NCBI GenBank assembly: GCA_963576565.1
Contig: OY755046.1
Span: 71,355,719 to 71,419,718, forward strand
Source of the DNA: Aspidapion aeneum
Taxonomy: Eukaryota; Arthropoda; Insecta; Coleoptera; Brentidae
Direction: 5' to 3'
DNA length: 64,000 bases
The notes under the pieces were generated by a model. The model did no database searches. It had not been told where the DNA came from and saw only the letters and a list, made by a program, of their open reading frames with translations. Position numbers and translations under genes: made by a program. This document shows, piece by piece, positions 1-64,000 of the stretch (positions are counted from its first letter, which is position 1; each line of letters begins with the position of its first letter).

Positions 1-39
1 TGTTTTATTTTGAATTGTTTGGAAAACCCAACCTTAAAG

Positions 40-235
40 TTACAATTACAAAAATTACAAAAATACAAAAATTACAAAAATTACAAATATTACAAAAATA
101 CAAAAATACAAAAATTACAAAAATTACCAGAATTACAAAAATTACCAAAATTACCAAAATTACCAGAATTACTAGAATTACCAGAATTACAATAATTACA
201 AAATTACAAAAATTACAAAAAAATTTTTTTTCTTT
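40..235. repeat. A/T-rich minisatellite (AAAATTAC-like units)
   Basis: Irregular tandem units of 8-12 bases of the form aaaattac, drifting into attaccag units between 125 and 190. It lies in the ACLY intron that enters the window from the left. The lysine/leucine-rich short ORFs across it are translations of the repeat, not genes. Confidence 0.85.
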
Positions 236-543
236 TTTAAATAAGTTTATTATTTTTTCCTGGTGGAAAAAATAATAGACTTAAATTAAATTTCAGAGAT
301 GAATAGTCAAAACAATGTCAAAGTTTCAAGATGAGTGGTTAACTAGAAAAGACGGTAACAAGTATTTGATATCACAGTGGGGTTTGGCTTAATCGGCCAT
401 TTGGTAGGGGACCAAAAAAAAAAACCTAATTTTTATTCATATTTCCTTCATATTTTTTTTCTTAATTTAATATTTTTATTGTTTTTATTAAAAAATTTCA
501 TATTTTTCATATTATTTTCCTGTTTATCTGTTGAGAGCCGTGG
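225..543. mobile_element. Truncated copy of the dispersed element also seen at 7607-8433
   Basis: This stretch matches 8123-8434 almost base for base, including the shared ttcctggtggaaaaaat segment, the catatttcc/tcatatttt runs and the terminus gttgagagcc. Only the right end is present; the left end is lost in the minisatellite. It contains no coding sequence. It sits in an ACLY intron, 90 bases before the first exon of the window. Confidence 0.75.
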
Positions 544-633
544 TAATATAAATTTGATTGATGATTTTATTTGGTACAGAGTTTCTCTACTTTTTGCCAA
601 TACTTTATACTAAATAATTTGTATTATCATTAG

Positions 634-896
634 ATCTGCCTATCAAAGTACCGTGGATACTCTGGAATTTCCACAAATCAGGACTATAGCCATAATTGCC
701 GAAGGCATTCCAGAAAATATGACAAGGAAACTTATCAAAGTTGCCGACGAAAAAAAGGTGTCAATCATTGGTCCAGCCACGGTGGGCGGAGTCAAACCGG
801 GTTGCTTTAAAATCGGCAACACTGGAGGAATGTTGGACAACATTCTGCACTCGAAACTGTACCGTCCCGGCAGTGTTGCCTATGTTTCCAAGTCAG
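634..896 (+). CDS. ACLY: ACLY exon (first in window)
   Basis: The acceptor is ...catTAG before 634 and the donor GTAAGA begins at 897. The exon starts with the last base of a split codon (phase 2) and ends after the first base of a glycine codon. It encodes the [13 protein letters not shown] region and the [17 protein letters not shown] motif of the succinyl-CoA-synthetase-like part. Confidence 0.96.
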
Positions 897-3800
897 GTAA
901 GAATAATTTTCTCATTTTTTTTTCTCAGGCACCAGCACCTTTTTCGCGATTACTCACGAATGCTTTGGCGTAGAGCAATGAAATTTGGCACAAATATTGA
1001 GAACAGATGGATGGTCAAAAATGTTGATTTTGAATAAAATTGGAAAATTTTAAGTAGGGAAAATAGGGGAAAAGTTTTTCAAACTGGTAAAAACATTTCA
1101 TTTTAAAATTTATATTGGAGAACTTGGCTATACTTTTATCTCAATTCTTTTTACGGAATACCATTTTTGCATACTTGGCTTTTTTTTACATGAAATGTTT
1201 TTGTTATGATAAACTTTTAATAAAAACCCAAAATAATCCTACAAATTTTATTGTATGATACCAATGGAAATATTGTTAAACATCTTTTTATAAATAATTA
1301 AACTCAAATTCGAAAATCAATGCTGCAACAGTTTTAAAAGTGTTTGATATAAAAATTTGTTTGGTAAACTTATCACGTCCTTGCAATGCAACTATAGGTA
1401 AATTTAGTGGGAATAAGGACACTGTTGTTCTGGTAAATATACGTTTTAATCCATCGGTAACGTTTCGACAATGGTTTTTGAATGATGAAGACAAAAACCA
1501 TTGTCGAAACGTTACCGATGAATTAAAACGTATATTTACCAGAACAACAGTGTCCTTATTCCCACTAAATTTACCTATAATAAAAATTTGTCAATTTTTT
1601 CCAATACAAATTTGCAAAGCATATTCATCCGTATGTTTTCTATATTAGAACTTGTTTATTTTGATCTAGGTGGTATGTCCAACGAACTAAACAACATCGT
1701 CTCGAAAGCGACAGATGGCGTGTTTGAAGGCGTGGCCATAGGCGGGGACAGATACCCGGGAACTACCTTTATGGATCACATCAAGCGATACCAAGCCGAC
1801 GAAAACGTTAAAATGATTGTTCTTCTTGGAGAAGTAGGCGGTACCGAAGAATACCTAGTATGTGAGGCGCTGAAGGAGCACAAACTTACTAAACCCATTG
1901 TGGCGTGGTGTATAGGTAAGTTATTACTACTACTATTTCTATTTCGGTTTAGAAAGTTTTTCTACGTTGTCCGACACCTATTCTCCAGCTCCTTCGATCT
2001 TCACAATCATCTTTTATCAGGTTTTTTTGACTCATTGATCTTTGGATTGACTGTTACCATTCCAGTTTAGGACGCCCTCTTTTTCTGCGCCCTATTGGTT
2101 GCCATTCTAGAACCTGCTTTGGTAATCTTTCGTCGTTCATCCGTTGTACATGGTCGAACCGTATCAGTTGTCTTTTAGTGATGTCATCCATTATGCTTCC
2201 CTCGATTCTCATTCTTTATTTTATGGTCTCATTTCTTATATGATCTGTTCTAGATATTCTCATTGGTCTTCTTATACAGGGTTCGTCAACGATCGTTTGG
2301 CCATTGAAAATATGTGAATTGAAGTAAGATCGCTATTTAAATAAATGGCACTAAGAGAGATAAATAGTTTAGCGCTGTTGCCAAGTTAGCAATTCAAGAA
2401 AATGGTTTTCTTTTCGGGACGTTACTCTTACCGGCTGAGTGGGCTCAACAGGGAGGACGGTTTGAGCATCTAATAAATAAAAAGTAGAGCTTAAACGGTA
2501 TTGAAACCTGCTTTGTAGGGTCTGCCGGTGTTTCATTTTTGAAATGCCGGATTTTTCTTACCGGACTGGAAGAGTAATAATACTCGGAAGGTTATTAATT
2601 TAAGAAAAAACCCCTGGATTTTAATTGCTGTAGCGCCATCTCTTAGATATCATTTGAACTATATGATTAATAATCAACACTGCAAATCCGTAAAATGTTA
2701 CTCTTACCGGCTGAGTAGGCTCAACAGGGAGGACGGTTTGAGCATCTAATAAATAAAAAGTAGAGCTTAAACCATTGGCGTAGCTAGCCTTGCTTTTCAG
2801 GGGGGGCCGTGGCCCCGGTCTATCTTGAACAAAAAGCAAACATAGGTTTTAAAGAGTCGTGCAAAGTGTGCAATGAATAAAAAAAAATACGCGCATGTTC
2901 TAATATTTTAATATAACAAATTTAATAATACATTTACCAACTTATTTATATGTATACACAGGAAGTATGTGATTCAGCAATTCTACAAAGAAAGTTTTCT
3001 ACGTCGCTGACTGAAAGCGTCTACCACACTGTCTAAGTCGACCTCAACATCTTTTTCTATGAATAACAATGACAAACCTGAGTGTCTCTCTTGAGTCGTA
3101 GTTGTTCTAAGCCAATTAAAAACTCTCCTCATGGCAGAGAAAGACCTCTCGCAAGTTGCACTTGAAATTGGAAGAATACTCGCAACTTTAAAAAGTTGGT
3201 AGAGGTTTGGATAGGTGTTTTCTGCTATATGTTGTTTGATAGAATCATGACCAACAGTTTGATTTAACCGAAAAATACAATTCTTTAAAACGGTCATTTC
3301 TGCTCTTAGAGTAGAAGTATTAATATTAAAAATTTCCCGGTATTGCTCGACGAATTTATTCCATTTAACGACGTGGGAAAACTTAATATGAAAATGGTTA
3401 TGAAATTGTCACCAAAATCGGAAAATTTTCATAAGACACTAAACGCTAACCTCAAAAAAACTAAAAAGATAATTATATTTATTTTAGAAAAACAGTTTAA
3501 AAAGGTCTTTTATAACCTTACGACATCTACAACCCGATTTCGGAAACAGAGGGGCAAAGGTCGCTGTCTTTATTAAATGCGAAATTTAACTTACACTATA
3601 ATATTTTACAAGATGTCGCCAATATGTATGAAATATTCAATATGCATAATTATGTTTAAATTTAAAAAATATTTTCGGGAAATTGCATAAGTGCAGAAAA
3701 GTTACCGATAATTTAAAGAGAAAAAGCCTAATTCCGCAAGACAAGGGCTTTTTCCTGAAATGTAAACATTATCTGAATGATTTTAAATTTTAATGCACCT

Positions 3801-6800
3801 ATTTTATTTGAATATTTCCCGAATAATAATAGAAAAGTATGTATTTTCAGCGTCATGTTCTTTTACTAGTAGTCGGTAGGGGAGGCCTAAAATATCTTAG
3901 GGGGGGCCTGAGGGACTTCAGGGGGGGGGGGGCAGCCCCCCCCCGCCCCCCCCCCCCTAGCTACGCCAATGGCTTAAACTGTATTAAAACCTGCTTCGTA
4001 GGGTTTACTGGTGTTTCATTTTTGAAATGCCGGATTTTTCTTACCGGACTGGAAGAGTAATAATACTCGGAAGGTTATTAATTTAAGAAAAAAACCCTTG
4101 ATTTTAATTGCTGTAGCGCCATCTCTTAGATATCATTTGAACTGTATGACTAATAATCAATACTGCGAATCCGTAATTAAGTGTACAGGTAGTGTAGTAA
4201 GGAGGTTACCACACGCACAAACAAAATATTTAAGCGCGACTTTAATAAAAGAGCAAGGTTATTGGTAAGAAAAAATATTAAAAAGTTGAATTTTTCTCCA
4301 GTTAATGTTTCCTAATTAAAGCTAAAATAACGAAATAAATAATAATGACTATTTCTTCGTCTTTTAAAAGTGGAAATCTTACTGTGGTTGCTCCTGTTTA
4401 GTAATAAAAAACTATTAATGAATTTTGAGTCACAGCGGCAACCGCGTCTTTGGTCCCTCACTGACTTTTTGATTTCCATAAGTTCATCCTTTTTTATACG
4501 CTTTTCATAAAGGCTAAACGATCGAAGTCGAGCCCTGTATAATTACGTGCCAATATAACCAGCTTTATTTGTTTGACAGGTACTTGCGCAACGATGTTTA
4601 CATCAGACGTCCAGTTCGGCCACGCAGGCTCATTTGCCAATTCTCAAATGGAGACCGCAATTGCCAAAAACAAAGCCTTGGCTGATGCTGGGGCGCATGT
4701 GCCCAAATCTTTTGACACATTAGGTAAGTTCCTGTTTCTAGGTATGGATTTCTTCAGAAATATCGGTCTTTAAGCAATAGGAAATTTAGTACCCGTGAAT
4801 TTAAAAATCAAACAAGTTTCGTGGCTAATTGGGCAAAAAGGAGTTTTTGTTTCTCTCATATTTTTCCGTGGGTAGCTTAAAAGCTTAACTCACGGGGGTC
4901 CAAGATCTAATGGACATCTAATAGGTGTTGACAGTTAACTGTTTCGTCCTTATGGGACTCCACAGGACACTGCTTGGTCAATGTGACGCTCTTGCAAAGT
5001 TAATTAGACGGTTTTGTCTCTAATCCTATGTAAATAGTGAGAAAACTGTCGCAAGAAGCGCCATCTACCGAGATACGAGAGAAACCAAAACAAAAGCAGG
5101 CGAAATAAACTGCTAAACATATCGATCAATGAAAAGATCGATTACAACTAAAAAGAAACAAATTAATCCGTGACCTACGACAGCTCTTCTGCCTTTCAGG
5201 CCAGATCAACGCTAATTGAGGTTAAGCTTTCAAGCTACCCACGGAAAAATATGAGAGAAACAAAAACTCCTTTTTACCCGATTAGCCATGAAACTTGTTT
5301 GATTATTAAGCAATAGTTTTGTTTTCAATCATGTCCGCATTTTGATGGAATATCCCATAATGTTTTTATATTGACATTTTGACATATATGACATTATATT
5401 TTGACAGGTGAGGTTATTAAGAGCGTCTACGATCAGCTAGTGCAACACGGTGTTATTGTACCTGCCCCCGAAGTTCCCCCTCCCACCGTACCGATGGATT
5501 ACAATTGGGCCCGTGAATTGGGACTTATCAGAAAGCCTGCCAGTTTTATGACTTCCATTTGCGACGAGAGAGGGCAGGAGTTGATCTATGCAGGTTAGAT
5601 ATCTCTCGTAAATTACTTCACTGCTAAATAGGTTAAATAAACATTTTGACAGTTGTTTTACACCACCAGACGGTGTTGCTAACCCTACGGATTTATCTGT
5701 AGATTTACGGATTTTGGATTTCGATCTCCGATATCCGATTTTGGATCCAAATCTACAGATTTTTGGCAATTTTACTAAAAAATCGAAAACATCGAAACAC
5801 AACGGCGGCCGCGCCTCATTCCTCCTTATCAGTCCTCAGACTTTTTTTCCTACATTTTAATCATTTTGTAAAAAGGGTTTGCTTGGATCAGTGCCCTTAT
5901 TTTTCTAGACATCTAGCGGACGGTCGTTGCAACATTATTTAGAACGAATTGTATTACTTCGCGCGTTGTTTGATGGGGAGTCAAACAACGCTTCGCGCCA
6001 CGAAAGTTAAACTATGTTTTACGCTCAGAGTAATAACATATAAAGAGAAGTAGTAGCCCCGGTTTCGGCGGTCATTCATTCATTTGTTGGTAAACAATGT
6101 AGCTTTTCCGCTGTTGCCGCCTCCTCTGCCTCTGTAAAATTTTATAAATAATAAGTAAGGTTCAACTTCTTACCTTACCAAAATATATAGTGCTTTGAGT
6201 TGGTTAGGCTATTCAAACCGTGCGATAATTTGTCATGCGCTTACTAGCTCGCGTCGCGTCGTTTTATGCTGTGTATTTCTTATTACAATCTGATAACATA
6301 ATTTATGAACGGCCCCTTTTCGCACAATTTTTTCAGGACGTGGCAACAGGTGTATGACATCATATTACGGATTTCGTGTTAGCAGGGCCGGGTTTCGTTT
6401 TGAGCTACTTGGACTATATCCCCAGGTAAAAAGGAATCCTTTTTCCTATTGTAGAGGAGTGAGTGAGTGGCAATTTCGACGTTTTTTGAAATTTCGTAAC
6501 TACTTTATAAAAGTCCATGAAACTTGGAGGGTTGTTAACTCTATGAAGGTCTACGACTGTGCAAAGTATGAGATTCGTAGCTCTTTCCGAAGTAGAGTTT
6601 TGGATAGGTCAAATATGGGCTGAAATGTTTCAAGAAAAGATGGTACGGCAGCGCGAACTTGGCGAGGCACTGCCGTGCCCTCAGATAAAGACAATGGAAG
6701 TCCAAAGTTTTATTTCTACTCAATCATTGTCTACGAGTTTGAAACAAAAGATTATTTTTTCACTTATATAATGGCAACAAGTTTAATTAGGTGGGTCCTC

Positions 6801-9800
6801 AAGTCGTGAACGGTTAGCCCAGATATTCCTAAGCTCTAAGGTCGACACTGACAGTAACATGTGTTTGTATTAAATGCAGTGTTGTCTTGGCCGGCGGACT
6901 CGGCATATTGAATTTTTGGTGTTTTTTTCTGTGTGCTGAGTTTTATTTTTGTAAAAAAGAACTTAGTTGGACGTAAAAATAAACAAGAAGTGCTATATTT
7001 CTGAAAATATTGTGAACATTCGGCCCAGTGTGGTTTTTTCGAGATGATTCCAGTGACGCAGCTATGTTGCCATCGCCGGGGATTCTGCAAATTCTAAGTT
7101 TTTAGGAATGACCGCCACGAATAGGGAAAATTTACACGGGGCCGCGGTTGACTTCTTCTCTTTATATTATTATTACTCTAAGGTTGTACGTTATGTATGT
7201 TGCACTAGAAAATATTAGTGTTTGTACGTACCTTAACTAAATAAAAAAGGTTAAAAAAGTACGTACTTTTTATTTCTTTTAATTATAACGGTTTATCCGT
7301 TTAAAAAATTGGCGGCACTGCAAAAAAGTTTATTTGGATCCGTTGGACCGGAGCAGTAGGTACCGTACCGTTCTCGTGCAATTCCGAACTAAAAAAGTTG
7401 TGTACTCCTGTCACTGTCAAAAAAAGAAAAAAATCAAACCAATATAAACTTTTTAATTGTAAAAAAGCACCTTTTTTTGTTTTTAGTCTTCTTTGAACCT
7501 ACGGATTTCTACAGATTTTTCGCGTTCACGCTACGGATTTTCGCTTTCCAATAGTTGGCAACACTGCCACCAGAGCTAAAGATAAACCTAAAATACTAAA
7601 AACTGACAGGGCTCTCAGTACCTTCATATTTTATGAAAATGTTCAAATTATTTTTTCAGACTTCATAAAACTTCATATATTTTGAAAAACCTTCATATTT
7701 TCCCCAATGAAGATGAACTGAGGGGCTAAAAGAGAGTTATTGGAATAAGGCACGGATGAGACCAGGCAGCAATAAGGCCAGGCCTTATTTAGTTTTGCAT
7801 TGTAAGATGCTTTAATTATAACATCAGCTGTTTTAAAACCCAAAATAAATAGGTTCTGGCCTAATTAAGGATAAATAAATCAGGCCTTATTTAGTTCGAG
7901 CCTTAAAACAGCTGGTAAGTCATAATTGAAGCATCTTACAATGTAAAACTGTCTAAATTAGACCTGGCCTTATTTGGGCCTGGTCTTATCCGTGCCTTTT
8001 TCCAATAACTTTCTAATGTTTCTTTCAGTGACTACTGTTAATGCAAGTACAAATTTAAAATTACCTCTTCAGTCTTGTTAATACATAAATGGGGAGATAA
8101 TTTTGATTTTAGGAAAAAAGTTGTATTTCTTTTTTAAATAAGTTTATTATTTTTTCCTGGTGGAAAAAATAATAGACTTAAATTAAATTTCAGAGATGAA
8201 TGGTCAAAACAATGTCAAAGTTGCAAGATGGGTGGTTAACTAAAAAAGACGGTAACAAGTATTTGATATCACAGTAAGGTTTGGCTTAACCAGCCATTTG
8301 GTAGGAGCCCAAAAAAAAAAACTTAATTTTTATTCATATTTCCTTCATATTTTTTTTCTTAATATATTTTTCATGTTTTTAAAAAATTTCATATTTTTCA
8401 TATTATTTTCCTATTTATCTGTTGAGAGCCCTGAACTGATTTTTCTAGCTCATTAAGGAAATCTACTGATTTTTTAAAATTTCACCATGCAAGCCTGCTT
8501 GTAAGAGTAGTCAGGCAAACCCTATTTACATAAATATATTATTTTATTTCCAGGTATGCCAATTAGTGACGTACTGAAAAAAGAAGTCGGCCTTGGAGGT
8601 GTCATTTCCCTTTTGTGGTTCCAACGGTGTCTTCCTCCCTACTGCTGCAAATTCTTCGAGATGTGTTTGATGGTTACTGCGGATCACGGTCCTGCTGTCT
8701 CAGGTAAAAAAAACAGATTTTTGTGCAATTTTGACATCTTAAAAGATGTGCTTTATTTCATTTTGTTCAAAATGTCTTCTGTTCTTGGTATTGGGTATCT
8801 ACTTCTTTTAAGTGACTGATTAACGGTTGCTTTATAGTCACCGCAAATTCGAATTTTGTTGTTGTTCTTTGGTATGATAACTATATATATATATATATAT
8901 TTATCGGTTTCACAACGTTCTACGTCTTCCGATACCCAATCTCCACTCGTTTCTGTTTGCCCATAATTTATCATCTAGGCCTCTTATTCTTATTTCACTG
9001 TCTACTCCTTCTCTCCAGCTTCTCCTTGGCCGTCCTCATTTTCTTCGGCCAGTTGGTTTCCATTGTAGTATTTGTTTAGGTAGTCTTGCATCATTCATTC
9101 TTTGTACATGTCCGTACCACACCAGTTGTTGTTCTTATATCATCTACTAAAGTACGTTCACCCACTGTCATAATTTCTCTTATTCTTTGATTTGTAACTC
9201 TTTCTCTTTTTGATTTCCCTGCTGCTCTTCTCCAATAGTCCATCTCCGTAGCGGAAAGCATTTTTTCTGTTCTATGCTTGATTAGCCATACTTCTGAGCC
9301 GTATGTAATAATACTTTTTACAATGATGTTATATTAAGCTTTTTGTTATGTTTTGATATACTTTGGTCCCAAATTATTCCATTTAATAAAGGTATTGCTT
9401 TTCTTCCTTGTACGTTTCGATATTTTATAGCTTTGTCTAGTGTTCCGTCAGCTGTAATTTTTAGACCTAGGTATTTATACTCATCACAGGACTGAATTCG
9501 CTGCCCGGTATTTAAGATTAGATCCTGTTTCATTCCACCGATACACATATACTCTGTCTTATTGAGATTAACCTCTAGTCCCCACTTATTGTACTCTTCT
9601 ATTAGTTTTCGTGTCATATATTCGAGGTCGTCATAATCCTGAGCCACTACTATCTGATCATCGGCGAAACATAAAGTATACAAGGTGGTTTCGTCCAACG
9701 AAATTCCCATGTTTTGGCATTTTCTCTTCCATACTTTAAGGACTTGTTCCAAGTATATCTTGAAGAGTGTAGGCGAGATACAGCAACCTTGTTTAAGACC

Positions 9801-12800
9801 TTTATTTACTTGAAAGCCTTTGGTTAGTTTTGCTTTTATTTTAACTTTTGCCTTACTATTGCGGTATAACTCTTTGATGGCCTTAATTAGTTGTACGCTT
9901 ATGTTTGTGTTTTCCAACGCTTTCCATAGTAGATTTAGTGGTATACTATCATATGCCTTCTGCAGATCGACGTAAAGCAGATACAGCTCTTGTCCGTATG
10001 CCATTTTCTTTTCAATAACTTGGGTTATACAAAAGAGATGATCAGAAGTCGATCTACCCGCCCTGAAACCGGCTTGTTCTTCTGCGTCCATGTCTTTATA
10101 TTCGCTTTCCACTTTATTTCTTATTATTTTACCGTATATTCTGCTTAGCGTACTAGTCACAGATATACCTCTATAATTGTCACATATATGTTTCCGTCCT
10201 TTTTTGTGTATTGTGGATATATATGACGTTTTCCACTCAGTTGGTACTACAGTTCCATTTAAATATTTTTGGAAAAAATTCCGTAATCTCCAAAACAGTT
10301 CTTCAGTGCCATATTTAATAAGTTCAGCTGGGATATTTCCGAGTCCGGCAGATTTACCGCTTTTTAAGGTTGTGCACACGTTTTTGGTATGATAACTAAT
10401 AGCGTATAATCCATTATTTCTGTGATCGAAACTGTCTACTTTTCGCCCAGTTAAAATTGGTTTGCATAGTGGACTGTAAATCGAAATTAGAATTTTATAT
10501 TTTATTTTATTTTTTAGAATTATTATGGATTATGTTTATTTTAATTTTACAAGCATTTAAGTTGGCCGATAATATCAAGCTGAAAGGGTAGCAATTCCTC
10601 TAAATAAAAATATATGATTACTAAAAAAACCAGCTCCGCTCAAAACTTAGCACTAAAATTATGCACTAAAAAATTATTATTGTTAATATAATTTTATAAG
10701 CGAATTTCGACACTAAAAAATATAATCACTTACTGCTGTGCTGTCTTCATTCCAGATCCTGGAAGGCCTTCCAAAGAGATGACTCCATGTGTCCAGCTTC
10801 TATTCCAGTAATATTGAGCACACGCGTATTCGCATTAATTAGCAAAAGTGAAAATTTTGTTGTGTGATTTGGTTTAATGTTAAATATATTTTTATTAATC
10901 ATAGCCGAAAAACGTGCAGGCGGAATTCATTTTCACGTATTTCTTATCAGAAAAAAATGCATTGTTTATTTTTAAACTGTTCGGTTGATCGTGAGAGACT
11001 CGCTGGAGGCGCGAAAGCAACCGTTCATTATTGAATTCACAAGCGACTTCGCGCATATATGTCCAGTTTTAACTTTTAGAAAGGTGCTAAGGGAGTTTCA
11101 CTGGTGTATTTTTATTTTAATTTAAAAGTAGAAAAATGGATTTAAGATTTTATTCTTAATTAAAATTATTTTACCAACTAATTAACCATTTAATTATGAT
11201 TGATTAGAGTAACTTATAGGAAGCCCAATTATGGCCTAATTAATTGAAAAGGCCGTATTTAAAAATATAGTAAAAACAAAAATGCCTAAAAAATTAAATT
11301 AAACAAAATAAATTATTTTTCAAAATATACAACACAGCTAAAGCAGAATATAACAGATCCCCATATTTATACAATTTTATTTTAATTTTTCAGGTGCACA
11401 CAATACCATAGTTTGTGCCAGGGCAGGCAAAGATTTGGTTAGTAGTTTGGTATCAGGTCTTCTGACAATTGGAGACAGGTTCGGTGGCGCCCTCGACGGT
11501 GCAGCCAAGCACTTCAGTGAAGCCTACGACACAGGTAAGGCCTGATTCACACCCTTGCTTTTTTTCTGCTAGTGTCTACTACCATCTTTTACGGCTATAC
11601 CGATTTTGACAAAAATGTGTCGTTGAATTTCTACTGATCCCGAAGGTGCTATAGGCTATATTTTTTTTTATACAGGAATCAACATGGCGGTCTTTAGACG
11701 CCATTTTGTCACTTGATGTAGGCCGCATACGAATTATCTAAATTTCAGGCGATTTTATTGAAATTCCGTTGATTACCCATTGCAAATGTTCTTGTAACTA
11801 CCAGTCGCAGTTTTTTTTTTAATTTGTCAAACACACTGTATTTATTGTATTACTATCTAGTCAGTAAGACTAATTAGAAATGTTGTTTTAACTTAATTTA
11901 CTAGAAAAGTCAGATTTAAACTTAGGGTTCACTCAACAGTTCTTCCCGCTTTGTTTAGTCTGTAACTCACAATTGTGTTGTGTTTATAGCATTATTTTGT
12001 TTTATATAATTCACTTAGTTTACTAGCTCAAACGGCTTCACTCTTTTTAGTCTTCGAACTAGCATAGTAATTAATTGTAGATTTCTCCAGGGGTAAGTCC
12101 TTGAACCATTGTTAAAGGAGAAGAAACGAAAATTCCTGCTTACTTCACAAATATTTTATTGTCTAATCACGACGCGTTTCGGTTTTTAAAAAACCATTAT
12201 TAAGTGGTCTGGTCTGTAAGAATAATGAAAAAATATAATTAAATTATAATATTTAAAATAAAATATGCTAAAAAATACTTACAGACAGTTAAGAATCATC
12301 TTTGAAACAAATGAAAAACTGGAACACAAAATTAAAAAACATTTAAAACAGTCTAAAACAACATACAGATTAAAAATCAGTCAAACGGACATAAACACGT
12401 AATTTTTATAAAATACAATTAATATGGAGAATAATTTTAGAATGTTACATGATACCCAAAAAGGCAGAAAATTGAATTTTTTGGAAAATTTTGAGATTGC
12501 TGAACTCGAAATTGAACAATCGTCAGTTAGTTTAAATGAAACCACTACTAACGCCCACTTCAAAGAGGTAGCTAAAGTTTTAAACAATTTCAAATCAGAT
12601 TTCTTTGTCTGCTTTTATTTATTGATTTGGTCAATTTTAAATTGTTTCTGTTCATTTATTACATTATTTATTTTATGTAAGATGTCGCTTTGTACCTGTT
12701 TCGGATATCTGGGTTTTGTTTATATTATTTATTATTTATTATTTTAACCTATATCTTCTTTGTCAATTAATTGTATTTTATAAAAATTACGTGTTTATGT

Positions 12801-15800
12801 CCGTTTGACTGATTTTTAATCTGTATGTTGTTTTAGACTGTTTTAAATGTTTTTTAGTTTTTTATTTTTGTGTGTTCCAGTTTTTCATTTGTTTCAAAGA
12901 TGATTCTTAACTGTCTGTAAGTATTTTTTAGCATATTTTATTTTAAATATTATAATTTAATTATATTTTTTCATTATTCTTACAGACCAGAGCACTTGAT
13001 AATGGTTTTTTAAAAACCGAAACGCATCGTGATTAGACAATAAAATATTTGTGAAGTAAGCAGGACTTTTCGTTTCTTCTCCTTTAACAATAGCATAGTA
13101 TTGTCTAGAAGCTGAATTGCTTCCACATTCACATCGATGGAGTCTATCTTCATGGCTTTTTGCGTACTTTTTTATAGTCTCTGCTACAGTTTCGATTTTT
13201 AGATCTCGATAAAGGTCACTATTTCGAACGTACCAAGGTGCATTCACAATGTTTCTTAATACTTTATTTTGAAATCTCTGTACAACTAGAATGTTACTCT
13301 CTTTAGCACAATCCCATAGTTAAATACCATATGTCCATACTCGTTTCAGTATTTGTTTATAAAGCAGTAACTTATTATGAATTGTTAAATTGGACTTCCT
13401 TCCAATTAGCCAGTTCATTTTTCTATACCTTATCTCAAGTTCTTCTTTTTTTTTCTTAACATGTGCTTTCCAGCGCAATTTTGCATCAAGTGTTATACCG
13501 AGATATTTTGCCTGATTTGAATATGGTACGGGAATGTTGTTAATTGTTATTTGTATGTGATTAATTGTTTCATTTAATTTTATTCGCCACTTTGTGGTCC
13601 AACTGTGAACTTCGGTGACTGCATGAAGTTTTTCTATGCATTTTTCAATAGATTTTTCTACCGTCAATAAACCAGTATCATCTGCAAATGTAGCTAAGTG
13701 ACAATTTTCTGGCTTTGGGATATCGCAAGTGAATAATAAGTATAGATAAGGGCCTAGTACGCTACCCTGAGGTACGCCTGCTTGAATTTCTCTTAAATTT
13801 GAGTATGAGTCTTCCTATTTTACTGTAAAATGTCTATCAGATATGTATGATTCCAAAATATCCGAATATTGTTTTGGCAGAAACCGTTTTAGTTTAAAAG
13901 TAAGGCCTTCATGCCACACTTTGTCAAATGCTTGTGCTACATCTAGAAAAACGGCAGAACAAACTTTTCCCTCTTCTAGTGCTTTTTCTATTATATTAGT
14001 AATTCATGTACTTGATCTATCGTGGAATGCTTGTCTCGAAAATCAAATTGATGAGATGGAATAATTTCTTGTCTTTCTATGATGGGTTTTATTCTTTTAA
14101 GCAATAATTTCTCATAGAGCTTGGATATAATTGGCAGCAAAGATATTGGCCTGTAAGATGACACGTCATGGAGTGGTTTTCCCGGTTTTGGGATCATGAT
14201 AACTTCTGCAACTCTCCACAGTTTAGGTACATACCTAAGCCTAAAGGACGCATTAATTAGGTTGCATAGTTTTACGATAGCTTTTCTGGGTTTTAAGACT
14301 AGTCGCAGTTGGATACAAAATTACCCAATAACCTGATCCATGAAAATACAAAACTGTATAATTTCGTAAGTGCACTTTGGGCATCAAAACTAAAAGTTGA
14401 AGCATGTCGTACATTATAGGTATACCTATCAATTTTGTACATGGCGTGTGTGATATTAAACGAAAGGTAATTGAGTCTGCAGTTAAACAAAATACATTTT
14501 AATTTATTTAAAAAAAAGGGTGGGGGTATATTTTAAAAATTAGAGTTTAAGTGAAAATATGGCGTGTGTGATATCAAACGAAAGGTAATTCAGTCCGGAG
14601 TTTAACAAAATACATTTTAGTTTTTGTTTTTTAGCTCACACATATACTATACTATAGTAGTGTGAGCTATGGTGATCCTAATTTTTTCATGAAAAAAAAG
14701 TTGCTCCGATTTTAAAAATTTTTATATATCTTTGCGTTTCAGATGATTTTGAAACTTTTTTGTTGCGCCGTCTGTCTGTCTGTCTGTATGTCTGTCTGTA
14801 ACGACCAACGCGCATAACTCAAAAACCGCTTTTCCGATTTTAATGAAATTTGGTACCTAGGCTGGGTCTTGGGTCGAGATGGTCCCATTTAAAAATGAAC
14901 AAAATCCACTGAACACAAACCAAATAAAAGGGTGGGGGTAGATTTCAAAAATTAGAGTTTATGTGAAAATATGGCGTGTGTGATATCAAACGAAAGGTAA
15001 TTCAGTCCGGAGTTTAACAAAATACATTTTAGTTTTTGTTTTTTTTAAGGGTGGGGGTAGATTTCAAAAATTTGAGTTTAAGTCAAAACATGGCTTGTGT
15101 GGTATCAAACAAAAGGTAATTTAGTCTGGAGTTGAATAAAATATATTTCAGTTTTTAGTTATATTAGCTCACCCGTACACTATAACTATAGTACCTAGTG
15201 TGAGCTTAGGGGCCCATATATTGGCAGAGTATTTTCTGTTATTGTTGAGAAGGTTCAAGATTCCCAAGGCTTCCACTATTTTATTTTCCAGGTATGCATC
15301 CAGCCGAATTTGTAAACCACATGCGAAACAAAGGAGAACTAATCATGGGGATCGGACATCGTGTCAAGTCGATCAACAACCCCGACAAGCGGGTGGAAAT
15401 TATCAAAGAATACGTCCTGGCCAACTTCCCCGCCACTCCCATCCTCAACTACGCCTTGGAGGTGGAGAAAGTTACCACTAGCAAGAAGCCCAACTTGATT
15501 TTAAACGTCGATGGTGAGTAAAACATCTCTCTATCTCTGTCTCTCTCTTCAAGACTTCAATTTCAATTTCAATTTATTAATTCCTGTTTTGATTACATAG
15601 TAATATAAGTTCGTCACTTAAATATTTAAAAAAAAAATACAATTTATTGTTAAAATACTAGCATATATACACACACATACCTATACTAGAGTATGCTAGA
15701 AAGCCTAAAACCAATTTTTGACACAACAAGACACAATATTGTCGGGTACGATTTTATTTTAAATCGAACCCTTAAACGAGGGTACCGTAGTAGATCTCTT

Positions 15801-16549
15801 ATGTGAATAAAATAAATATGAAACAGTTTTAAAAACGTTACAAACTTTAACGAATACAAAATAAAACTCTGTTACAATTTACAAATTGTTACAAGACTTT
15901 TCCTATGACCTATAAAACGAACAAGACCCAAAATATTAAAATAAAACTTTAACTTACCAAAATAACAAACTTCAAAATATTCTTTAAATATAAAAATCTT
16001 ATGTTTCTTTACTGACAATTAATTTTAGAGGTTTTTAGTTAAGTTCAACAAAACTTGAATGTGTCTACCGACTTGTCTCCTCCAAGTTTGGGTTTTTATA
16101 AAGGGTAGGTTGGACCTAAATAATCCATTATCCCCTCTTTGAAGAGCTTCGAGGAACCAAGTCAGTGGCGTTGCTGATAATCCTAAAATTTACTTTACAT
16201 TTTAGCTAATGAGCTAAACAAGTAAACCTAAACAAAAACAGAGATAAAATACATTTTATAGACAACATTTTCTTATCACACAGTATTTCCATGTCCAATC
16301 ACTTTAAAGGGAAAACCCTCTCGCTACTTGCTGTATCCCCACGCTTAACCATTACGACTCCCACTCTAGACTTTTCAATAGTTTTTCTCGCATTAACCAG
16401 CTGCTGTGTGGTAGGCGGCCACCAAATGTTTTTCATTTTGGAGGGAGGCGGAACCACTTTCTTATCTCATCAGAACCATAATTGTGTTTGTCGCTTTTCC
16501 AAGATGGTTTCGTACAGTGGCACAGTCAGGGGTTATTTGCATTCCTGAC

Positions 16550-16621
<72 letters not shown>

Positions 16622-18975
16622 TTCACAACGTTCTACGTCTTCCGATACCCAATCTCCACTCGTTTCGGTTTGCCTATAATTCATCATCTAGGCCTCTTAT
16701 TCTTATTTCACTGTCTATTCCTTCTCTCCAGCTTCTCCTTGGCCGTCCTCGTTTTCTTCGGCCAGTTGGTTTCCATTGTAGTATTTGTTTAGGTAGTCTT
16801 TCATCATTCATTCTTTGTACATGTCCGTACCACACCAGTTGTTTTGTTCTTATATCATCCACTAAAGTACGTTCACCCACTGTCATAATTTCTCTTATTC
16901 TTTGATTTGTAACTCTTTCTCTTTTTGATTTCCCTGCTGCTCTTCTCCAGTAGTCCATCTTCGTAGCGGAAAGCATTTTTTCTGTTCTATCCTTGATTGG
17001 CCATACTTCTGAGCCGTATGTAATAATACTTTTTACAATGGTGTTATATATAAGCTTTTTGTTATGTTTTGATATACTTTGGTCCCAAATTATTCCATTT
17101 AATAAAGTTATTGCTTTTCTTCCTTGCACGTTTCGATCTTTTATAGCTTTGTCTAGTGTTCCATCAGCTGTAATTTTTAGACCTAAATATTTATACTCAT
17201 CACAGGACTGAATTCGCTGCCCGGTATTTAAGATTAGATCCTGTTTCATTCCACCTATACACATATACTCTGTCTTATTGAGATTAACCTCTACTCCCCA
17301 CTTATTGTACTCTTCTATTAGTTTTCGTGTCATATATTCGAGGTCGTCATAATCCTGAGCCACTACTATCTGATCATCGGCGAAACATAAAGTATACAAG
17401 GTGGTTTCGTCCAACGGAATTCTCATGTTTTGGCATTTTCTCTTCCATACTTTAAGGACTTGTTCCAAGTATATCTTGAAGAGCGTAGGCGAGATACAGC
17501 AACCTTGTTTAAGACCTTTATTTACTTGAAAGCCTTTGGTTAGTTTTGCACAATATTCAGTTTCTTAATTTAACAGGTCATTACAATCACATAGTAGTTA
17601 AAATCACATAGTAAATCACATTATACAAATCTTCAGTTTATATCAACTGTAAGCACAGCTATATCCATATGTACCTAATTTATTTGAATAGTCTAAGAAT
17701 TCATTTATGGAATAAAATGGATGCTGAGTGAAAAATTGCTTTATTCTCCCCTTGAACCTCCCGTAGACCTCTAACCCCCTCACCTCACCAGGCACTGCAT
17801 TGTAAATTTGAACACACATATAGTAAGCACTATCCTCATACAATTTTCTTTAGAGGGTAGCGATTTCTTTTTCGAAAATAAGTTTAACAAACGTAAAATT
17901 TAGTACCTGTGAATTTAAAAATTAAACAAGTTTCGTTGCTAATCGGGTATTTCTGGTACTCCGATCTATTTCCCATAGATGGCGTAAAACAAATAAAGAT
18001 TCCCATTATAGTAGAGTTGAAAGTTTCTCTTTATATTTATAGCATTAGCCAAGGCCAACACAAAAATAGAGGCCACGACCCTGAAAAAATCAGCTGTTCT
18101 CCCGGGGCTGAATTTTACATTGGGTCTTATGGGAGGTCATATGTTTTTTGATGATATTTTCAAAATGGCACTACAGATTTCCGAAAAATTTCAGTGAAAT
18201 ATGCTCAGACACCATCCCGATATTCCACCAAAGGGTTGTAAGGAAGCAACATGATTAAAAGGTTAAAATCTTCAAGATTTAGCATTCCTTATTTTGAATT
18301 CAAATTACCCGCCATGTACGACATGCCAACTGTTATATTTGACATGTATTTGACTTTGTCATATGTGATTGTCACATTCGCTTCTGCTTTAAACTTAATT
18401 TTTGTGAGCTTATGAAGCGGCTATGAAAAATTAGGGCTAACTATACATTTAAAAAAAATTGTTCTGCCAGAATAAAGTAAAAACAATCTCAAAAACGGCT
18501 TTATTTTTAAAAAAATCAAATATCCATGAACCATCATTTCAACTTCAATATTTTAAAGACAATCAGCTGTGTCGTAACGTGACCATCAAAAAAAAATCAG
18601 CCCCGGATGTGACGTCAACAAAGTGGAGGATCGTGGCCCGTCCATTTTGATAGACCTGCATTAGCCTTGTGTGTTTCGTAGTTCACCCTACTTCTAATAG
18701 ATGGCGTAAACTAAATACAGATTCCTGTTATCTTTGTTTTTGTTTCAGGTGTGATTGCATGCGCATTTATCGACATGCTGAGAAACTGCGGTTGTTTTAC
18801 CTGCGAAGAATCGCAAGAATACGTTCAAATGGGTGCGATTAACTCCCTCTTTGTGCTGGGCAGAACCATTGGGTTCGTCGGGCACTACATGGACCAAAAG
18901 AGACTCAAACAGGGACTCTACAGGCACCCTTGGGATGATATTTCGTACGTCCTTCCTGAACAATACAATTGTTAA
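634..18975 (+). CDS. ACLY: ATP-citrate synthase (ATP-citrate lyase), 3' part of gene, 8 exons
   Basis: The enzyme makes cytosolic acetyl-CoA and oxaloacetate from citrate, CoA and ATP, feeding lipid synthesis and protein acetylation. Exons 634-896, 1670-1915, 4580-4723, 5408-5593, 8554-8703, 11394-11534, 15292-15513 and 18749-18975 join in frame to give about 525 residues and a TAA. Family hallmarks are obvious: GPATVGG, GGDRYPG, the phospho-histidine motif FGHAG, then the citrate-synthase-homology domain with the SGAHN and GIGHR histidines and the aspartate of LNVDG, ending [12 protein letters not shown]. The vertebrate enzyme has about 1100 residues, so the N-terminal ATP-grasp and CoA-binding half lies left of the window. 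All seven introns inside are phase 1 and split a glycine codon G|GT. Introns are up to 3.8 kb and packed with transposons. No frame break is seen, so the gene should be functional. In Drosophila the gene is called ATPCL. Confidence 0.97.
1393..1579. repeat. Near-perfect hairpin, ~87-base arms and ~13-base loop
   Basis: The left arm from tataggtaaatttagtggg is repeated in reverse complement ending at 1579, with one or two mismatches. The loop is about gaatgatgaagac. The arm contains gaaacgttaccgatg next to a gatgaag motif, which resembles the hammerhead-bearing ends of Penelope-like elements. It lies in the intron between the first two ACLY exons of the window. Confidence 0.85.
1670..1915 (+). 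CDS. ACLY: ACLY exon with citrate-binding loop
   Basis: The acceptor is ctag at 1666-1669 and the donor GTAAG starts at 1916. The exon is 246 bases, phase 1 to phase 1. It encodes [17 protein letters not shown], the [15 protein letters not shown] loop and [10 protein letters not shown], all conserved in the citryl-CoA synthetase module. Confidence 0.97.
1925..2280 (-). mobile_element. LINE 3' fragment (RTE-like family B)
   Basis: On the minus strand this encodes the C-terminal tail of an RTE-like reverse transcriptase: an [24 protein letters not shown] segment with in-frame stops. The same sequence occurs on the plus strand at 39933-40230, so both belong to one family. The element's 3' end faces low coordinates and ends in a short att-repeat tail. 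Severely 5'-truncated and dead. Confidence 0.75.
2421..2772. repeat. Tandem duplication of a ~276-bp unit (second copy interrupted)
   Basis: Unit one (2421-2696) begins gttactcttaccggctgag. The same unit restarts at 2697, runs to 2772, and resumes at 3980-4175 after a hAT insertion. Both copies contain caccagtaa/taccggactggaagag-type segments and end with the same caatactgcaaatccgtaa-type sequence. No coding potential. Confidence 0.8.
2773..3971. mobile_element. hAT-superfamily DNA transposon, internally deleted
   Basis: The ends are cattggcgtagctag and ctagctacgccaatg, flanked on both sides by the 8-bp duplication gcttaaac (2765-2772 and 3972-3979). The 1199-bp element keeps only the end of its transposase on the minus strand. 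Long G and C runs (3925-3958) lie just inside the right end. It is inserted in the second copy of a tandem repeat, so it is younger than that duplication. Confidence 0.93.
2983..3297 (-). pseudogene. hAT transposase C-terminal dimerisation domain fragment
   Basis: The 104-residue reading frame contains [20 protein letters not shown] followed by [18 protein letters not shown] and [15 protein letters not shown]. This is the hAT C-terminal dimerisation signature of ZBED/ZMYM-like transposases, which have roughly 600-800 residues when complete. The catalytic core and zinc finger are missing, so no active enzyme is encoded. It lies inside the element at 2773-3971. Confidence 0.92.
4580..4723 (+). 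CDS. ACLY: ACLY exon with catalytic phospho-histidine
   Basis: The acceptor is gtttgacag and the donor is GTAAGTT. The exon is 144 bases, phase 1-1. It encodes [20 protein letters not shown]. The His codon at 4621-4623 in FGHAG corresponds to the residue phosphorylated by ATP (His760 in the human enzyme). Confidence 0.97.
4781..5306. mobile_element. Foldback MITE, family F1 (9-10 bp target duplication)
   Basis: The element is flanked by taagcaatag at 4771-4780 and 5307-5316. It starts with acccgtgaatttaaaaatca and ends with the reverse complement of its first ~130 bases, including cgtgggtagct and caagctacccacgg. It has no ORF. The duplication length and long terminal inverted repeats fit a non-autonomous Mutator-like element, but this is inference. 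Related copies lie at 33435-34800 and 47146-47808. Confidence 0.85.
5408..5593 (+). CDS. ACLY: ACLY exon linking the synthetase and lyase halves
   Basis: The acceptor is ttttgacag. The donor is GTTAGA at 5594, weaker than consensus. The exon is 186 bases, phase 1-1. It encodes the [14 protein letters not shown] linker and the nearly invariant block [20 protein letters not shown]. Confidence 0.97.
5671..7566. mobile_element. Non-autonomous hAT-like element, 1.9 kb
   Basis: It is flanked by ccaccaga (8 bp) at 5663-5670 and 7567-7574. The ends are cggtgttgctaac and gttggcaacactg, related to the CAGTGTTGCC ends of the element at 27703. Subterminal ctacggattt motifs repeat in both orientations. 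No transposase-like ORF is visible. An internal inverted pair around taaagagaagtagtagccc (6040) and cttcttctcttta (7151) suggests a second element nested inside. Confidence 0.85.
7607..8433. mobile_element. Non-autonomous element with CAGGGCTCTCA ends
   Basis: The inverted ends cagggctctca and tgagagccctg are flanked by aactga on both sides (6 bp, 7601-7606 and 8434-8439). The CAGGG-type ends resemble hAT elements but the duplication is shorter than the usual 8 bp. It holds a nested palindromic MITE at 7731-8013. The right half is shared with 225-543. It ends 120 bases before an ACLY exon. Confidence 0.75.
7731..8013. mobile_element. Palindromic MITE nested in the 7607-8433 element
   Basis: Both ends carry agttattggaa followed by aaggcacgga in opposite orientation. 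The internal halves also pair: gcattgtaagatgctt and aagcatcttacaatg. It folds back over nearly its whole 283 bases and has no ORF. Confidence 0.8.
8554..8703 (+). CDS. ACLY: ACLY exon, start of citrate-synthase-homology domain
   Basis: The acceptor is tttccag and the donor GTAAAA begins at 8704. The exon is 150 bases, phase 1-1. It encodes [18 protein letters not shown], then [12 protein letters not shown] and the invariant [12 protein letters not shown]. The SGAHN motif is completed by the next exon. Confidence 0.97.
8884..10382 (-). mobile_element. 5'-truncated LINE (RTE-like family A) with target duplication
   Basis: The 3' end, at low coordinates, finishes in a (TA)n tail at 8884-8901. 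The insertion is bounded by the 16-bp repeat tttggtatgataacta at 8868-8883 and 10383-10398. It encodes the reverse transcriptase and C-terminal region of a non-LTR retrotransposon in ACLY intron sequence. The 5' half, including any endonuclease, is absent. Confidence 0.92.
9318..10379 (-). pseudogene. LINE reverse transcriptase (RTE-like family A), partial
   Basis: A 353-residue frame contains the RT blocks in order: [45 protein letters not shown] and the catalytic FADDQ motif. The C-terminal part ([25 protein letters not shown] type) continues below 9318 in a shifted frame. Four other copies of the family occur in the window, at 16556, 40628, 43190 and 45302. Confidence 0.93.
10400..11390. 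other. ACLY intron sequence, nothing recognised
   Basis: This A/T-rich intron stretch before the exon at 11394 shows no repeat pair, ORF or RNA gene that I can support. Confidence 0.5.
11394..11534 (+). CDS. ACLY: ACLY exon, CoA/citrate-binding segment
   Basis: The acceptor is tttttcag and the donor is GTAAGG. The exon is 141 bases, phase 1-1. It encodes [20 protein letters not shown] and [17 protein letters not shown]. The histidine of SGAHN is one of the lyase active-site residues. The exon is too small for a long ORF but splice sites and homology are clear. Confidence 0.96.
11811..14300 (-). mobile_element. Jockey-like LINE, 5'-truncated, split by a Penelope-like insertion
   Basis: Read on the minus strand, 14292 to 13101 encodes fragments of a Jockey-type RT ([20 protein letters not shown] block and others) with frameshifts. 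The 3' untranslated part (12059-11821) ends in a poly(A) tail seen as a T run at 11811-11820. A 10-bp repeat agtcgcagtt flanks the insertion (11803 and 14301). The plus-strand copy at 43458-45300 matches it closely. An element at 12070-13090 interrupts it. Confidence 0.88.
12070..13090. mobile_element. Penelope-like element remnant with inverted terminal arms
   Basis: It is flanked by the 10-bp duplication tagcatagta (12060-12069 and 13091-13100). Arms of about 313 and 326 bases (12109-12421 and 12765-13090) are near-perfect inverted copies, and a 39-base unpaired extension sits at the left end, as is known for Penelope-like pseudo-LTRs. The core frame at 12424 contains [17 protein letters not shown], similar to the region preceding GIY-YIG in these elements. 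No RT remains. Confidence 0.75.
14433..15206. repeat. Satellite-like ~118-bp repeats bracketed by AGCTCAC palindromes
   Basis: Units containing atggcgtgtgtgatatcaaa and ggtaattcagtccggag recur near 14441, 14559, 14969 and 15090. Short palindromes of the form agctcac...gtgagct lie at 14633-14668 and 15166-15206. Between them is a run of tctgtctg (14770-14800) followed by cgcataactcaaaaaccgc. The unit is non-coding. Confidence 0.75.
15292..15513 (+). CDS. ACLY: ACLY exon with lyase active-site residues
   Basis: The acceptor is tattttccag and the donor is GTGAGTA. The exon is 222 bases, phase 1-1. It encodes [16 protein letters not shown], the [16 protein letters not shown] block with an active-site histidine, and [11 protein letters not shown] with the catalytic aspartate. 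Confidence 0.97.
15514..16547. other. ACLY intron sequence, nothing recognised
   Basis: The last ACLY intron starts here. It shows short tct and caatttca runs near the donor and otherwise ordinary A/T-rich sequence. I see no supported gene or repeat boundary before the (TA)n tail at 16556. Confidence 0.5.
16556..17549 (-). mobile_element. LINE (RTE-like family A), 5'-truncated
   Basis: The 3' end carries a (TA)n tail of about 60 bases at 16556-16617. The 8-bp repeat acaatatt flanks the insertion (16548-16555 and 17550-17557). The 264-residue frame at 16674-17468 contains [20 protein letters not shown] and [17 protein letters not shown], almost identical to the copy at 8884-10382. Confidence 0.92.
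17640..17860 (-). pseudogene. LINE C-terminal ORF fragment (CR1/Jockey type)
   Basis: A 66-residue frame contains [20 protein letters not shown] and [14 protein letters not shown]. This matches the usual end of CR1/Jockey-type LINE ORFs, where a phrase of the kind LP..IR....FK..LK..L..FYS..EF occurs. Nothing upstream of it is recognisable. Confidence 0.7.
17950..18748. other. ACLY intron sequence, nothing recognised
   Basis: It begins after a ~60-base fragment of foldback family F1 (17890-17949, with gtgaatttaaaaattaaaca). The phrase agatggcgtaaa occurs twice, at about 17977 and 18699. I see no gene. Confidence 0.5.
18749..18975 (+). CDS. ACLY: ACLY terminal coding exon
   Basis: The acceptor is tttgtttcag. 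The exon starts in phase 1 and ends with TAA at 18973-18975. It encodes [20 protein letters not shown], then [18 protein letters not shown] and the conserved end [16 protein letters not shown]. Confidence 0.97.
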
Positions 18976-19246
18976 CTAACTAGATTTCAAATCAGAGAGT
19001 GCGTTTTTTTGTGTATATTGAGGTGATAGCTGAGCCACAGCTGTGCTTTTTGTTTACCTGTCCTTTAAATGGACATTTATCGCCGCCAAGGACATCTAAT
19101 TTTAATTTTTGAAGCTGGTAGAAAAAAAAAAGTTATGCTGTGGTAAGTTCTTTGATGTTCAGGTCTGGGTTGAGGCTCTTGATATATTTTGACAGTTGTT
19201 TTATACCAGACATGGGCAACTCTTTTTGACAGAAAATTTAGTTTTA

Positions 19247-19252
19247 AATAAA
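19247..19252 (+). terminator. Candidate ACLY polyadenylation signal
   Basis: AATAAA lies 272 bases after the ACLY stop. Further AATAAA copies occur at 19342-19354, just before the tandem array begins. Which one is used cannot be told from the sequence. Confidence 0.5.
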
Positions 19253-19399
19253 TTGGTATTTGCAGGTTGGTTTATTACATATCAATAATTTGTTGGCAAA
19301 ATTTGAAGTTTAGTCATTAACCAATATTAGCAAGGACTGTAAATAAATAAATAATAAAAGTGTGTGTTAGGCAGGTTTGTTTAAGTAAATGATCTAGAT

Positions 19400-22300
19400 A
19401 TCATCTTCTACCCACCTCTCTGGGTAAAAACATCCGTCAAGTTTATACAGGGCCTCTAGTTCTGGAATATTACTCGGCTTAACAACGAAAATAGCTGCAG
19501 TAGACGAACAAATTAAAATACAGTTATTTTCGCTAATTTTGATTTGAATTCAAAATTGATAAATTTAGAAAAAAACTTCAACTTCAAACCCGCACAACTT
19601 AATAAAGTCGAACTAAAGGCTCTTCATACATGTTGATATAAGTCAAACGTATCAAGAGCCGCCTAGTCAAACAACAACGTGGTATTTGACATTTAAGGTA
19701 TAAAGCACAATGCTGTTAAAAAAAAAACTATTTTCAATGAAGAAAAATTAAAAAAAAAATGTTATTGCTTTAAATATTGTTTAAAAAAAAGTTGTTAATG
19801 TACTGCACATAATAAATGACTTTTAAAAATTTTTGCACCAAAACAAAAAAGCTAGTAATGTGGGGTAAACACCATGTAAAAGTACGCATTTATTTATTGT
19901 TTGTTTTTTTTATTATAATTTTTTTTTGTCCTTAAATAGAATTATTTTTTGTATATGTGGTATTTTTAAATAATGAACTATTAAATTAAATTATAAAGTT
20001 CTAATGCTTTGGTTTTTTTATACAAAAAAAGTTAAGAAAATGACACAGACAAGGAAAGGTATGTCTAGCTTTCTCCTAAACAGAGTTTTACTAGACTTGC
20101 CTACCTCTGGGTAAAAACATCCGTCAAGTTTATACAGGGCCTCTAGTTCTGGAATATTACTTGGCTTAACAACGAAAATAGCTGTAAAAGAACAAATTAA
20201 AATAGAATTCAAAATTGATAAATTTAGAAAAAAAACTTAATTGTAGAAAACCCGCACAACTTATTAAACTCGAACTAAAGGCTCTTGATACCTGTTGATA
20301 TAAGTCAAACGTATCAAGAGCCGCTAAATTAAACAACAACGTGGTATTTGATATGTTTGACATTTAAGGTATAAAGCACAATGCTGTCCAAAAAAAAACT
20401 ATTTTCAATGAAGAAAAATTAAAAAAATTTGCACCAAAACAAAAGAAAGCTAGTTATAGTGAGTAAACACCATGTAAAAGTACGCATTTATTTATTGTTT
20501 GTTTTTTTTTATTATATTTTTTTTTGTCCTTAAATAGAATTATTTTTTGTATATGTAGTCTTTTTAAATAATGAACTATTAAATTAAATTATAAAGTTCT
20601 AATGCTTTGGTTTTTTTTTTATACAAAAAAAGTTAATAAAGAAAATGACACAGACAAGGAAAGGTATGTCTATCTATCTCCTAAACAGAGTTTTACTAGA
20701 CTTGCCCACCTCTGGGTAAAAATATCCGTCAAATTTATACAGGGCTTCTAGTTCTGGGATATTACTCGGCTTAACAACGAAAATAGCTTCAGTAGACGAA
20801 CAAATTAAAATACAGTTATTTTCGCTAATTTTGATTTAGAATTCAAAATTGATAAATTTAGAAAAAAACTTCAACTTCAAACCCGCACAACTTAATAAAG
20901 TCGAACTAAAGGCTCTTCATACATGTTGATACAAGTCAAACGTATCAAGAGCCGCTAAATCAAACAACGTGGTATTTGACATGTTTGACATTTAAGGTAT
21001 AAAGCACAATGCTGTCAAAAAAAAAACTATTTTCAATGAAGAAAAATTAAAAAAAAATGTTATTGCTTTAAATATTGTTAAAAAAAAGTTGTTAATATAC
21101 TGCACATAATAAATGTACTTTAAAAAAATTTGCACCGAAACAAAAAACAACTAGTAATATGGGGTAAACACCATGTAAAAGTACGCATTTATTTATTGTT
21201 TGTTTTTTTTATTGTAATTTTTTTTTGTCCTTAAATAGAATTATTTTTTGTATATGTGGTCTTTTTAAATAATGAACTATTAAATTAAATTATAAAGTTC
21301 TAACGCTTTGGTTTTTTTTATACAAAAAAAGTTAATAAAGAAAATGACACAGACAAGGAAAGGTATGTCTATCTATCTCCTAAACAGAGTTTTACTAGAC
21401 TTGCCCACCTCTGGGTAAAAACATCCGTCAAGTTTATACAGGGCCTCTAGTTCTGGAATATTACTCGGCTTAACAACGAAAATAGCTTCAGTAGACAAAC
21501 AAATTAAAATACAGTTATTTTCGCTAATTTTGATTTAGAATTCAAAATTGATAAATTTAGAAAAAAACATCAACTTCAAACCCGCACAGCTTAATAAAGT
21601 CGAACTAAAGGCTCTTCATACATGATGATATATGTCAAACGTATCAAGAGCCGCCTAGTCAAACAACAACGTGGTATTTGACATTTAAGGTATAAAGCAC
21701 AATGCTGTTCAAAAAAAAACTATTTTCAATGAAGAAAAATTAAAAAAAAAATGTTATTGCTTTAAATATTGTTAAAAAAAGTTGTTGATGTACTGCACAT
21801 AATAAATGTACCTTCAAAAATTTTTGCACCAAAACAAAAAACCTAGTAATGTGGGGTAAACACCATGTAAAAGTACGCATTTATTTATTGTATGTTTTTT
21901 TATTATTTTTTTTTTGTCCTTAAATAGAATTATTTTTTGTATATGTGGTCTTTTTAGATAATGAACTATTAAATTAAATTATAAAGTTCTAACGCTTTGG
22001 TTTTTTTTATACAAAAAAAGTTAATAAAGAAAATGACAGACAAGGAAAGGTATGTCTATCTATCTCCTAAACAGAGTTTTACTAGACTTGCCCACCTCTG
22101 GGTAAAAACATCCGTCAAGTTTATACAGGGCTTCTAGTTCTGGAATATTACTCGGCTTAACAACGAAAATAGCTTCAGTAGAAGAACAAATTAAAATACA
22201 GTTATTTTCGCTAATTTTGATTTAGAATTCAAAATTGATATATTTAGAAAAAAAACTTAATTGTAGAAAACCCGCACAACTTATTAAAGTCGAACTAAAG

Positions 22301-25300
22301 GCTCTTGATACCTTTTGATATAAGTCAAACGTATCAAGAGCCGCTAAATTAAACAACAACGTGGTATTTGACATGTTTGACATTTAAGGTATAAAGCACA
22401 ATGCTGTCCAAAAAAAAACTATTTTCAATGAAGAAAAACTTTAAAAAAATGTTATTGCTTTAAATATTGTTAAAAAAAAAAGTTGTTAATACACTGCACA
22501 TAATAAATGTACTTTAAAAAATTTTGCACCAAAACAAAAAAGCTAGTAATGTGGGGTAAACACCATGTAAAAGTACGCATTTATTTATTGTTTGTTTTTT
22601 TTATTATAATTTTTTTTTGTCCTTAAATAGAATTATTTTTTGTATATGTGGTCTTTTTAAATAATGAACTATTAAATTAAATTATAAAGTTCTAAGGCTT
22701 TGGTTTTTTTTTTTATACAAAAAAAGTTAATAAAGAAAATGACACAGACAAGGAAAGGTATGTCTATCTATCTCCTAAACAGAGTTTTACTAGACTTGCC
22801 CACCTCTGGGTAAAAACATCCGTCAAGTTTATACAGGGCTTCTAGTTCTGGAATATTACTCGGCTTAACAACGAAAATAGCTTTAGTAGACGAACAAATT
22901 AAAATACAGTTATTTTCGCTAATTTTGATTTAGAATTCAAAATTGATAAATTTAGAAAAAAACTTCAACTTCAAACCCGCACAACTTAATAAAGTCGAAC
23001 TAAAGGCTCTTCATACATGTTGATATAAGTCAAACGTATCAAGAGCCGCCTAGTCAAACAACAACGTGGTATTTGACATTTAAGGTATAAAGCACAATGC
23101 TGTTAAAAAAAAAACTATTTTCAATGAAAAATTAAAAAAAAATGTTATTGCTTTAAATATTGTTAAAAAAAAGTTGTTAATGTACTGCACATAATAAATG
23201 ACTTTTAAAAATTTTTGCACCAAAACAAAAAAGCTAGTAATGTGGGGTAAACACCATGTAAAAGTACGCATTTATTTATTGTTTGTTTTTTTTATTATAA
23301 TTTTTTTTTGTCCTTAAATAGAATTATTTTTTGTATATGTGGTCTTTTTAAATAATGAACTATTAAATTAAATTATAAAGTTCTAAGGCTTTGGTTTTTT
23401 TTTATACAAAAAAAGTTAATAAAGAAAATGACACAGACAAGGAAAGGTATGTCTATCTATCTCCTAAACAGAGTTTTACTAGACTTGCCCACCTCTGGGT
23501 AAAAACATCCGTCAAGTTTATACAGGGCTTCTAGTTCTGGAATATTACTCGGCTTAACAACGAAAATAGCTTTAGTAGACGAACAAATTAAAATACAGTT
23601 ATTTTCGCTAATTTTGATTTAGAATTCAAAATTGATAAATTTAGAAAAAAAACTTAATTGTAGAAAACCCGCACAACTTATTAAAGTCGAACTAAAGGCT
23701 CTTGATACATGTTGATATAAGTCAAACGTATCAAGAGCCGCTAAATTAAACAACAACGTGGTATTTGACATGTTTGACATTTAAGGTATAAAGCACAATG
23801 CTGTCCAAAAAAAAACTATTTTCAATGAAGAAAAATTAAAAAAAAATGTTATTGCTTTAAATATTGTTAAAAAAAGTTGTTAATATACTGCACATAATAA
23901 ATGTACTTTCAAAAATGTTTGCACCAAAACAAAAAAAAGCTAGTAATATGGGGTAAACACCATGTAAAAGTACGCATTTATTTATTGTTTGTTTTTTTAA
24001 TTATAATTTTTTTTGTCCTTAAATAGAATTATTTTTTGTATATGTGGTCTTTTTAAATAATGAACTATTAAATTAAATTATAAAGTTCTAATCCTTTGGT
24101 TTTTTTTTATACAAAAAAAGTTAATAAAGAAAATGACACAGACAAGGAAAGGTATGTCTATCTATCTCCTAAACAGAGTTTTACTAGACTTGCCCATCTC
24201 TGGGTAAAAACATCCGTCAAGTTTATACAGGGCCTCTAGTTCTGGAATATTACTCGGCTTAACAACGAAAATAGCTTCAGTAGAAGAACAAATTAAAGTA
24301 CAGTTATTTTCGCTAATTTTGATTTAGAATTCAAAATTGATAAATTTAGAAAAAAAACTTTATTGTAGAAAACCCGCACAACTTATTAAAGTCGAACTAA
24401 AGGCTCTTGATACCTTTTGATATAAGTCAAACGTATCAAGAGCCGCTAAATTAAACAACAACGTGGTATTTGACATGTTTGACATTTAAGGTATAAAGCA
24501 CAATGCTGTCCAAAAAAAAACTATTTTCAATGAAGAAAAATTAAAAAAAAATGTTATTGCTTTAAATATTGTTAAAAAAAGTTGTTAATATACTGCACAT
24601 AATAAATGTACTTTCAAAAATGTTTGCACCAAAACAAAAAAAAGCTAGTAATATGGGGTAAACACCATGTAAAAGTACGCATTTATTTATTGTTTGTTTT
24701 TTTAATTATAATTTTTTTTGTCCTTAAATAGAATTATTTTTTGTATATGTGGTCTTTTTAAATAATGAACTATTAAATTAAATTATAAAGTTCTAATCCT
24801 TTGGTTTTTTTTTATACAAAAAAAGTTAATAAAGAAAATGACACAGACAAGGAAAGGTATGTCTATCTATCTCCTAAACAGAGTTTTACTAGACTTGCCC
24901 ATCTCTGGGTAAAAACATCCGTCAAGTTTATACAGGGCCTCTAGTTCTGGAATATTACTCGGCTTAACAACGAAAATAGCTTCAGTAGAAGAACAAATTA
25001 AAGTACAGTTATTTTCGCTAATTTTGATTTAGAATTCAAAATTGATAAATTTAGAAAAAAAACTTTATTGTAGAAAACCCGCACAACTTATTAAAGTCGA
25101 ACTAAAGGCTCTTGATACCTTTTGATATAAGTCAAACGTATCAAGAGCCGCTAAATTAAACAACAACGTGGTATTTGACATGTTTGACATTTAAGGTATA
25201 AAGCACAATGCTGTCCAAAAAAAAACTATTTTCAATGAAGAAAAATTTTAAAAAAATGTTATTGCTTTAAACATTGTTAAAAAAAAGTTGTTAATATACT

Positions 25301-25540
25301 GCACATAATAAATGTACTTTAAAAAATTTTTGCACCAAAACAAAAAAAAGCTAGTAAAATGGGGTAAACACCATGTAGAAGTACGCATTTATTTATTGTA
25401 TGTTTTTTTATTATTTTTTTTTGTCCTTAAATAGAATTATTTTTTGTATATGTGATCTTTTTAAATAATGAACTATTAAATTAAATTATAAAGTTTTAAC
25501 GCTTTGGTTTTATTTATACAAAAAAAGTTAATAAAGAAAT
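19400..25540. repeat. Tandem array, nine units of ~690-708 bp
   Basis: The marker tgggtaaaaacatccg recurs at 19421, 20108, 20713, 21412, 22099, 22807, 23496, 24201 and 24906, giving spacings of 687, 605, 699, 687, 708, 689, 705 and 705. Each unit holds gtcaaacgtatcaagagcc facing ggctcttgatac or a variant, then poly-A/T runs and agttaataaagaaaatgaca. The last two full units are almost identical. It fills the space between the ends of ACLY and tweek. Confidence 0.95.
19412..19494 (-). other. Exon-like ORF repeated in every unit of the 0.7-kb array
   Basis: On the minus strand, an AG acceptor-like site precedes an open frame IFVVKPSNIPELEALYKLDG ending CFYPE, followed by a GTGGG donor-like site. 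The same frame is kept in all nine units (next at about 20102, 20707, 21406, 22093, 22801, 23490, 24195 and 24900). Observed differences include GAG/GAA, CCG/CCA and ATT/ATC, all silent, and two replacements in the unit at 20713. I do not recognise the peptide. It may be a captured exon of an unknown gene. Confidence 0.4.
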
Positions 25541-25735
25541 TTAAATAATTAAATCTCGATAACTATAAACTTAAACTAAATATCACATAATAAGAAACAT
25601 TTAAACACTTATTTTCACTTTTTATCTTCTCTTTTGTCCACCAAGCTATGTAAACTCAAAAACTCAAATTATGAGTTAAAAGACCAAAAAAAAAACCACC
25701 TAATCTACTTTCACCACTAAGTAGATATAATATAT

Positions 25736-25741
25736 TTTATT
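25736..25741 (-). terminator. Candidate tweek polyadenylation signal
   Basis: AATAAA on the minus strand lies 38 bases beyond the tweek stop codon at 25779-25781, implying a very short 3' untranslated region. Confidence 0.55.
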
Positions 25742-25778
25742 ATTTAATATTATGATACTAGAATATTTTTACCTTGTC

Positions 25779-25957
25779 TCACTTTTTATCGGTTTTCTCT
25801 TTCTCCCTGCTGGTGTCCCCGCGAACCACTTGTACCATTCGCAACGTCAGAACCGCCAAGATGGCGTCCAGTGGATCCATAAAACCTCGCTGCGTCCATT
25901 TTGGAATGGTTGTTCTTGCGTGAGAAAAGCCCAGTTTTTGCAAGATGTAGTCTATAC
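25779..25957 (-). CDS. tweek: tweek terminal exon
   Basis: The acceptor is tttttAG at 25959-25958. The exon starts in phase 1 and ends with TGA. It encodes IDYILQKLGFSHARTTIPKW, RGFMDPLDAIL and a charged tail ending EKEKTDKK, the conserved extreme C-terminus of the family. Confidence 0.94.
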
Positions 25958-28900
25958 CTAAAAAAAAACAAAAAATAAATTACGAATAAATTTACCAAAA
26001 ACACTAGAGAACTAGAAATGTTTTGATTATTATAAGTTAAAAATGTCACTATAATGTGTTAGAGTTTCAGTGATCTGACAGTTCTAGTTTAGAAGTTAGA
26101 GGGCAACAGCGCCCTCTGTTGTTTAGCAATAGAAGTGAGAACCAAACAAACAAAATTACAGAAATCTGTAAAACATAAGAAAGGTATACGTACCATAAGG
26201 TTCGATATATTTCCCAGCGACACTCAGCAGCCTCACAGTAGGTTCCAGGTGCCAAGTTTTGCAGTTGTAGTTCCTCCAGTCCTTGGCAAAAATGTCACCA
26301 TCCAGAGATGCACGTTTTGAAGACTCAGCTGGAGTTAACTTGGGTTTGTCTTGCTCTAGGTTCCGTCGTTCGAACCCGCTCAGTACCTAAAATAAAGACA
26401 TCAGATTTTTAAATTTATTTTACCGATTTCTGACCTTGCGAATAAACTTTAAAGCTCACAGGACGTGTGTTGCTCCATCTAGTGGCGATCAATTAAACTA
26501 AAAGCCAATGTACGAGTATTATGCAGAGAATGGGGGAAAAAGTAAAGCTATCTATTACCCTCTCATTCTCTGGCATTATGCAATGATTAGGTTACACCAT
26601 TACTCCATCTAGTGATGGATTAAGGAACTTACTCTTTCTTTCTCAATTAAGTAACTCGTAATTAGGTCATGTAAGAAGAAGAAAGCTTCAGCATCGACTG
26701 TAACGAAGATATGGTCTTCAAATTCCACAATGAAACTACATTCTACGGTGGGCTTTTCTTCGTTGGCTTCTGGTGTGGTGGCTTTTTGTAGATGTTCCGT
26801 TTTTAAATGAACCTTTAAAGAAAAAAACAAATAATAATTTATAAAATATTAAAGTTTTCTAGGAAAATGTGAGTATAAGAAAGCACCCATAGATACCTGT
26901 AATCCTGGCAAAGCAAAAATGACCTCTCTAGTATGGTTGGGATCTACTAATTTCGGCACTGAAATGCTGGCCCTGGCTCGTTCTATGGAGTTGCTGTTTT
27001 CCATTTTTTCACGCTCGAGTGAAGGAAATTTGTCCACCTAGAAAAAGAATAAGATATAATATAATCTTGCACTGCTGCTGCACTTGCTGCCACCTCGCGG
27101 ACTAACTAACTAACTACATCTGGAAATAGAAAGAAAATGCAGGAAACTGTAAAATGGGACACCACCAAGTTTTGGCTCGTTCTCTGCATTGCGACGTCAA
27201 AGTCGTGACTCGCATGTCGAAAACTGTAAAATAGGATATAATGAAGTAGTGCACGTTTTAACTATGAGATGGCGCAAACCATTTAAGGTAACCAAAAATG
27301 TTTTTTTTGTTTTGTTCTCTCCACTGCACCGTCAAAGGTTGGTTATTATGACTTACCTCGTCTATTTGGCTGTTTGAGAAAGCGTAATGGAACCATTCTT
27401 GCAAAGTTTTAAACTGAGGCGGAAAAATGACAGTCCTTGTTACTTTGCACACCGTCGCCATAGATAGATGGCGCAGCGAATGCAAGCCTAAGCTGCAGAT
27501 TAGGGTTTGGACTATGTGTACGTCTTCTGATGGGAATGGTTCGCCTAAAAGATCAAAATACAAGGTGTTGTAGAGAGGATAACGATTTTTTGATTTTATT
27601 TGTTCAAAAAAGTGATTCATAACAGAGGTGTGTGTGCCTAACTTGCGAGTGTCAGAAAGAGAAGGAAGAGTTGGTTTTCGTTGTTTTGCTACTTACACAA
27701 GGCAGTGTTGCCACCCTCGACCCTGAGGTCTTCGGTAGAAGGCTTCGAGAAAAATCGGTAGATTTTTTAATCATCTCAGCAAGCAGTGCAACTATCGATA
27801 GTTTGGATTGATTTAATAGCTAAATTGTTTTCACTGACAAAATACCAAAATTAAGAATTAAATAAAAAAATTAGGTACATACTAGGGACCTATTGCAATA
27901 AAGCCAGGCACAAATTGTTCCGGGCAATATATTGACAGTTTCGCATTAAAAACTGACAGTTGATCTTTCAAAATTGATATACCAAAGTCGAATTTAGAAA
28001 TCCAGTCGTTTATTTTCCAGTAATTGTGGCGTCACTATTAATTCCGGCTCTTATAATACACAATGGAATTATTTTGAAAGAAGACAGCTGTTCTTATAAT
28101 GTGAAACTGTCAATATAGTGCCCGGCACAATTTGTGTCTGGCTTTATTGCAATAGGTCCCTATTAGGTAGATAATATTATAAAAAAAACCTCAGGGTTTA
28201 TAATAGCGTGATCTGTAATGCCGCTTGCGGCTGCCGGCTGAGTATATAGCATAATCCAAGAGATGGCGCCATAAATACACTTTTAAAAACAATGGCTTGA
28301 AATAAAATTTTTATTCTACAAAGGATCTTACATAAAAAGAATATTTTATTTATGGTGTTTTTTTAAATCGCGATTACGAGGCGTATCAAAAAAAAAAACA
28401 AGTTTATATTGAAAAAAAAATCGGTAGAAAACTATGGTAATTCGGTAGATCGTAAAGTAAAAGGCTAAATCGGTAGATCTACCGAAAAATCGGTAGAGGT
28501 GGCAACACTGACACAAGGTAGCATCTCTAGACGTACGTTTCTGTGTGTTTCACGTCATCAGTAGAGAACAGCGTACCCAGGTAAGCCAATTTTAACCAAA
28601 ACCAACTCCTACATATGAAATACTCGCGTCCGTGCAATGCGAGTAATCTCCAAGGTGTAGCGCCATCTAGCGAACTGGCTGGAGTACTCGAAAGTTTAAG
28701 CACACTGGCATCGTCTTATCTGAGACGCAGCGGCGCCATTTATGACAAGTTTCGTCCATTGAGTCTGGTATTAAAACCACGTAATCCCGTAGCAACTAAA
28801 AGGCCATACTGCCCGAAGCATATGCAAAGAAAAAAGATGGAAAATGTGCTGTGTGTGGATCGATAAAAATCAAAACGAATTTTATACTTCACACAAAGGT

Positions 28901-31900
28901 GTGTGTGCCTAACTTGCGAGTGTCAGAAAGAGAAGGAAGAGTTGGTTTTGGTTGTTTTCCTACTTACACAAGGTAGCATCTCTAGACGTACGTTTCTGTG
29001 TGTTTCACGTCATCAGTAGAAAACAGCGTACCCAGGTAAGCCAATTTTAACCAAAACCAACTCCTACATATAAAATACTCGCGTCCGTGCAATGCGAGTA
29101 ATCTCCAAGGTGTAGCGCCATCTAGCGAACTGGCTCGAGCACTCGACAGTTTAAGCACACTGGCATCGTCTTGTCTGAGACGCAGCGGCGCCATCTATGA
29201 CAAATTTCGTCCATTGAGTCTGGTATTAAAACCACGTAATCCCGTAGCAACTAAAACGCCATACTGCCCGAAGCATATGCAAAGAAAAAAAATGGAAAAT
29301 GTGTTGTGTGTGGATCGATAAAAATCAAAACGAATTTTATACTTCACACAAAGGTGTGTGTGCCTAACTTGCGAGTGTCAGAAAGAGAAGGAAGAGTTGG
29401 TTTTCGTTGTTTTCCTACTTACACAAGGTTGCATCTCTAGACGTACGTTTCTGTGTGTTTCACGTCATCAGTAGAGAACAGCGTACCCAGGTAAGCCAAT
29501 TTTAACCAAAACCAACTCCTACATATAAAATACTCGCGTCCGTGCAATGCGAGTAATCTCCAAGGTGTAGCGCCATCTAGCGAACTGGCTCGAGCACTCG
29601 AAAGTTTAAGCACACTGGCATCGTCTTGTCTGAGACGCAGCGGCGCCATCTATGACAAGTTTCGTCCATTGAGTCTGGTATTAAAACCACGTAATCCCGT
29701 AGCAACTAAAAGGCCGTACTGCCCGAAGCATATGCAAAGAAAAAAGATGGAAAATGTGCTGTGTGTGGATCGATAAAAATCAAAACGAATTTTATACTTC
29801 ACACAAAGGTGTGTGTGCCTAACTTGCGAGTGTCAGAAAGAGAAGGAAGAGTTGGTTTTGGTTGTTTTCCTACTTACACAAGGTAGCATCTCTAGACATA
29901 CGTTTCTGTGTGTTTCACGTCATCAGTAGAGAACAGCGTAACCAGGTAAGCCAATTTTAACCAAAACCAACTTCTACATATAAAATACTCGCGTCCGTGC
30001 AATGCGAGTAATCTCCAAGGTGTAGCGCCATCTAGCGAACTGGCTCGAGCACTCGAAAGTTTAAGCACACTGGCATCGTCTTGTCTGAGACGCAGCGGCG
30101 CCATCTATGACAAGTTTTGTCCATTGAGTCTGGTATTAAAACCACGTAATCCCGTAGCAACTAAAAGGCCGTACTGCCCGAAGCATATGCAAAGAAAAAA
30201 GATGGAAAATGTGCTGCATTCACCTGAGGATGATTCAAAAAGGCCGAAACCGGTCGTGGATTGACATGGATCACTGTTCCTGCAGATTGTCAGGACGTGT
30301 TCCAAACAGGGATCGTTCGTATCCTTGTGATCGATGTTGAAGAGAGTAAAAACCAAATAGTTTTAACAAGTTCCCAACGAAAGCATCAAACCATCAGTAT
30401 AATTCAATGCCGGTAGGGTATTTTCCCTCGGAGTAGTTGTTTCTGTCGGTTTCACACAATTTTTTTTTTGTTTTTAAATTTAATTAAAGACTCACTTGTG
30501 GATGGTATCTCCTGGCTCTCGGTATTAAAGTTAATGCAAGGTTCCTTCAGGCTAAACAATGCCCAGGATTTGCTTTTGAAGTTAATTCCATGAAAACACG
30601 CCAGCGAGACGTTGTTTCCGTGAAGTTCCATGGAACCACCTAAGACGGTACCTGCTGATGGCAGGGCACTGTGCATAGTGCTGAGCTGCAGACCTGCTAC
30701 CTAAAAAAGCCAGAAATACAGTCAAAACTCTATAAAACTCGAGTTGTTTTAATATAGAGCCTATAGATGGCACAACGCGCAATAAAGTTTCATAATCCGG
30801 TGAAAAGGTGGCGCGGCACACTTTAAAAAATCGATGTTTAATGGTTTTGTCAAAAGGTGGCGGTGTACTTTAAAAATCAATGTCATGAATTTTACCTGAG
30901 CTAGGACCTTCTGCCAATGTCTATGGTGCCTGGCATCTGGAGGAGGAGCCTGATTTTGTTGACCAGAGGTCGAGGACACCTCCTTGTTCTTCTGGGGAGT
31001 CACTCTAGGAGGTCTACTGGATCTGCTTAGTCCGCTGAAAGCTCTCTTACTGCTGTTAAACTGTTGCGAGAAGAATTCTTCTAGTTTGTTAAACATTTTC
31101 AGAAGATCTGCCGTGGTAGATTTGGATATCATTAGTTGTAGTTGATCCCAGCTTAGAACACCTAAAAATAAGGATGTTTTAAATAGTAGTCGACAAGTGG
31201 TTATTGAAATTGATCAAAAAATTTGCATAAAAGGAAGAATTACCATGCACAAAAATGCTGGCGGGCCTTCTAGTAGGCCCCACAGGCCTGTTGAGCTTCC
31301 ATTCGTCGTGCAAGTTGACGTTAAGGTCACTGACGCGGCACATTAGGACCGAGGTACCCATATAGTCCAGTCGTAGCTCCAGGGCACGGAGTTTCACGCC
31401 TACTGTGTGGTCAGGTTCCACGTTTGGTTCTTCTCTAATGTGGACGAATGTGTTGATGTTTGCGATTTCTATGTTACCACCTGAAAAAAATATCTTAATA
31501 AATTAAAAGCTATTTTTCCTAAGGTAACTAATAATGGGTGTTTTTAAGCTTAAGAAAGAGATGAGAGCGCGGCATCCATTATCAGTTGCCTTATTTTATC
31601 CAAGCCATACGTAGAGGCACGGTGCCTAGAACAGACCGGTGTTCTGATGAACCGTCAACATTTTTTGGGATATTGTTGGGGTCATTTGCTACCTTTTCAG
31701 TCTTGGAACTTGAGTCCTAAGAGTCACGGCTAAAAAGATATGAATTTAAAAAAAAAATTATCAAATTATCCAAAATCCCACCTTTAAATCCTCTATCTCA
31801 CTCCGATAGCTCAAAAAATTGGTTTACCTAGCGGACTGTATTTATACAAGTCCTCCGCTTTCATTTGAAGGGTATACGAACGCACGCGAAATCGTACCTT

Positions 31901-34900
31901 TCTGAAGTGAAATTTAATTGAGACATAAAAATAATATTGGATTATGATGACTATTTAAGAGCGAAATAATAGAAAAATATTAATGATGCGATCTTATAGG
32001 AGAGGGACTTACCGGTGATGTCTTGATCTCTTCCAACTGGTGCACCAGATTCGCCAGAAGTCTTCTATAGCGGTCCAGCACTCCCGAGATTCAATGTTTG
32101 GAGTTTTAGAGGAATTTAATGGTTTTTAGAGTTCACCATTTTTTATAAAAGCGTTGATCGTTCAAAATATTCCGATCGAGAGCGTGTGTGAATGGCGACA
32201 GACTTTTAGGTTCTGTCTTGTTTTTGCGGCGTGTTTCTTCGCCCTCTATAGGAAAATCGTATCACTTCTGATAAAAAGAATTTAGAATTCTAATTTTATT
32301 AAAAAGAATAAAAACGCGATTTAAATTAAAATATGCAGAGGGCGGTAGTAATATGAGGATTGAATTAAAATTAGAAATATTATTATTAAATGCGTTTGGA
32401 ATTTAAATATTAAACTATGCCAAATTGATAGTTTATAGCTAGTTTTAAATATAGCCTTAAATTTAACTTAACCTATTGAGTAAAACTACAACCCAATTAT
32501 ACCCAATTGTAACCCAAAATATGAGTTTTAAAAATAAAAATAAAATGTTCTGAAAAAATAATAAAAATTAGATTAAAAGAAAAAAAGTTTTTTGCGAAAC
32601 CAAAACACGTAAGCTTTTTATTAATGTCTGGAAAAGCACCATTTTTTTTATAATTCTGTAATCTTATGCTTCTTTAACTAATTAATAGATTTGTTAAAAT
32701 TGATGTACCAAAGGGACATACGAGGTTTTTTATTGAAGAACATTAGTGATTTTGTGAAAGAAAATCAATTTCAAAACTAAAAATCAAAAAAAGTATCGAC
32801 AATCGAGAACTTCATTTTCTTTTAAAAACTTCTTTAGTTGATTACCTTTCTAACGGTATGCTACACATTGATAAAAAAAAACATTTCTGCTTTAAAATAC
32901 GGATATTCCGTCAGAAGGGCGAGACTCGCTCGGAATTGGTAAGAAAAACAATTTTATGTTTATGATCGTTTACCTACTTAAACAAAAGTTAAACTTTTAA
33001 CAATAATGATTTATAAATTTTGTTCGAAACGATCATAAACATCAAATTGTTTTTCTTATCAAGTCCGAACGATTATTGCCCGTCTCACAGAATATCCGTA
33101 TTTTAAAGCAGAATTGTTTTTTTTAATCAATGTGTAGCATACCGTTGGAAAGGTAACCAACTAGATAAGTTTTTAAACGAAAATGAAGTTCTCAAGTGTC
33201 GATACTTTTTTAATTTTTAATTTTGAAATTGATTTTTTTTTACAAAATCACTAATATTCTTTAATAAAAAACCTGTTCCTTTGGTACATAAATTTTAACA
33301 AATCTGTTACTTAGTTGAATTAGCATAAGATTACAGAATTATAAAAAAAAATGGTGCTTTTTCCAAACATTAATAAAAAGCTTACGAGGGTTTAAAGGTG
33401 GGATTTTGGGTAATTTGAGAAAAAAAATTAAAAAATTTAAACAAGTTTAATGGCTAATCGGGCAAAAAGGAGTTTTTTGTTTCCCTTATATTTTTCCATG
33501 GGTAGCTTGAAAGCTTAACCTCACGGGGGTCCAAGATCTAATGGACACCTAATAAGTGTTGACAGTTAACCGTTTCGTCCTTATGGGACTCCTCAGAACA
33601 CTGCTGGTCAAGTGACAAATCTTGCGAAGTTAATCAGACGGTTTTGTCTCTAATTAAATGTAATTAGTGAGCGAACTATAGCAAGAGGCGCCATCTACCG
33701 AGATACGAGAGAAACAAAAAACCAAAAGCAGGGAAAACACTGCTATACAATATATATATATATATATATATATACAATAAAAGATCGAATGCAAATAAAA
33801 GAAAACAACTATAGTCCGTGACCTACGACAGCTCTTTGTCTTTTCAGGCCGGATCAACGCATTTTGTATTTTTACCCGTCATCAAGACAGTGAGCGTCAA
33901 TCAACGGAATTTTTAAGCCAAATAATACTAACAGACGTGAAATTTCGTACCCGTGAATTTAAAAATCGAACAAGTTTAATGGCTAATCGGGCAAAAAGGA
34001 GTTTTTTGTTTCCCTTATATTTTTCCGTGGGTAGCTTGAAAGCTTAACCTCACGGGGGTCCAAGATCTAATGGACACCTAATAAGTGTTGACAGTTAACC
34101 GTTTCGTCCTTATGGGACTCCTCAGAACACTGCTGGTCAATGTGACAAATCTTGCGAAGTTAATCAGACGGTTTTGTCTCTAATTAAATGTAATTAGTGA
34201 GCGAACTATAGCAAGAGGCGCCATCTACCGAGATACGAGAGAAACAAAAAACCAAAAGCAGGGAAAACACTGCTATACAATATCGATCAATGAAAAGATC
34301 GAATGCAAATAAAAGAAAACAACTATAGTCCGTGACCTACGACAGCTCTTTGTCTTTTCAGGCCGGATCAACGCATTTTGCATTTTTACCCGTCATCAAG
34401 ACAGTGAGCGTCAATCAACTGAATTTTTAAGCCAAATAATACTAACAAACGTGAAATTTCGTACCCGTGAATTTAAAAATCAAACAAGTTTAATGGCTAA
34501 TCGGGTAGATGGCGCCTCTTGCTATAGTTCGCTCACTAATTACATTTAATTAGAGACAAAACCGTCTGATTAACTTCGCAAGATTTGTCACTTGACCAGC
34601 AGTGTTCGGAGGAGTCCCATAAGGACGAAACGGTTAACTGTCAACACTTATTAGGTGTCCATTAGATCTTGGACCCCCGTGAGGTTAGGCTTTCAAGCTA
34701 CCCACGGAAAAATATAAGGGAAACAAAAAACTCCTATATGCCCGATTAGCCATTAAACTTGTTCGATTTTTAAATTCCCGGGTACGAAATTTCACGTTTA
34801 TTAAAAAATTCATATCTCTTTAGCCGTGACTCTAAGGACCCAAGTTCCAAGGTTGAAAAGGTAGCAAATGACCCCAGCAATATTTCAAAAAATTTTGACG

Positions 34901-37900
34901 GTTCATGTGCCGAACACCCTGTATATAAAAAATCCGAACACTGGTCTATTCTAGAAACCGTGACGTAGGGGTTCATCTGAAATCCAATATTATGCCAACA
35001 CGCTTGTAGAATTTTTTTTTAACCTGAATGGACCCCACTTACCTACAATGCCTCCTTTGGCGTCTAAACTAGACCCTCCCAACCCAAAAGCAATGTAAAG
35101 GTTCTTGTGTCCAGTTGAACCAATGCTGAGCCTGCCATCGCTCAAAAAGTCTTTGGTCATCCAGGCAACATTGCCCATAACATTGCCCATATTCATGTGG
35201 ACATTGAGTTTTTTGAAGTTTACTGCGAATAAGACCAAAGTTTCCCAGGCTGCTAAGTTTTTTGATTCTGAAGTGGAAGGGGGGTCATCCTATAATAGAC
35301 AAAATAAACTATTGTAATTAAGTAAGATTGGCCTGGGCGGTATTTGGTAAATTAAGCTATACAGGTTGTCCCAGAACTAATGGTACATGGTTAAACTGTA
35401 GATTCCTTGGGTCAAAATGTTACGATTTAGCCATACTTACCTTAGTCCAAAAGTTCGTATTGACCGAGATACAGGGTGTTAAACTTTATTTTTTCAATTC
35501 GATTTTCTTTAATAACTTTTTTACTAATTAATATTTTTGCCAAAACTAACCATCGTGTACGTTTTTTTTAAAATTGGCAAGACGACTCCGTTGAAAAATT
35601 TGATGTTTAGTGTACAGGGCGTTCCTTGGACCACTACCATTGCATAAAAATCAGTATATTTTTTTTGTGCCTCAGTGTATACCAGTTTTTATGTAAAATA
35701 ATGGTTTTTCCATCCTTTTTATGTAAAAAAGTTATACCGTTTTAAAGTCGCCCAGAGCAACTGTTTTTGAGTTTTTTGCATTTAAAGTTTTTATTGCATG
35801 TGAGTAGTCTGCCTAATTTATGTATGATACTTTCTTCAATTATTTCTACTAATTAATAATTTTGCACAAGAAATTGGGTTTGGTGATTTTTGGGCATGGA
35901 CAATTTAATTTTGGTTAAAAAAAATAAAAATATTATACAGGGTGTTCTCTAGCTCGGTACCGTTACATTAAAATAGGTCTAACTTTTTTGTTCCTCGGTG
36001 TATACAAGATTCTATAAAACACATTATCTTTTAAATTTTTTTTAAGTGAAAAAGTTATAGCGTTTAGATGTCGCTTAGAGCAACGGTTTTTAAGATATTT
36101 AAATTATAAGTTTTTATTGTATGCGTAAAAAATTTTTGATTAAATTCTTACCTACTTCATACATATTAGCTATAATCAATAATTTTTTATAGCATTTTAA
36201 GATTGGATGTTTTCTTAAGAAATATTAAGTTAAAAAATATACAAAATGGTTCTTGAATTATCAAAAGTATGTTAAAACAATTGTAAGTTATTGTCCGTTA
36301 TTGCAACTCTGTAGGGCGATGTTTTTAATGAGGAACAAAAACTTCTTCGTATTAGTGTTTTTAAAAATGGTAAGTACATATACTTTATTAATGCAACTTT
36401 TTTTTATTGTTTTGAAAGAAAATTATAATTATTAATAAAATTAATATTTTATTATTTATTGAAAAAAATATAAAATTTCTTAAGCATGGCGCTCTCAGCA
36501 ACAAAGTTAAAATTTTAAAATTGACAAATAGTAAATCAAACTTAAAATTGTTTATTATAGTAGGCTTTGAAAATAAAAAACAATAAAATCCAATAAAGTT
36601 GCTGTCTGCGTCTATTCTGTCAAACTTTCTTAAAACTACAGAACTGTTTGTAAAATTACTTAATAATTAAAATCATATTATGTTTAAAAACCTGCTTAAG
36701 TATACACCGAGGCACAAAAAAAATACACTGATGATTTTAATGCAATGGAAGTGGTCCAAAGAGCATCCTGTACATTGTACATCAACTTTTTCAACGGAAT
36801 CGTCTTGCAAATTTCAGAAAAACCTAGTTGCTGGTTAGTTTTTGCAAAAATATTAATTAGTAGAAAGAATTGAAGAAAGTATCATACATAATTTAGGCAT
36901 TTCACTCACATGCAATAAAAACTTTAAATGCAAAAATCTCAAAAACCGTTGCTCTGAGCGACTTTAAAACAGTATAACTTTTTTAGATAAAAAGGATGGA
37001 AAAACCATTATTTTACATAAAAACTGGTATACACCAAGGCACAAAAAGAATACAGTGATTTTAATGCAATGGTAGTGGTCCAAGGAACACCCTGTACATT
37101 ATACATCAAAATTTTCAACGGAGTCGTCTGGCCAATTTCAAAAAAATTTACAAGCTTGTTATTTTTTGCAAAAATATTAATTACTAAAAAAGTTATTAAA
37201 GAAAATCGAATTGAAAAAATAAAGTTTAACACCCTGTATCTCGGTTAGTACGAACTTTTGGACTAATGGAAAATTTGGCTAAATCGTAATATTTTGACCC
37301 AGGGAATCTACAGTTTAACTATGTACCATTAGTTCTGGGACACCCTGTATATTAAAAAATAAAAAGTAAACATCTAGATCATCAAACCAGAACAATGGAC
37401 AGAACAATACAAGGGACTGCTACAGGAGACGAGACTCGAATATCTGGCAGCCTCTCCGAGGAGAGACATAGAAGTACATGGAGAGGAAGTAATCATCGAA
37501 AAAGAAATGATAAAGAATAGTATTAAAAAGCTTAAATCCGGAAAAGCTAGCGGACCTGGAGAAATATATATTCTGAAATGCTCATATATGGATCAGAGAA
37601 ACTACTCAAAAATCTCACATATTTTATCAATCAATGCATAAACGGACATCCAGTACCTGATGATTAGAAAACTGCATTCATATCCTCAATACATAAAAAA
37701 GGAAACAAGCTGGATTGCAACAATTACAGAGGAATTTCAGTAACCAGTACTCTAAGTAGATTGTACGGTAGGAATTTTAGAGATCTAATAGAGAATGATT
37801 TTCATGAACAAGAAGAAGAAGAAGAGCAAAGTGGGTTTCGTGCAGGCAGATCTTGTAGTGGTAATGTTTTTTGTCCTAAACAAGTAATTGAGAAAAGAAA

Positions 37901-40900
37901 CGCCAGAAATATAGAGGCTCATGTTACCTTTATGGACCTACAAAAAGCATATGATACCGTTCCAGTAGAAAAATTATGGACAGTGTTAGAACAGACTAAT
38001 ATCAATCATACATACAGAAAAGCGATAAAAGAACTATACAAAGGGTCAAATACTAAAATTAAAATTGTAAATCGACTTTCAAAAGAATTCCTGGTAACAA
38101 AAGGCTTAAGACAGGGATGTTGTATCTCTCCAACTCTTTTTAAAATATATGTTATATGAAAATATCCTGCCTACACTTAGAAGAAACCAGAACCTTCTAT
38201 GAAACCCGAGAACCTTCCAGATAAGAAGCTTATTCTGCTAACTTGCGTTTCCCATGAAATAAACAACACGTGCATTCAAGCCGAATCAGCAATTTATTTC
38301 TCAGAACCTTTCAAGATAAGAAGACCATTCTGCTGACTTGCGTCTCTCATGGAATAAACAACACGTGCATTCCTGCCGAATTGCACTTTAGTTTAAGTCT
38401 AGAATATTAAGGAATTATTCCATTGCTTTATCAGCACCTTTTCTTTATATAAACTCAAATCATTGTAATGTTAAGTCATTCTCTTTAGAATCGTTCTTAA
38501 GTACACGTTCAATTATAACGTTTAAGTCCTATATTGTATTTAATCAAAATAAAGTTTTTTAAAAAGTTAAAAGTAAACTTTAAAGTATAACATATATATC
38601 GCAGTAGCTCTAAAAAACTGGAAACGTCAAGTGCACGGCATGGGAATACAACTAACGACCGTTTTACAATATCACACTACAGTTTGCTGACGACCAAGTA
38701 ATTGAAGCTAATGATAAAGAAGACATGGAGTATATGATGAGAAAGTTAATGGAAGAATACCAAAAGTGATCCCCACTTTTGAACGTGGACCTGAACGTGG
38801 ACAAGACACAGTACCTATGTATTGGAAACGAATCCAGTGAGTTAGAACTAGACAATGGAAAAGTAATATCTCCATGCAATGAGTATGTATACTTGGGTGT
38901 CACATTTGATAAGACAGGAACAGACTGTAAAGAACTGGAAAAAAGAATAGTAAAAGCAAAAAAGGTTATGGGATGTCTTAACAGTATATTATGGAGCAGA
39001 GAGATAAAAAATAATGTAAAATTTAACATATATGAAACAATGGTGAAAAGCACCCTGTTGTATGGAATAGAGACTTGTCGCGTAACAGAAAAATACAAAA
39101 CAAAAATGGAAAGTGTCGAAATGGATGCAATAAGAATATCTAGAACAGATCATATACACATCATCATATATTTATTCACCCAAGTATTATACAAATACAG
39201 GCTTTGCCACAAAATGATAGTATTTGCAATTGTAAAGAATTATAGGTGATTAAGGTGACTGAAAAACACTAGGTATATGACAAACCTTTTTTTTCTCACT
39301 GATGAACAAACAAACAGACAAAAAATATGTTTAAAAATATTTTAAAACCAGTTTCTAGCTTTTTAAAGATTTTTTATATTCATTTAAAGTGTACGGTGCT
39401 AAATTAAGTAGCATTTTTTTTTTAATGATTTTTGTTTTGTACTGATGTTGAATTATCTGGAAGCAAGTTATAGTAAGTTAAGCCGGCAAAGTAAGCCAAT
39501 TTTCTAATAAAATTATGATTAAATTTGGGCTGCACTAGCTTTGTGTGTTTCTTGTGCCATAGGTATGCACATCTGTAAATTTTTATTATTATTATTATTT
39601 TTTTAATTCGTTTACATTTTCATGGACACAATTTGAAAGTTTAAATAGATATATATCACAAGCGGTTAAAATTTGTTTTTCTTTAAATATGTTTCTGCAC
39701 TTTCTTATTTTACCTATCTGTTTTGCTTTGCTTGTTTTTTTTTTACTAATTGCAGGTCCTACCCATTTCCTGCTTATTTTTTGCTAGAAATTACCTAGTA
39801 TTTTAAAAATGTGAACTTATTTTTATTAGTTTTACTTAATTATAATTTTAGACAAAATATGTTTTAGTTATAAGATTGATGCTTTGTCAATAAGATTTTT
39901 TTTTCTTTGACAATAAAGCTTTTTCTGACTCTGATCACATAAGAAATGAGATCATAAAAGAAAGAATTGGAATCGAGGGAAGCATAACGGATGACATCAC
40001 TAAAAGGCAACTGATATGGTACGGCCATGAACAACGGATGAACGACGAAAGATTACCAAAGCAGGTCCTAGAATGGCAACCAATAGGGCGCAGAAAAAGA
40101 GGGCGTCCTAAACTAGAATGGCAAAAGTCTATCCAAAGATTGTCAGGATCGAAGGAGGTGGAGAATAGGCGTCGGACAACGTAGAAAAACATTCTGAACC
40201 GACATAATAATAAAAAAAAACTCTCTTCGTGGACACATTGTATATAAGTAAGTGGTGTTACTAAGGACACTCATCGTAAAGGCAAGCTTGCTTGACGATG
40301 AGTGACCTTAGGTGATACGGCATGAAAATTATTCTTACCGTATTAGAGTCTAAGCTAGTGGTCTTGCCAATATCTTTAATCTTATGTCGATGTGTGGAAT
40401 GTTCAGGATCCCCATGTTTGCTTCGGTTGTTACCCAACAAGGGGGTGGTTGAAGATTTGTCATGGCTTCGTGAAACACCCGGAGAGTTTTTGTTTCTGAT
40501 CAGGTCTTCTTCTTCACTGTAAGCCGCGCCTGACATACTTAGATCGCCCAAAAACATTCGGCGGACTATAGATCTGCGATACCTAGATAACAAAAAATGT
40601 TTTTAAGAACAATTGCTTCGGTATAAATATAAGGCCATCAAAGAGTTATACCACAATAGTAAGGCAAAAGTTAAAATAAAAGCAAAACTAACCAAAGGTT
40701 TTCAAGTAAATAAAGGTCTTAAACAAGGTTGCTGTATTTCGCCTAGGCTCTTCAAGATATACTTGGAACAAGTCCTTAAAGTATGGAAGAGAAAATGTCA
40801 AAACATGGGAATTCCGTTGGACGAAACCACCTCGTATACTTTATGTTTCGCCGATGATCAGATAGTAGTGGCTCAGGATTATGACGACCTCGAATATATG

Positions 40901-41609
40901 ACACGAAAACTAATAGAAGAGTACAATAAGTGGGGACTAGAGGTTAATCTCAATAAGACAGAGTATATGTGTATCGGTGGAATGAAACAGGATCTAATCT
41001 TAAATACCGGGCAGCGAATTCAGTCCTGTGATGAGTATAAATACTTAGGTCTTAAAATTACAGCTGACGGAACACTAGACAAAGCTATAAAAGATCGAAA
41101 CGTACAAGGAAGAAAAGCAATAACTTTATTAAATGAAATAATTTGGGACCAAAGTATATCAAAACATAACAAAAAGCTTATATATAACACCATTGTAAAA
41201 AGTATTATTACATACGGCTCAGAAGTATGGCCAATCAAGGAAAGAACAGAAAATATGCTTTCCGCTACGGAGATGGACTATTGGAGAAGAGCAGCAGGGA
41301 AATCAAAAAGAGAAAGAGTTACAAATCAAAGAATAAGAGAAATTATGACAGTGGGGGAACGTTCTTTAGTGGATGATATAAGAACAAAGCAACTGGTGTG
41401 GTACGGACATGTACAAAGAATGAATGATGAAAGACTACCTAAACAAATACTACAATGGAAAACAACTGGCCAAAGAAAACGAGGAAGGCCAAGGAGAAGC
41501 TGGAGAGAAGGAATAGAGAGTGAAATAAGAATAAGAGGCCTAGATGATAAATTATGGGCAAACAGAAACGAGTGGAGATTGGGTATCGGAAGACGTAGAA
41601 CGTTGTTAA

Positions 41610-41654
<45 letters not shown>

Positions 41655-42496
41655 CTAAAGCTTCTGACCTTCCCTTGTGTATTTATCCTAAACTGTCTGA
41701 CGTACATCAAACGAAATCAAGATTTATTTAGAACTCATAGTGATGTTCATTCTCTAGCAACAAGAAACAGGGATAACATAATACCTAGCTTTTACCGAGT
41801 AGAAAGAACACGAAAAGGTACAGACTATTATGCAATTAAATTCTTCAATGTCTTACCACCTAATATTAAATATTAAATCTCTCGAAAAAAAAAGATTCTT
41901 AATGGTAATAAAGAAATACCTAATTCAAAACGCATTCTATTCATTTGAGGAGTACCTCAATAGTAGCTTCGTCCTGTAGGTCTGCCTACGTTTCTTTTAC
42001 TGTTCACCTTTGTGGTTTGTCTGTTTGTTGCAAAGAGCGTGTGTTTTTTTTATCTATTAAATGTCTCATATGTTGTTATATCAATTTTACCAAACTGTAA
42101 TTTTAAAAGGATTTTATATTAAAATGTCAAAAATTTGCTGTACAGTCGGGGACTTTTTAAATTGCCGCCCTCAAAAACAAAAAATATTCCTATTTAAAAT
42201 TCGGAAAAGCAGTTTGAACCAAAACAAAAAAATTGTGAAACTTACCGCTGTCTGTATACATACATATTTAAAAATATATTTTTTTTGATGTCTTTGATTG
42301 ATTAATTTTGGCAGAAAAAAAATACAACGGCAATTTAAAAAGTCCCCGACTGTACAAGTATATTATACAATAATATCTTTAGGTAGGTAATTAATTTATC
42401 TTAAGATGTATTTATATTTTCTATTTTTCTACTTTTGACTTGTAAAAACACTATGTGTACTATTTATCAATAAAAAAACTAAACTAAACTAAACTA

Positions 42497-42559
<63 letters not shown>

Positions 42560-45500
42560 TATATATATATTATACATGGGGTATACATGTCAATGGTAAC
42601 CTCCATGAATAGTCTAAAAAAACTTACCAAGCTTTGGGGAAAGCTAAGATTTCTGTCAATCGCCTCATGTCATATTTAAACGAAGCTGATCCGATGTCTA
42701 CAATCGTTGAAAATCTGATGACAGCTCTGCTTTGGTCTGATCCTTTCAACTTTCCACCTATAATAATAAAATAATTTTTTTAAGCCATTAGTTAGTTTAA
42801 AGTTAAAGGTCCAGAAATGGAAGTGTCAATTGGCATCTTCTATCCATCTTTGAACATAGGCCTCTCTTCTCTGTCTGTCGCCGTGTTCATCCATCTAGCT
42901 CCCGCATGTTTCTTCAAATCGTCCGCCCATTTAATTTGGGGTGTTCCCCTATTTCTTTTATTTTCCCGATGTCTCCAGTTTAGAATACATTTGTTCCATC
43001 GTTTCGTCTTTCTGTTTGATATTATGACCGACAAATTTAAAACATTTGTCTTACCATTGACCTTGGGGTTTTAATACCTTATCCATGTTTGATTAGGTGT
43101 GTCCAGGTCTCGAATCCATGATGTCCACAGATGCATTGAAGAAGGCTAAATAGATGGCGTTTATCTGTCTTACTTATTTTATATTATTGTATATATATAT
43201 TTATCGGTTTCACAACGTTCTACGTCTTCCGATACCCAATCTCCACTCGTTTCTGTTTGCCTATAATTCTTATTTCACTGTCTATTCCTTCTCTCCAGCT
43301 TTTCTTAGGGCGTCCTCGTTTTCTTCGGCCAGTTGGTTTCCATTGTGGTATTTGTTTAGGTAGTCTTTTATCATTCATTCTTTGTACATGTCCGTACCAC
43401 ACCAGTTGCTTTGTTCTTATATCATCCACTAAAGTACGTTCACCCACTGTCATAATTTATCTTCTTATTAATTTTTCTTCTAGTAATAAAAAATGAATCT
43501 ATTAACCATTTTCTTAATGAACTTACAGATGATAAAAATACCGACTATTCCCTTTCGAAAGCAACCAAAGATTTTAAACGACCAATTATCCAAATTCCAC
43601 CCATACGAAAATCTAACAACCAGTGGGCAAGGAGTAACGAAGAAAAAGCAGATATTTTTGCAAGTAATTTAGAAAAAACATTTCAGCCCCACGAAGCACC
43701 AGATGAACACTTTCATTTAAATGAACCCCATCAAATCGAGGACCATATTAAGCTTACATCACCAAAAAAAATATTAACAGAAATCAAAAATATTAATTCG
43801 AAAAAAGCCCCAGGGTATGATTTTATTAACGGGGTAGTCATAAAACAACTCCCCAGAAAAGCTATCGTAAAACTATGCAACCTAATTAATGCGTCTTTTA
43901 GGCTTAGGTACGTACCTAAACTGTGGAAAGTTGCAGAAGTTATCATGATTCCAAAACCGGGAAAACCACTCCATGACGTGTCATCTTACAGGCCAATATC
44001 TTTGCTGCCAATTATATCCAAGCTCTATGAAAAATTATTGCTTAAAAGAATAAAACCCATCATAGAAAGACAAGAAATTATTCCATCTCATCAATTTGGT
44101 TTTCGAGACAAGCATTCCACGATAGATCAAGTACACAGAATTACTAATATAATAGAAAAAGCACTAGAAGAGGGAAAAGTTTGTTCTGCAGTTTTTCTAG
44201 ATGTAGCACAAGCATTTGACAAAGTGTGGCATGAAGGCCTTAATTTTAAACTAAAAAGGTTTCTGCCATAACAGTATTCGGATATTTTGGAATCATACAT
44301 ATCTGATAGACATTTTAGAGTAAAACAGGAAGACTCATACTCAAATTTAAGAAAAATTCAAGCAGGCGTGCCCCAGGGTAGCGTACTAGGCCCTTATCTA
44401 TACTTACTATTCACTTGTGATATCCCAAAGCCAGAAAATTGTCACTTAGCAACATTTGCCGATGATACTGGTTTATTGACGGTAGAAAAATCTATTGAAA
44501 AATGCATAGAGAAACTTCAGGATGCGGTCACCCAAATTCACAGTTGGACCACAAAGTGGCGAATAAAATTAAATGAAACCAAATCAATTCATGTTGACTT
44601 TACAAACAAAAATATAAATCACATACAAATAACAATTAACAACATTCCAGTACCATATTCGAATCAGGCAAAATATCTAGGTATGACACTTGATACCAAA
44701 TTGCGCTGGAAAGCACATGTTAAGAAAAAAAAAGAAGAACTTGAGATAAGGTATAGAAAAATGAACTGGCTAATTGGAAGGAAGTCCAATTTAACAATTC
44801 ATAATAAGTTACTGCTTTATAGACAAATACTGAAACCAGTATGGACATATGGTATTCAACTATGGGGTTGTGCTAAAGAGAGTAACATTCTAGTTGTACA
44901 GAGATTTCAAAATAAAGTATTAAGAAACATTGTGAATGCACCTTGGTACGTTCGAAATAGTGACCTTCATCGAGATCTAAAAATCGAAACTGTAGCAGAG
45001 CTAGAGAAGCAATTCAGCTTCTAGACAATACTATGCTAGTTCGACGACTAAAAAGAGTGAAGCCGTTTGAGCTAGTAAACTAAGTGAATTACACATAAAA
45101 CAAAATAATGCTATAAACACAACACAATTGTGAGTTACAGACTAAACAAAGCGGGGCGAACTGTTGAGTGAACCCTAAGTTTAAATCTGACTTTTCTAGT
45201 AAATTAAGTTAAAACAAAATTGCTAATTAGTCTTACTGACTAGATTGTAATTTAAAAAAAACACAGTGTGTTTGACAAATAAAAAAAAAAAAATAAAAAA
45301 ATAATTTCTCTTGTTCTTTGATTTGTAACTCTTTCTCTTTTTGATTTCCCTTCTGCTCTTCTCCAATAGTCCATCTCCGTAGCGGAAAGCATTTTTTCTG
45401 TTCTATCCTTGATTGGCCATACTTCTGAGTCGTATGTAATAATACTTTTTACACTGGTGTTATATATAAGCTTTTTGTTATGTTTTGACATACTTTGGTC

Positions 45501-48500
45501 CCAAATTATTCCATTTAATAAAGTTATTGCTTTTCTTCCTTGTACGTTTCGATCTTTCATAGCTTTGTCTAGTGTTCCGTCAGCTGTAATTTTTAGACCT
45601 AAGTATTTATACTCATCACAGGACTGAATTCGCTGCCCGGTATTTAAGATTAGATCCTGTTTCATTCCACCGATACACATATACTCTGTCTTATTGAGAT
45701 TAACCTCTAGTCCCCACTTATTGTACTCTTTTATTAGTTTTCGTGTCATATATTCGAGGTCGTCATAATCCTGAGCCACTACTATCTGATCATCGGCGAA
45801 ACATAAAGTATACAAGGTGGTTTCGTCCAACGGAATTCCCATGTTTTGGCAGTTTCTCTTCCATACTTTAAGGACTTGTTCCAAGTATATCTTGAAGAGC
45901 GTAGACGAGATACAACAACCTTGTTTAAGACCTTTATTTACTTTAATAAATAAAATAAATAAATAAAAAAAATTATATTATTGTCTTCTTCTAAAACAAT
46001 GTGTCTCGATTTACGCACCTTCTTGCTTAAAATTCAACATTCTAGACCTCGACAGGTGCCACTTGACAAACTCCACGTTAATTGAAAGCGAATCTTTACG
46101 CTCGCTGTCACTCAGAGGAGACCATTGGGCTTCTTTTAGAGCTGACTTCTTACCTCCGTAAGGGTGAAATATGTATACGGAAAAGTCTGATAGACAACCT
46201 AAAAAATTAAAACAAAATAAAGGGATCCATAACGGCTCTGATACCTCCGTAGCTTCTTTGTTTGAAACTCGTAGACAATGGTGGGTGTGCTTTCGGGCTG
46301 TTCGGCCGTCGTTGTTGGAAATTCATTCTCGACGTTTCGCCATCTCGAGTGGATGGCATCTTCAGGAGATGTTGACTGTTTGTCGACTTCTCGAAGACTG
46401 TTCGAGAAGCCGACAAACAGTCAACATCTCCTGAAGATGCCATCCACCCGAGAAGGCGAAATGTCGAGAACGAATTTCCATGACGACGGCCGAACAGCCC
46501 GAAAGCACACCCACCATCCGACGATGGCCGCGAAAGCCTTTCACAATTTGTACGTAGACAATGATTGAGCAGAAATAAAATTTCGGACTTCCATTGACTT
46601 TATTTATTTTAAAACACGTTTAACGTAACCGTTTTCAAGTATAAACTAAACAATCTAGTCTCTAGGCTACTACTTATACTACTTGGTGTGCAGTTAGTCA
46701 GTGTTGGAGCTCTGTCCCTCCCTCTTACTTTCAAGTGAAAGATAAATTTTACGCGCAAAATGATGGACTTCCGATGGGTTCGTCTCTTTCGCCAGTGGTA
46801 GCAAACATCTACATGGAGTGGTTCGAGGACCATGCGATCAACATAGCAAGTATCAAGTAAAAACTATGGCTACGATACATGGATGACACATTTATTATAT
46901 GGCCGGAAAATGATGACGAACTACAGAATTTTCTACACCATCTGAACGGTATTCGACAAACAATCAAATGCACCGGAAACTGAAAAAGATTTGACCTTAC
47001 CTTTTTTGGATGTTCTTGTCAAACGATTAGACAGAAACATTCAAACCACTGTATATAGGAAACCTACACACACGGGATAGTACCTAAATTTTAAGTGTAA
47101 TCATTCTGTTGCTACAAAACAAGAGCCGTAAATATTTGTAGTAATAAACGTGGAATTTCGTACCCGTGAATTTAAAAATCAAACAAGTTTCGTGGCTAAT
47201 CGGGCAAAAAGGAGTTTTTGTTTCCCTCATATTTTTCCGTGGGTAGCCTGAAAGCTTAACCTCACGGGGGTCCAAGATTTAATGGACACCTAATAAGTGT
47301 TGACAGTTAACTGTTTTATTCACGAGTACGAAATTCCACGTTTGTTAGTATTATTTGGCTTAAAAATTCCGTTGATTGACGTTCACTGTCTTGATGACGG
47401 GTAAAAATGCAATATGCGTTGATCCGGCCTGTCGTAGGTTACGGACTATAGTTGTTTTCTTTTATTTGCATTCGATCTTTTCATTGATCGATATTGTATA
47501 GCAGTGTTTCGCCTGCTTTTGTTTTTTGTTTCTCTCGTATCTCGGTAGATGGCGCTTCTTGCGATAGTTTTCTCACTATTTACATTTGATTAGAGACAAA
47601 ACCGTCTAATTAACTTCGCAAGATTTGTCACATTGACCAGCAGTGTTCTGAGGGTTCCCATAAGAACGAAACAGTTAACTGTCAACACTTATTAGGTGTC
47701 CATTAGATCTTGGACCCCCGTGAGGTTAAGCTTTCAGGCTACCCACGGAAAAATATGAGGGAACAAAAACTTCTTTTTGCCCGATTAGCCACGAGACTTG
47801 TTTGATTTGTAGTAATAATGAAGAATTAACCACAGAAATTAATAACATTAAAAAGGACTTACAACAGAATGGTTATTCCGAGAAATTAATAAACTCAACG
47901 ATCTCTAAAATTAAAATCATAGCAAATGTAGCAAATTCTCAAAGTAATAATTCGTTGGGAGTTATTAACATTCCATATGTTCAAGGGATTTCAGAAAACA
48001 TAAGACGAATAGCCAAGCACTATAATATAAAAACAGTATTTTGTATGTATGTACGACATCCCGTGTGAGTGTGGTAAATCATATGTAGGTGAAAAGAAAT
48101 GCCCTCTTTAGGTTAGAGTAAATGAACATCTAAAAAATACCCAATTAGGGAATATTTAAAAAATCCGGTTTAGCGGATCATGCATGGTCAAATGATCACA
48201 GGATTCAGTGGTCAGAAGCTAAAGTTTTGCATAAGGAGTCGCATTGGCGAAAACGAAAGTTTATTGAAGCTGCGTTTATAATGGAGAATAAAGAAATTTT
48301 CACTCAACCAAGCACAGACATACCAAACATATGAAAACCACTCCTTAAGGAAAACAGGCGTCTTAGGATTAAAAAAGGGGGCGGGCCGTAACACCTGACG
48401 GCACACCAAGTAGTATAAGTAGTAGCCGTAGCCTAGAGACTAGATTGTTTAGTTTAAACCTCAAAACGGTTAGAGATACTTACTAACCGAAACGTCGTGT

Positions 48501-51500
48501 TTTAAAATAAATAAATGGAAGTCCGAAATTTTTTTTCTGTTTCTTTCCTCCCTAGCCTATTAAAACACTAAAGTGCTATATCAGCTTTTAAAACAGTTTT
48601 ATCTCAGAAACGAAAGCTGCTACAAAGTTTTTGGTTTTAACACAAATTATTGAGGAAAATGTGTTGTACTATATTCCGAACACCGCATATTGATGCCATG
48701 TTCCGTTAAAAAATTAGCATATTTTTAAACTGTCATTAGCATTAATAAATTTTGAAATCAGCTCTTTACAGTATTGTATACTATTTTACCTAAAAATTTA
48801 ATCAAAATCAGTTTGACGGTTTAGGAGTTATCGTGCGCCGAACAGGTAAAAATAAAAAACAATTTTTGTAATCTTTTTCACTATCAGCGAGTCCTACCTG
48901 TAACACTAAGTCCTCCGACAGCGGTAGCTGCAGTGTTGGGTGCCCCATCCCCGAATTCGCTTGAAAATAACTCATCTTCGGCTCGTTTCGAACTGAAGAC
49001 AATGTCCAAGGAGGGCAACTGAAGCAAACATTCCACTCTGGAGACTGGCAGGCAACTGAACCTAAATAAAAAGACAAGGTTATACTTAAAAAAAATAATA
49101 AGAATATAATAATAAGATACATAAGAAACTTCACTTAAGGATGATTCTACCAAAAGTGGGCTATATGGATATCATTTTTGGTCATTACCTTTAAATAACA
49201 GTACAGCACAGTAAATAATTTTGTTTTTTTAAATTTATGTAACTAATTAGGTGTAAGCTAAGAAACATTTATTTTCCCAAATTTTAGGAATTAGTGCATA
49301 AAAATGCCAGAGGAATGAGGACCAGAGGAGTTTTTTAATGGTTTTTCAATTTAAATCAAAATCTATTTAGACTACTTAACTTAAGTTTTATATAAACAAA
49401 GTTCCTATACTTATAATTTTAAAACAATCAAAAAAATTATACTATTGATATCAGTCGAATATTTACTTACCAGAGGAATGATAATTGAAGCGTTCCCTTT
49501 TGATTTCTCCGAAAAAAACTAATTTTCTGCCGAAAATAAAAAGATCTATAACTTAAACCAAACTAAAGTTAACATTATCTGTCAAAACTTGTCATCCTCA
49601 CAAGTAAATTAGATATCCAGGGCCGTCTCTTTCTCTAGAAATTAACCGATGGTATTCACAAATATTGTGTTATTAAAAATGGAGCACGTTTAAAATTGTA
49701 AAATTTTCCGGGAAGATGTAAATTCGGATTTTCAAAAATATGACTGCAAACTTAAGTTTTATCAGTTTTTTGATAAATAGTTAAGACTTGGTTAAATATT
49801 ATTTATTAGGATATTTTTTCAATCTGAGTTTTTAATATTTGGTTTGGGACTACACCAGAGGAATGAGGTATTTGCTTTGTAATAAAAAAAATTATAAACT
49901 TGCAATTTTTTTTATACATTAAACTCAAATGCTCCATAAAGAAAACATTTCGTTTTAAATTTTATAACTAAAACTATGCTTCATTTGCAGTCTGTGTTTG
50001 AAAAATATGCATTCCCACTCCACAGCACCATTTTTGTAGAATCATCATAATTCAGTTAGCAGATTCTTGGGTGTTCTCATTGATGACCAGTTGAGGTTTG
50101 AGGAACATATACTTGGGCTAAGTAAAAAACTTTCTTCTGGTTGCTTCGCAGTAAGGTATGTCAGGGCGGAATTGGGTGATACTATAGCCCGGTCAGTTTA
50201 TTTCTCTTTGTTTGAGTCCCATTTGCGGTATGGAATTCCTTTTTGGGGGTTTGCTCATCAGCACCTTCTTAAAATTATTTTTATTTTACAAAAAAAAGCA
50301 GTGCGCTTTTTGTGTAATGTTCACCAAAGGGAATCTTGTAGACCTCATTTTGTTGAAAAAAAAATATTAACCCTCACATCACTGTTTATATTCGAGACAT
50401 CAAGTCTCGTATTTAGAAATATATCATATATTTTTGATACTGGACCCCAACGTCTAACGAGACAAAATGGCAATATTATGCTGCCAGTTCCCAAAAGCAC
50501 ACTGGTCCAGAAATCCCTTATTTATGAAGGCAGAAAGATCTTTAATCATTTGCCTTATGACATTAAGCATGTTGCAACACTCAGACAGTTTAAGAGAAGG
50601 TTGAAAAAACTGCTACTCGATAAACCATATTACTCCTTGTCTGAGTTTTATGACGATAACTTTAGATAGGGTTTATTATCATTTTTACATTGTTTTGTTG
50701 TTTTTTTTTTAGCTTTATTTTAAAGAATGTGATTTTTCAACAGTGTTGTGATTGTTTAGGAATAGAATTTTAATATCAAACCGAATTTTTATCTACTTTT
50801 TTGTTTTCTTAGTTATTTATTTTTTTGACCGCTGCCTTAAGGACTTATTTTTGATTAATTTTAGTACGTGTGTTGCTTTAATTTTTAAATAGTACATTTT
50901 TTACTTTTATTTATGTATTTTACAAAATTTTATTTTAGTTTCTATTTGACATTTTTTTTTTCTGTTTGTTATACTTTCTTGTTGTGATGTTTGTTTTGTT
51001 TTTTTTATTTTGGAATTGTTTATATTTATTGCCAATGAACTTACTTTATTTTTTTTATTACTTTGTTTTTTTTTGTTTAAGGTTTTATACTTTTTATTTT
51101 TTGTATATTTCTTTTTGTTGTTTTAATTCACAATTTTTAAAAGGTTTTTTCAATAGGTTGTTTTAAATTATAAAAAAAAAATAAAACTAAACTAGGGCAT
51201 ACAAGATTTTAAAGTGCTATTAGGTAAGTTATTTGTTATCATTATTTATTTTTAGGACTAGAGATAGCCTGCTTTGTCAACAGAATTTTTTTTCTTGACA
51301 ATAAAGTATTTTTTGAATTGAATTGAATCCTTAAAATAAAAGCATCTCTGACGGATCTGATACCTTCCTAGCTAGCCTATTAGCCTACTTCAACTAAAGC
51401 CATGATATATCAGCCCTGAAAACAGTTTTTTTGTAAATATCTCAGAAACTAAAGCTCCTACGAACACAAATTATTGAGCAAAATTAACTTAAAATTAAAA

Positions 51501-54380
51501 ATGTAAAAAATAATAAAACAAACCTAAATGTGCTGGGTTGCATGTGGAAATAGACAATGACATCTACTGGAAAACTGGCATAAACATAGTTCCCATAATT
51601 AATATCCTGATCCGAAGAAAACATAGAAGTGTCTGTAGGGTTGATGTTTTTAATAGGAATAGGCTCCAAGGTTTGTTCCAAAAACTCTAAAATATGCGGA
51701 CTAATAATAGTTTCTTCTGGAACGCTTTGAAGAGTCATCCAAGCGAAGAGCGACGCTTTTTTTATTCCTTTCTTCGGTTGGTAGCTCAAGTTTTGGATGT
51801 TATAATTTTTAAACGTATCAGATCCTGATATATAGTTGCTAAATTGTAAATTATCCAAACTGGACGTTGGACTATGACCGTAATTTGGATTCGTAATCCC
51901 ATGCATGGACGTTGAGCTTCTGAGAACATCAGGATTAAAGCTTTGAGACTTGAACTCAGAAGCTTCTTGTCTTTTGAACGCCATATCAATTCTAGTTTGT
52001 TCGGAATCGGAATATGGTGCTTTGACTGATTGAAACGCTCTGTCAAAGTCAAACGAAGTATGTTCACTCGACGGGACGTCTTCTACAATTACTTTGGATT
52101 GATATTGAAGTTTGACATCCATTCCTGGAATGTGGAAAATCGTCAAATCTACCAAAGACGAATGTGGTGTGCTTCTTAATTTCGAAGAACTCGACTGACT
52201 TGTTAACTTTTCTTTGTTCTTCCTAACAGCATCAGGACTAGAATGTGTAGAAGTATCTAGTAAACCTGCCGCAGAACAGCTACGGTCTTTTCTAAGACCA
52301 CGATTCTTCAAATCTTCGTTTGTTATGAGGTCCTTGGTGTGCAAAACACATTTACCACTATTTATGAAGACCTTGACGTCCAATTCTAAGTCGACATTGG
52401 GTTCTTGACATTTCTGATGAGTTTGGGAGAGGTTGGAGGTCGCAGTAGATTGGATGGGGCTCGAAGTCAGGATTGAGGAGTCCAGGTCGTAATGTTCCAA
52501 AAGGGATCCTGAAAAGAATAAATATTAGTGCAATTTTTATCTGTACTAGATTCTATGTTTGGGGGGGGGGGGGTTGGGTATTTCATTCAACCATTAACGT
52601 ATTAACCGGAGGAGACCAGGAACCGCGGCAAAAATTCATTCATCAAAACAATTCGATTTGACCCCTAGATGCTTCAATAAGTTGGAAAAGAATAGAAATA
52701 TTTTTTGGAAAGACGATGGCAACGCTGTGCGACACACAGCAGACGTATGTTTATTCTTTATGGTCGATCGATTTACCAGTGACGGCGGCAAAATATTTAT
52801 TTATTAAAAGTAAATACCTAACTTATTAAAACAAGCAATTTAATTTAGTTTACAGCTGAATAGATACCCATTGACAATTAGATGTTTGATTAGGATGCTT
52901 TTAGCTTGGTGTATTTTATTTTAGGTTAGACAACGTTAAAAATTCAGAGTAGGTAAAAAGGACTAACCCAACCTAAAAAATTGCCTCAATCCAAATCTAA
53001 AAAAAAACTGTTTACACAAAAAAAAAACGGTTAAATAAAAAAGGTATACATAAAAAAATTACTTTCCATATTAATAAGATACCTTTTTTACCTTATCTGT
53101 TGAAAATCAAGGCTCGTAGTTCAGTTAAAAGTATCAAAACACCAAAACTTGGGACACCCTGTACATTTTTAACTAAACTTATGTTTAAACAGTTTTAACA
53201 AATAAATAATTATTTATATAATACCCAAAATTTTTTTTTCTGATTTTATATTGATTTCTACGGCACTGGTCTTTGTTTTGTTTTGAAGGTCAAACAAGTT
53301 ATTTAACTTACTTGTAAAACGAAACTTCTGGATTAAAATAGTCGAGATTTTAGCACAAAATACACTCCCACACCATTTTAAAGTCTTTTAAGATTAAATT
53401 TGAGTCCAGATCGAAAATATATTTTAAGAAAAAACACGAAAACAATTCCGAACCGTAAAGAGACAAGTCAAAAACGCCGCTTGACCCTTTACAAAATACT
53501 AATGGGTCCAAAGGGACTACCTTCTAATCAAGAATAGTTTTGTCTCTTTTTCTCGCATCAGTTTAACAAAAGAGGAACAAAATAATATACTTTACGCGGG
53601 CCTAGACGATTGCGGCATCTTTCTAATTCCTTTGTTTTAGTGAGGGACTGTAATCGAGAATAGTTTTGTTTTTTTCTCTCGCACTGGTTTAATAAAGGAA
53701 AACGAAGGAGTAGCAAAATAAATGCTGGAAGCACAAGTTAAAGTTATCACCGCTTGTTATATATCCATATTTGGTCGTGTATAATTAATCTGGTAAGGGT
53801 TTGTAAGAAGAACAGTTTCGTCTTTTTCCGGTGCATTGGTTTAAAAAAGAAATAAAAGTAAAGGAAAGATCGGATAATTTTGGTGATTCTTAAAGAGAAA
53901 GAAAATAGAGTTTTCTATGGACCAAACAAAAATAGTCGATAAGTTCTTTTCTGCAGAAGTACGTTTTTTAAAACAAATTGTTTATCTAGACGGCCGATTT
54001 TTTTGTTTATTTCCTAGTCTCCTCCGGTTAATATGTTAATGCATTCAACGTAAAAATCTGCATCCCTTCCCTTTGTCAAGAAATCCTAACATCCTCTAGG
54101 AAGACAAACAAAGAATGGATTAATCAGGATATCTTACTTCTAGTGGACCAACGAAGAAAGCACAAACATAAAAACGAAACAAAATACAAGGATGTTTAGA
54201 GGGAGAGAGCAAGAATAAGAAAAGCAAAGAAACAATTCTGTGAAGATTTTCTCCGATTTTGAAGAGCTGCCGAGACACATTGTACTGTTCAAATTCATAC
54301 TACCAGAACTACCGTGATCTTCAAGCATCATCTGGTTCGGCATCACGAATCTAAAATGGAAACAGATATTTTTACTCACC
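25779..54380 (-). CDS. tweek: tweek / BLTP1 (KIAA1109) bridge-like lipid transfer protein, C-terminal part
   Basis: This family forms giant (about 5000-residue) rod-like proteins with a hydrophobic groove that move lipids at ER contact sites. Drosophila tweek acts in synaptic vesicle endocytosis. Fourteen exons, 52508-51524 down to 25957-25779, join in frame to about 1178 residues and a TGA. Diagnostic blocks include FPKAWYRRSIVRRMFLGDL, NVMGNVAWMTKDF with GRLSIGSTGHKN, VLSWDQLQLMISKSTTADLL, ATVCKVTRTVIFPPQFKTLQ, FVTVDAEAFFFLHDLI and the C-terminal QKLGFSHARTTIPKW. The end corresponds to the fragile-site-associated C-terminal domain. The 5' exon of this set starts in phase 1, matching the exon repeated in the array above 54380. 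The rest of the gene lies right of the window. No frame break occurs in the fourteen exons. Confidence 0.93.
26194..26386 (-). CDS. tweek: tweek exon
   Basis: The acceptor is ttattttAG and the donor is GTACGT at 26193. It runs from phase 0 to phase 1. It encodes VLSGFERRNLEQDKPKL, DIFAKDWRNYNCKTWHLEPT and VAGKYIEPYG. Confidence 0.93.
26633..26812 (-). CDS. tweek: tweek exon
   Basis: The acceptor is ctttaAAG and the donor is GTAAGT at 26632. It is 180 bases, phase 0-0, encoding 60 residues with VECSFIVEFEDHIFVTVDAE and FFFLHDLITSYLIEKER. Confidence 0.94.
26897..27037 (-). CDS. tweek: tweek exon
   Basis: The acceptor is ctttttctAG and the donor is GTATCT at 26896. It is 141 bases, phase 0-0, encoding VDKFPSLEREKMEN and PNHTREVIFALPGLQ. 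Confidence 0.93.
27357..27544 (-). CDS. tweek: tweek exon
   Basis: The acceptor is gatcttttAG and the donor is GTAAGT at 27356. It runs from phase 1 to phase 0. It encodes EPFPSEDVHIVQTLICSLGL, then HSLRHLSMATVCKVTRTVIF and LQEWFHYAFSNSQIDE, one of the best-conserved stretches of the family. Confidence 0.94.
27703..28510. mobile_element. Non-autonomous hAT element inserted in the 455-bp array
   Basis: Inverted ends cagtgttgccacc and ggtggcaacactg are flanked by the 8-bp duplication acacaagg (27695-27702 and 28511-28518). Subterminal tcggtaga motifs are repeated at both ends. It has no ORF. It carries a second MITE at 27885-28160. Only one of the four array units has it, so it arrived after or during array growth without being copied. 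Confidence 0.93.
27885..28160. mobile_element. Palindromic MITE nested in the hAT element (TA target)
   Basis: The 276-bp element starts gggacctattgcaataaagc and ends with the reverse complement gctttattgcaataggtccc. The inverted arms continue for about 60 bases with gaps. It is flanked by TA on both sides, compatible with a Tc1/mariner-type MITE (inference). Confidence 0.85.
30213..30460. repeat. Penelope/hammerhead-like repeat fragment
   Basis: After the array breaks off there is cctgaggatgattc followed by aggccgaaaccggtcg, the order CUGAnGA ... GAAA found in hammerhead ribozymes at Penelope-like element ends. The stem II pairing is poor, so it is probably decayed. It lies 36 bases from the donor of the exon at 30496. 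Confidence 0.4.
30496..30700 (-). CDS. tweek: tweek exon
   Basis: The acceptor is gcttttttAG and the donor is GTGAGT at 30495. It runs from phase 0 to phase 1. It encodes VAGLQLSTMHSALPSAGTVL, then GSMELHGNNVSLACFHGINF and WALFSLKEPCINF. The 2.95-kb intron after it contains the 455-bp array. Confidence 0.93.
30896..31161 (-). CDS. tweek: tweek exon
   Basis: The acceptor is ttatttttAG and the donor is GTAAAA at 30895. It runs from phase 1 to phase 0. It encodes VLSWDQLQLMISKSTTADLL, KLEEFFSQQFNSSKRAFSGL and a serine/proline/glutamine-rich low-complexity stretch, then RHHRHWQKVLAQ. Confidence 0.94.
31244..31480 (-). CDS. tweek: tweek exon
   Basis: The acceptor is ttttttcAG and the donor is GTAATT at 31243. 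It is 237 bases, phase 1-1. It encodes GNIEIANINTFVHIREEPN, LRALELRLDYMGTSVLMCRV and DEWKLNRPVGPTRRPASIFV. Confidence 0.94.
31600..34980. repeat. Nested inverted-repeat region in a tweek intron
   Basis: Sequence around 31640-31745 (gtcatttgctaccttttcag, agtcacggctaaaaagatat) returns inverted at 34800-34960. Inside it, 31771 (ccaaaatcccacctttaaa) pairs with 33398-33412. A further foldback pairs 32602-32980 with about 33010-33390, including acgtaagctttttattaatg and gttatgatcg-type segments. At least three palindromic elements therefore seem nested or adjacent. No ORF is seen. Confidence 0.7.
33435..34800. mobile_element. Cluster of three foldback F1 copies
   Basis: Two direct copies (about 33440-33935 and 33936-34445) and one inverted partial copy (about 34446-34798) carry gtgggtagcttgaaagctta, cgtttcgtccttatgggact and gcgccatctaccgagatac. 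They match 4781-5306 and 47146-47808. The first copy has a (TA)n run at 33747-33773 where the second reads atatcgatcaatg. Confidence 0.85.
35043..35289 (-). CDS. tweek: tweek exon
   Basis: The acceptor is tctattatAG and the donor is GTAAGT at 35042. It runs from phase 0 to phase 1. It encodes DDPPSTSESKNLAAWETLVL, NVHMNMGNVMGNVAWMTKDF and FGLGGSSLDAKGGIVG. The 3.6-kb intron after it is filled with nested foldback elements. Confidence 0.94.
35361..37348. mobile_element. ~2-kb foldback element with TIR acagg(g/t)tgtccc
   Basis: The left end acaggttgtcccagaactaa is mirrored at 37329-37348. The inverted similarity extends inward for about 400 bases and recurs deeper (gcataaaaatcagtatat and its counterpart near 36720 and 37050). 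No ORF is seen. It has been split by internal duplication, giving several sub-palindromes. A related terminus, gggacaccctgtac, occurs alone near 53152. Confidence 0.8.
38150..38592. mobile_element. Solo LTR inserted in the LINE
   Basis: It begins TGTTATA and ends TATAACA, flanked by the 4-bp duplication tata (38146-38149 and 38593-38596). It contains a TATA-box-like tatataaa (about 38448), an aataaa near the end, and two internal direct copies of a ~110-base stretch with ataaacaacacgtgcattc. Removing it and one tata puts the LINE reading frame back in register across the junction. This is the size and form expected of a Ty3/Gypsy-type or similar solo LTR. Confidence 0.85.
39155..39932 (+). 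mobile_element. 3' end of a second non-LTR element inserted in the LINE
   Basis: The interrupted LINE frame resumes at gatcacata (39933), duplicating gatcatata (39148) with one mismatch. The insert ends with tttgacaataaagctttttc, close to ttgacaataaagtattttt at the end of the LINE at 51290. It is therefore probably the untranslated 3' end of that family. No ORF is kept. Confidence 0.65.
40339..40582 (-). CDS. tweek: tweek exon
   Basis: The acceptor is ttatctAG and the donor is GTAAGA at 40338. It runs from phase 2 to phase 0. It encodes YRRSIVRRMFLGDLSMSG, then a polar serine/histidine/lysine-rich linker ending KTTSLDSNT. A LINE begins about 45 bases upstream of its acceptor. Confidence 0.92.
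40628..41652 (+). mobile_element. LINE (RTE-like family A), 5'-truncated
   Basis: A long plus-strand frame (to about 41730, read through the tail) has [59 protein letters not shown] and an (ata)n-encoded isoleucine/tyrosine tail. The (TA)n tail lies at 41612-41651. Its truncated 5' end lies about 45 bases from the acceptor of the tweek exon at 40582, in opposite orientation to the gene. Confidence 0.93.
41653..42500 (+). mobile_element. CR1/Jockey-type LINE 3' end
   Basis: In broken frames the plus strand encodes HQTKSRF, THSDVHSLATRNRDNIIPSF and YYAIKFFNVLPPNIK, then QNAFYSFEEYLNSS. This is typical of the C-terminal end of CR1/Jockey-type LINE ORFs. It ends in an (aaact)n tail at about 42478-42500, next to a (TA)n run at 42501-42572. 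Confidence 0.75.
42501..42572. repeat. (TA)n microsatellite
   Basis: About 70 bases of almost pure TA dinucleotides, directly after a LINE tail and 56 bases from the donor of the tweek exon at 42628. Confidence 0.95.
42628..42757 (-). CDS. tweek: tweek exon (small)
   Basis: The acceptor is attattatAG and the donor is GTAAGT at 42627. It is 130 bases, phase 1 to phase 2. It encodes GKLKGSDQSRAVIRFSTIVD, IGSASFKYDMRRLTEILAF and the split Trp codon of FPKAW, completed by the exon at 40582. Confidence 0.93.
42800..43060 (-). pseudogene. LINE C-terminal ORF fragment, a third family
   Basis: A 64-residue minus-strand frame contains NRKTKRWNKCILNWRHRENK and RGTPQIKWADDLKKHAGARW. This pattern (W...V..WRPR..KR..GRP..RW.DD) is the known C-terminal tail of RTE/Jockey-type LINE ORF2. 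It is more diverged than families A and B. Confidence 0.7.
43190..43457 (-). mobile_element. LINE (RTE-like family A), very short 3' copy
   Basis: It contains the family tail [20 protein letters not shown] and the 3' terminus atcggtttcacaacgttcta, ending in a short (TA)n at 43190-43200. It has a 21-base internal deletion compared with the other copies. It abuts the Jockey-like element at 43458. Confidence 0.88.
43458..45300 (+). mobile_element. Jockey-like LINE, 5'-truncated
   Basis: Frames at about 43480-44271 and 44287-45024 together cover a Jockey-type [74 protein letters not shown], then [20 protein letters not shown], the catalytic [13 protein letters not shown] and [21 protein letters not shown] stop after FLP (44271) breaks it. 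A poly(A) tail lies at 45280-45300. The minus copy at 11811-14300 is the same family. Confidence 0.93.
45302..45942 (-). mobile_element. LINE (RTE-like family A), truncated at both ends
   Basis: A 210-residue minus frame begins [20 protein letters not shown] and includes [20 protein letters not shown]. It stops at NQRTREII, where the sequence changes to the A-rich tail of the neighbouring Jockey-like element. Confidence 0.9.
46019..46198 (-). CDS. tweek: tweek exon
   Basis: The acceptor is aattttttAG and the donor is GTGCGT at 46018. It is 180 bases, phase 1-1. It encodes CLSDFSVYIFHPYGGKKSAL and RKDSLSINVEFVKWHLSRSR, a strongly conserved family segment. Confidence 0.93.
46277..46527. mobile_element. 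Penelope-type pseudo-LTR palindrome with hammerhead motifs on both strands
   Basis: The arms meet near 46402 and pair over about 120 bases, with ggtgggtgtgctttcgggct at one end and its reverse complement at the other. On the plus strand, ctgaaga (46431-46437) is followed by tgcc, then ggc and gaaa (46455-46460). On the minus strand the same core runs from 46365 to about 46333 with GAAAC. This is the CUGAnGA / stem II / GAAA order of a type I hammerhead. Confidence 0.65.
46573..48535 (+). mobile_element. Penelope-like retroelement, decayed (RT and GIY-YIG remnants)
   Basis: Inverted flanks pair 46583-46700 (ttcggacttccatt, caatctagtctctaggctac) with 48400-48525. Between them the plus strand encodes in broken frames GLPMGSSLSPVVANIYMEWF, the RT catalytic YMDDTFIIWP (about 46870-46905), the linker NIPYVQGISENIRRIAKHYN (47970-48030) and a GIY-YIG nuclease with YDIPCECGKSYVGEKKCPL and LADHAWSNDHRIQWSEAKVL (about 48050-48300). 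Stops and a MITE insertion (47146-47808) show it is dead. Confidence 0.85.
47146..47808. mobile_element. Foldback MITE F1 inserted in the Penelope-like element
   Basis: It is flanked by the 9-bp duplication gtagtaata (47137-47145 and 47809-47817). The left arm (gtgaatttaaaaatcaaaca, cgtgggtagcctgaaagctt) returns inverted at the right end. The centre also carries agatggcgcttcttgcg. It interrupts the linker between the RT and GIY-YIG parts. Confidence 0.88.
48898..49061 (-). CDS. tweek: tweek exon
   Basis: The acceptor is tttttatttAG and the donor is GTAGGA at 48897. It runs from phase 2 to phase 1. It encodes FSCLPVSRVECLLQLPSLD, IVFSSKRAEDELFSSEFGDG and ATAVGGLSVTG. Confidence 0.93.
49062..50042. 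other. tweek intron sequence, nothing recognised
   Basis: A/T-rich intron sequence. The phrase ccagaggaatga appears three times (about 49308, 49471 and 49855), perhaps from a small decayed repeat. No gene is visible. Confidence 0.45.
50043..51330 (+). mobile_element. CR1/Jockey-type LINE, 5'-truncated
   Basis: A 200-residue frame (50067-50669) reads GVLIDDQLRFEEHILGLSKK, SLFESHLRYGIPFWGFAHQH, LQKKAVRFLCNVHQRESCRP and NHLPYDIKHVATLRQFKRRL, ending PYYSLSEFYDDNFR. This is the region after the catalytic domain in CR1/Jockey-type LINEs. A T-rich 3' untranslated region follows, ending gacaataaagtattttttga and a (gaatt)n tail at 51312-51328. Confidence 0.85.
51524..52508 (-). CDS. tweek: tweek large exon (985 bases)
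   Basis: The acceptor is ttcttttcAG at 52510-52509, phase 1 start. The donor is the weak GTTTGT at 51523, phase 2, and it joins in frame to the next exon (STF R FSCLPVSR). It encodes 327 residues: a polar serine-rich stretch, LVDLTIFHIPGMDVKLQYQS, another polar linker and LFAWMTLQSVPEETIISPHI, ending ASFPVDVIVYFHMQPSTF. The ORF opens with SLLEHYDLDSS directly after the acceptor. Confidence 0.92.
52509..54240. other. tweek intron with weak repeats
   Basis: It contains a run of 14 G at 52561-52574 and a lone gggacaccctgtac terminus near 53152. Three degenerate copies of a phrase like agaatagttttgtctctttt followed by a cgca..ggtttaa segment lie near 53528, 53652 and 53808. No exon is recognised before the array. 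Confidence 0.5.
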
Positions 54381-54665
54381 TTCAACAGACTCATATGAAG
54401 CAGGCAACTTCTTCCTCAAAGTAACTTTCTCCCCATCAATATCCAGGTGATCCACCCAATCTCCCAACTGAGCATCTGGTAGACTCATCTCAGAACTAGC
54501 GCTGGGCAAAGATTTCTGTCTATACATCGTTTGAGTGTCACTAAAAGTCACTCTAGCTCCCCACAGTTTTCACCCTGAGACAAGCAGACCTGGATGGCCC
54601 AGATCTTGGAGAGCTATAATAACTTGCTGTACTATCCAATTTTCTACTACCAGGACTACCATGAT
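54380..54665 (-). pseudogene. tweek: tweek array exon copy nearest the unique gene (type B, stop inside)
   Basis: Donor GTGAGT at 54379 and a phase-compatible acceptor (ctgaAG before ATCATGG) define a 286-base copy. Its frame opens HGSPGSRKLDSTASYYSSPR and reaches a TAG after KTVGS, because five bases present in type A are missing. Splicing it to the exon at 52508 in the phase-1 register would therefore truncate the protein. Either it is skipped or it is a dead copy. Confidence 0.7.
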
Positions 54666-55429
54666 CTTCAGGCATCACCGGGCTAGGCATCACGAAGAAA
54701 TGAAAACGAAAACAGATATTTCTACTCACCTTCAACAGACTCATATGAAGCAGGCAACTTCTTCCTCAAAGTAACCTTCTCCCCATCAATATCCAGGTGA
54801 TCCACCCAATCTCCCAACTGAGCATCTGGTAGACTCATCTCAGAACTAGCACTGGGCAAAGAATTTTGTCTATACATCGTTTGAGTGTCACTAAAAGTCA
54901 CTTTAGGTCCCCACAGTTTTCACCCTGAGACAAGCAGACCTGGATGGCCCAGATCTTGGAGAGCTATAATAACTTGCTGTACTATCCAATTTTCCACTAC
55001 CAGGACTACCATGATCTTCAGGCATCACCGGGCTAGGCATCACGAAGAAATGAAAACGAAAACAGATATTTCTACTCAACTTCAACAGACTCATATGAAG
55101 CAGGCAACTTCTTCCTCAAAGTAACTTTCTCCCCATCAATATCCAGGTGATCCACGCAATCTCCCAACTGAGCATCTGGTAGACTCATCTCAGAACTAGC
55201 ACTGGGCAAAGATTTTTGTCTATACATCGTTTGAGTGTCACTAAAAGTCACTCTAGGTCCCCACAGTTTTCACCCTGAGACAAGCAGACCTGGATGGCCC
55301 AGATCTTGGAGAGCTATAATAACTTGCTGTACTATCCAATTTTCCACTACCAGGACTACCATGATCTTCAGGCATCACCGGGCTAGGCATCACGAAGAAA
55401 TAAAAACGAAAACAGATATTTCTACTCAC

Positions 55430-55720
55430 CTTCAACAGACTCATATGAAGCAGGCAACTTCTTCCTCAAAGTAACTTTCTCCCCATCAATATCTAGGTGA
55501 TCCACCCAATCTCCCAACTGAGCATCTGGTAGACTCATCTCAGAACTAGCACTGGGCAAAGATTTCTGTCTATACATCGTTTGAGTGTCACTGAAGGTCA
55601 CTCTAGGTCCAGAATCTACAGTTTTCACTCTAAGAGACGCAGACCTCGAAGGCCCAGATCTTGGAGAGCTTACGTAACTTGCTGTACTGTCCAATTTTCC
55701 GCTACCAGGACTACCATGAT
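55430..55720 (-). CDS. tweek: tweek array exon copy, first intact type A
   Basis: Donor GTGAGT at 55429 and acceptor AG at 55722-55721 give a 291-base exon, exactly 97 codons, phase 1 to phase 1. It can therefore be repeated any number of times without a frameshift, and it joins in frame to the exon at 52508 (VEG then SLLEHYDLDSS). The intron between units would be 64 bases. It encodes a serine/proline-rich stretch (SPRSGPSRSASLRVKTV), then VTFSDTQTMYRQKSLPSASS and LGDWVDHLDIDGEKVTLRKK. The acceptor is inferred from phase; a TAG 17 bases upstream is an alternative that would break the frame. Equivalent intact copies end at 55785, 56140, 56845 and onward. Confidence 0.65.
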
Positions 55721-58700
55721 CTTCAGGCATCACCGGGCTAGGCATCACGAAGAAATGAAAACGAAAACAGATATTTCTACTCACCTTCAACAGACTCATA
55801 TGAAGCAGGCAACTTCTTCCTCAAAGTAACCTTCTCCCCATCAATATCCAGGTGATCCACCCAATCTCCCAACTGAGCATCTGGTAGACTCATCTCAGAA
55901 CTAGCACTGGGCAAAGATTTCTGTCTATACATCGTTTGAGTGTCACTGAAGGTCACTCTAGGTCCAGAATCTACAGTTTTCACTCTAAGAGACGCAGACC
56001 TCGAAGGCCCAGATCTTGGAGAGCTGTCGTAACTTGCTGTACTGTCCAATTTTCCGCTACCAGGACTACCATGATCTTCAGGCATCACCGGGCTAGGCAT
56101 CACGAAGAAATGAAAACGAAAACAGATATTTCTACTCACTTTCAACAGACTCATATGAAGCAGGCAACTTCTTCCTCAAAGTAACCTTCTCCCCATCAAT
56201 ATCCAGGTGATCCACCCAATCTCCCAACTGAGCATCTGGTAGACTCATCTCAGAACTAGCACTGGGCAAAGATTTCTGTCTATACATCGTTTGAGTGTCA
56301 CTGAAGGTCACTCTAGGTCCAGAATCTACAGTTTTCACTCTAAGAGACGCAGACCTCGAAGGCCCAGATCTTGGAGAGCTGTCGTAACTTGCTGTACTGT
56401 CCAATTTTCCGCTACCAGGACTACCATGATCTTCAGGCATCACCGGGCTAGGCATCACGAAGAAATGAAAACGAAAACAGATATTTCTACTCACTTTCAA
56501 CAGACTCATATGAAGCAGGCAACTTCTTCCTCAAAGTAACCTTCTCCCCATCAATATCCAGGTGATCCACCCAATCTCCCAACTGAGCATCTGGTAGACT
56601 CATCTCAGAACTAGCACTGGGCAAAGATTTCTGTCTATACATCGTTTGAGTGTCACTAAAAGTCACTCTAGGTCCCCACAGTTTTCACCCTGAGACAAGC
56701 AGACCTGGATGGCCCAGATCTTGGAGAGCTATAATAACTTTCTGTACTATCCAATTTTCCACTACCAGGACTACCATGATCTTCAGGCATCACCGGGCTA
56801 GGCATCACGAAGAAATAAAAACGAAAACAGATATTTCTACTCACCTTCAACAGACTCATATGAAGCAGGCAACTTCTTCCTCAAAGTAACTTTCTCCCCA
56901 TCAATATCTAGGTGATCCACCCAATCTCCCAACTGAGCATCTGGTAGACTCATCTCAGAACTAGCACTGGGCAAAGATTTCTGTCTATACATCGTTTGAG
57001 TGTCACTGAAGGTCACTCTAGGTCCAGAATCTACAGTTTTCACTCTAAGAGACGCAGACCTCGAAGGCCCAGATCTTGGAGAGCTTACGTAACTTGCTGT
57101 ACTGTCCAATTTTCCGCTACCAGGACTACCATGATCTTCAGGCATCACCGGGCTAGGCATCACGAAGAAATGAAAACGAAAACAGATATTTCTACTCACT
57201 TTCAACAGACTCATATGAAGCAGGCAACTTCTTCCTCAAAGTAACCTTCTCCCCATCAATATCCAGGTGATCCACCCAATCTCCCAACTGAGCATCTGGT
57301 AGACTCATCTCAGAACTAGCACTGGGCAAAGATTTCTGTCTATACATCGTTTGAGTGTCACTAAAAGTCACTCTAGGTCCCCACAGTTTTCACCCTGAGA
57401 CAAGCAGACCTGGATGGCCCAGATCTTGGAGAGCTATAATAACTTGCTGTACTATCCAATTTTCCACTACCAGGACTACCATGATCTTCAGGCATCACCG
57501 GGCTAGGCATCACGAAGAAATGAAAACGAAAACAGATATTTCTACTCACCTTCAACAGACTCATATGAAGAGGCAACTTCTTCCTCAAAGTAACTTTCTC
57601 CCCATCAATATCCAGGTGATCCACCCAATCTCCCAACTGAGCATCTGGTAGACTCATCTCAAAACTAGCACTGGGCAAAGATTTTTGTCTATAAATCGTT
57701 TCAGTGTCACTAAAAGTCACTCTAGGTCCCCACAGTTTTCACCCTGAGACAAGCAGACCTGGATGGCCCAGATCTTGGAGAGCTATAATAACTTGCTGTA
57801 CTATCCAATTTTCCACTACCAGGACTACCATGATCTTCAGGCATCACCGGGCTAGGCATCACGAAGAAATGAAAACGAAAACAGATATTTCTACTCACCT
57901 TCAACAGACTCATATGAAGAGGCAACTTCTTCCTCAAAGTAACTTTCTCCCCATCAATATCCAGGTGATCCACCCAATCTCCCAACTGAGCATCTGGTAG
58001 ACTCATCTCAAAACTAGCACTGGGCAAAGATTTTTGTCTATACATCGTTTCAGTGTCACTAAAAGTCACTCTAGGTCCCCACAGTTTTCACCCTGAGACA
58101 AGCAGACCTGGATGGCCCAGATCTTGGAGAGCTATAATAACTTGCTGTACTATCCAATTTTCCACTACCAGGACTACCATGATCTTCAGGCATCACCGGG
58201 CTAGGCATCACGAAGAAATGAAAACGAAAACAGATATTTCTACTCACCTTCAACAGACTCATATGAAGCAGGCAACTTCTTCCTCAAAGTAACCTTCTCC
58301 CCATCAATATCCAGGTGATCCACCCAATCTCCCAACTGAGCATCTGGTAGACTCATCTCAGAACTAGCACTGGGCAAAGATTTCTGTCTATACATCGTTT
58401 GAGTGTCACTGAAGGTCACTCTAGGTCCAGAATCTACAGTTTTCACTCTAAGAGACGCAGACCTCGAAGGCCCAGATCTTGGAGAGCTGTCGTAACTTGC
58501 TGTACTGTCCAATTTTCCGCTACCAGGACTACCATGATCTTCAGGCATCACCGGGCTAGGCATCACGAAGAAATGAAAACGAAAACAGATATTTCTACTC
58601 ACTTTCAACAGACTCATATGAAGCAGGCAACTTCTTCCTCAAAGTAACCTTCTCCCCATCAATATCCAGGTGATCCACCCAATCTCCCAACTGAGCATCT

Positions 58701-61700
58701 GGTAGACTCATCTCAGAACTAGCACTGGGCAAAGATTTCTGTCTATACATCGTTTGAGTGTCACTGAAGGTCACTCTAGGTCCAGAATCTACAGTTTTCA
58801 CTCTAAGAGACGCAGACCTCGAAGGCCCAGATCTTGGAGAGCTGTCGTAACTTGCTGTACTGTCCAATTTTCCGCTACCAGGACTACCATGATCTTCAGG
58901 CATCACCGGGCTAGGCATCACGAAGAAATGAAAACGAAAACAGATATTTCTACTCACTTTCAACAGACTCATATGAAGCAGGCAACTTCTTCCTCAAAGT
59001 AACCTTCTCCCCATCAATATCCAGGTGATCCACCCAATCTCCCAACTGAGCATCTGGTAGACTCATCTCAGAACTAGCACTGGGCAAAGATTTCTGTCTA
59101 TACATCGTTTGAGTGTCACTAAAAGTCACTCTAGGTCCCCACAGTTTTCACCCTGAGACAAGCAGACCTGGATGGCCCAGATCTTGGAGAGCTATAATAA
59201 CTTTCTGTACTATCCAATTTTCCACTACCAGGACTACCATGATCTTCAGGCATCACCGGGCTAGGCATCACGAAGAAATAAAAACGAAAACAGATATTTC
59301 TACTCACCTTCAACAGACTCATATGAAGCAGGCAACTTCTTCCTCAAAGTAACTTTCTCCCCATCAATATCTAGGTGATCCACCCAATCTCCCAACTGAG
59401 CATCTGGTAGACTCATCTCAGAACTAGCACTGGGCAAAGATTTTTGTCTATACATCGTTTGAGTGTCACTAAAAGTCACTCTAGGTCCCCACAGTTTTCA
59501 CCCTGAGACAAGCAGACCTGGATGGCCCAGATCTTGGAGAGCTATAATAACTTGCTGTACTATCCAATTTTCCACTACCAGGACTACCATGATCTTCAGG
59601 CATCACCGGGCTAGGCATCACGAAGAAATAAAAACGAAAACAGATATTTCTACTCACCTTCAACAGACTCATATGAAGCAGGCAACTTCTTCCTCAAAGT
59701 AACTTTCTCCCCATCAATATCTAGGTGATCCACCCAATCTCCCAACTGAGCATCTGGTAGACTCATCTCAGAACTAGCACTGGGCAAAGATTTCTGTCTA
59801 TACATCGTTTGAGTGTCACTGAAGGTCACTCTAGGTCCAGAATCTACAGTTTTCACTCTAAGAGACGCAGACCTCGAAGGCCCAGATCTTGGAGAGCTTA
59901 CGTAACTTGCTGTACTGTCCAATTTTCCGCTACCAGGACTACCATGATCTTCAGGCATCACCGGGCTAGGCATCACGAAGAAATGAAAACGAAAACAGAT
60001 ATTTCTACTCACCTTCAACAGACTCATATGAAGCAGGCAACTTCTTCCTCAAAGTAACCTTCTCCCCATCAATATCCAGGTGATCCACCCAATCTCCCAA
60101 CTGAGCATCTGGTAGACTCATCTCAGAACTAGCACTGGGCAAAGATTTCTGTCTATACATCGTTTGAGTGTCACTGAAGGTCACTCTAGGTCCAGAATCT
60201 ACAGTTTTCACTCTAAGAGACGCAGACCTCGAAGGCCCAGATCTTGGAGAGCTGTCGTAACTTGCTGTACTGTCCAATTTTCCGCTACCAGGACTACCAT
60301 GATCTTCAGGCATCACCGGGCTAGGCATCACGAAGAAATGAAAACGAAAACAGATATTTCTACTCACTTTCAACAGACTCATATGAAGCAGGCAACTTCT
60401 TCCTCAAAGTAACCTTCTCCCCATCAATATCCAGGTGATCCACCCAATCTCCCAACTGAGCATCTGGTAGACTCATCTCAGAACTAGCACTGGGCAAAGA
60501 TTTCTGTCTATACATCGTTTGAGTGTCACTGAAGGTCACTCTAGGTCCAGAATCTACAGTTTTCACTCTAAGAGACGCAGACCTCGAAGGCCCAGATCTT
60601 GGAGAGCTGTCGTAACTTGCTGTACTGTCCAATTTTCCGCTACCAGGACTACCATGATCTTCAGGCATCACCGGGCTAGGCATCACGAAGAAATGAAAAC
60701 GAAAACAGATATTTCTACTCACCTTCAACAGACTCATATGAAGCAGGCAACTTCTTCCTCAAAGTAACTTTCTCCCCATCAATATCTAGGTGATCCACCC
60801 AATCTCCCAACTGAGCATCTGGTAGACTCATCTCAGAACTAGCACTGGGCAAAGATTTCTGTCTATACATCGTTTGAGTGTCACTAAAAGTCACTCTAGG
60901 TCCCCACAGTTTTCACCCTGAGACAAGCAGACCTGGATGGCCCAGATCTTGGAGAGCTATAATAACTTTCTGTACTATCCAATTTTCCACTACCAGGACT
61001 ACCATGATCTTCAGGCATCACCGGGCTAGGCATCACGAAGAAATAAAAACGAAAACAGATATTTCTACTCACCTTCAACAGACTCATATGAAGCAGGCAA
61101 CTTCTTCCTCAAAGTAACTTTCTCCCCATCAATATCTAGGTGATCCACCCAATCTCCCAACTGAGCATCTGGTAGACTCATCTCAGAACTAGCACTGGGC
61201 AAAGATTTCTGTCTATACATCGTTTGAGTGTCACTGAAGGTCACTCTAGGTCCAGAATCTACAGTTTTCACTCTAAGAGACGCAGACCTCGAAGGCCCAG
61301 ATCTTGGAGAGCTTACGTAACTTGCTGTACTGTCCAATTTTCCGCTACCAGGACTACCATGATCTTCAGGCATCACCGGGCTAGGCATCACGAAGAAATG
61401 AAAACGAAAACAGATATTTCTACTCACCTTCAACAGACTCATATGAAGCAGGCAACTTCTTCCTCAAAGTAACCTTCTCCCCATCAATATCCAGGTGATC
61501 CACCCAATCTCCCAACTGAGCATCTGGTAGACTCATCTCAGAACTAGCACTGGGCAAAGATTTCTGTCTATACATCGTTTGAGTGTCACTGAAGGTCACT
61601 CTAGGTCCAGAATCTACAGTTTTCACTCTAAGAGACGCAGACCTCGAAGGCCCAGATCTTGGAGAGCTTACGTAACTTGCTGTACTGTCCAATTTTCCGC

Positions 61701-64000
61701 TACCAGGACTACCATGATCTTCAGGCATCACCGGGCTAGGCATCACGAAGAAATGAAAACGAAAACAGATATTTCTACTCACTTTCAACAGACTCATATG
61801 AAGCAGGCAACTTCTTCCTCAAAGTAACCTTCTCCCCATCAATATCCAGGTGATCCACCCAATCTCCCAACTGAGCATCTGGTAGACTCATCTCAGAACT
61901 AGCACTGGGCAAAGATTTCTGTCTATACATCGTTTGAGTGTCACTGAAGGTCACTCTAGGTCCAGAATCTACAGTTTTCACTCTAAGAGACGCAGACCTC
62001 GAAGGCCCAGATCTTGGAGAGCTGTCGTAACTTGCTGTACTGTCCAATTTTCCGCTACCAGGACTACCATGATCTTCAGGCATCACCGGGCTAGGCATCA
62101 CGAAGAAATGAAAACGAAAACAGATATTTCTACTCACTTTCAACAGACTCATATGAAGCAGGCAACTTCTTCCTCAAAGTAACCTTCTCCCCATCAATAT
62201 CCAGGTGATCCACCCAATCTCCCAACTGAGCATCTGGTAGACTCATCTCAGAACTAGCACTGGGCAAAGATTTCTGTCTATACATCGTTTGAGTGTCACT
62301 AAAAGTCACTCTAGGTCCCCACAGTTTTCACCCTGAGACAAGCAGACCTGGATGGCCCAGATCTTGGAGAGCTATAATAACTTTCTGTACTATCCAATTT
62401 TCCACTACCAGGACTACCATGATCTTCAGGCATCACCGGGCTAGGCATCACGAAGAAATAAAAACGAAAACAGATATTTCTACTCACCTTCAACAGACTC
62501 ATATGAAGCAGGCAACTTCTTCCTCAAAGTAACTTTCTCCCCATCAATATCTAGGTGATCCACCCAATCTCCCAACTGAGCATCTGGTAGACTCATCTCA
62601 GAACTAGCACTGGGCAAAGATTTTTGTCTATACATCGTTTGAGTGTCACTAAAAGTCACTCTAGGTCCCCACAGTTTTCACCCTGAGACAAGCAGACCTG
62701 GATGGCCCAGATCTTGGAGAGCTATAATAACTTGCTGTACTATCCAATTTTCCACTACCAGGACTACCATGATCTTCAGGCATCACCGGGCTAGGCATCA
62801 CGAAGAAATAAAAACGAAAACAGATATTTCTACTCACCTTCAACAGACTCATATGAAGCAGGCAACTTCTTCCTCAAAGTAACTTTCTCCCCATCAATAT
62901 CTAGGTGATCCACCCAATCTCCCAACTGAGCATCTGGTAGACTCATCTCAGAACTAGCACTGGGCAAAGATTTCTGTCTATACATCGTTTGAGTGTCACT
63001 GAAGGTCACTCTAGGTCCAGAATCTACAGTTTTCACTCTAAGAGACGCAGACCTCGAAGGCCCAGATCTTGGAGAGCTTACGTAACTTGCTGTACTGTCC
63101 AATTTTCCGCTACCAGGACTACCATGATCTTCAGGCATCACCGGGCTAGGCATCACGAAGAAATGAAAACGAAAACAGATATTTCTACTCACCTTCAACA
63201 GACTCATATGAAGCAGGCAACTTCTTCCTCAAAGTAACCTTCTCCCCATCAATATCCAGGTGATCCACCCAATCTCCCAACTGAGCATCTGGTAGACTCA
63301 TCTCAGAACTAGCACTGGGCAAAGATTTCTGTCTATACATCGTTTGAGTGTCACTGAAGGTCACTCTAGGTCCAGAATCTACAGTTTTCACTCTAAGAGA
63401 CGCAGACCTCGAAGGCCCAGATCTTGGAGAGCTGTCGTAACTTGCTGTACTGTCCAATTTTCCGCTACCAGGACTACCATGATCTTCAGGCATCACCGGG
63501 CTAGGCATCACGAAGAAATGAAAACGAAAACAGATATTTCTACTCACTTTCAACAGACTCATATGAAGCAGGCAACTTCTTCCTCAAAGTAACCTTCTCC
63601 CCATCAATATCCAGGTGATCCACCCAATCTCCCAACTGAGCATCTGGTAGACTCATCTCAGAACTAGCACTGGGCAAAGATTTCTGTCTATACATCGTTT
63701 GAGTGTCACTGAAGGTCACTCTAGGTCCAGAATCTACAGTTTTCACTCTAAGAGACGCAGACCTCGAAGGCCCAGATCTTGGAGAGCTGTCGTAACTTGC
63801 TGTACTGTCCAATTTTCCGCTACCAGGACTACCATGATCTTCAGGCATCACCGGGCTAGGCATCACGAAGAAATGAAAACGAAAACAGATATTTCTACTC
63901 ACCTTCAACAGACTCATATGAAGCAGGCAACTTCTTCCTCAAAGTAACTTTCTCCCCATCAATATCTAGGTGATCCACCCAATCTCCCAACTGAGCATCT

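Follow-up and report, generated by a model that had tools for sequence, protein, structure and literature searches.

How can a conserved gene carry at least 27 head-to-tail copies of one of its own internal exons, and what would become of them in splicing? The array that raises this question lies inside an otherwise open tweek/BLTP1 gene in a 64,000-nt stretch of DNA (the window) and runs past the window end at position 64,000. Tandem Repeats Finder reported it at 54300-64000, with a period of 355, 27.5 copies, 96% matches, and a score of 17117. We split the array at the donor into units and obtained 27 complete ones: 15 of 355 bp, nine of 350 bp, two of 349 bp, and one of 352 bp, this last being 350 bp plus 2 bases from the placement of the cut before u28. 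The claim of a real array of this size, made in a sequence-only reading of the window, is thus borne out.

That reading also had the identity of the repeat right. The nearest protein to the array exon is BLTP1 of Cylas formicarius (88% over 100% of the exon; E 2e-44, the best among 79 proteins with E values up to 1 in 167 candidates), by which the host organism is probably a weevil. Downstream, Pfam BLTP1_C was found in the exon starting at 52508 (E 1.2e-29), PF25040 matched four of nine scanned stretches, with the profile matches colinear, and Cylas BLTP1 3795-4984 aligns colinearly with 14 exons in 13 tblastn matches. All 14 are open and in order; together with the homology of the array unit to a tweek exon, they place the locus in tweek/BLTP1.

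The units fall into two classes. Fifteen are open (u1-3, u6-8, u10-12, u15-16, u20, and u22-24), with a mean identity among themselves of 99.3%; the 12 broken ones (u4-5, u9, u13-14, u17-19, u21, and u25-27) all have a 5-bp deletion and a stop in common. Exact blocks of 2330 and 1338 bp recur within the array, and changes found in no other unit occur in u17-u18 and in the edge units u25-u27. Head to tail, homogenized, and periodic at a higher order, the array has the properties of a satellite with higher-order repeats. The frameshift in 12 of 27 units and the higher-order repeat are both additions to the sequence-only reading.

Table 1. Features of the tweek exon array and its surroundings (a slash marks a splice junction)
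Feature	Position	Strand	Details
Tandem array of tweek exon	54240..64000	-	27 complete units, u1 (63901-63547) to u27 (54728-54377), and a partial unit at each edge; from TRF score, unit split, and alignment
u2, example of an open 355-bp unit	63192..63546	-	open reading of 97 codons, 63484-63194
u4, example of a broken 350-bp unit	62487..62836	-	5-bp deletion, stop 37 codons on
u28, diverged partial unit at 3' edge	54240..54376	-	137 bp; 75% identity to u2 over 125 bp; near-neutral substitution pattern
Higher-order repeat block, 2330 bp (cut by window end)	61671..64000	-	exact repeat from 60820 downward, offset 3180, nine units, core order A-C-B-E-D
Acceptor of the sequence-only reading in u2, GCCTGAAG/AT	63484..63485	-	score -11.4 (13.8th percentile of AGs); another AG lies 17 nt before it
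Earlier AG in u2 (CCTAG)	63501..63502	-	score -3.2, 64th percentile; phase wrong for serial splicing
Top-scoring AG of the array, in u28 (TTTCCATTTTAG)	54351..54352	-	score 9.4, 99.1th percentile
Next tweek exon, downstream of array	51524..52508	-	acceptor TTCTTTTCAG/GA at 52509, phase 1, fits array donor phase 1; Pfam BLTP1_C
Other 13 tweek exons, in order	25779..49061	-	starts 49061, 46198, 42757, 40582, 35289, 31480, 31161, 30700, 27544, 27037, 26812, 26386, 25957; open to stop codon

The splice sites of the units are strongly asymmetric. GTGAGT is intact in 27 of 28 donors, the exception being TTGAGT after u25 (about 55079), and GAAG/GTGAGT scores 9.8, the 99.8th percentile of GTs, beside 6.6-10.5 in training for the gene's own 13 donors. 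Acceptors were scored with a matrix built from the 14 acceptors of the tweek gene, which gave 5.7-16.0 when left out one at a time; its separation is imperfect, as the lowest left-out score is reached by 99 of the 2858 AGs that lie outside the array, a count that includes the real sites. No AG in any complete unit scored like those 14 acceptors in the matrix scan, the best reaching 4.2. The proposed unit of coding segment, GTGAGT, and short intron stands as to its donor, the stretch from donor to acceptor being a putative intron. The 291-nt, 97-codon, phase 1-1 exon is arithmetically correct if GCCTGAAG/AT is used and biologically weak given that site's score. Translation past the first donor would run into TAG in frame (GAA GGT GAG TAG). 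The good acceptor-like site in u28, the only one in the array, suggests that ancestral units may once have had an acceptor. It lies downstream of all 28 donors, whereas circular RNA, another earlier suggestion, would need an acceptor upstream of an array donor.

Every complete unit thus combines the body of an exon with a donor, strong in all but one case, contains no AG scoring like the gene's acceptors, and is homogenized with its neighbors in a higher-order repeat. As the somewhat likelier explanation, we favor a satellite-like array whose source was the 3' portion of a single tweek exon and the adjoining donor. Tandem duplication and unequal exchange would have grown the array from this segment, making the units donor-only exon tails. 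The 5'-most copy, beyond the window, would keep the native acceptor, and its donor would be spliced straight to the acceptor at 52509, in phase, giving an mRNA with a single copy and removing the remaining array as intron. Extra copies would then be mostly passengers, which would explain why twelve could break and then multiply. We counted for this explanation the strong donor versus the weak AGs, the phase match at 52509, the 14 open downstream exons, the shared frameshift, the exact blocks, and the single-copy state of the segment's core motif in the proteins of 82 of the 83 relatives returned; against it stand the synonymous excess described below, the small one-gene acceptor matrix, and the u28 site. 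It comes close to the "non-functional satellite grown from one exon" already proposed. Satellite DNA with higher-order repeats is head to tail and homogenized, with higher-order blocks and a decayed edge, as is the tweek array, which differs in having grown from a coding exon and splice donor inside an otherwise open conserved gene. If the units are indeed strong donors without acceptors, hosting a large satellite of coding origin can cost a gene little, since everything after the first donor is hidden by it. This would provide a simple, testable rule for the survival of tandem exon arrays in conserved genes and a warning to annotators against the possible counting of these units as exons.

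The substitutions between the two subfamilies are the part that the donor-only explanation leaves open. Open u2 and broken u4 differ by 15 synonymous and 2 nonsynonymous changes (p 1.5e-8), and u2 differs from three other broken units by 14:3, 14:4, and 14:4 (four pairs tested in all); the edge remnant u28 has decayed neutrally. From this excess, protein constraint seems to have acted on both exon lineages during most of the time since they separated, contrary to what a wholly passive array would predict. Synonymous divergence between them is 0.28 over the exon and 0.54 over the first 45 codons, and the differences cluster at unit positions 80-195 (mean identity 86.4%), with flanks at 99.3% and 98.4%. 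One account, unlikely in our view but compatible with a donor-only array, is that this tweek exon once had two functional sources, the second being another tweek gene, a sex-chromosome partner, or an alternative exon, and that a tract of roughly 110 bp from one of them was gene-converted into units of a passive array. The confined divergence between near-identical flanks has the shape of a conversion tract, and neutral evolution is unlikely to have taken up 20% or more of the combined branches (P 3e-4 at 20%, 0.05 at 10%), but no second source was seen and the motif is single in nearly all relatives. With similarly low confidence, at least two exon copies may have been translated and held for long under side-by-side protein-level selection, such that the weevil-lineage bridge protein had, or has, alternative or repeated versions of a conserved serine-rich linker, the present array being its remains or regulated form. 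The two-subfamily pattern offers a way to ask whether very large proteins ever include translated exon arrays.

A coding VNTR, in which open units are spliced in series via GCCTGAAG/AT, each adding 97 residues in a tweek loop, and broken units are skipped, appears still less probable. The exon length and phase, the 15 open units, and the synonymous excess favor it, the last leaving room for a coding past. Structure prediction for the segment is also of low confidence for the most part (mean pLDDT 61, pTM 0.18), and disordered loops are where length variation in the BLTP1/tweek family reportedly falls (PMC7613979). Several findings speak against the proposal as originally written: by matrix score the units lack a credible acceptor, 12 of 27 do not keep the reading frame and would need skipping, and splicing via the CCTAG AG would read GCC CGG TGA, a stop, in the next unit. 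Differences among open units are too few to test current selection. Human LPA kringle IV type 2 is likewise an intragenic tandem exon repeat in one gene, with tens of copies and subtypes marked by silent changes, but its 5.6-kb unit holds two exons and a 4-kb intron and its copy number yields >40 protein isoforms (PMC6314250); the tweek unit is 355 bp, with a donor, no credible acceptor, and frequent frameshifts.

Mis-resolved repeats in the assembly could produce long exact blocks such as the 2330-bp self-match and hide a much lower true copy number. We consider this very unlikely, as the private changes and diverged u28 are those of real arrays, and an assembler cannot create two diverged subfamilies from one copy.

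Exon copies in Dscam-type arrays are diversified, with an acceptor and a donor on each. The tweek array resembles them in that a single internal exon is present in many tandem copies (PMC1397879) and differs in having no high-scoring acceptor per copy, near-identical copies, and frequent broken ones. A mutually exclusive cluster, each transcript picking one unit, would tolerate any exon phase, but is scarcely credible for complete units that lack high-scoring acceptors and, when open, are so alike that choice gives almost no diversity.

A further observation in favor of the donor-only explanation concerns the 30 nt past the donor's GTG, which encode in frame SRNICFRFHF, resembling the exon just upstream in Cylas (SKNSTFRSKS). 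By score the likeness has a shuffle p of 1.2e-4 (154 of 107940 window positions) and by identities a p of 0.0019 (387 of 107940); the unit may therefore run from exon to donor without a native intron.

A tandem-repeat scan of the window bore out the head-to-tail array of one tweek/BLTP1 exon that the sequence-only reading had described, with 27.5 copies at a period of 355, 96% matches and a score of 17117; the other 25 tandem-repeat rows scored only 50–3280. On the minus strand, we counted 27 complete units (u1–u27 in transcript order), a partial unit cut at 64000, and, at the other array edge, a partial unit that has diverged (u28; 54376–54240), all of them upstream, in the sense of transcription, of the tweek exon starting at 52508. 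Open units (15 of 27, 355 bp) carry a 291-nt exon with no stop over 97 codons, and broken units (12 of 27) have a 5-bp deletion in common, their frame running into a stop after 37 codons; u17 and u18 bear an extra 1-bp deletion. Mean identity is 99.3% for the open units and 98.6% for the broken ones. From the window end inward, the unit types follow the order A C B E D A F B G A C B E D A C H I J B D A C B K L M. Within this higher-order repeat, sequence recurs exactly in blocks of 2330 bp (at an offset of 3180, truncated by the window end) and 1338 bp. Structurally, the array fits satellite DNA organized in higher-order repeats.

The gene that hosts the array is structurally intact within the extent of the window. 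Residues 3795–4984 of BLTP1 from the weevil Cylas formicarius map onto 14 colinear exons running from 52508 to a stop codon at 25781–25779 (13 tblastn matches, one across an intron), all of them open and separated by GT–AG introns. The array exon matched BLTP1/tweek proteins of beetles and other insects, with 79 of 167 candidates at E ≤1, the best being Cylas (88%, E 2e-44). The exon after the array gave top identities of 70–73% with several weevils, and none of its 31 matches at E 1e-60, from length-limited candidates, was identical; the source thus seems to be a weevil absent from that protein set. In relatives pooled from two protein searches, the core motif of the segment occurs once in 82 of 83, and in the remaining one (P0083) it had no match with up to three substitutions allowed; these relatives are database representatives and for the most part predicted proteins, in which any array that annotators had collapsed would go unseen. 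Among the titles and abstract openings listed by keyword searches of one open-access library, none mentions a tandem exon array in tweek/BLTP1.

We scored the splice signals with position matrices built from 14 acceptors and 13 donors of the tweek gene in the window. GTGAGT is present at 27 of the 28 array donors and scores 9.8 (percentile 99.8 of GTs), or 7.2 (percentile 98.3) in units ending in AAA, compared with 6.6–10.5 for the gene's own 13 donors in training. The sole broken donor, past u25 near window position 55079, reads TTGAGT, with the GT gone. Real tweek acceptors score 11.4–18.8 in training and 5.7–16.0 when left out one at a time. Among 914 array AGs, the top score within complete units is 4.2, reached by the donor's own AAG; u28 is the only unit with a higher-scoring AG (9.4). 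The lowest left-out score is reached by 99 of the 2858 AGs outside the array, real sites counted in, and the acceptor matrix therefore ranks sites and does not decide. By these small, single-gene matrices, the complete units look donor-only. That they form a coding VNTR spliced serially in frame, as first proposed, fared poorly under acceptor scoring and frame analysis, was set aside as the main reading and is quite improbable: the phase-compatible acceptor named for it scores −11.4 (percentile 13.8 of AGs outside the array) vs. 5.7–16.0 for real acceptors left out, the CCTAG candidate 17 nt earlier scores −3.2 (64th percentile) and, used in series, leads into GCC CGG TGA, a stop. A frame read through an unused donor terminates at GAA GGT GAG TAG.

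The 30 nt past the donor's GTG, read in frame, encode SRNICFRFHF, adjoining FVMPSP, where Cylas has SKNSTFRSKS adjoining FVAPSP. This alignment scores 15. Of 200000 shuffles, a fraction of 1.2e-4 attains that value, as do 154 of 107940 positions in the window; the resemblance is weaker by identities (4/10), at 0.0019 of shuffles and 387 of 107940 positions. Among the 25 of 72 relatives printed, two further proteins (P0006 and P0008) also score 15, and the other 22 besides Cylas score 2–10. These comparisons suggest, without proving it, that a unit consists of a truncated exon plus its donor, with no native intron, and that the stretch past the donor is former exon. A point against this is that, in u28, TTTTAG followed by A stands directly before the same FV codons, resembles a true acceptor and may be the old native one (percentile 99.1). 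Under either view of where the native exon starts, the complete units are, on sequence, without a credible acceptor.

The mechanism that we favor is a passive array. The 3′ part of the exon and its donor would have been joined head to tail by duplication, and unequal exchange would then have enlarged and homogenized the array. Because each unit has a donor and lacks a credible acceptor, the first copy's donor would be used, and the remaining units would leave with the intron. The protein would be unchanged and the copies free to decay, as 12 already have.

Comparing u2 (open) with u4 (broken), we found 15 synonymous changes over 63.7 sites and 2 nonsynonymous changes over 221.3 sites (p 1.5e-8); synonymous:nonsynonymous counts for u2 are 14:3 against u9, 14:4 against u27, and 14:4 against u17 (p <1e-6 for u27 and u17, the two pairs with a computed value). 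The open units u2 and u3 differ by 2.5:1.5, numbers too small for a test. In contrast, u28 differs from u2 by 5.3 synonymous and 17.7 nonsynonymous changes (pN 0.23, near neutral, over 32 codons of the exon start only) at a similar synonymous depth (0.29 vs. 0.24; Fisher p 7e-5 between patterns, on rounded counts). Within the broken subfamily, changes are mostly amino-acid-changing (difference list read by eye in codon frame), as one would expect after loss of the frame. Had neutrality covered half of the combined branch, one would expect 31 nonsynonymous changes where 2 are seen (P(≤2) 1.4e-11); a neutral share of 20% gives P 3e-4 and one of 10% gives P 0.05. Since a neutral share of 20% or more is improbable given 2 nonsynonymous changes, two lineages of the array exon appear protein-constrained, in an unplanned analysis of 17 differences, of which 14 fall in a stretch of 45 codons. 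Subfamily divergence clusters at unit positions 80–195 (86.4% identity; flanks 99.3% and 98.4%); the divergence in this tract is mostly synonymous, and none of our explanations fully accounts for it.

The passive-array mechanism leaves the two constrained lineages unexplained. The simplest repair would be gene conversion, with a tract copied in from a second source that was functional; this is unlikely. An alternative, that extra array copies were translated, is equally unlikely. A single functional copy that occasionally overwrote a passive array was rejected as the account of 15:2, because one of the two lineages would then have evolved neutrally through roughly half of the combined time, which predicts the 31 nonsynonymous changes given above.

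The nearest coding example is LPA KIV-2, whose subtypes, too, are reported to be marked by silent changes (PMC6314250); its units hold two exons and an intron, unlike those described here. Dscam arrays undergo mutually exclusive splicing (PMC1397879), whereas the tweek copies are not diversified and are without a credible acceptor.

AlphaFold2 modeled the array segment (17 sequences) with low confidence (mean pLDDT 61, pTM 0.18), predicting two short hairpins (strands within residues 40–53 and 85–94) in an otherwise loose chain. SSP, GPSRSASL, GPRVTF, and RQ.SLP are invariant or nearly so across the 17 aligned sequences; the linker is therefore under some constraint.

Other features of the window
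Feature	Position	Strand	Remarks
ATP-citrate lyase-like exons	614–2070	plus	no Pfam domain match for 614–970
Domain match within the exons at 614–2070	1522–2067	plus	PF00549, E 8e-18
ATP-citrate lyase-like exon	15249–15518	plus	PF00285, E 2e-8
hAT dimerisation fragment	2986–3408
Reverse-transcriptase (RVT_1) fragments	9321–10529, 40607–41728, 44272–45021		two inside tweek introns
Second tandem array	28507–30216		455 bp × 3.8 copies, 97%; in tweek intron between exons 30700–30496 and 27544–27357

The neighboring gene, on the strand opposite tweek, resembles ATP-citrate lyase, a name that is our own reading. The second tandem array was considered as another exon array and set aside: its minus-strand frames contain stops at frequent intervals, and it gave no minus-strand tblastn match to Cylas BLTP1 at E 1. 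Part of its minus-strand translation is similar to a stretch near 27692. More reading frames similar to the RVT_1 and hAT fragments were spotted by eye in the window. Just beyond the tweek 3′ end lies a direct duplication (∼24165–24485 and 24870–25190, offset 705 bp) with identical short reading frames in both copies.
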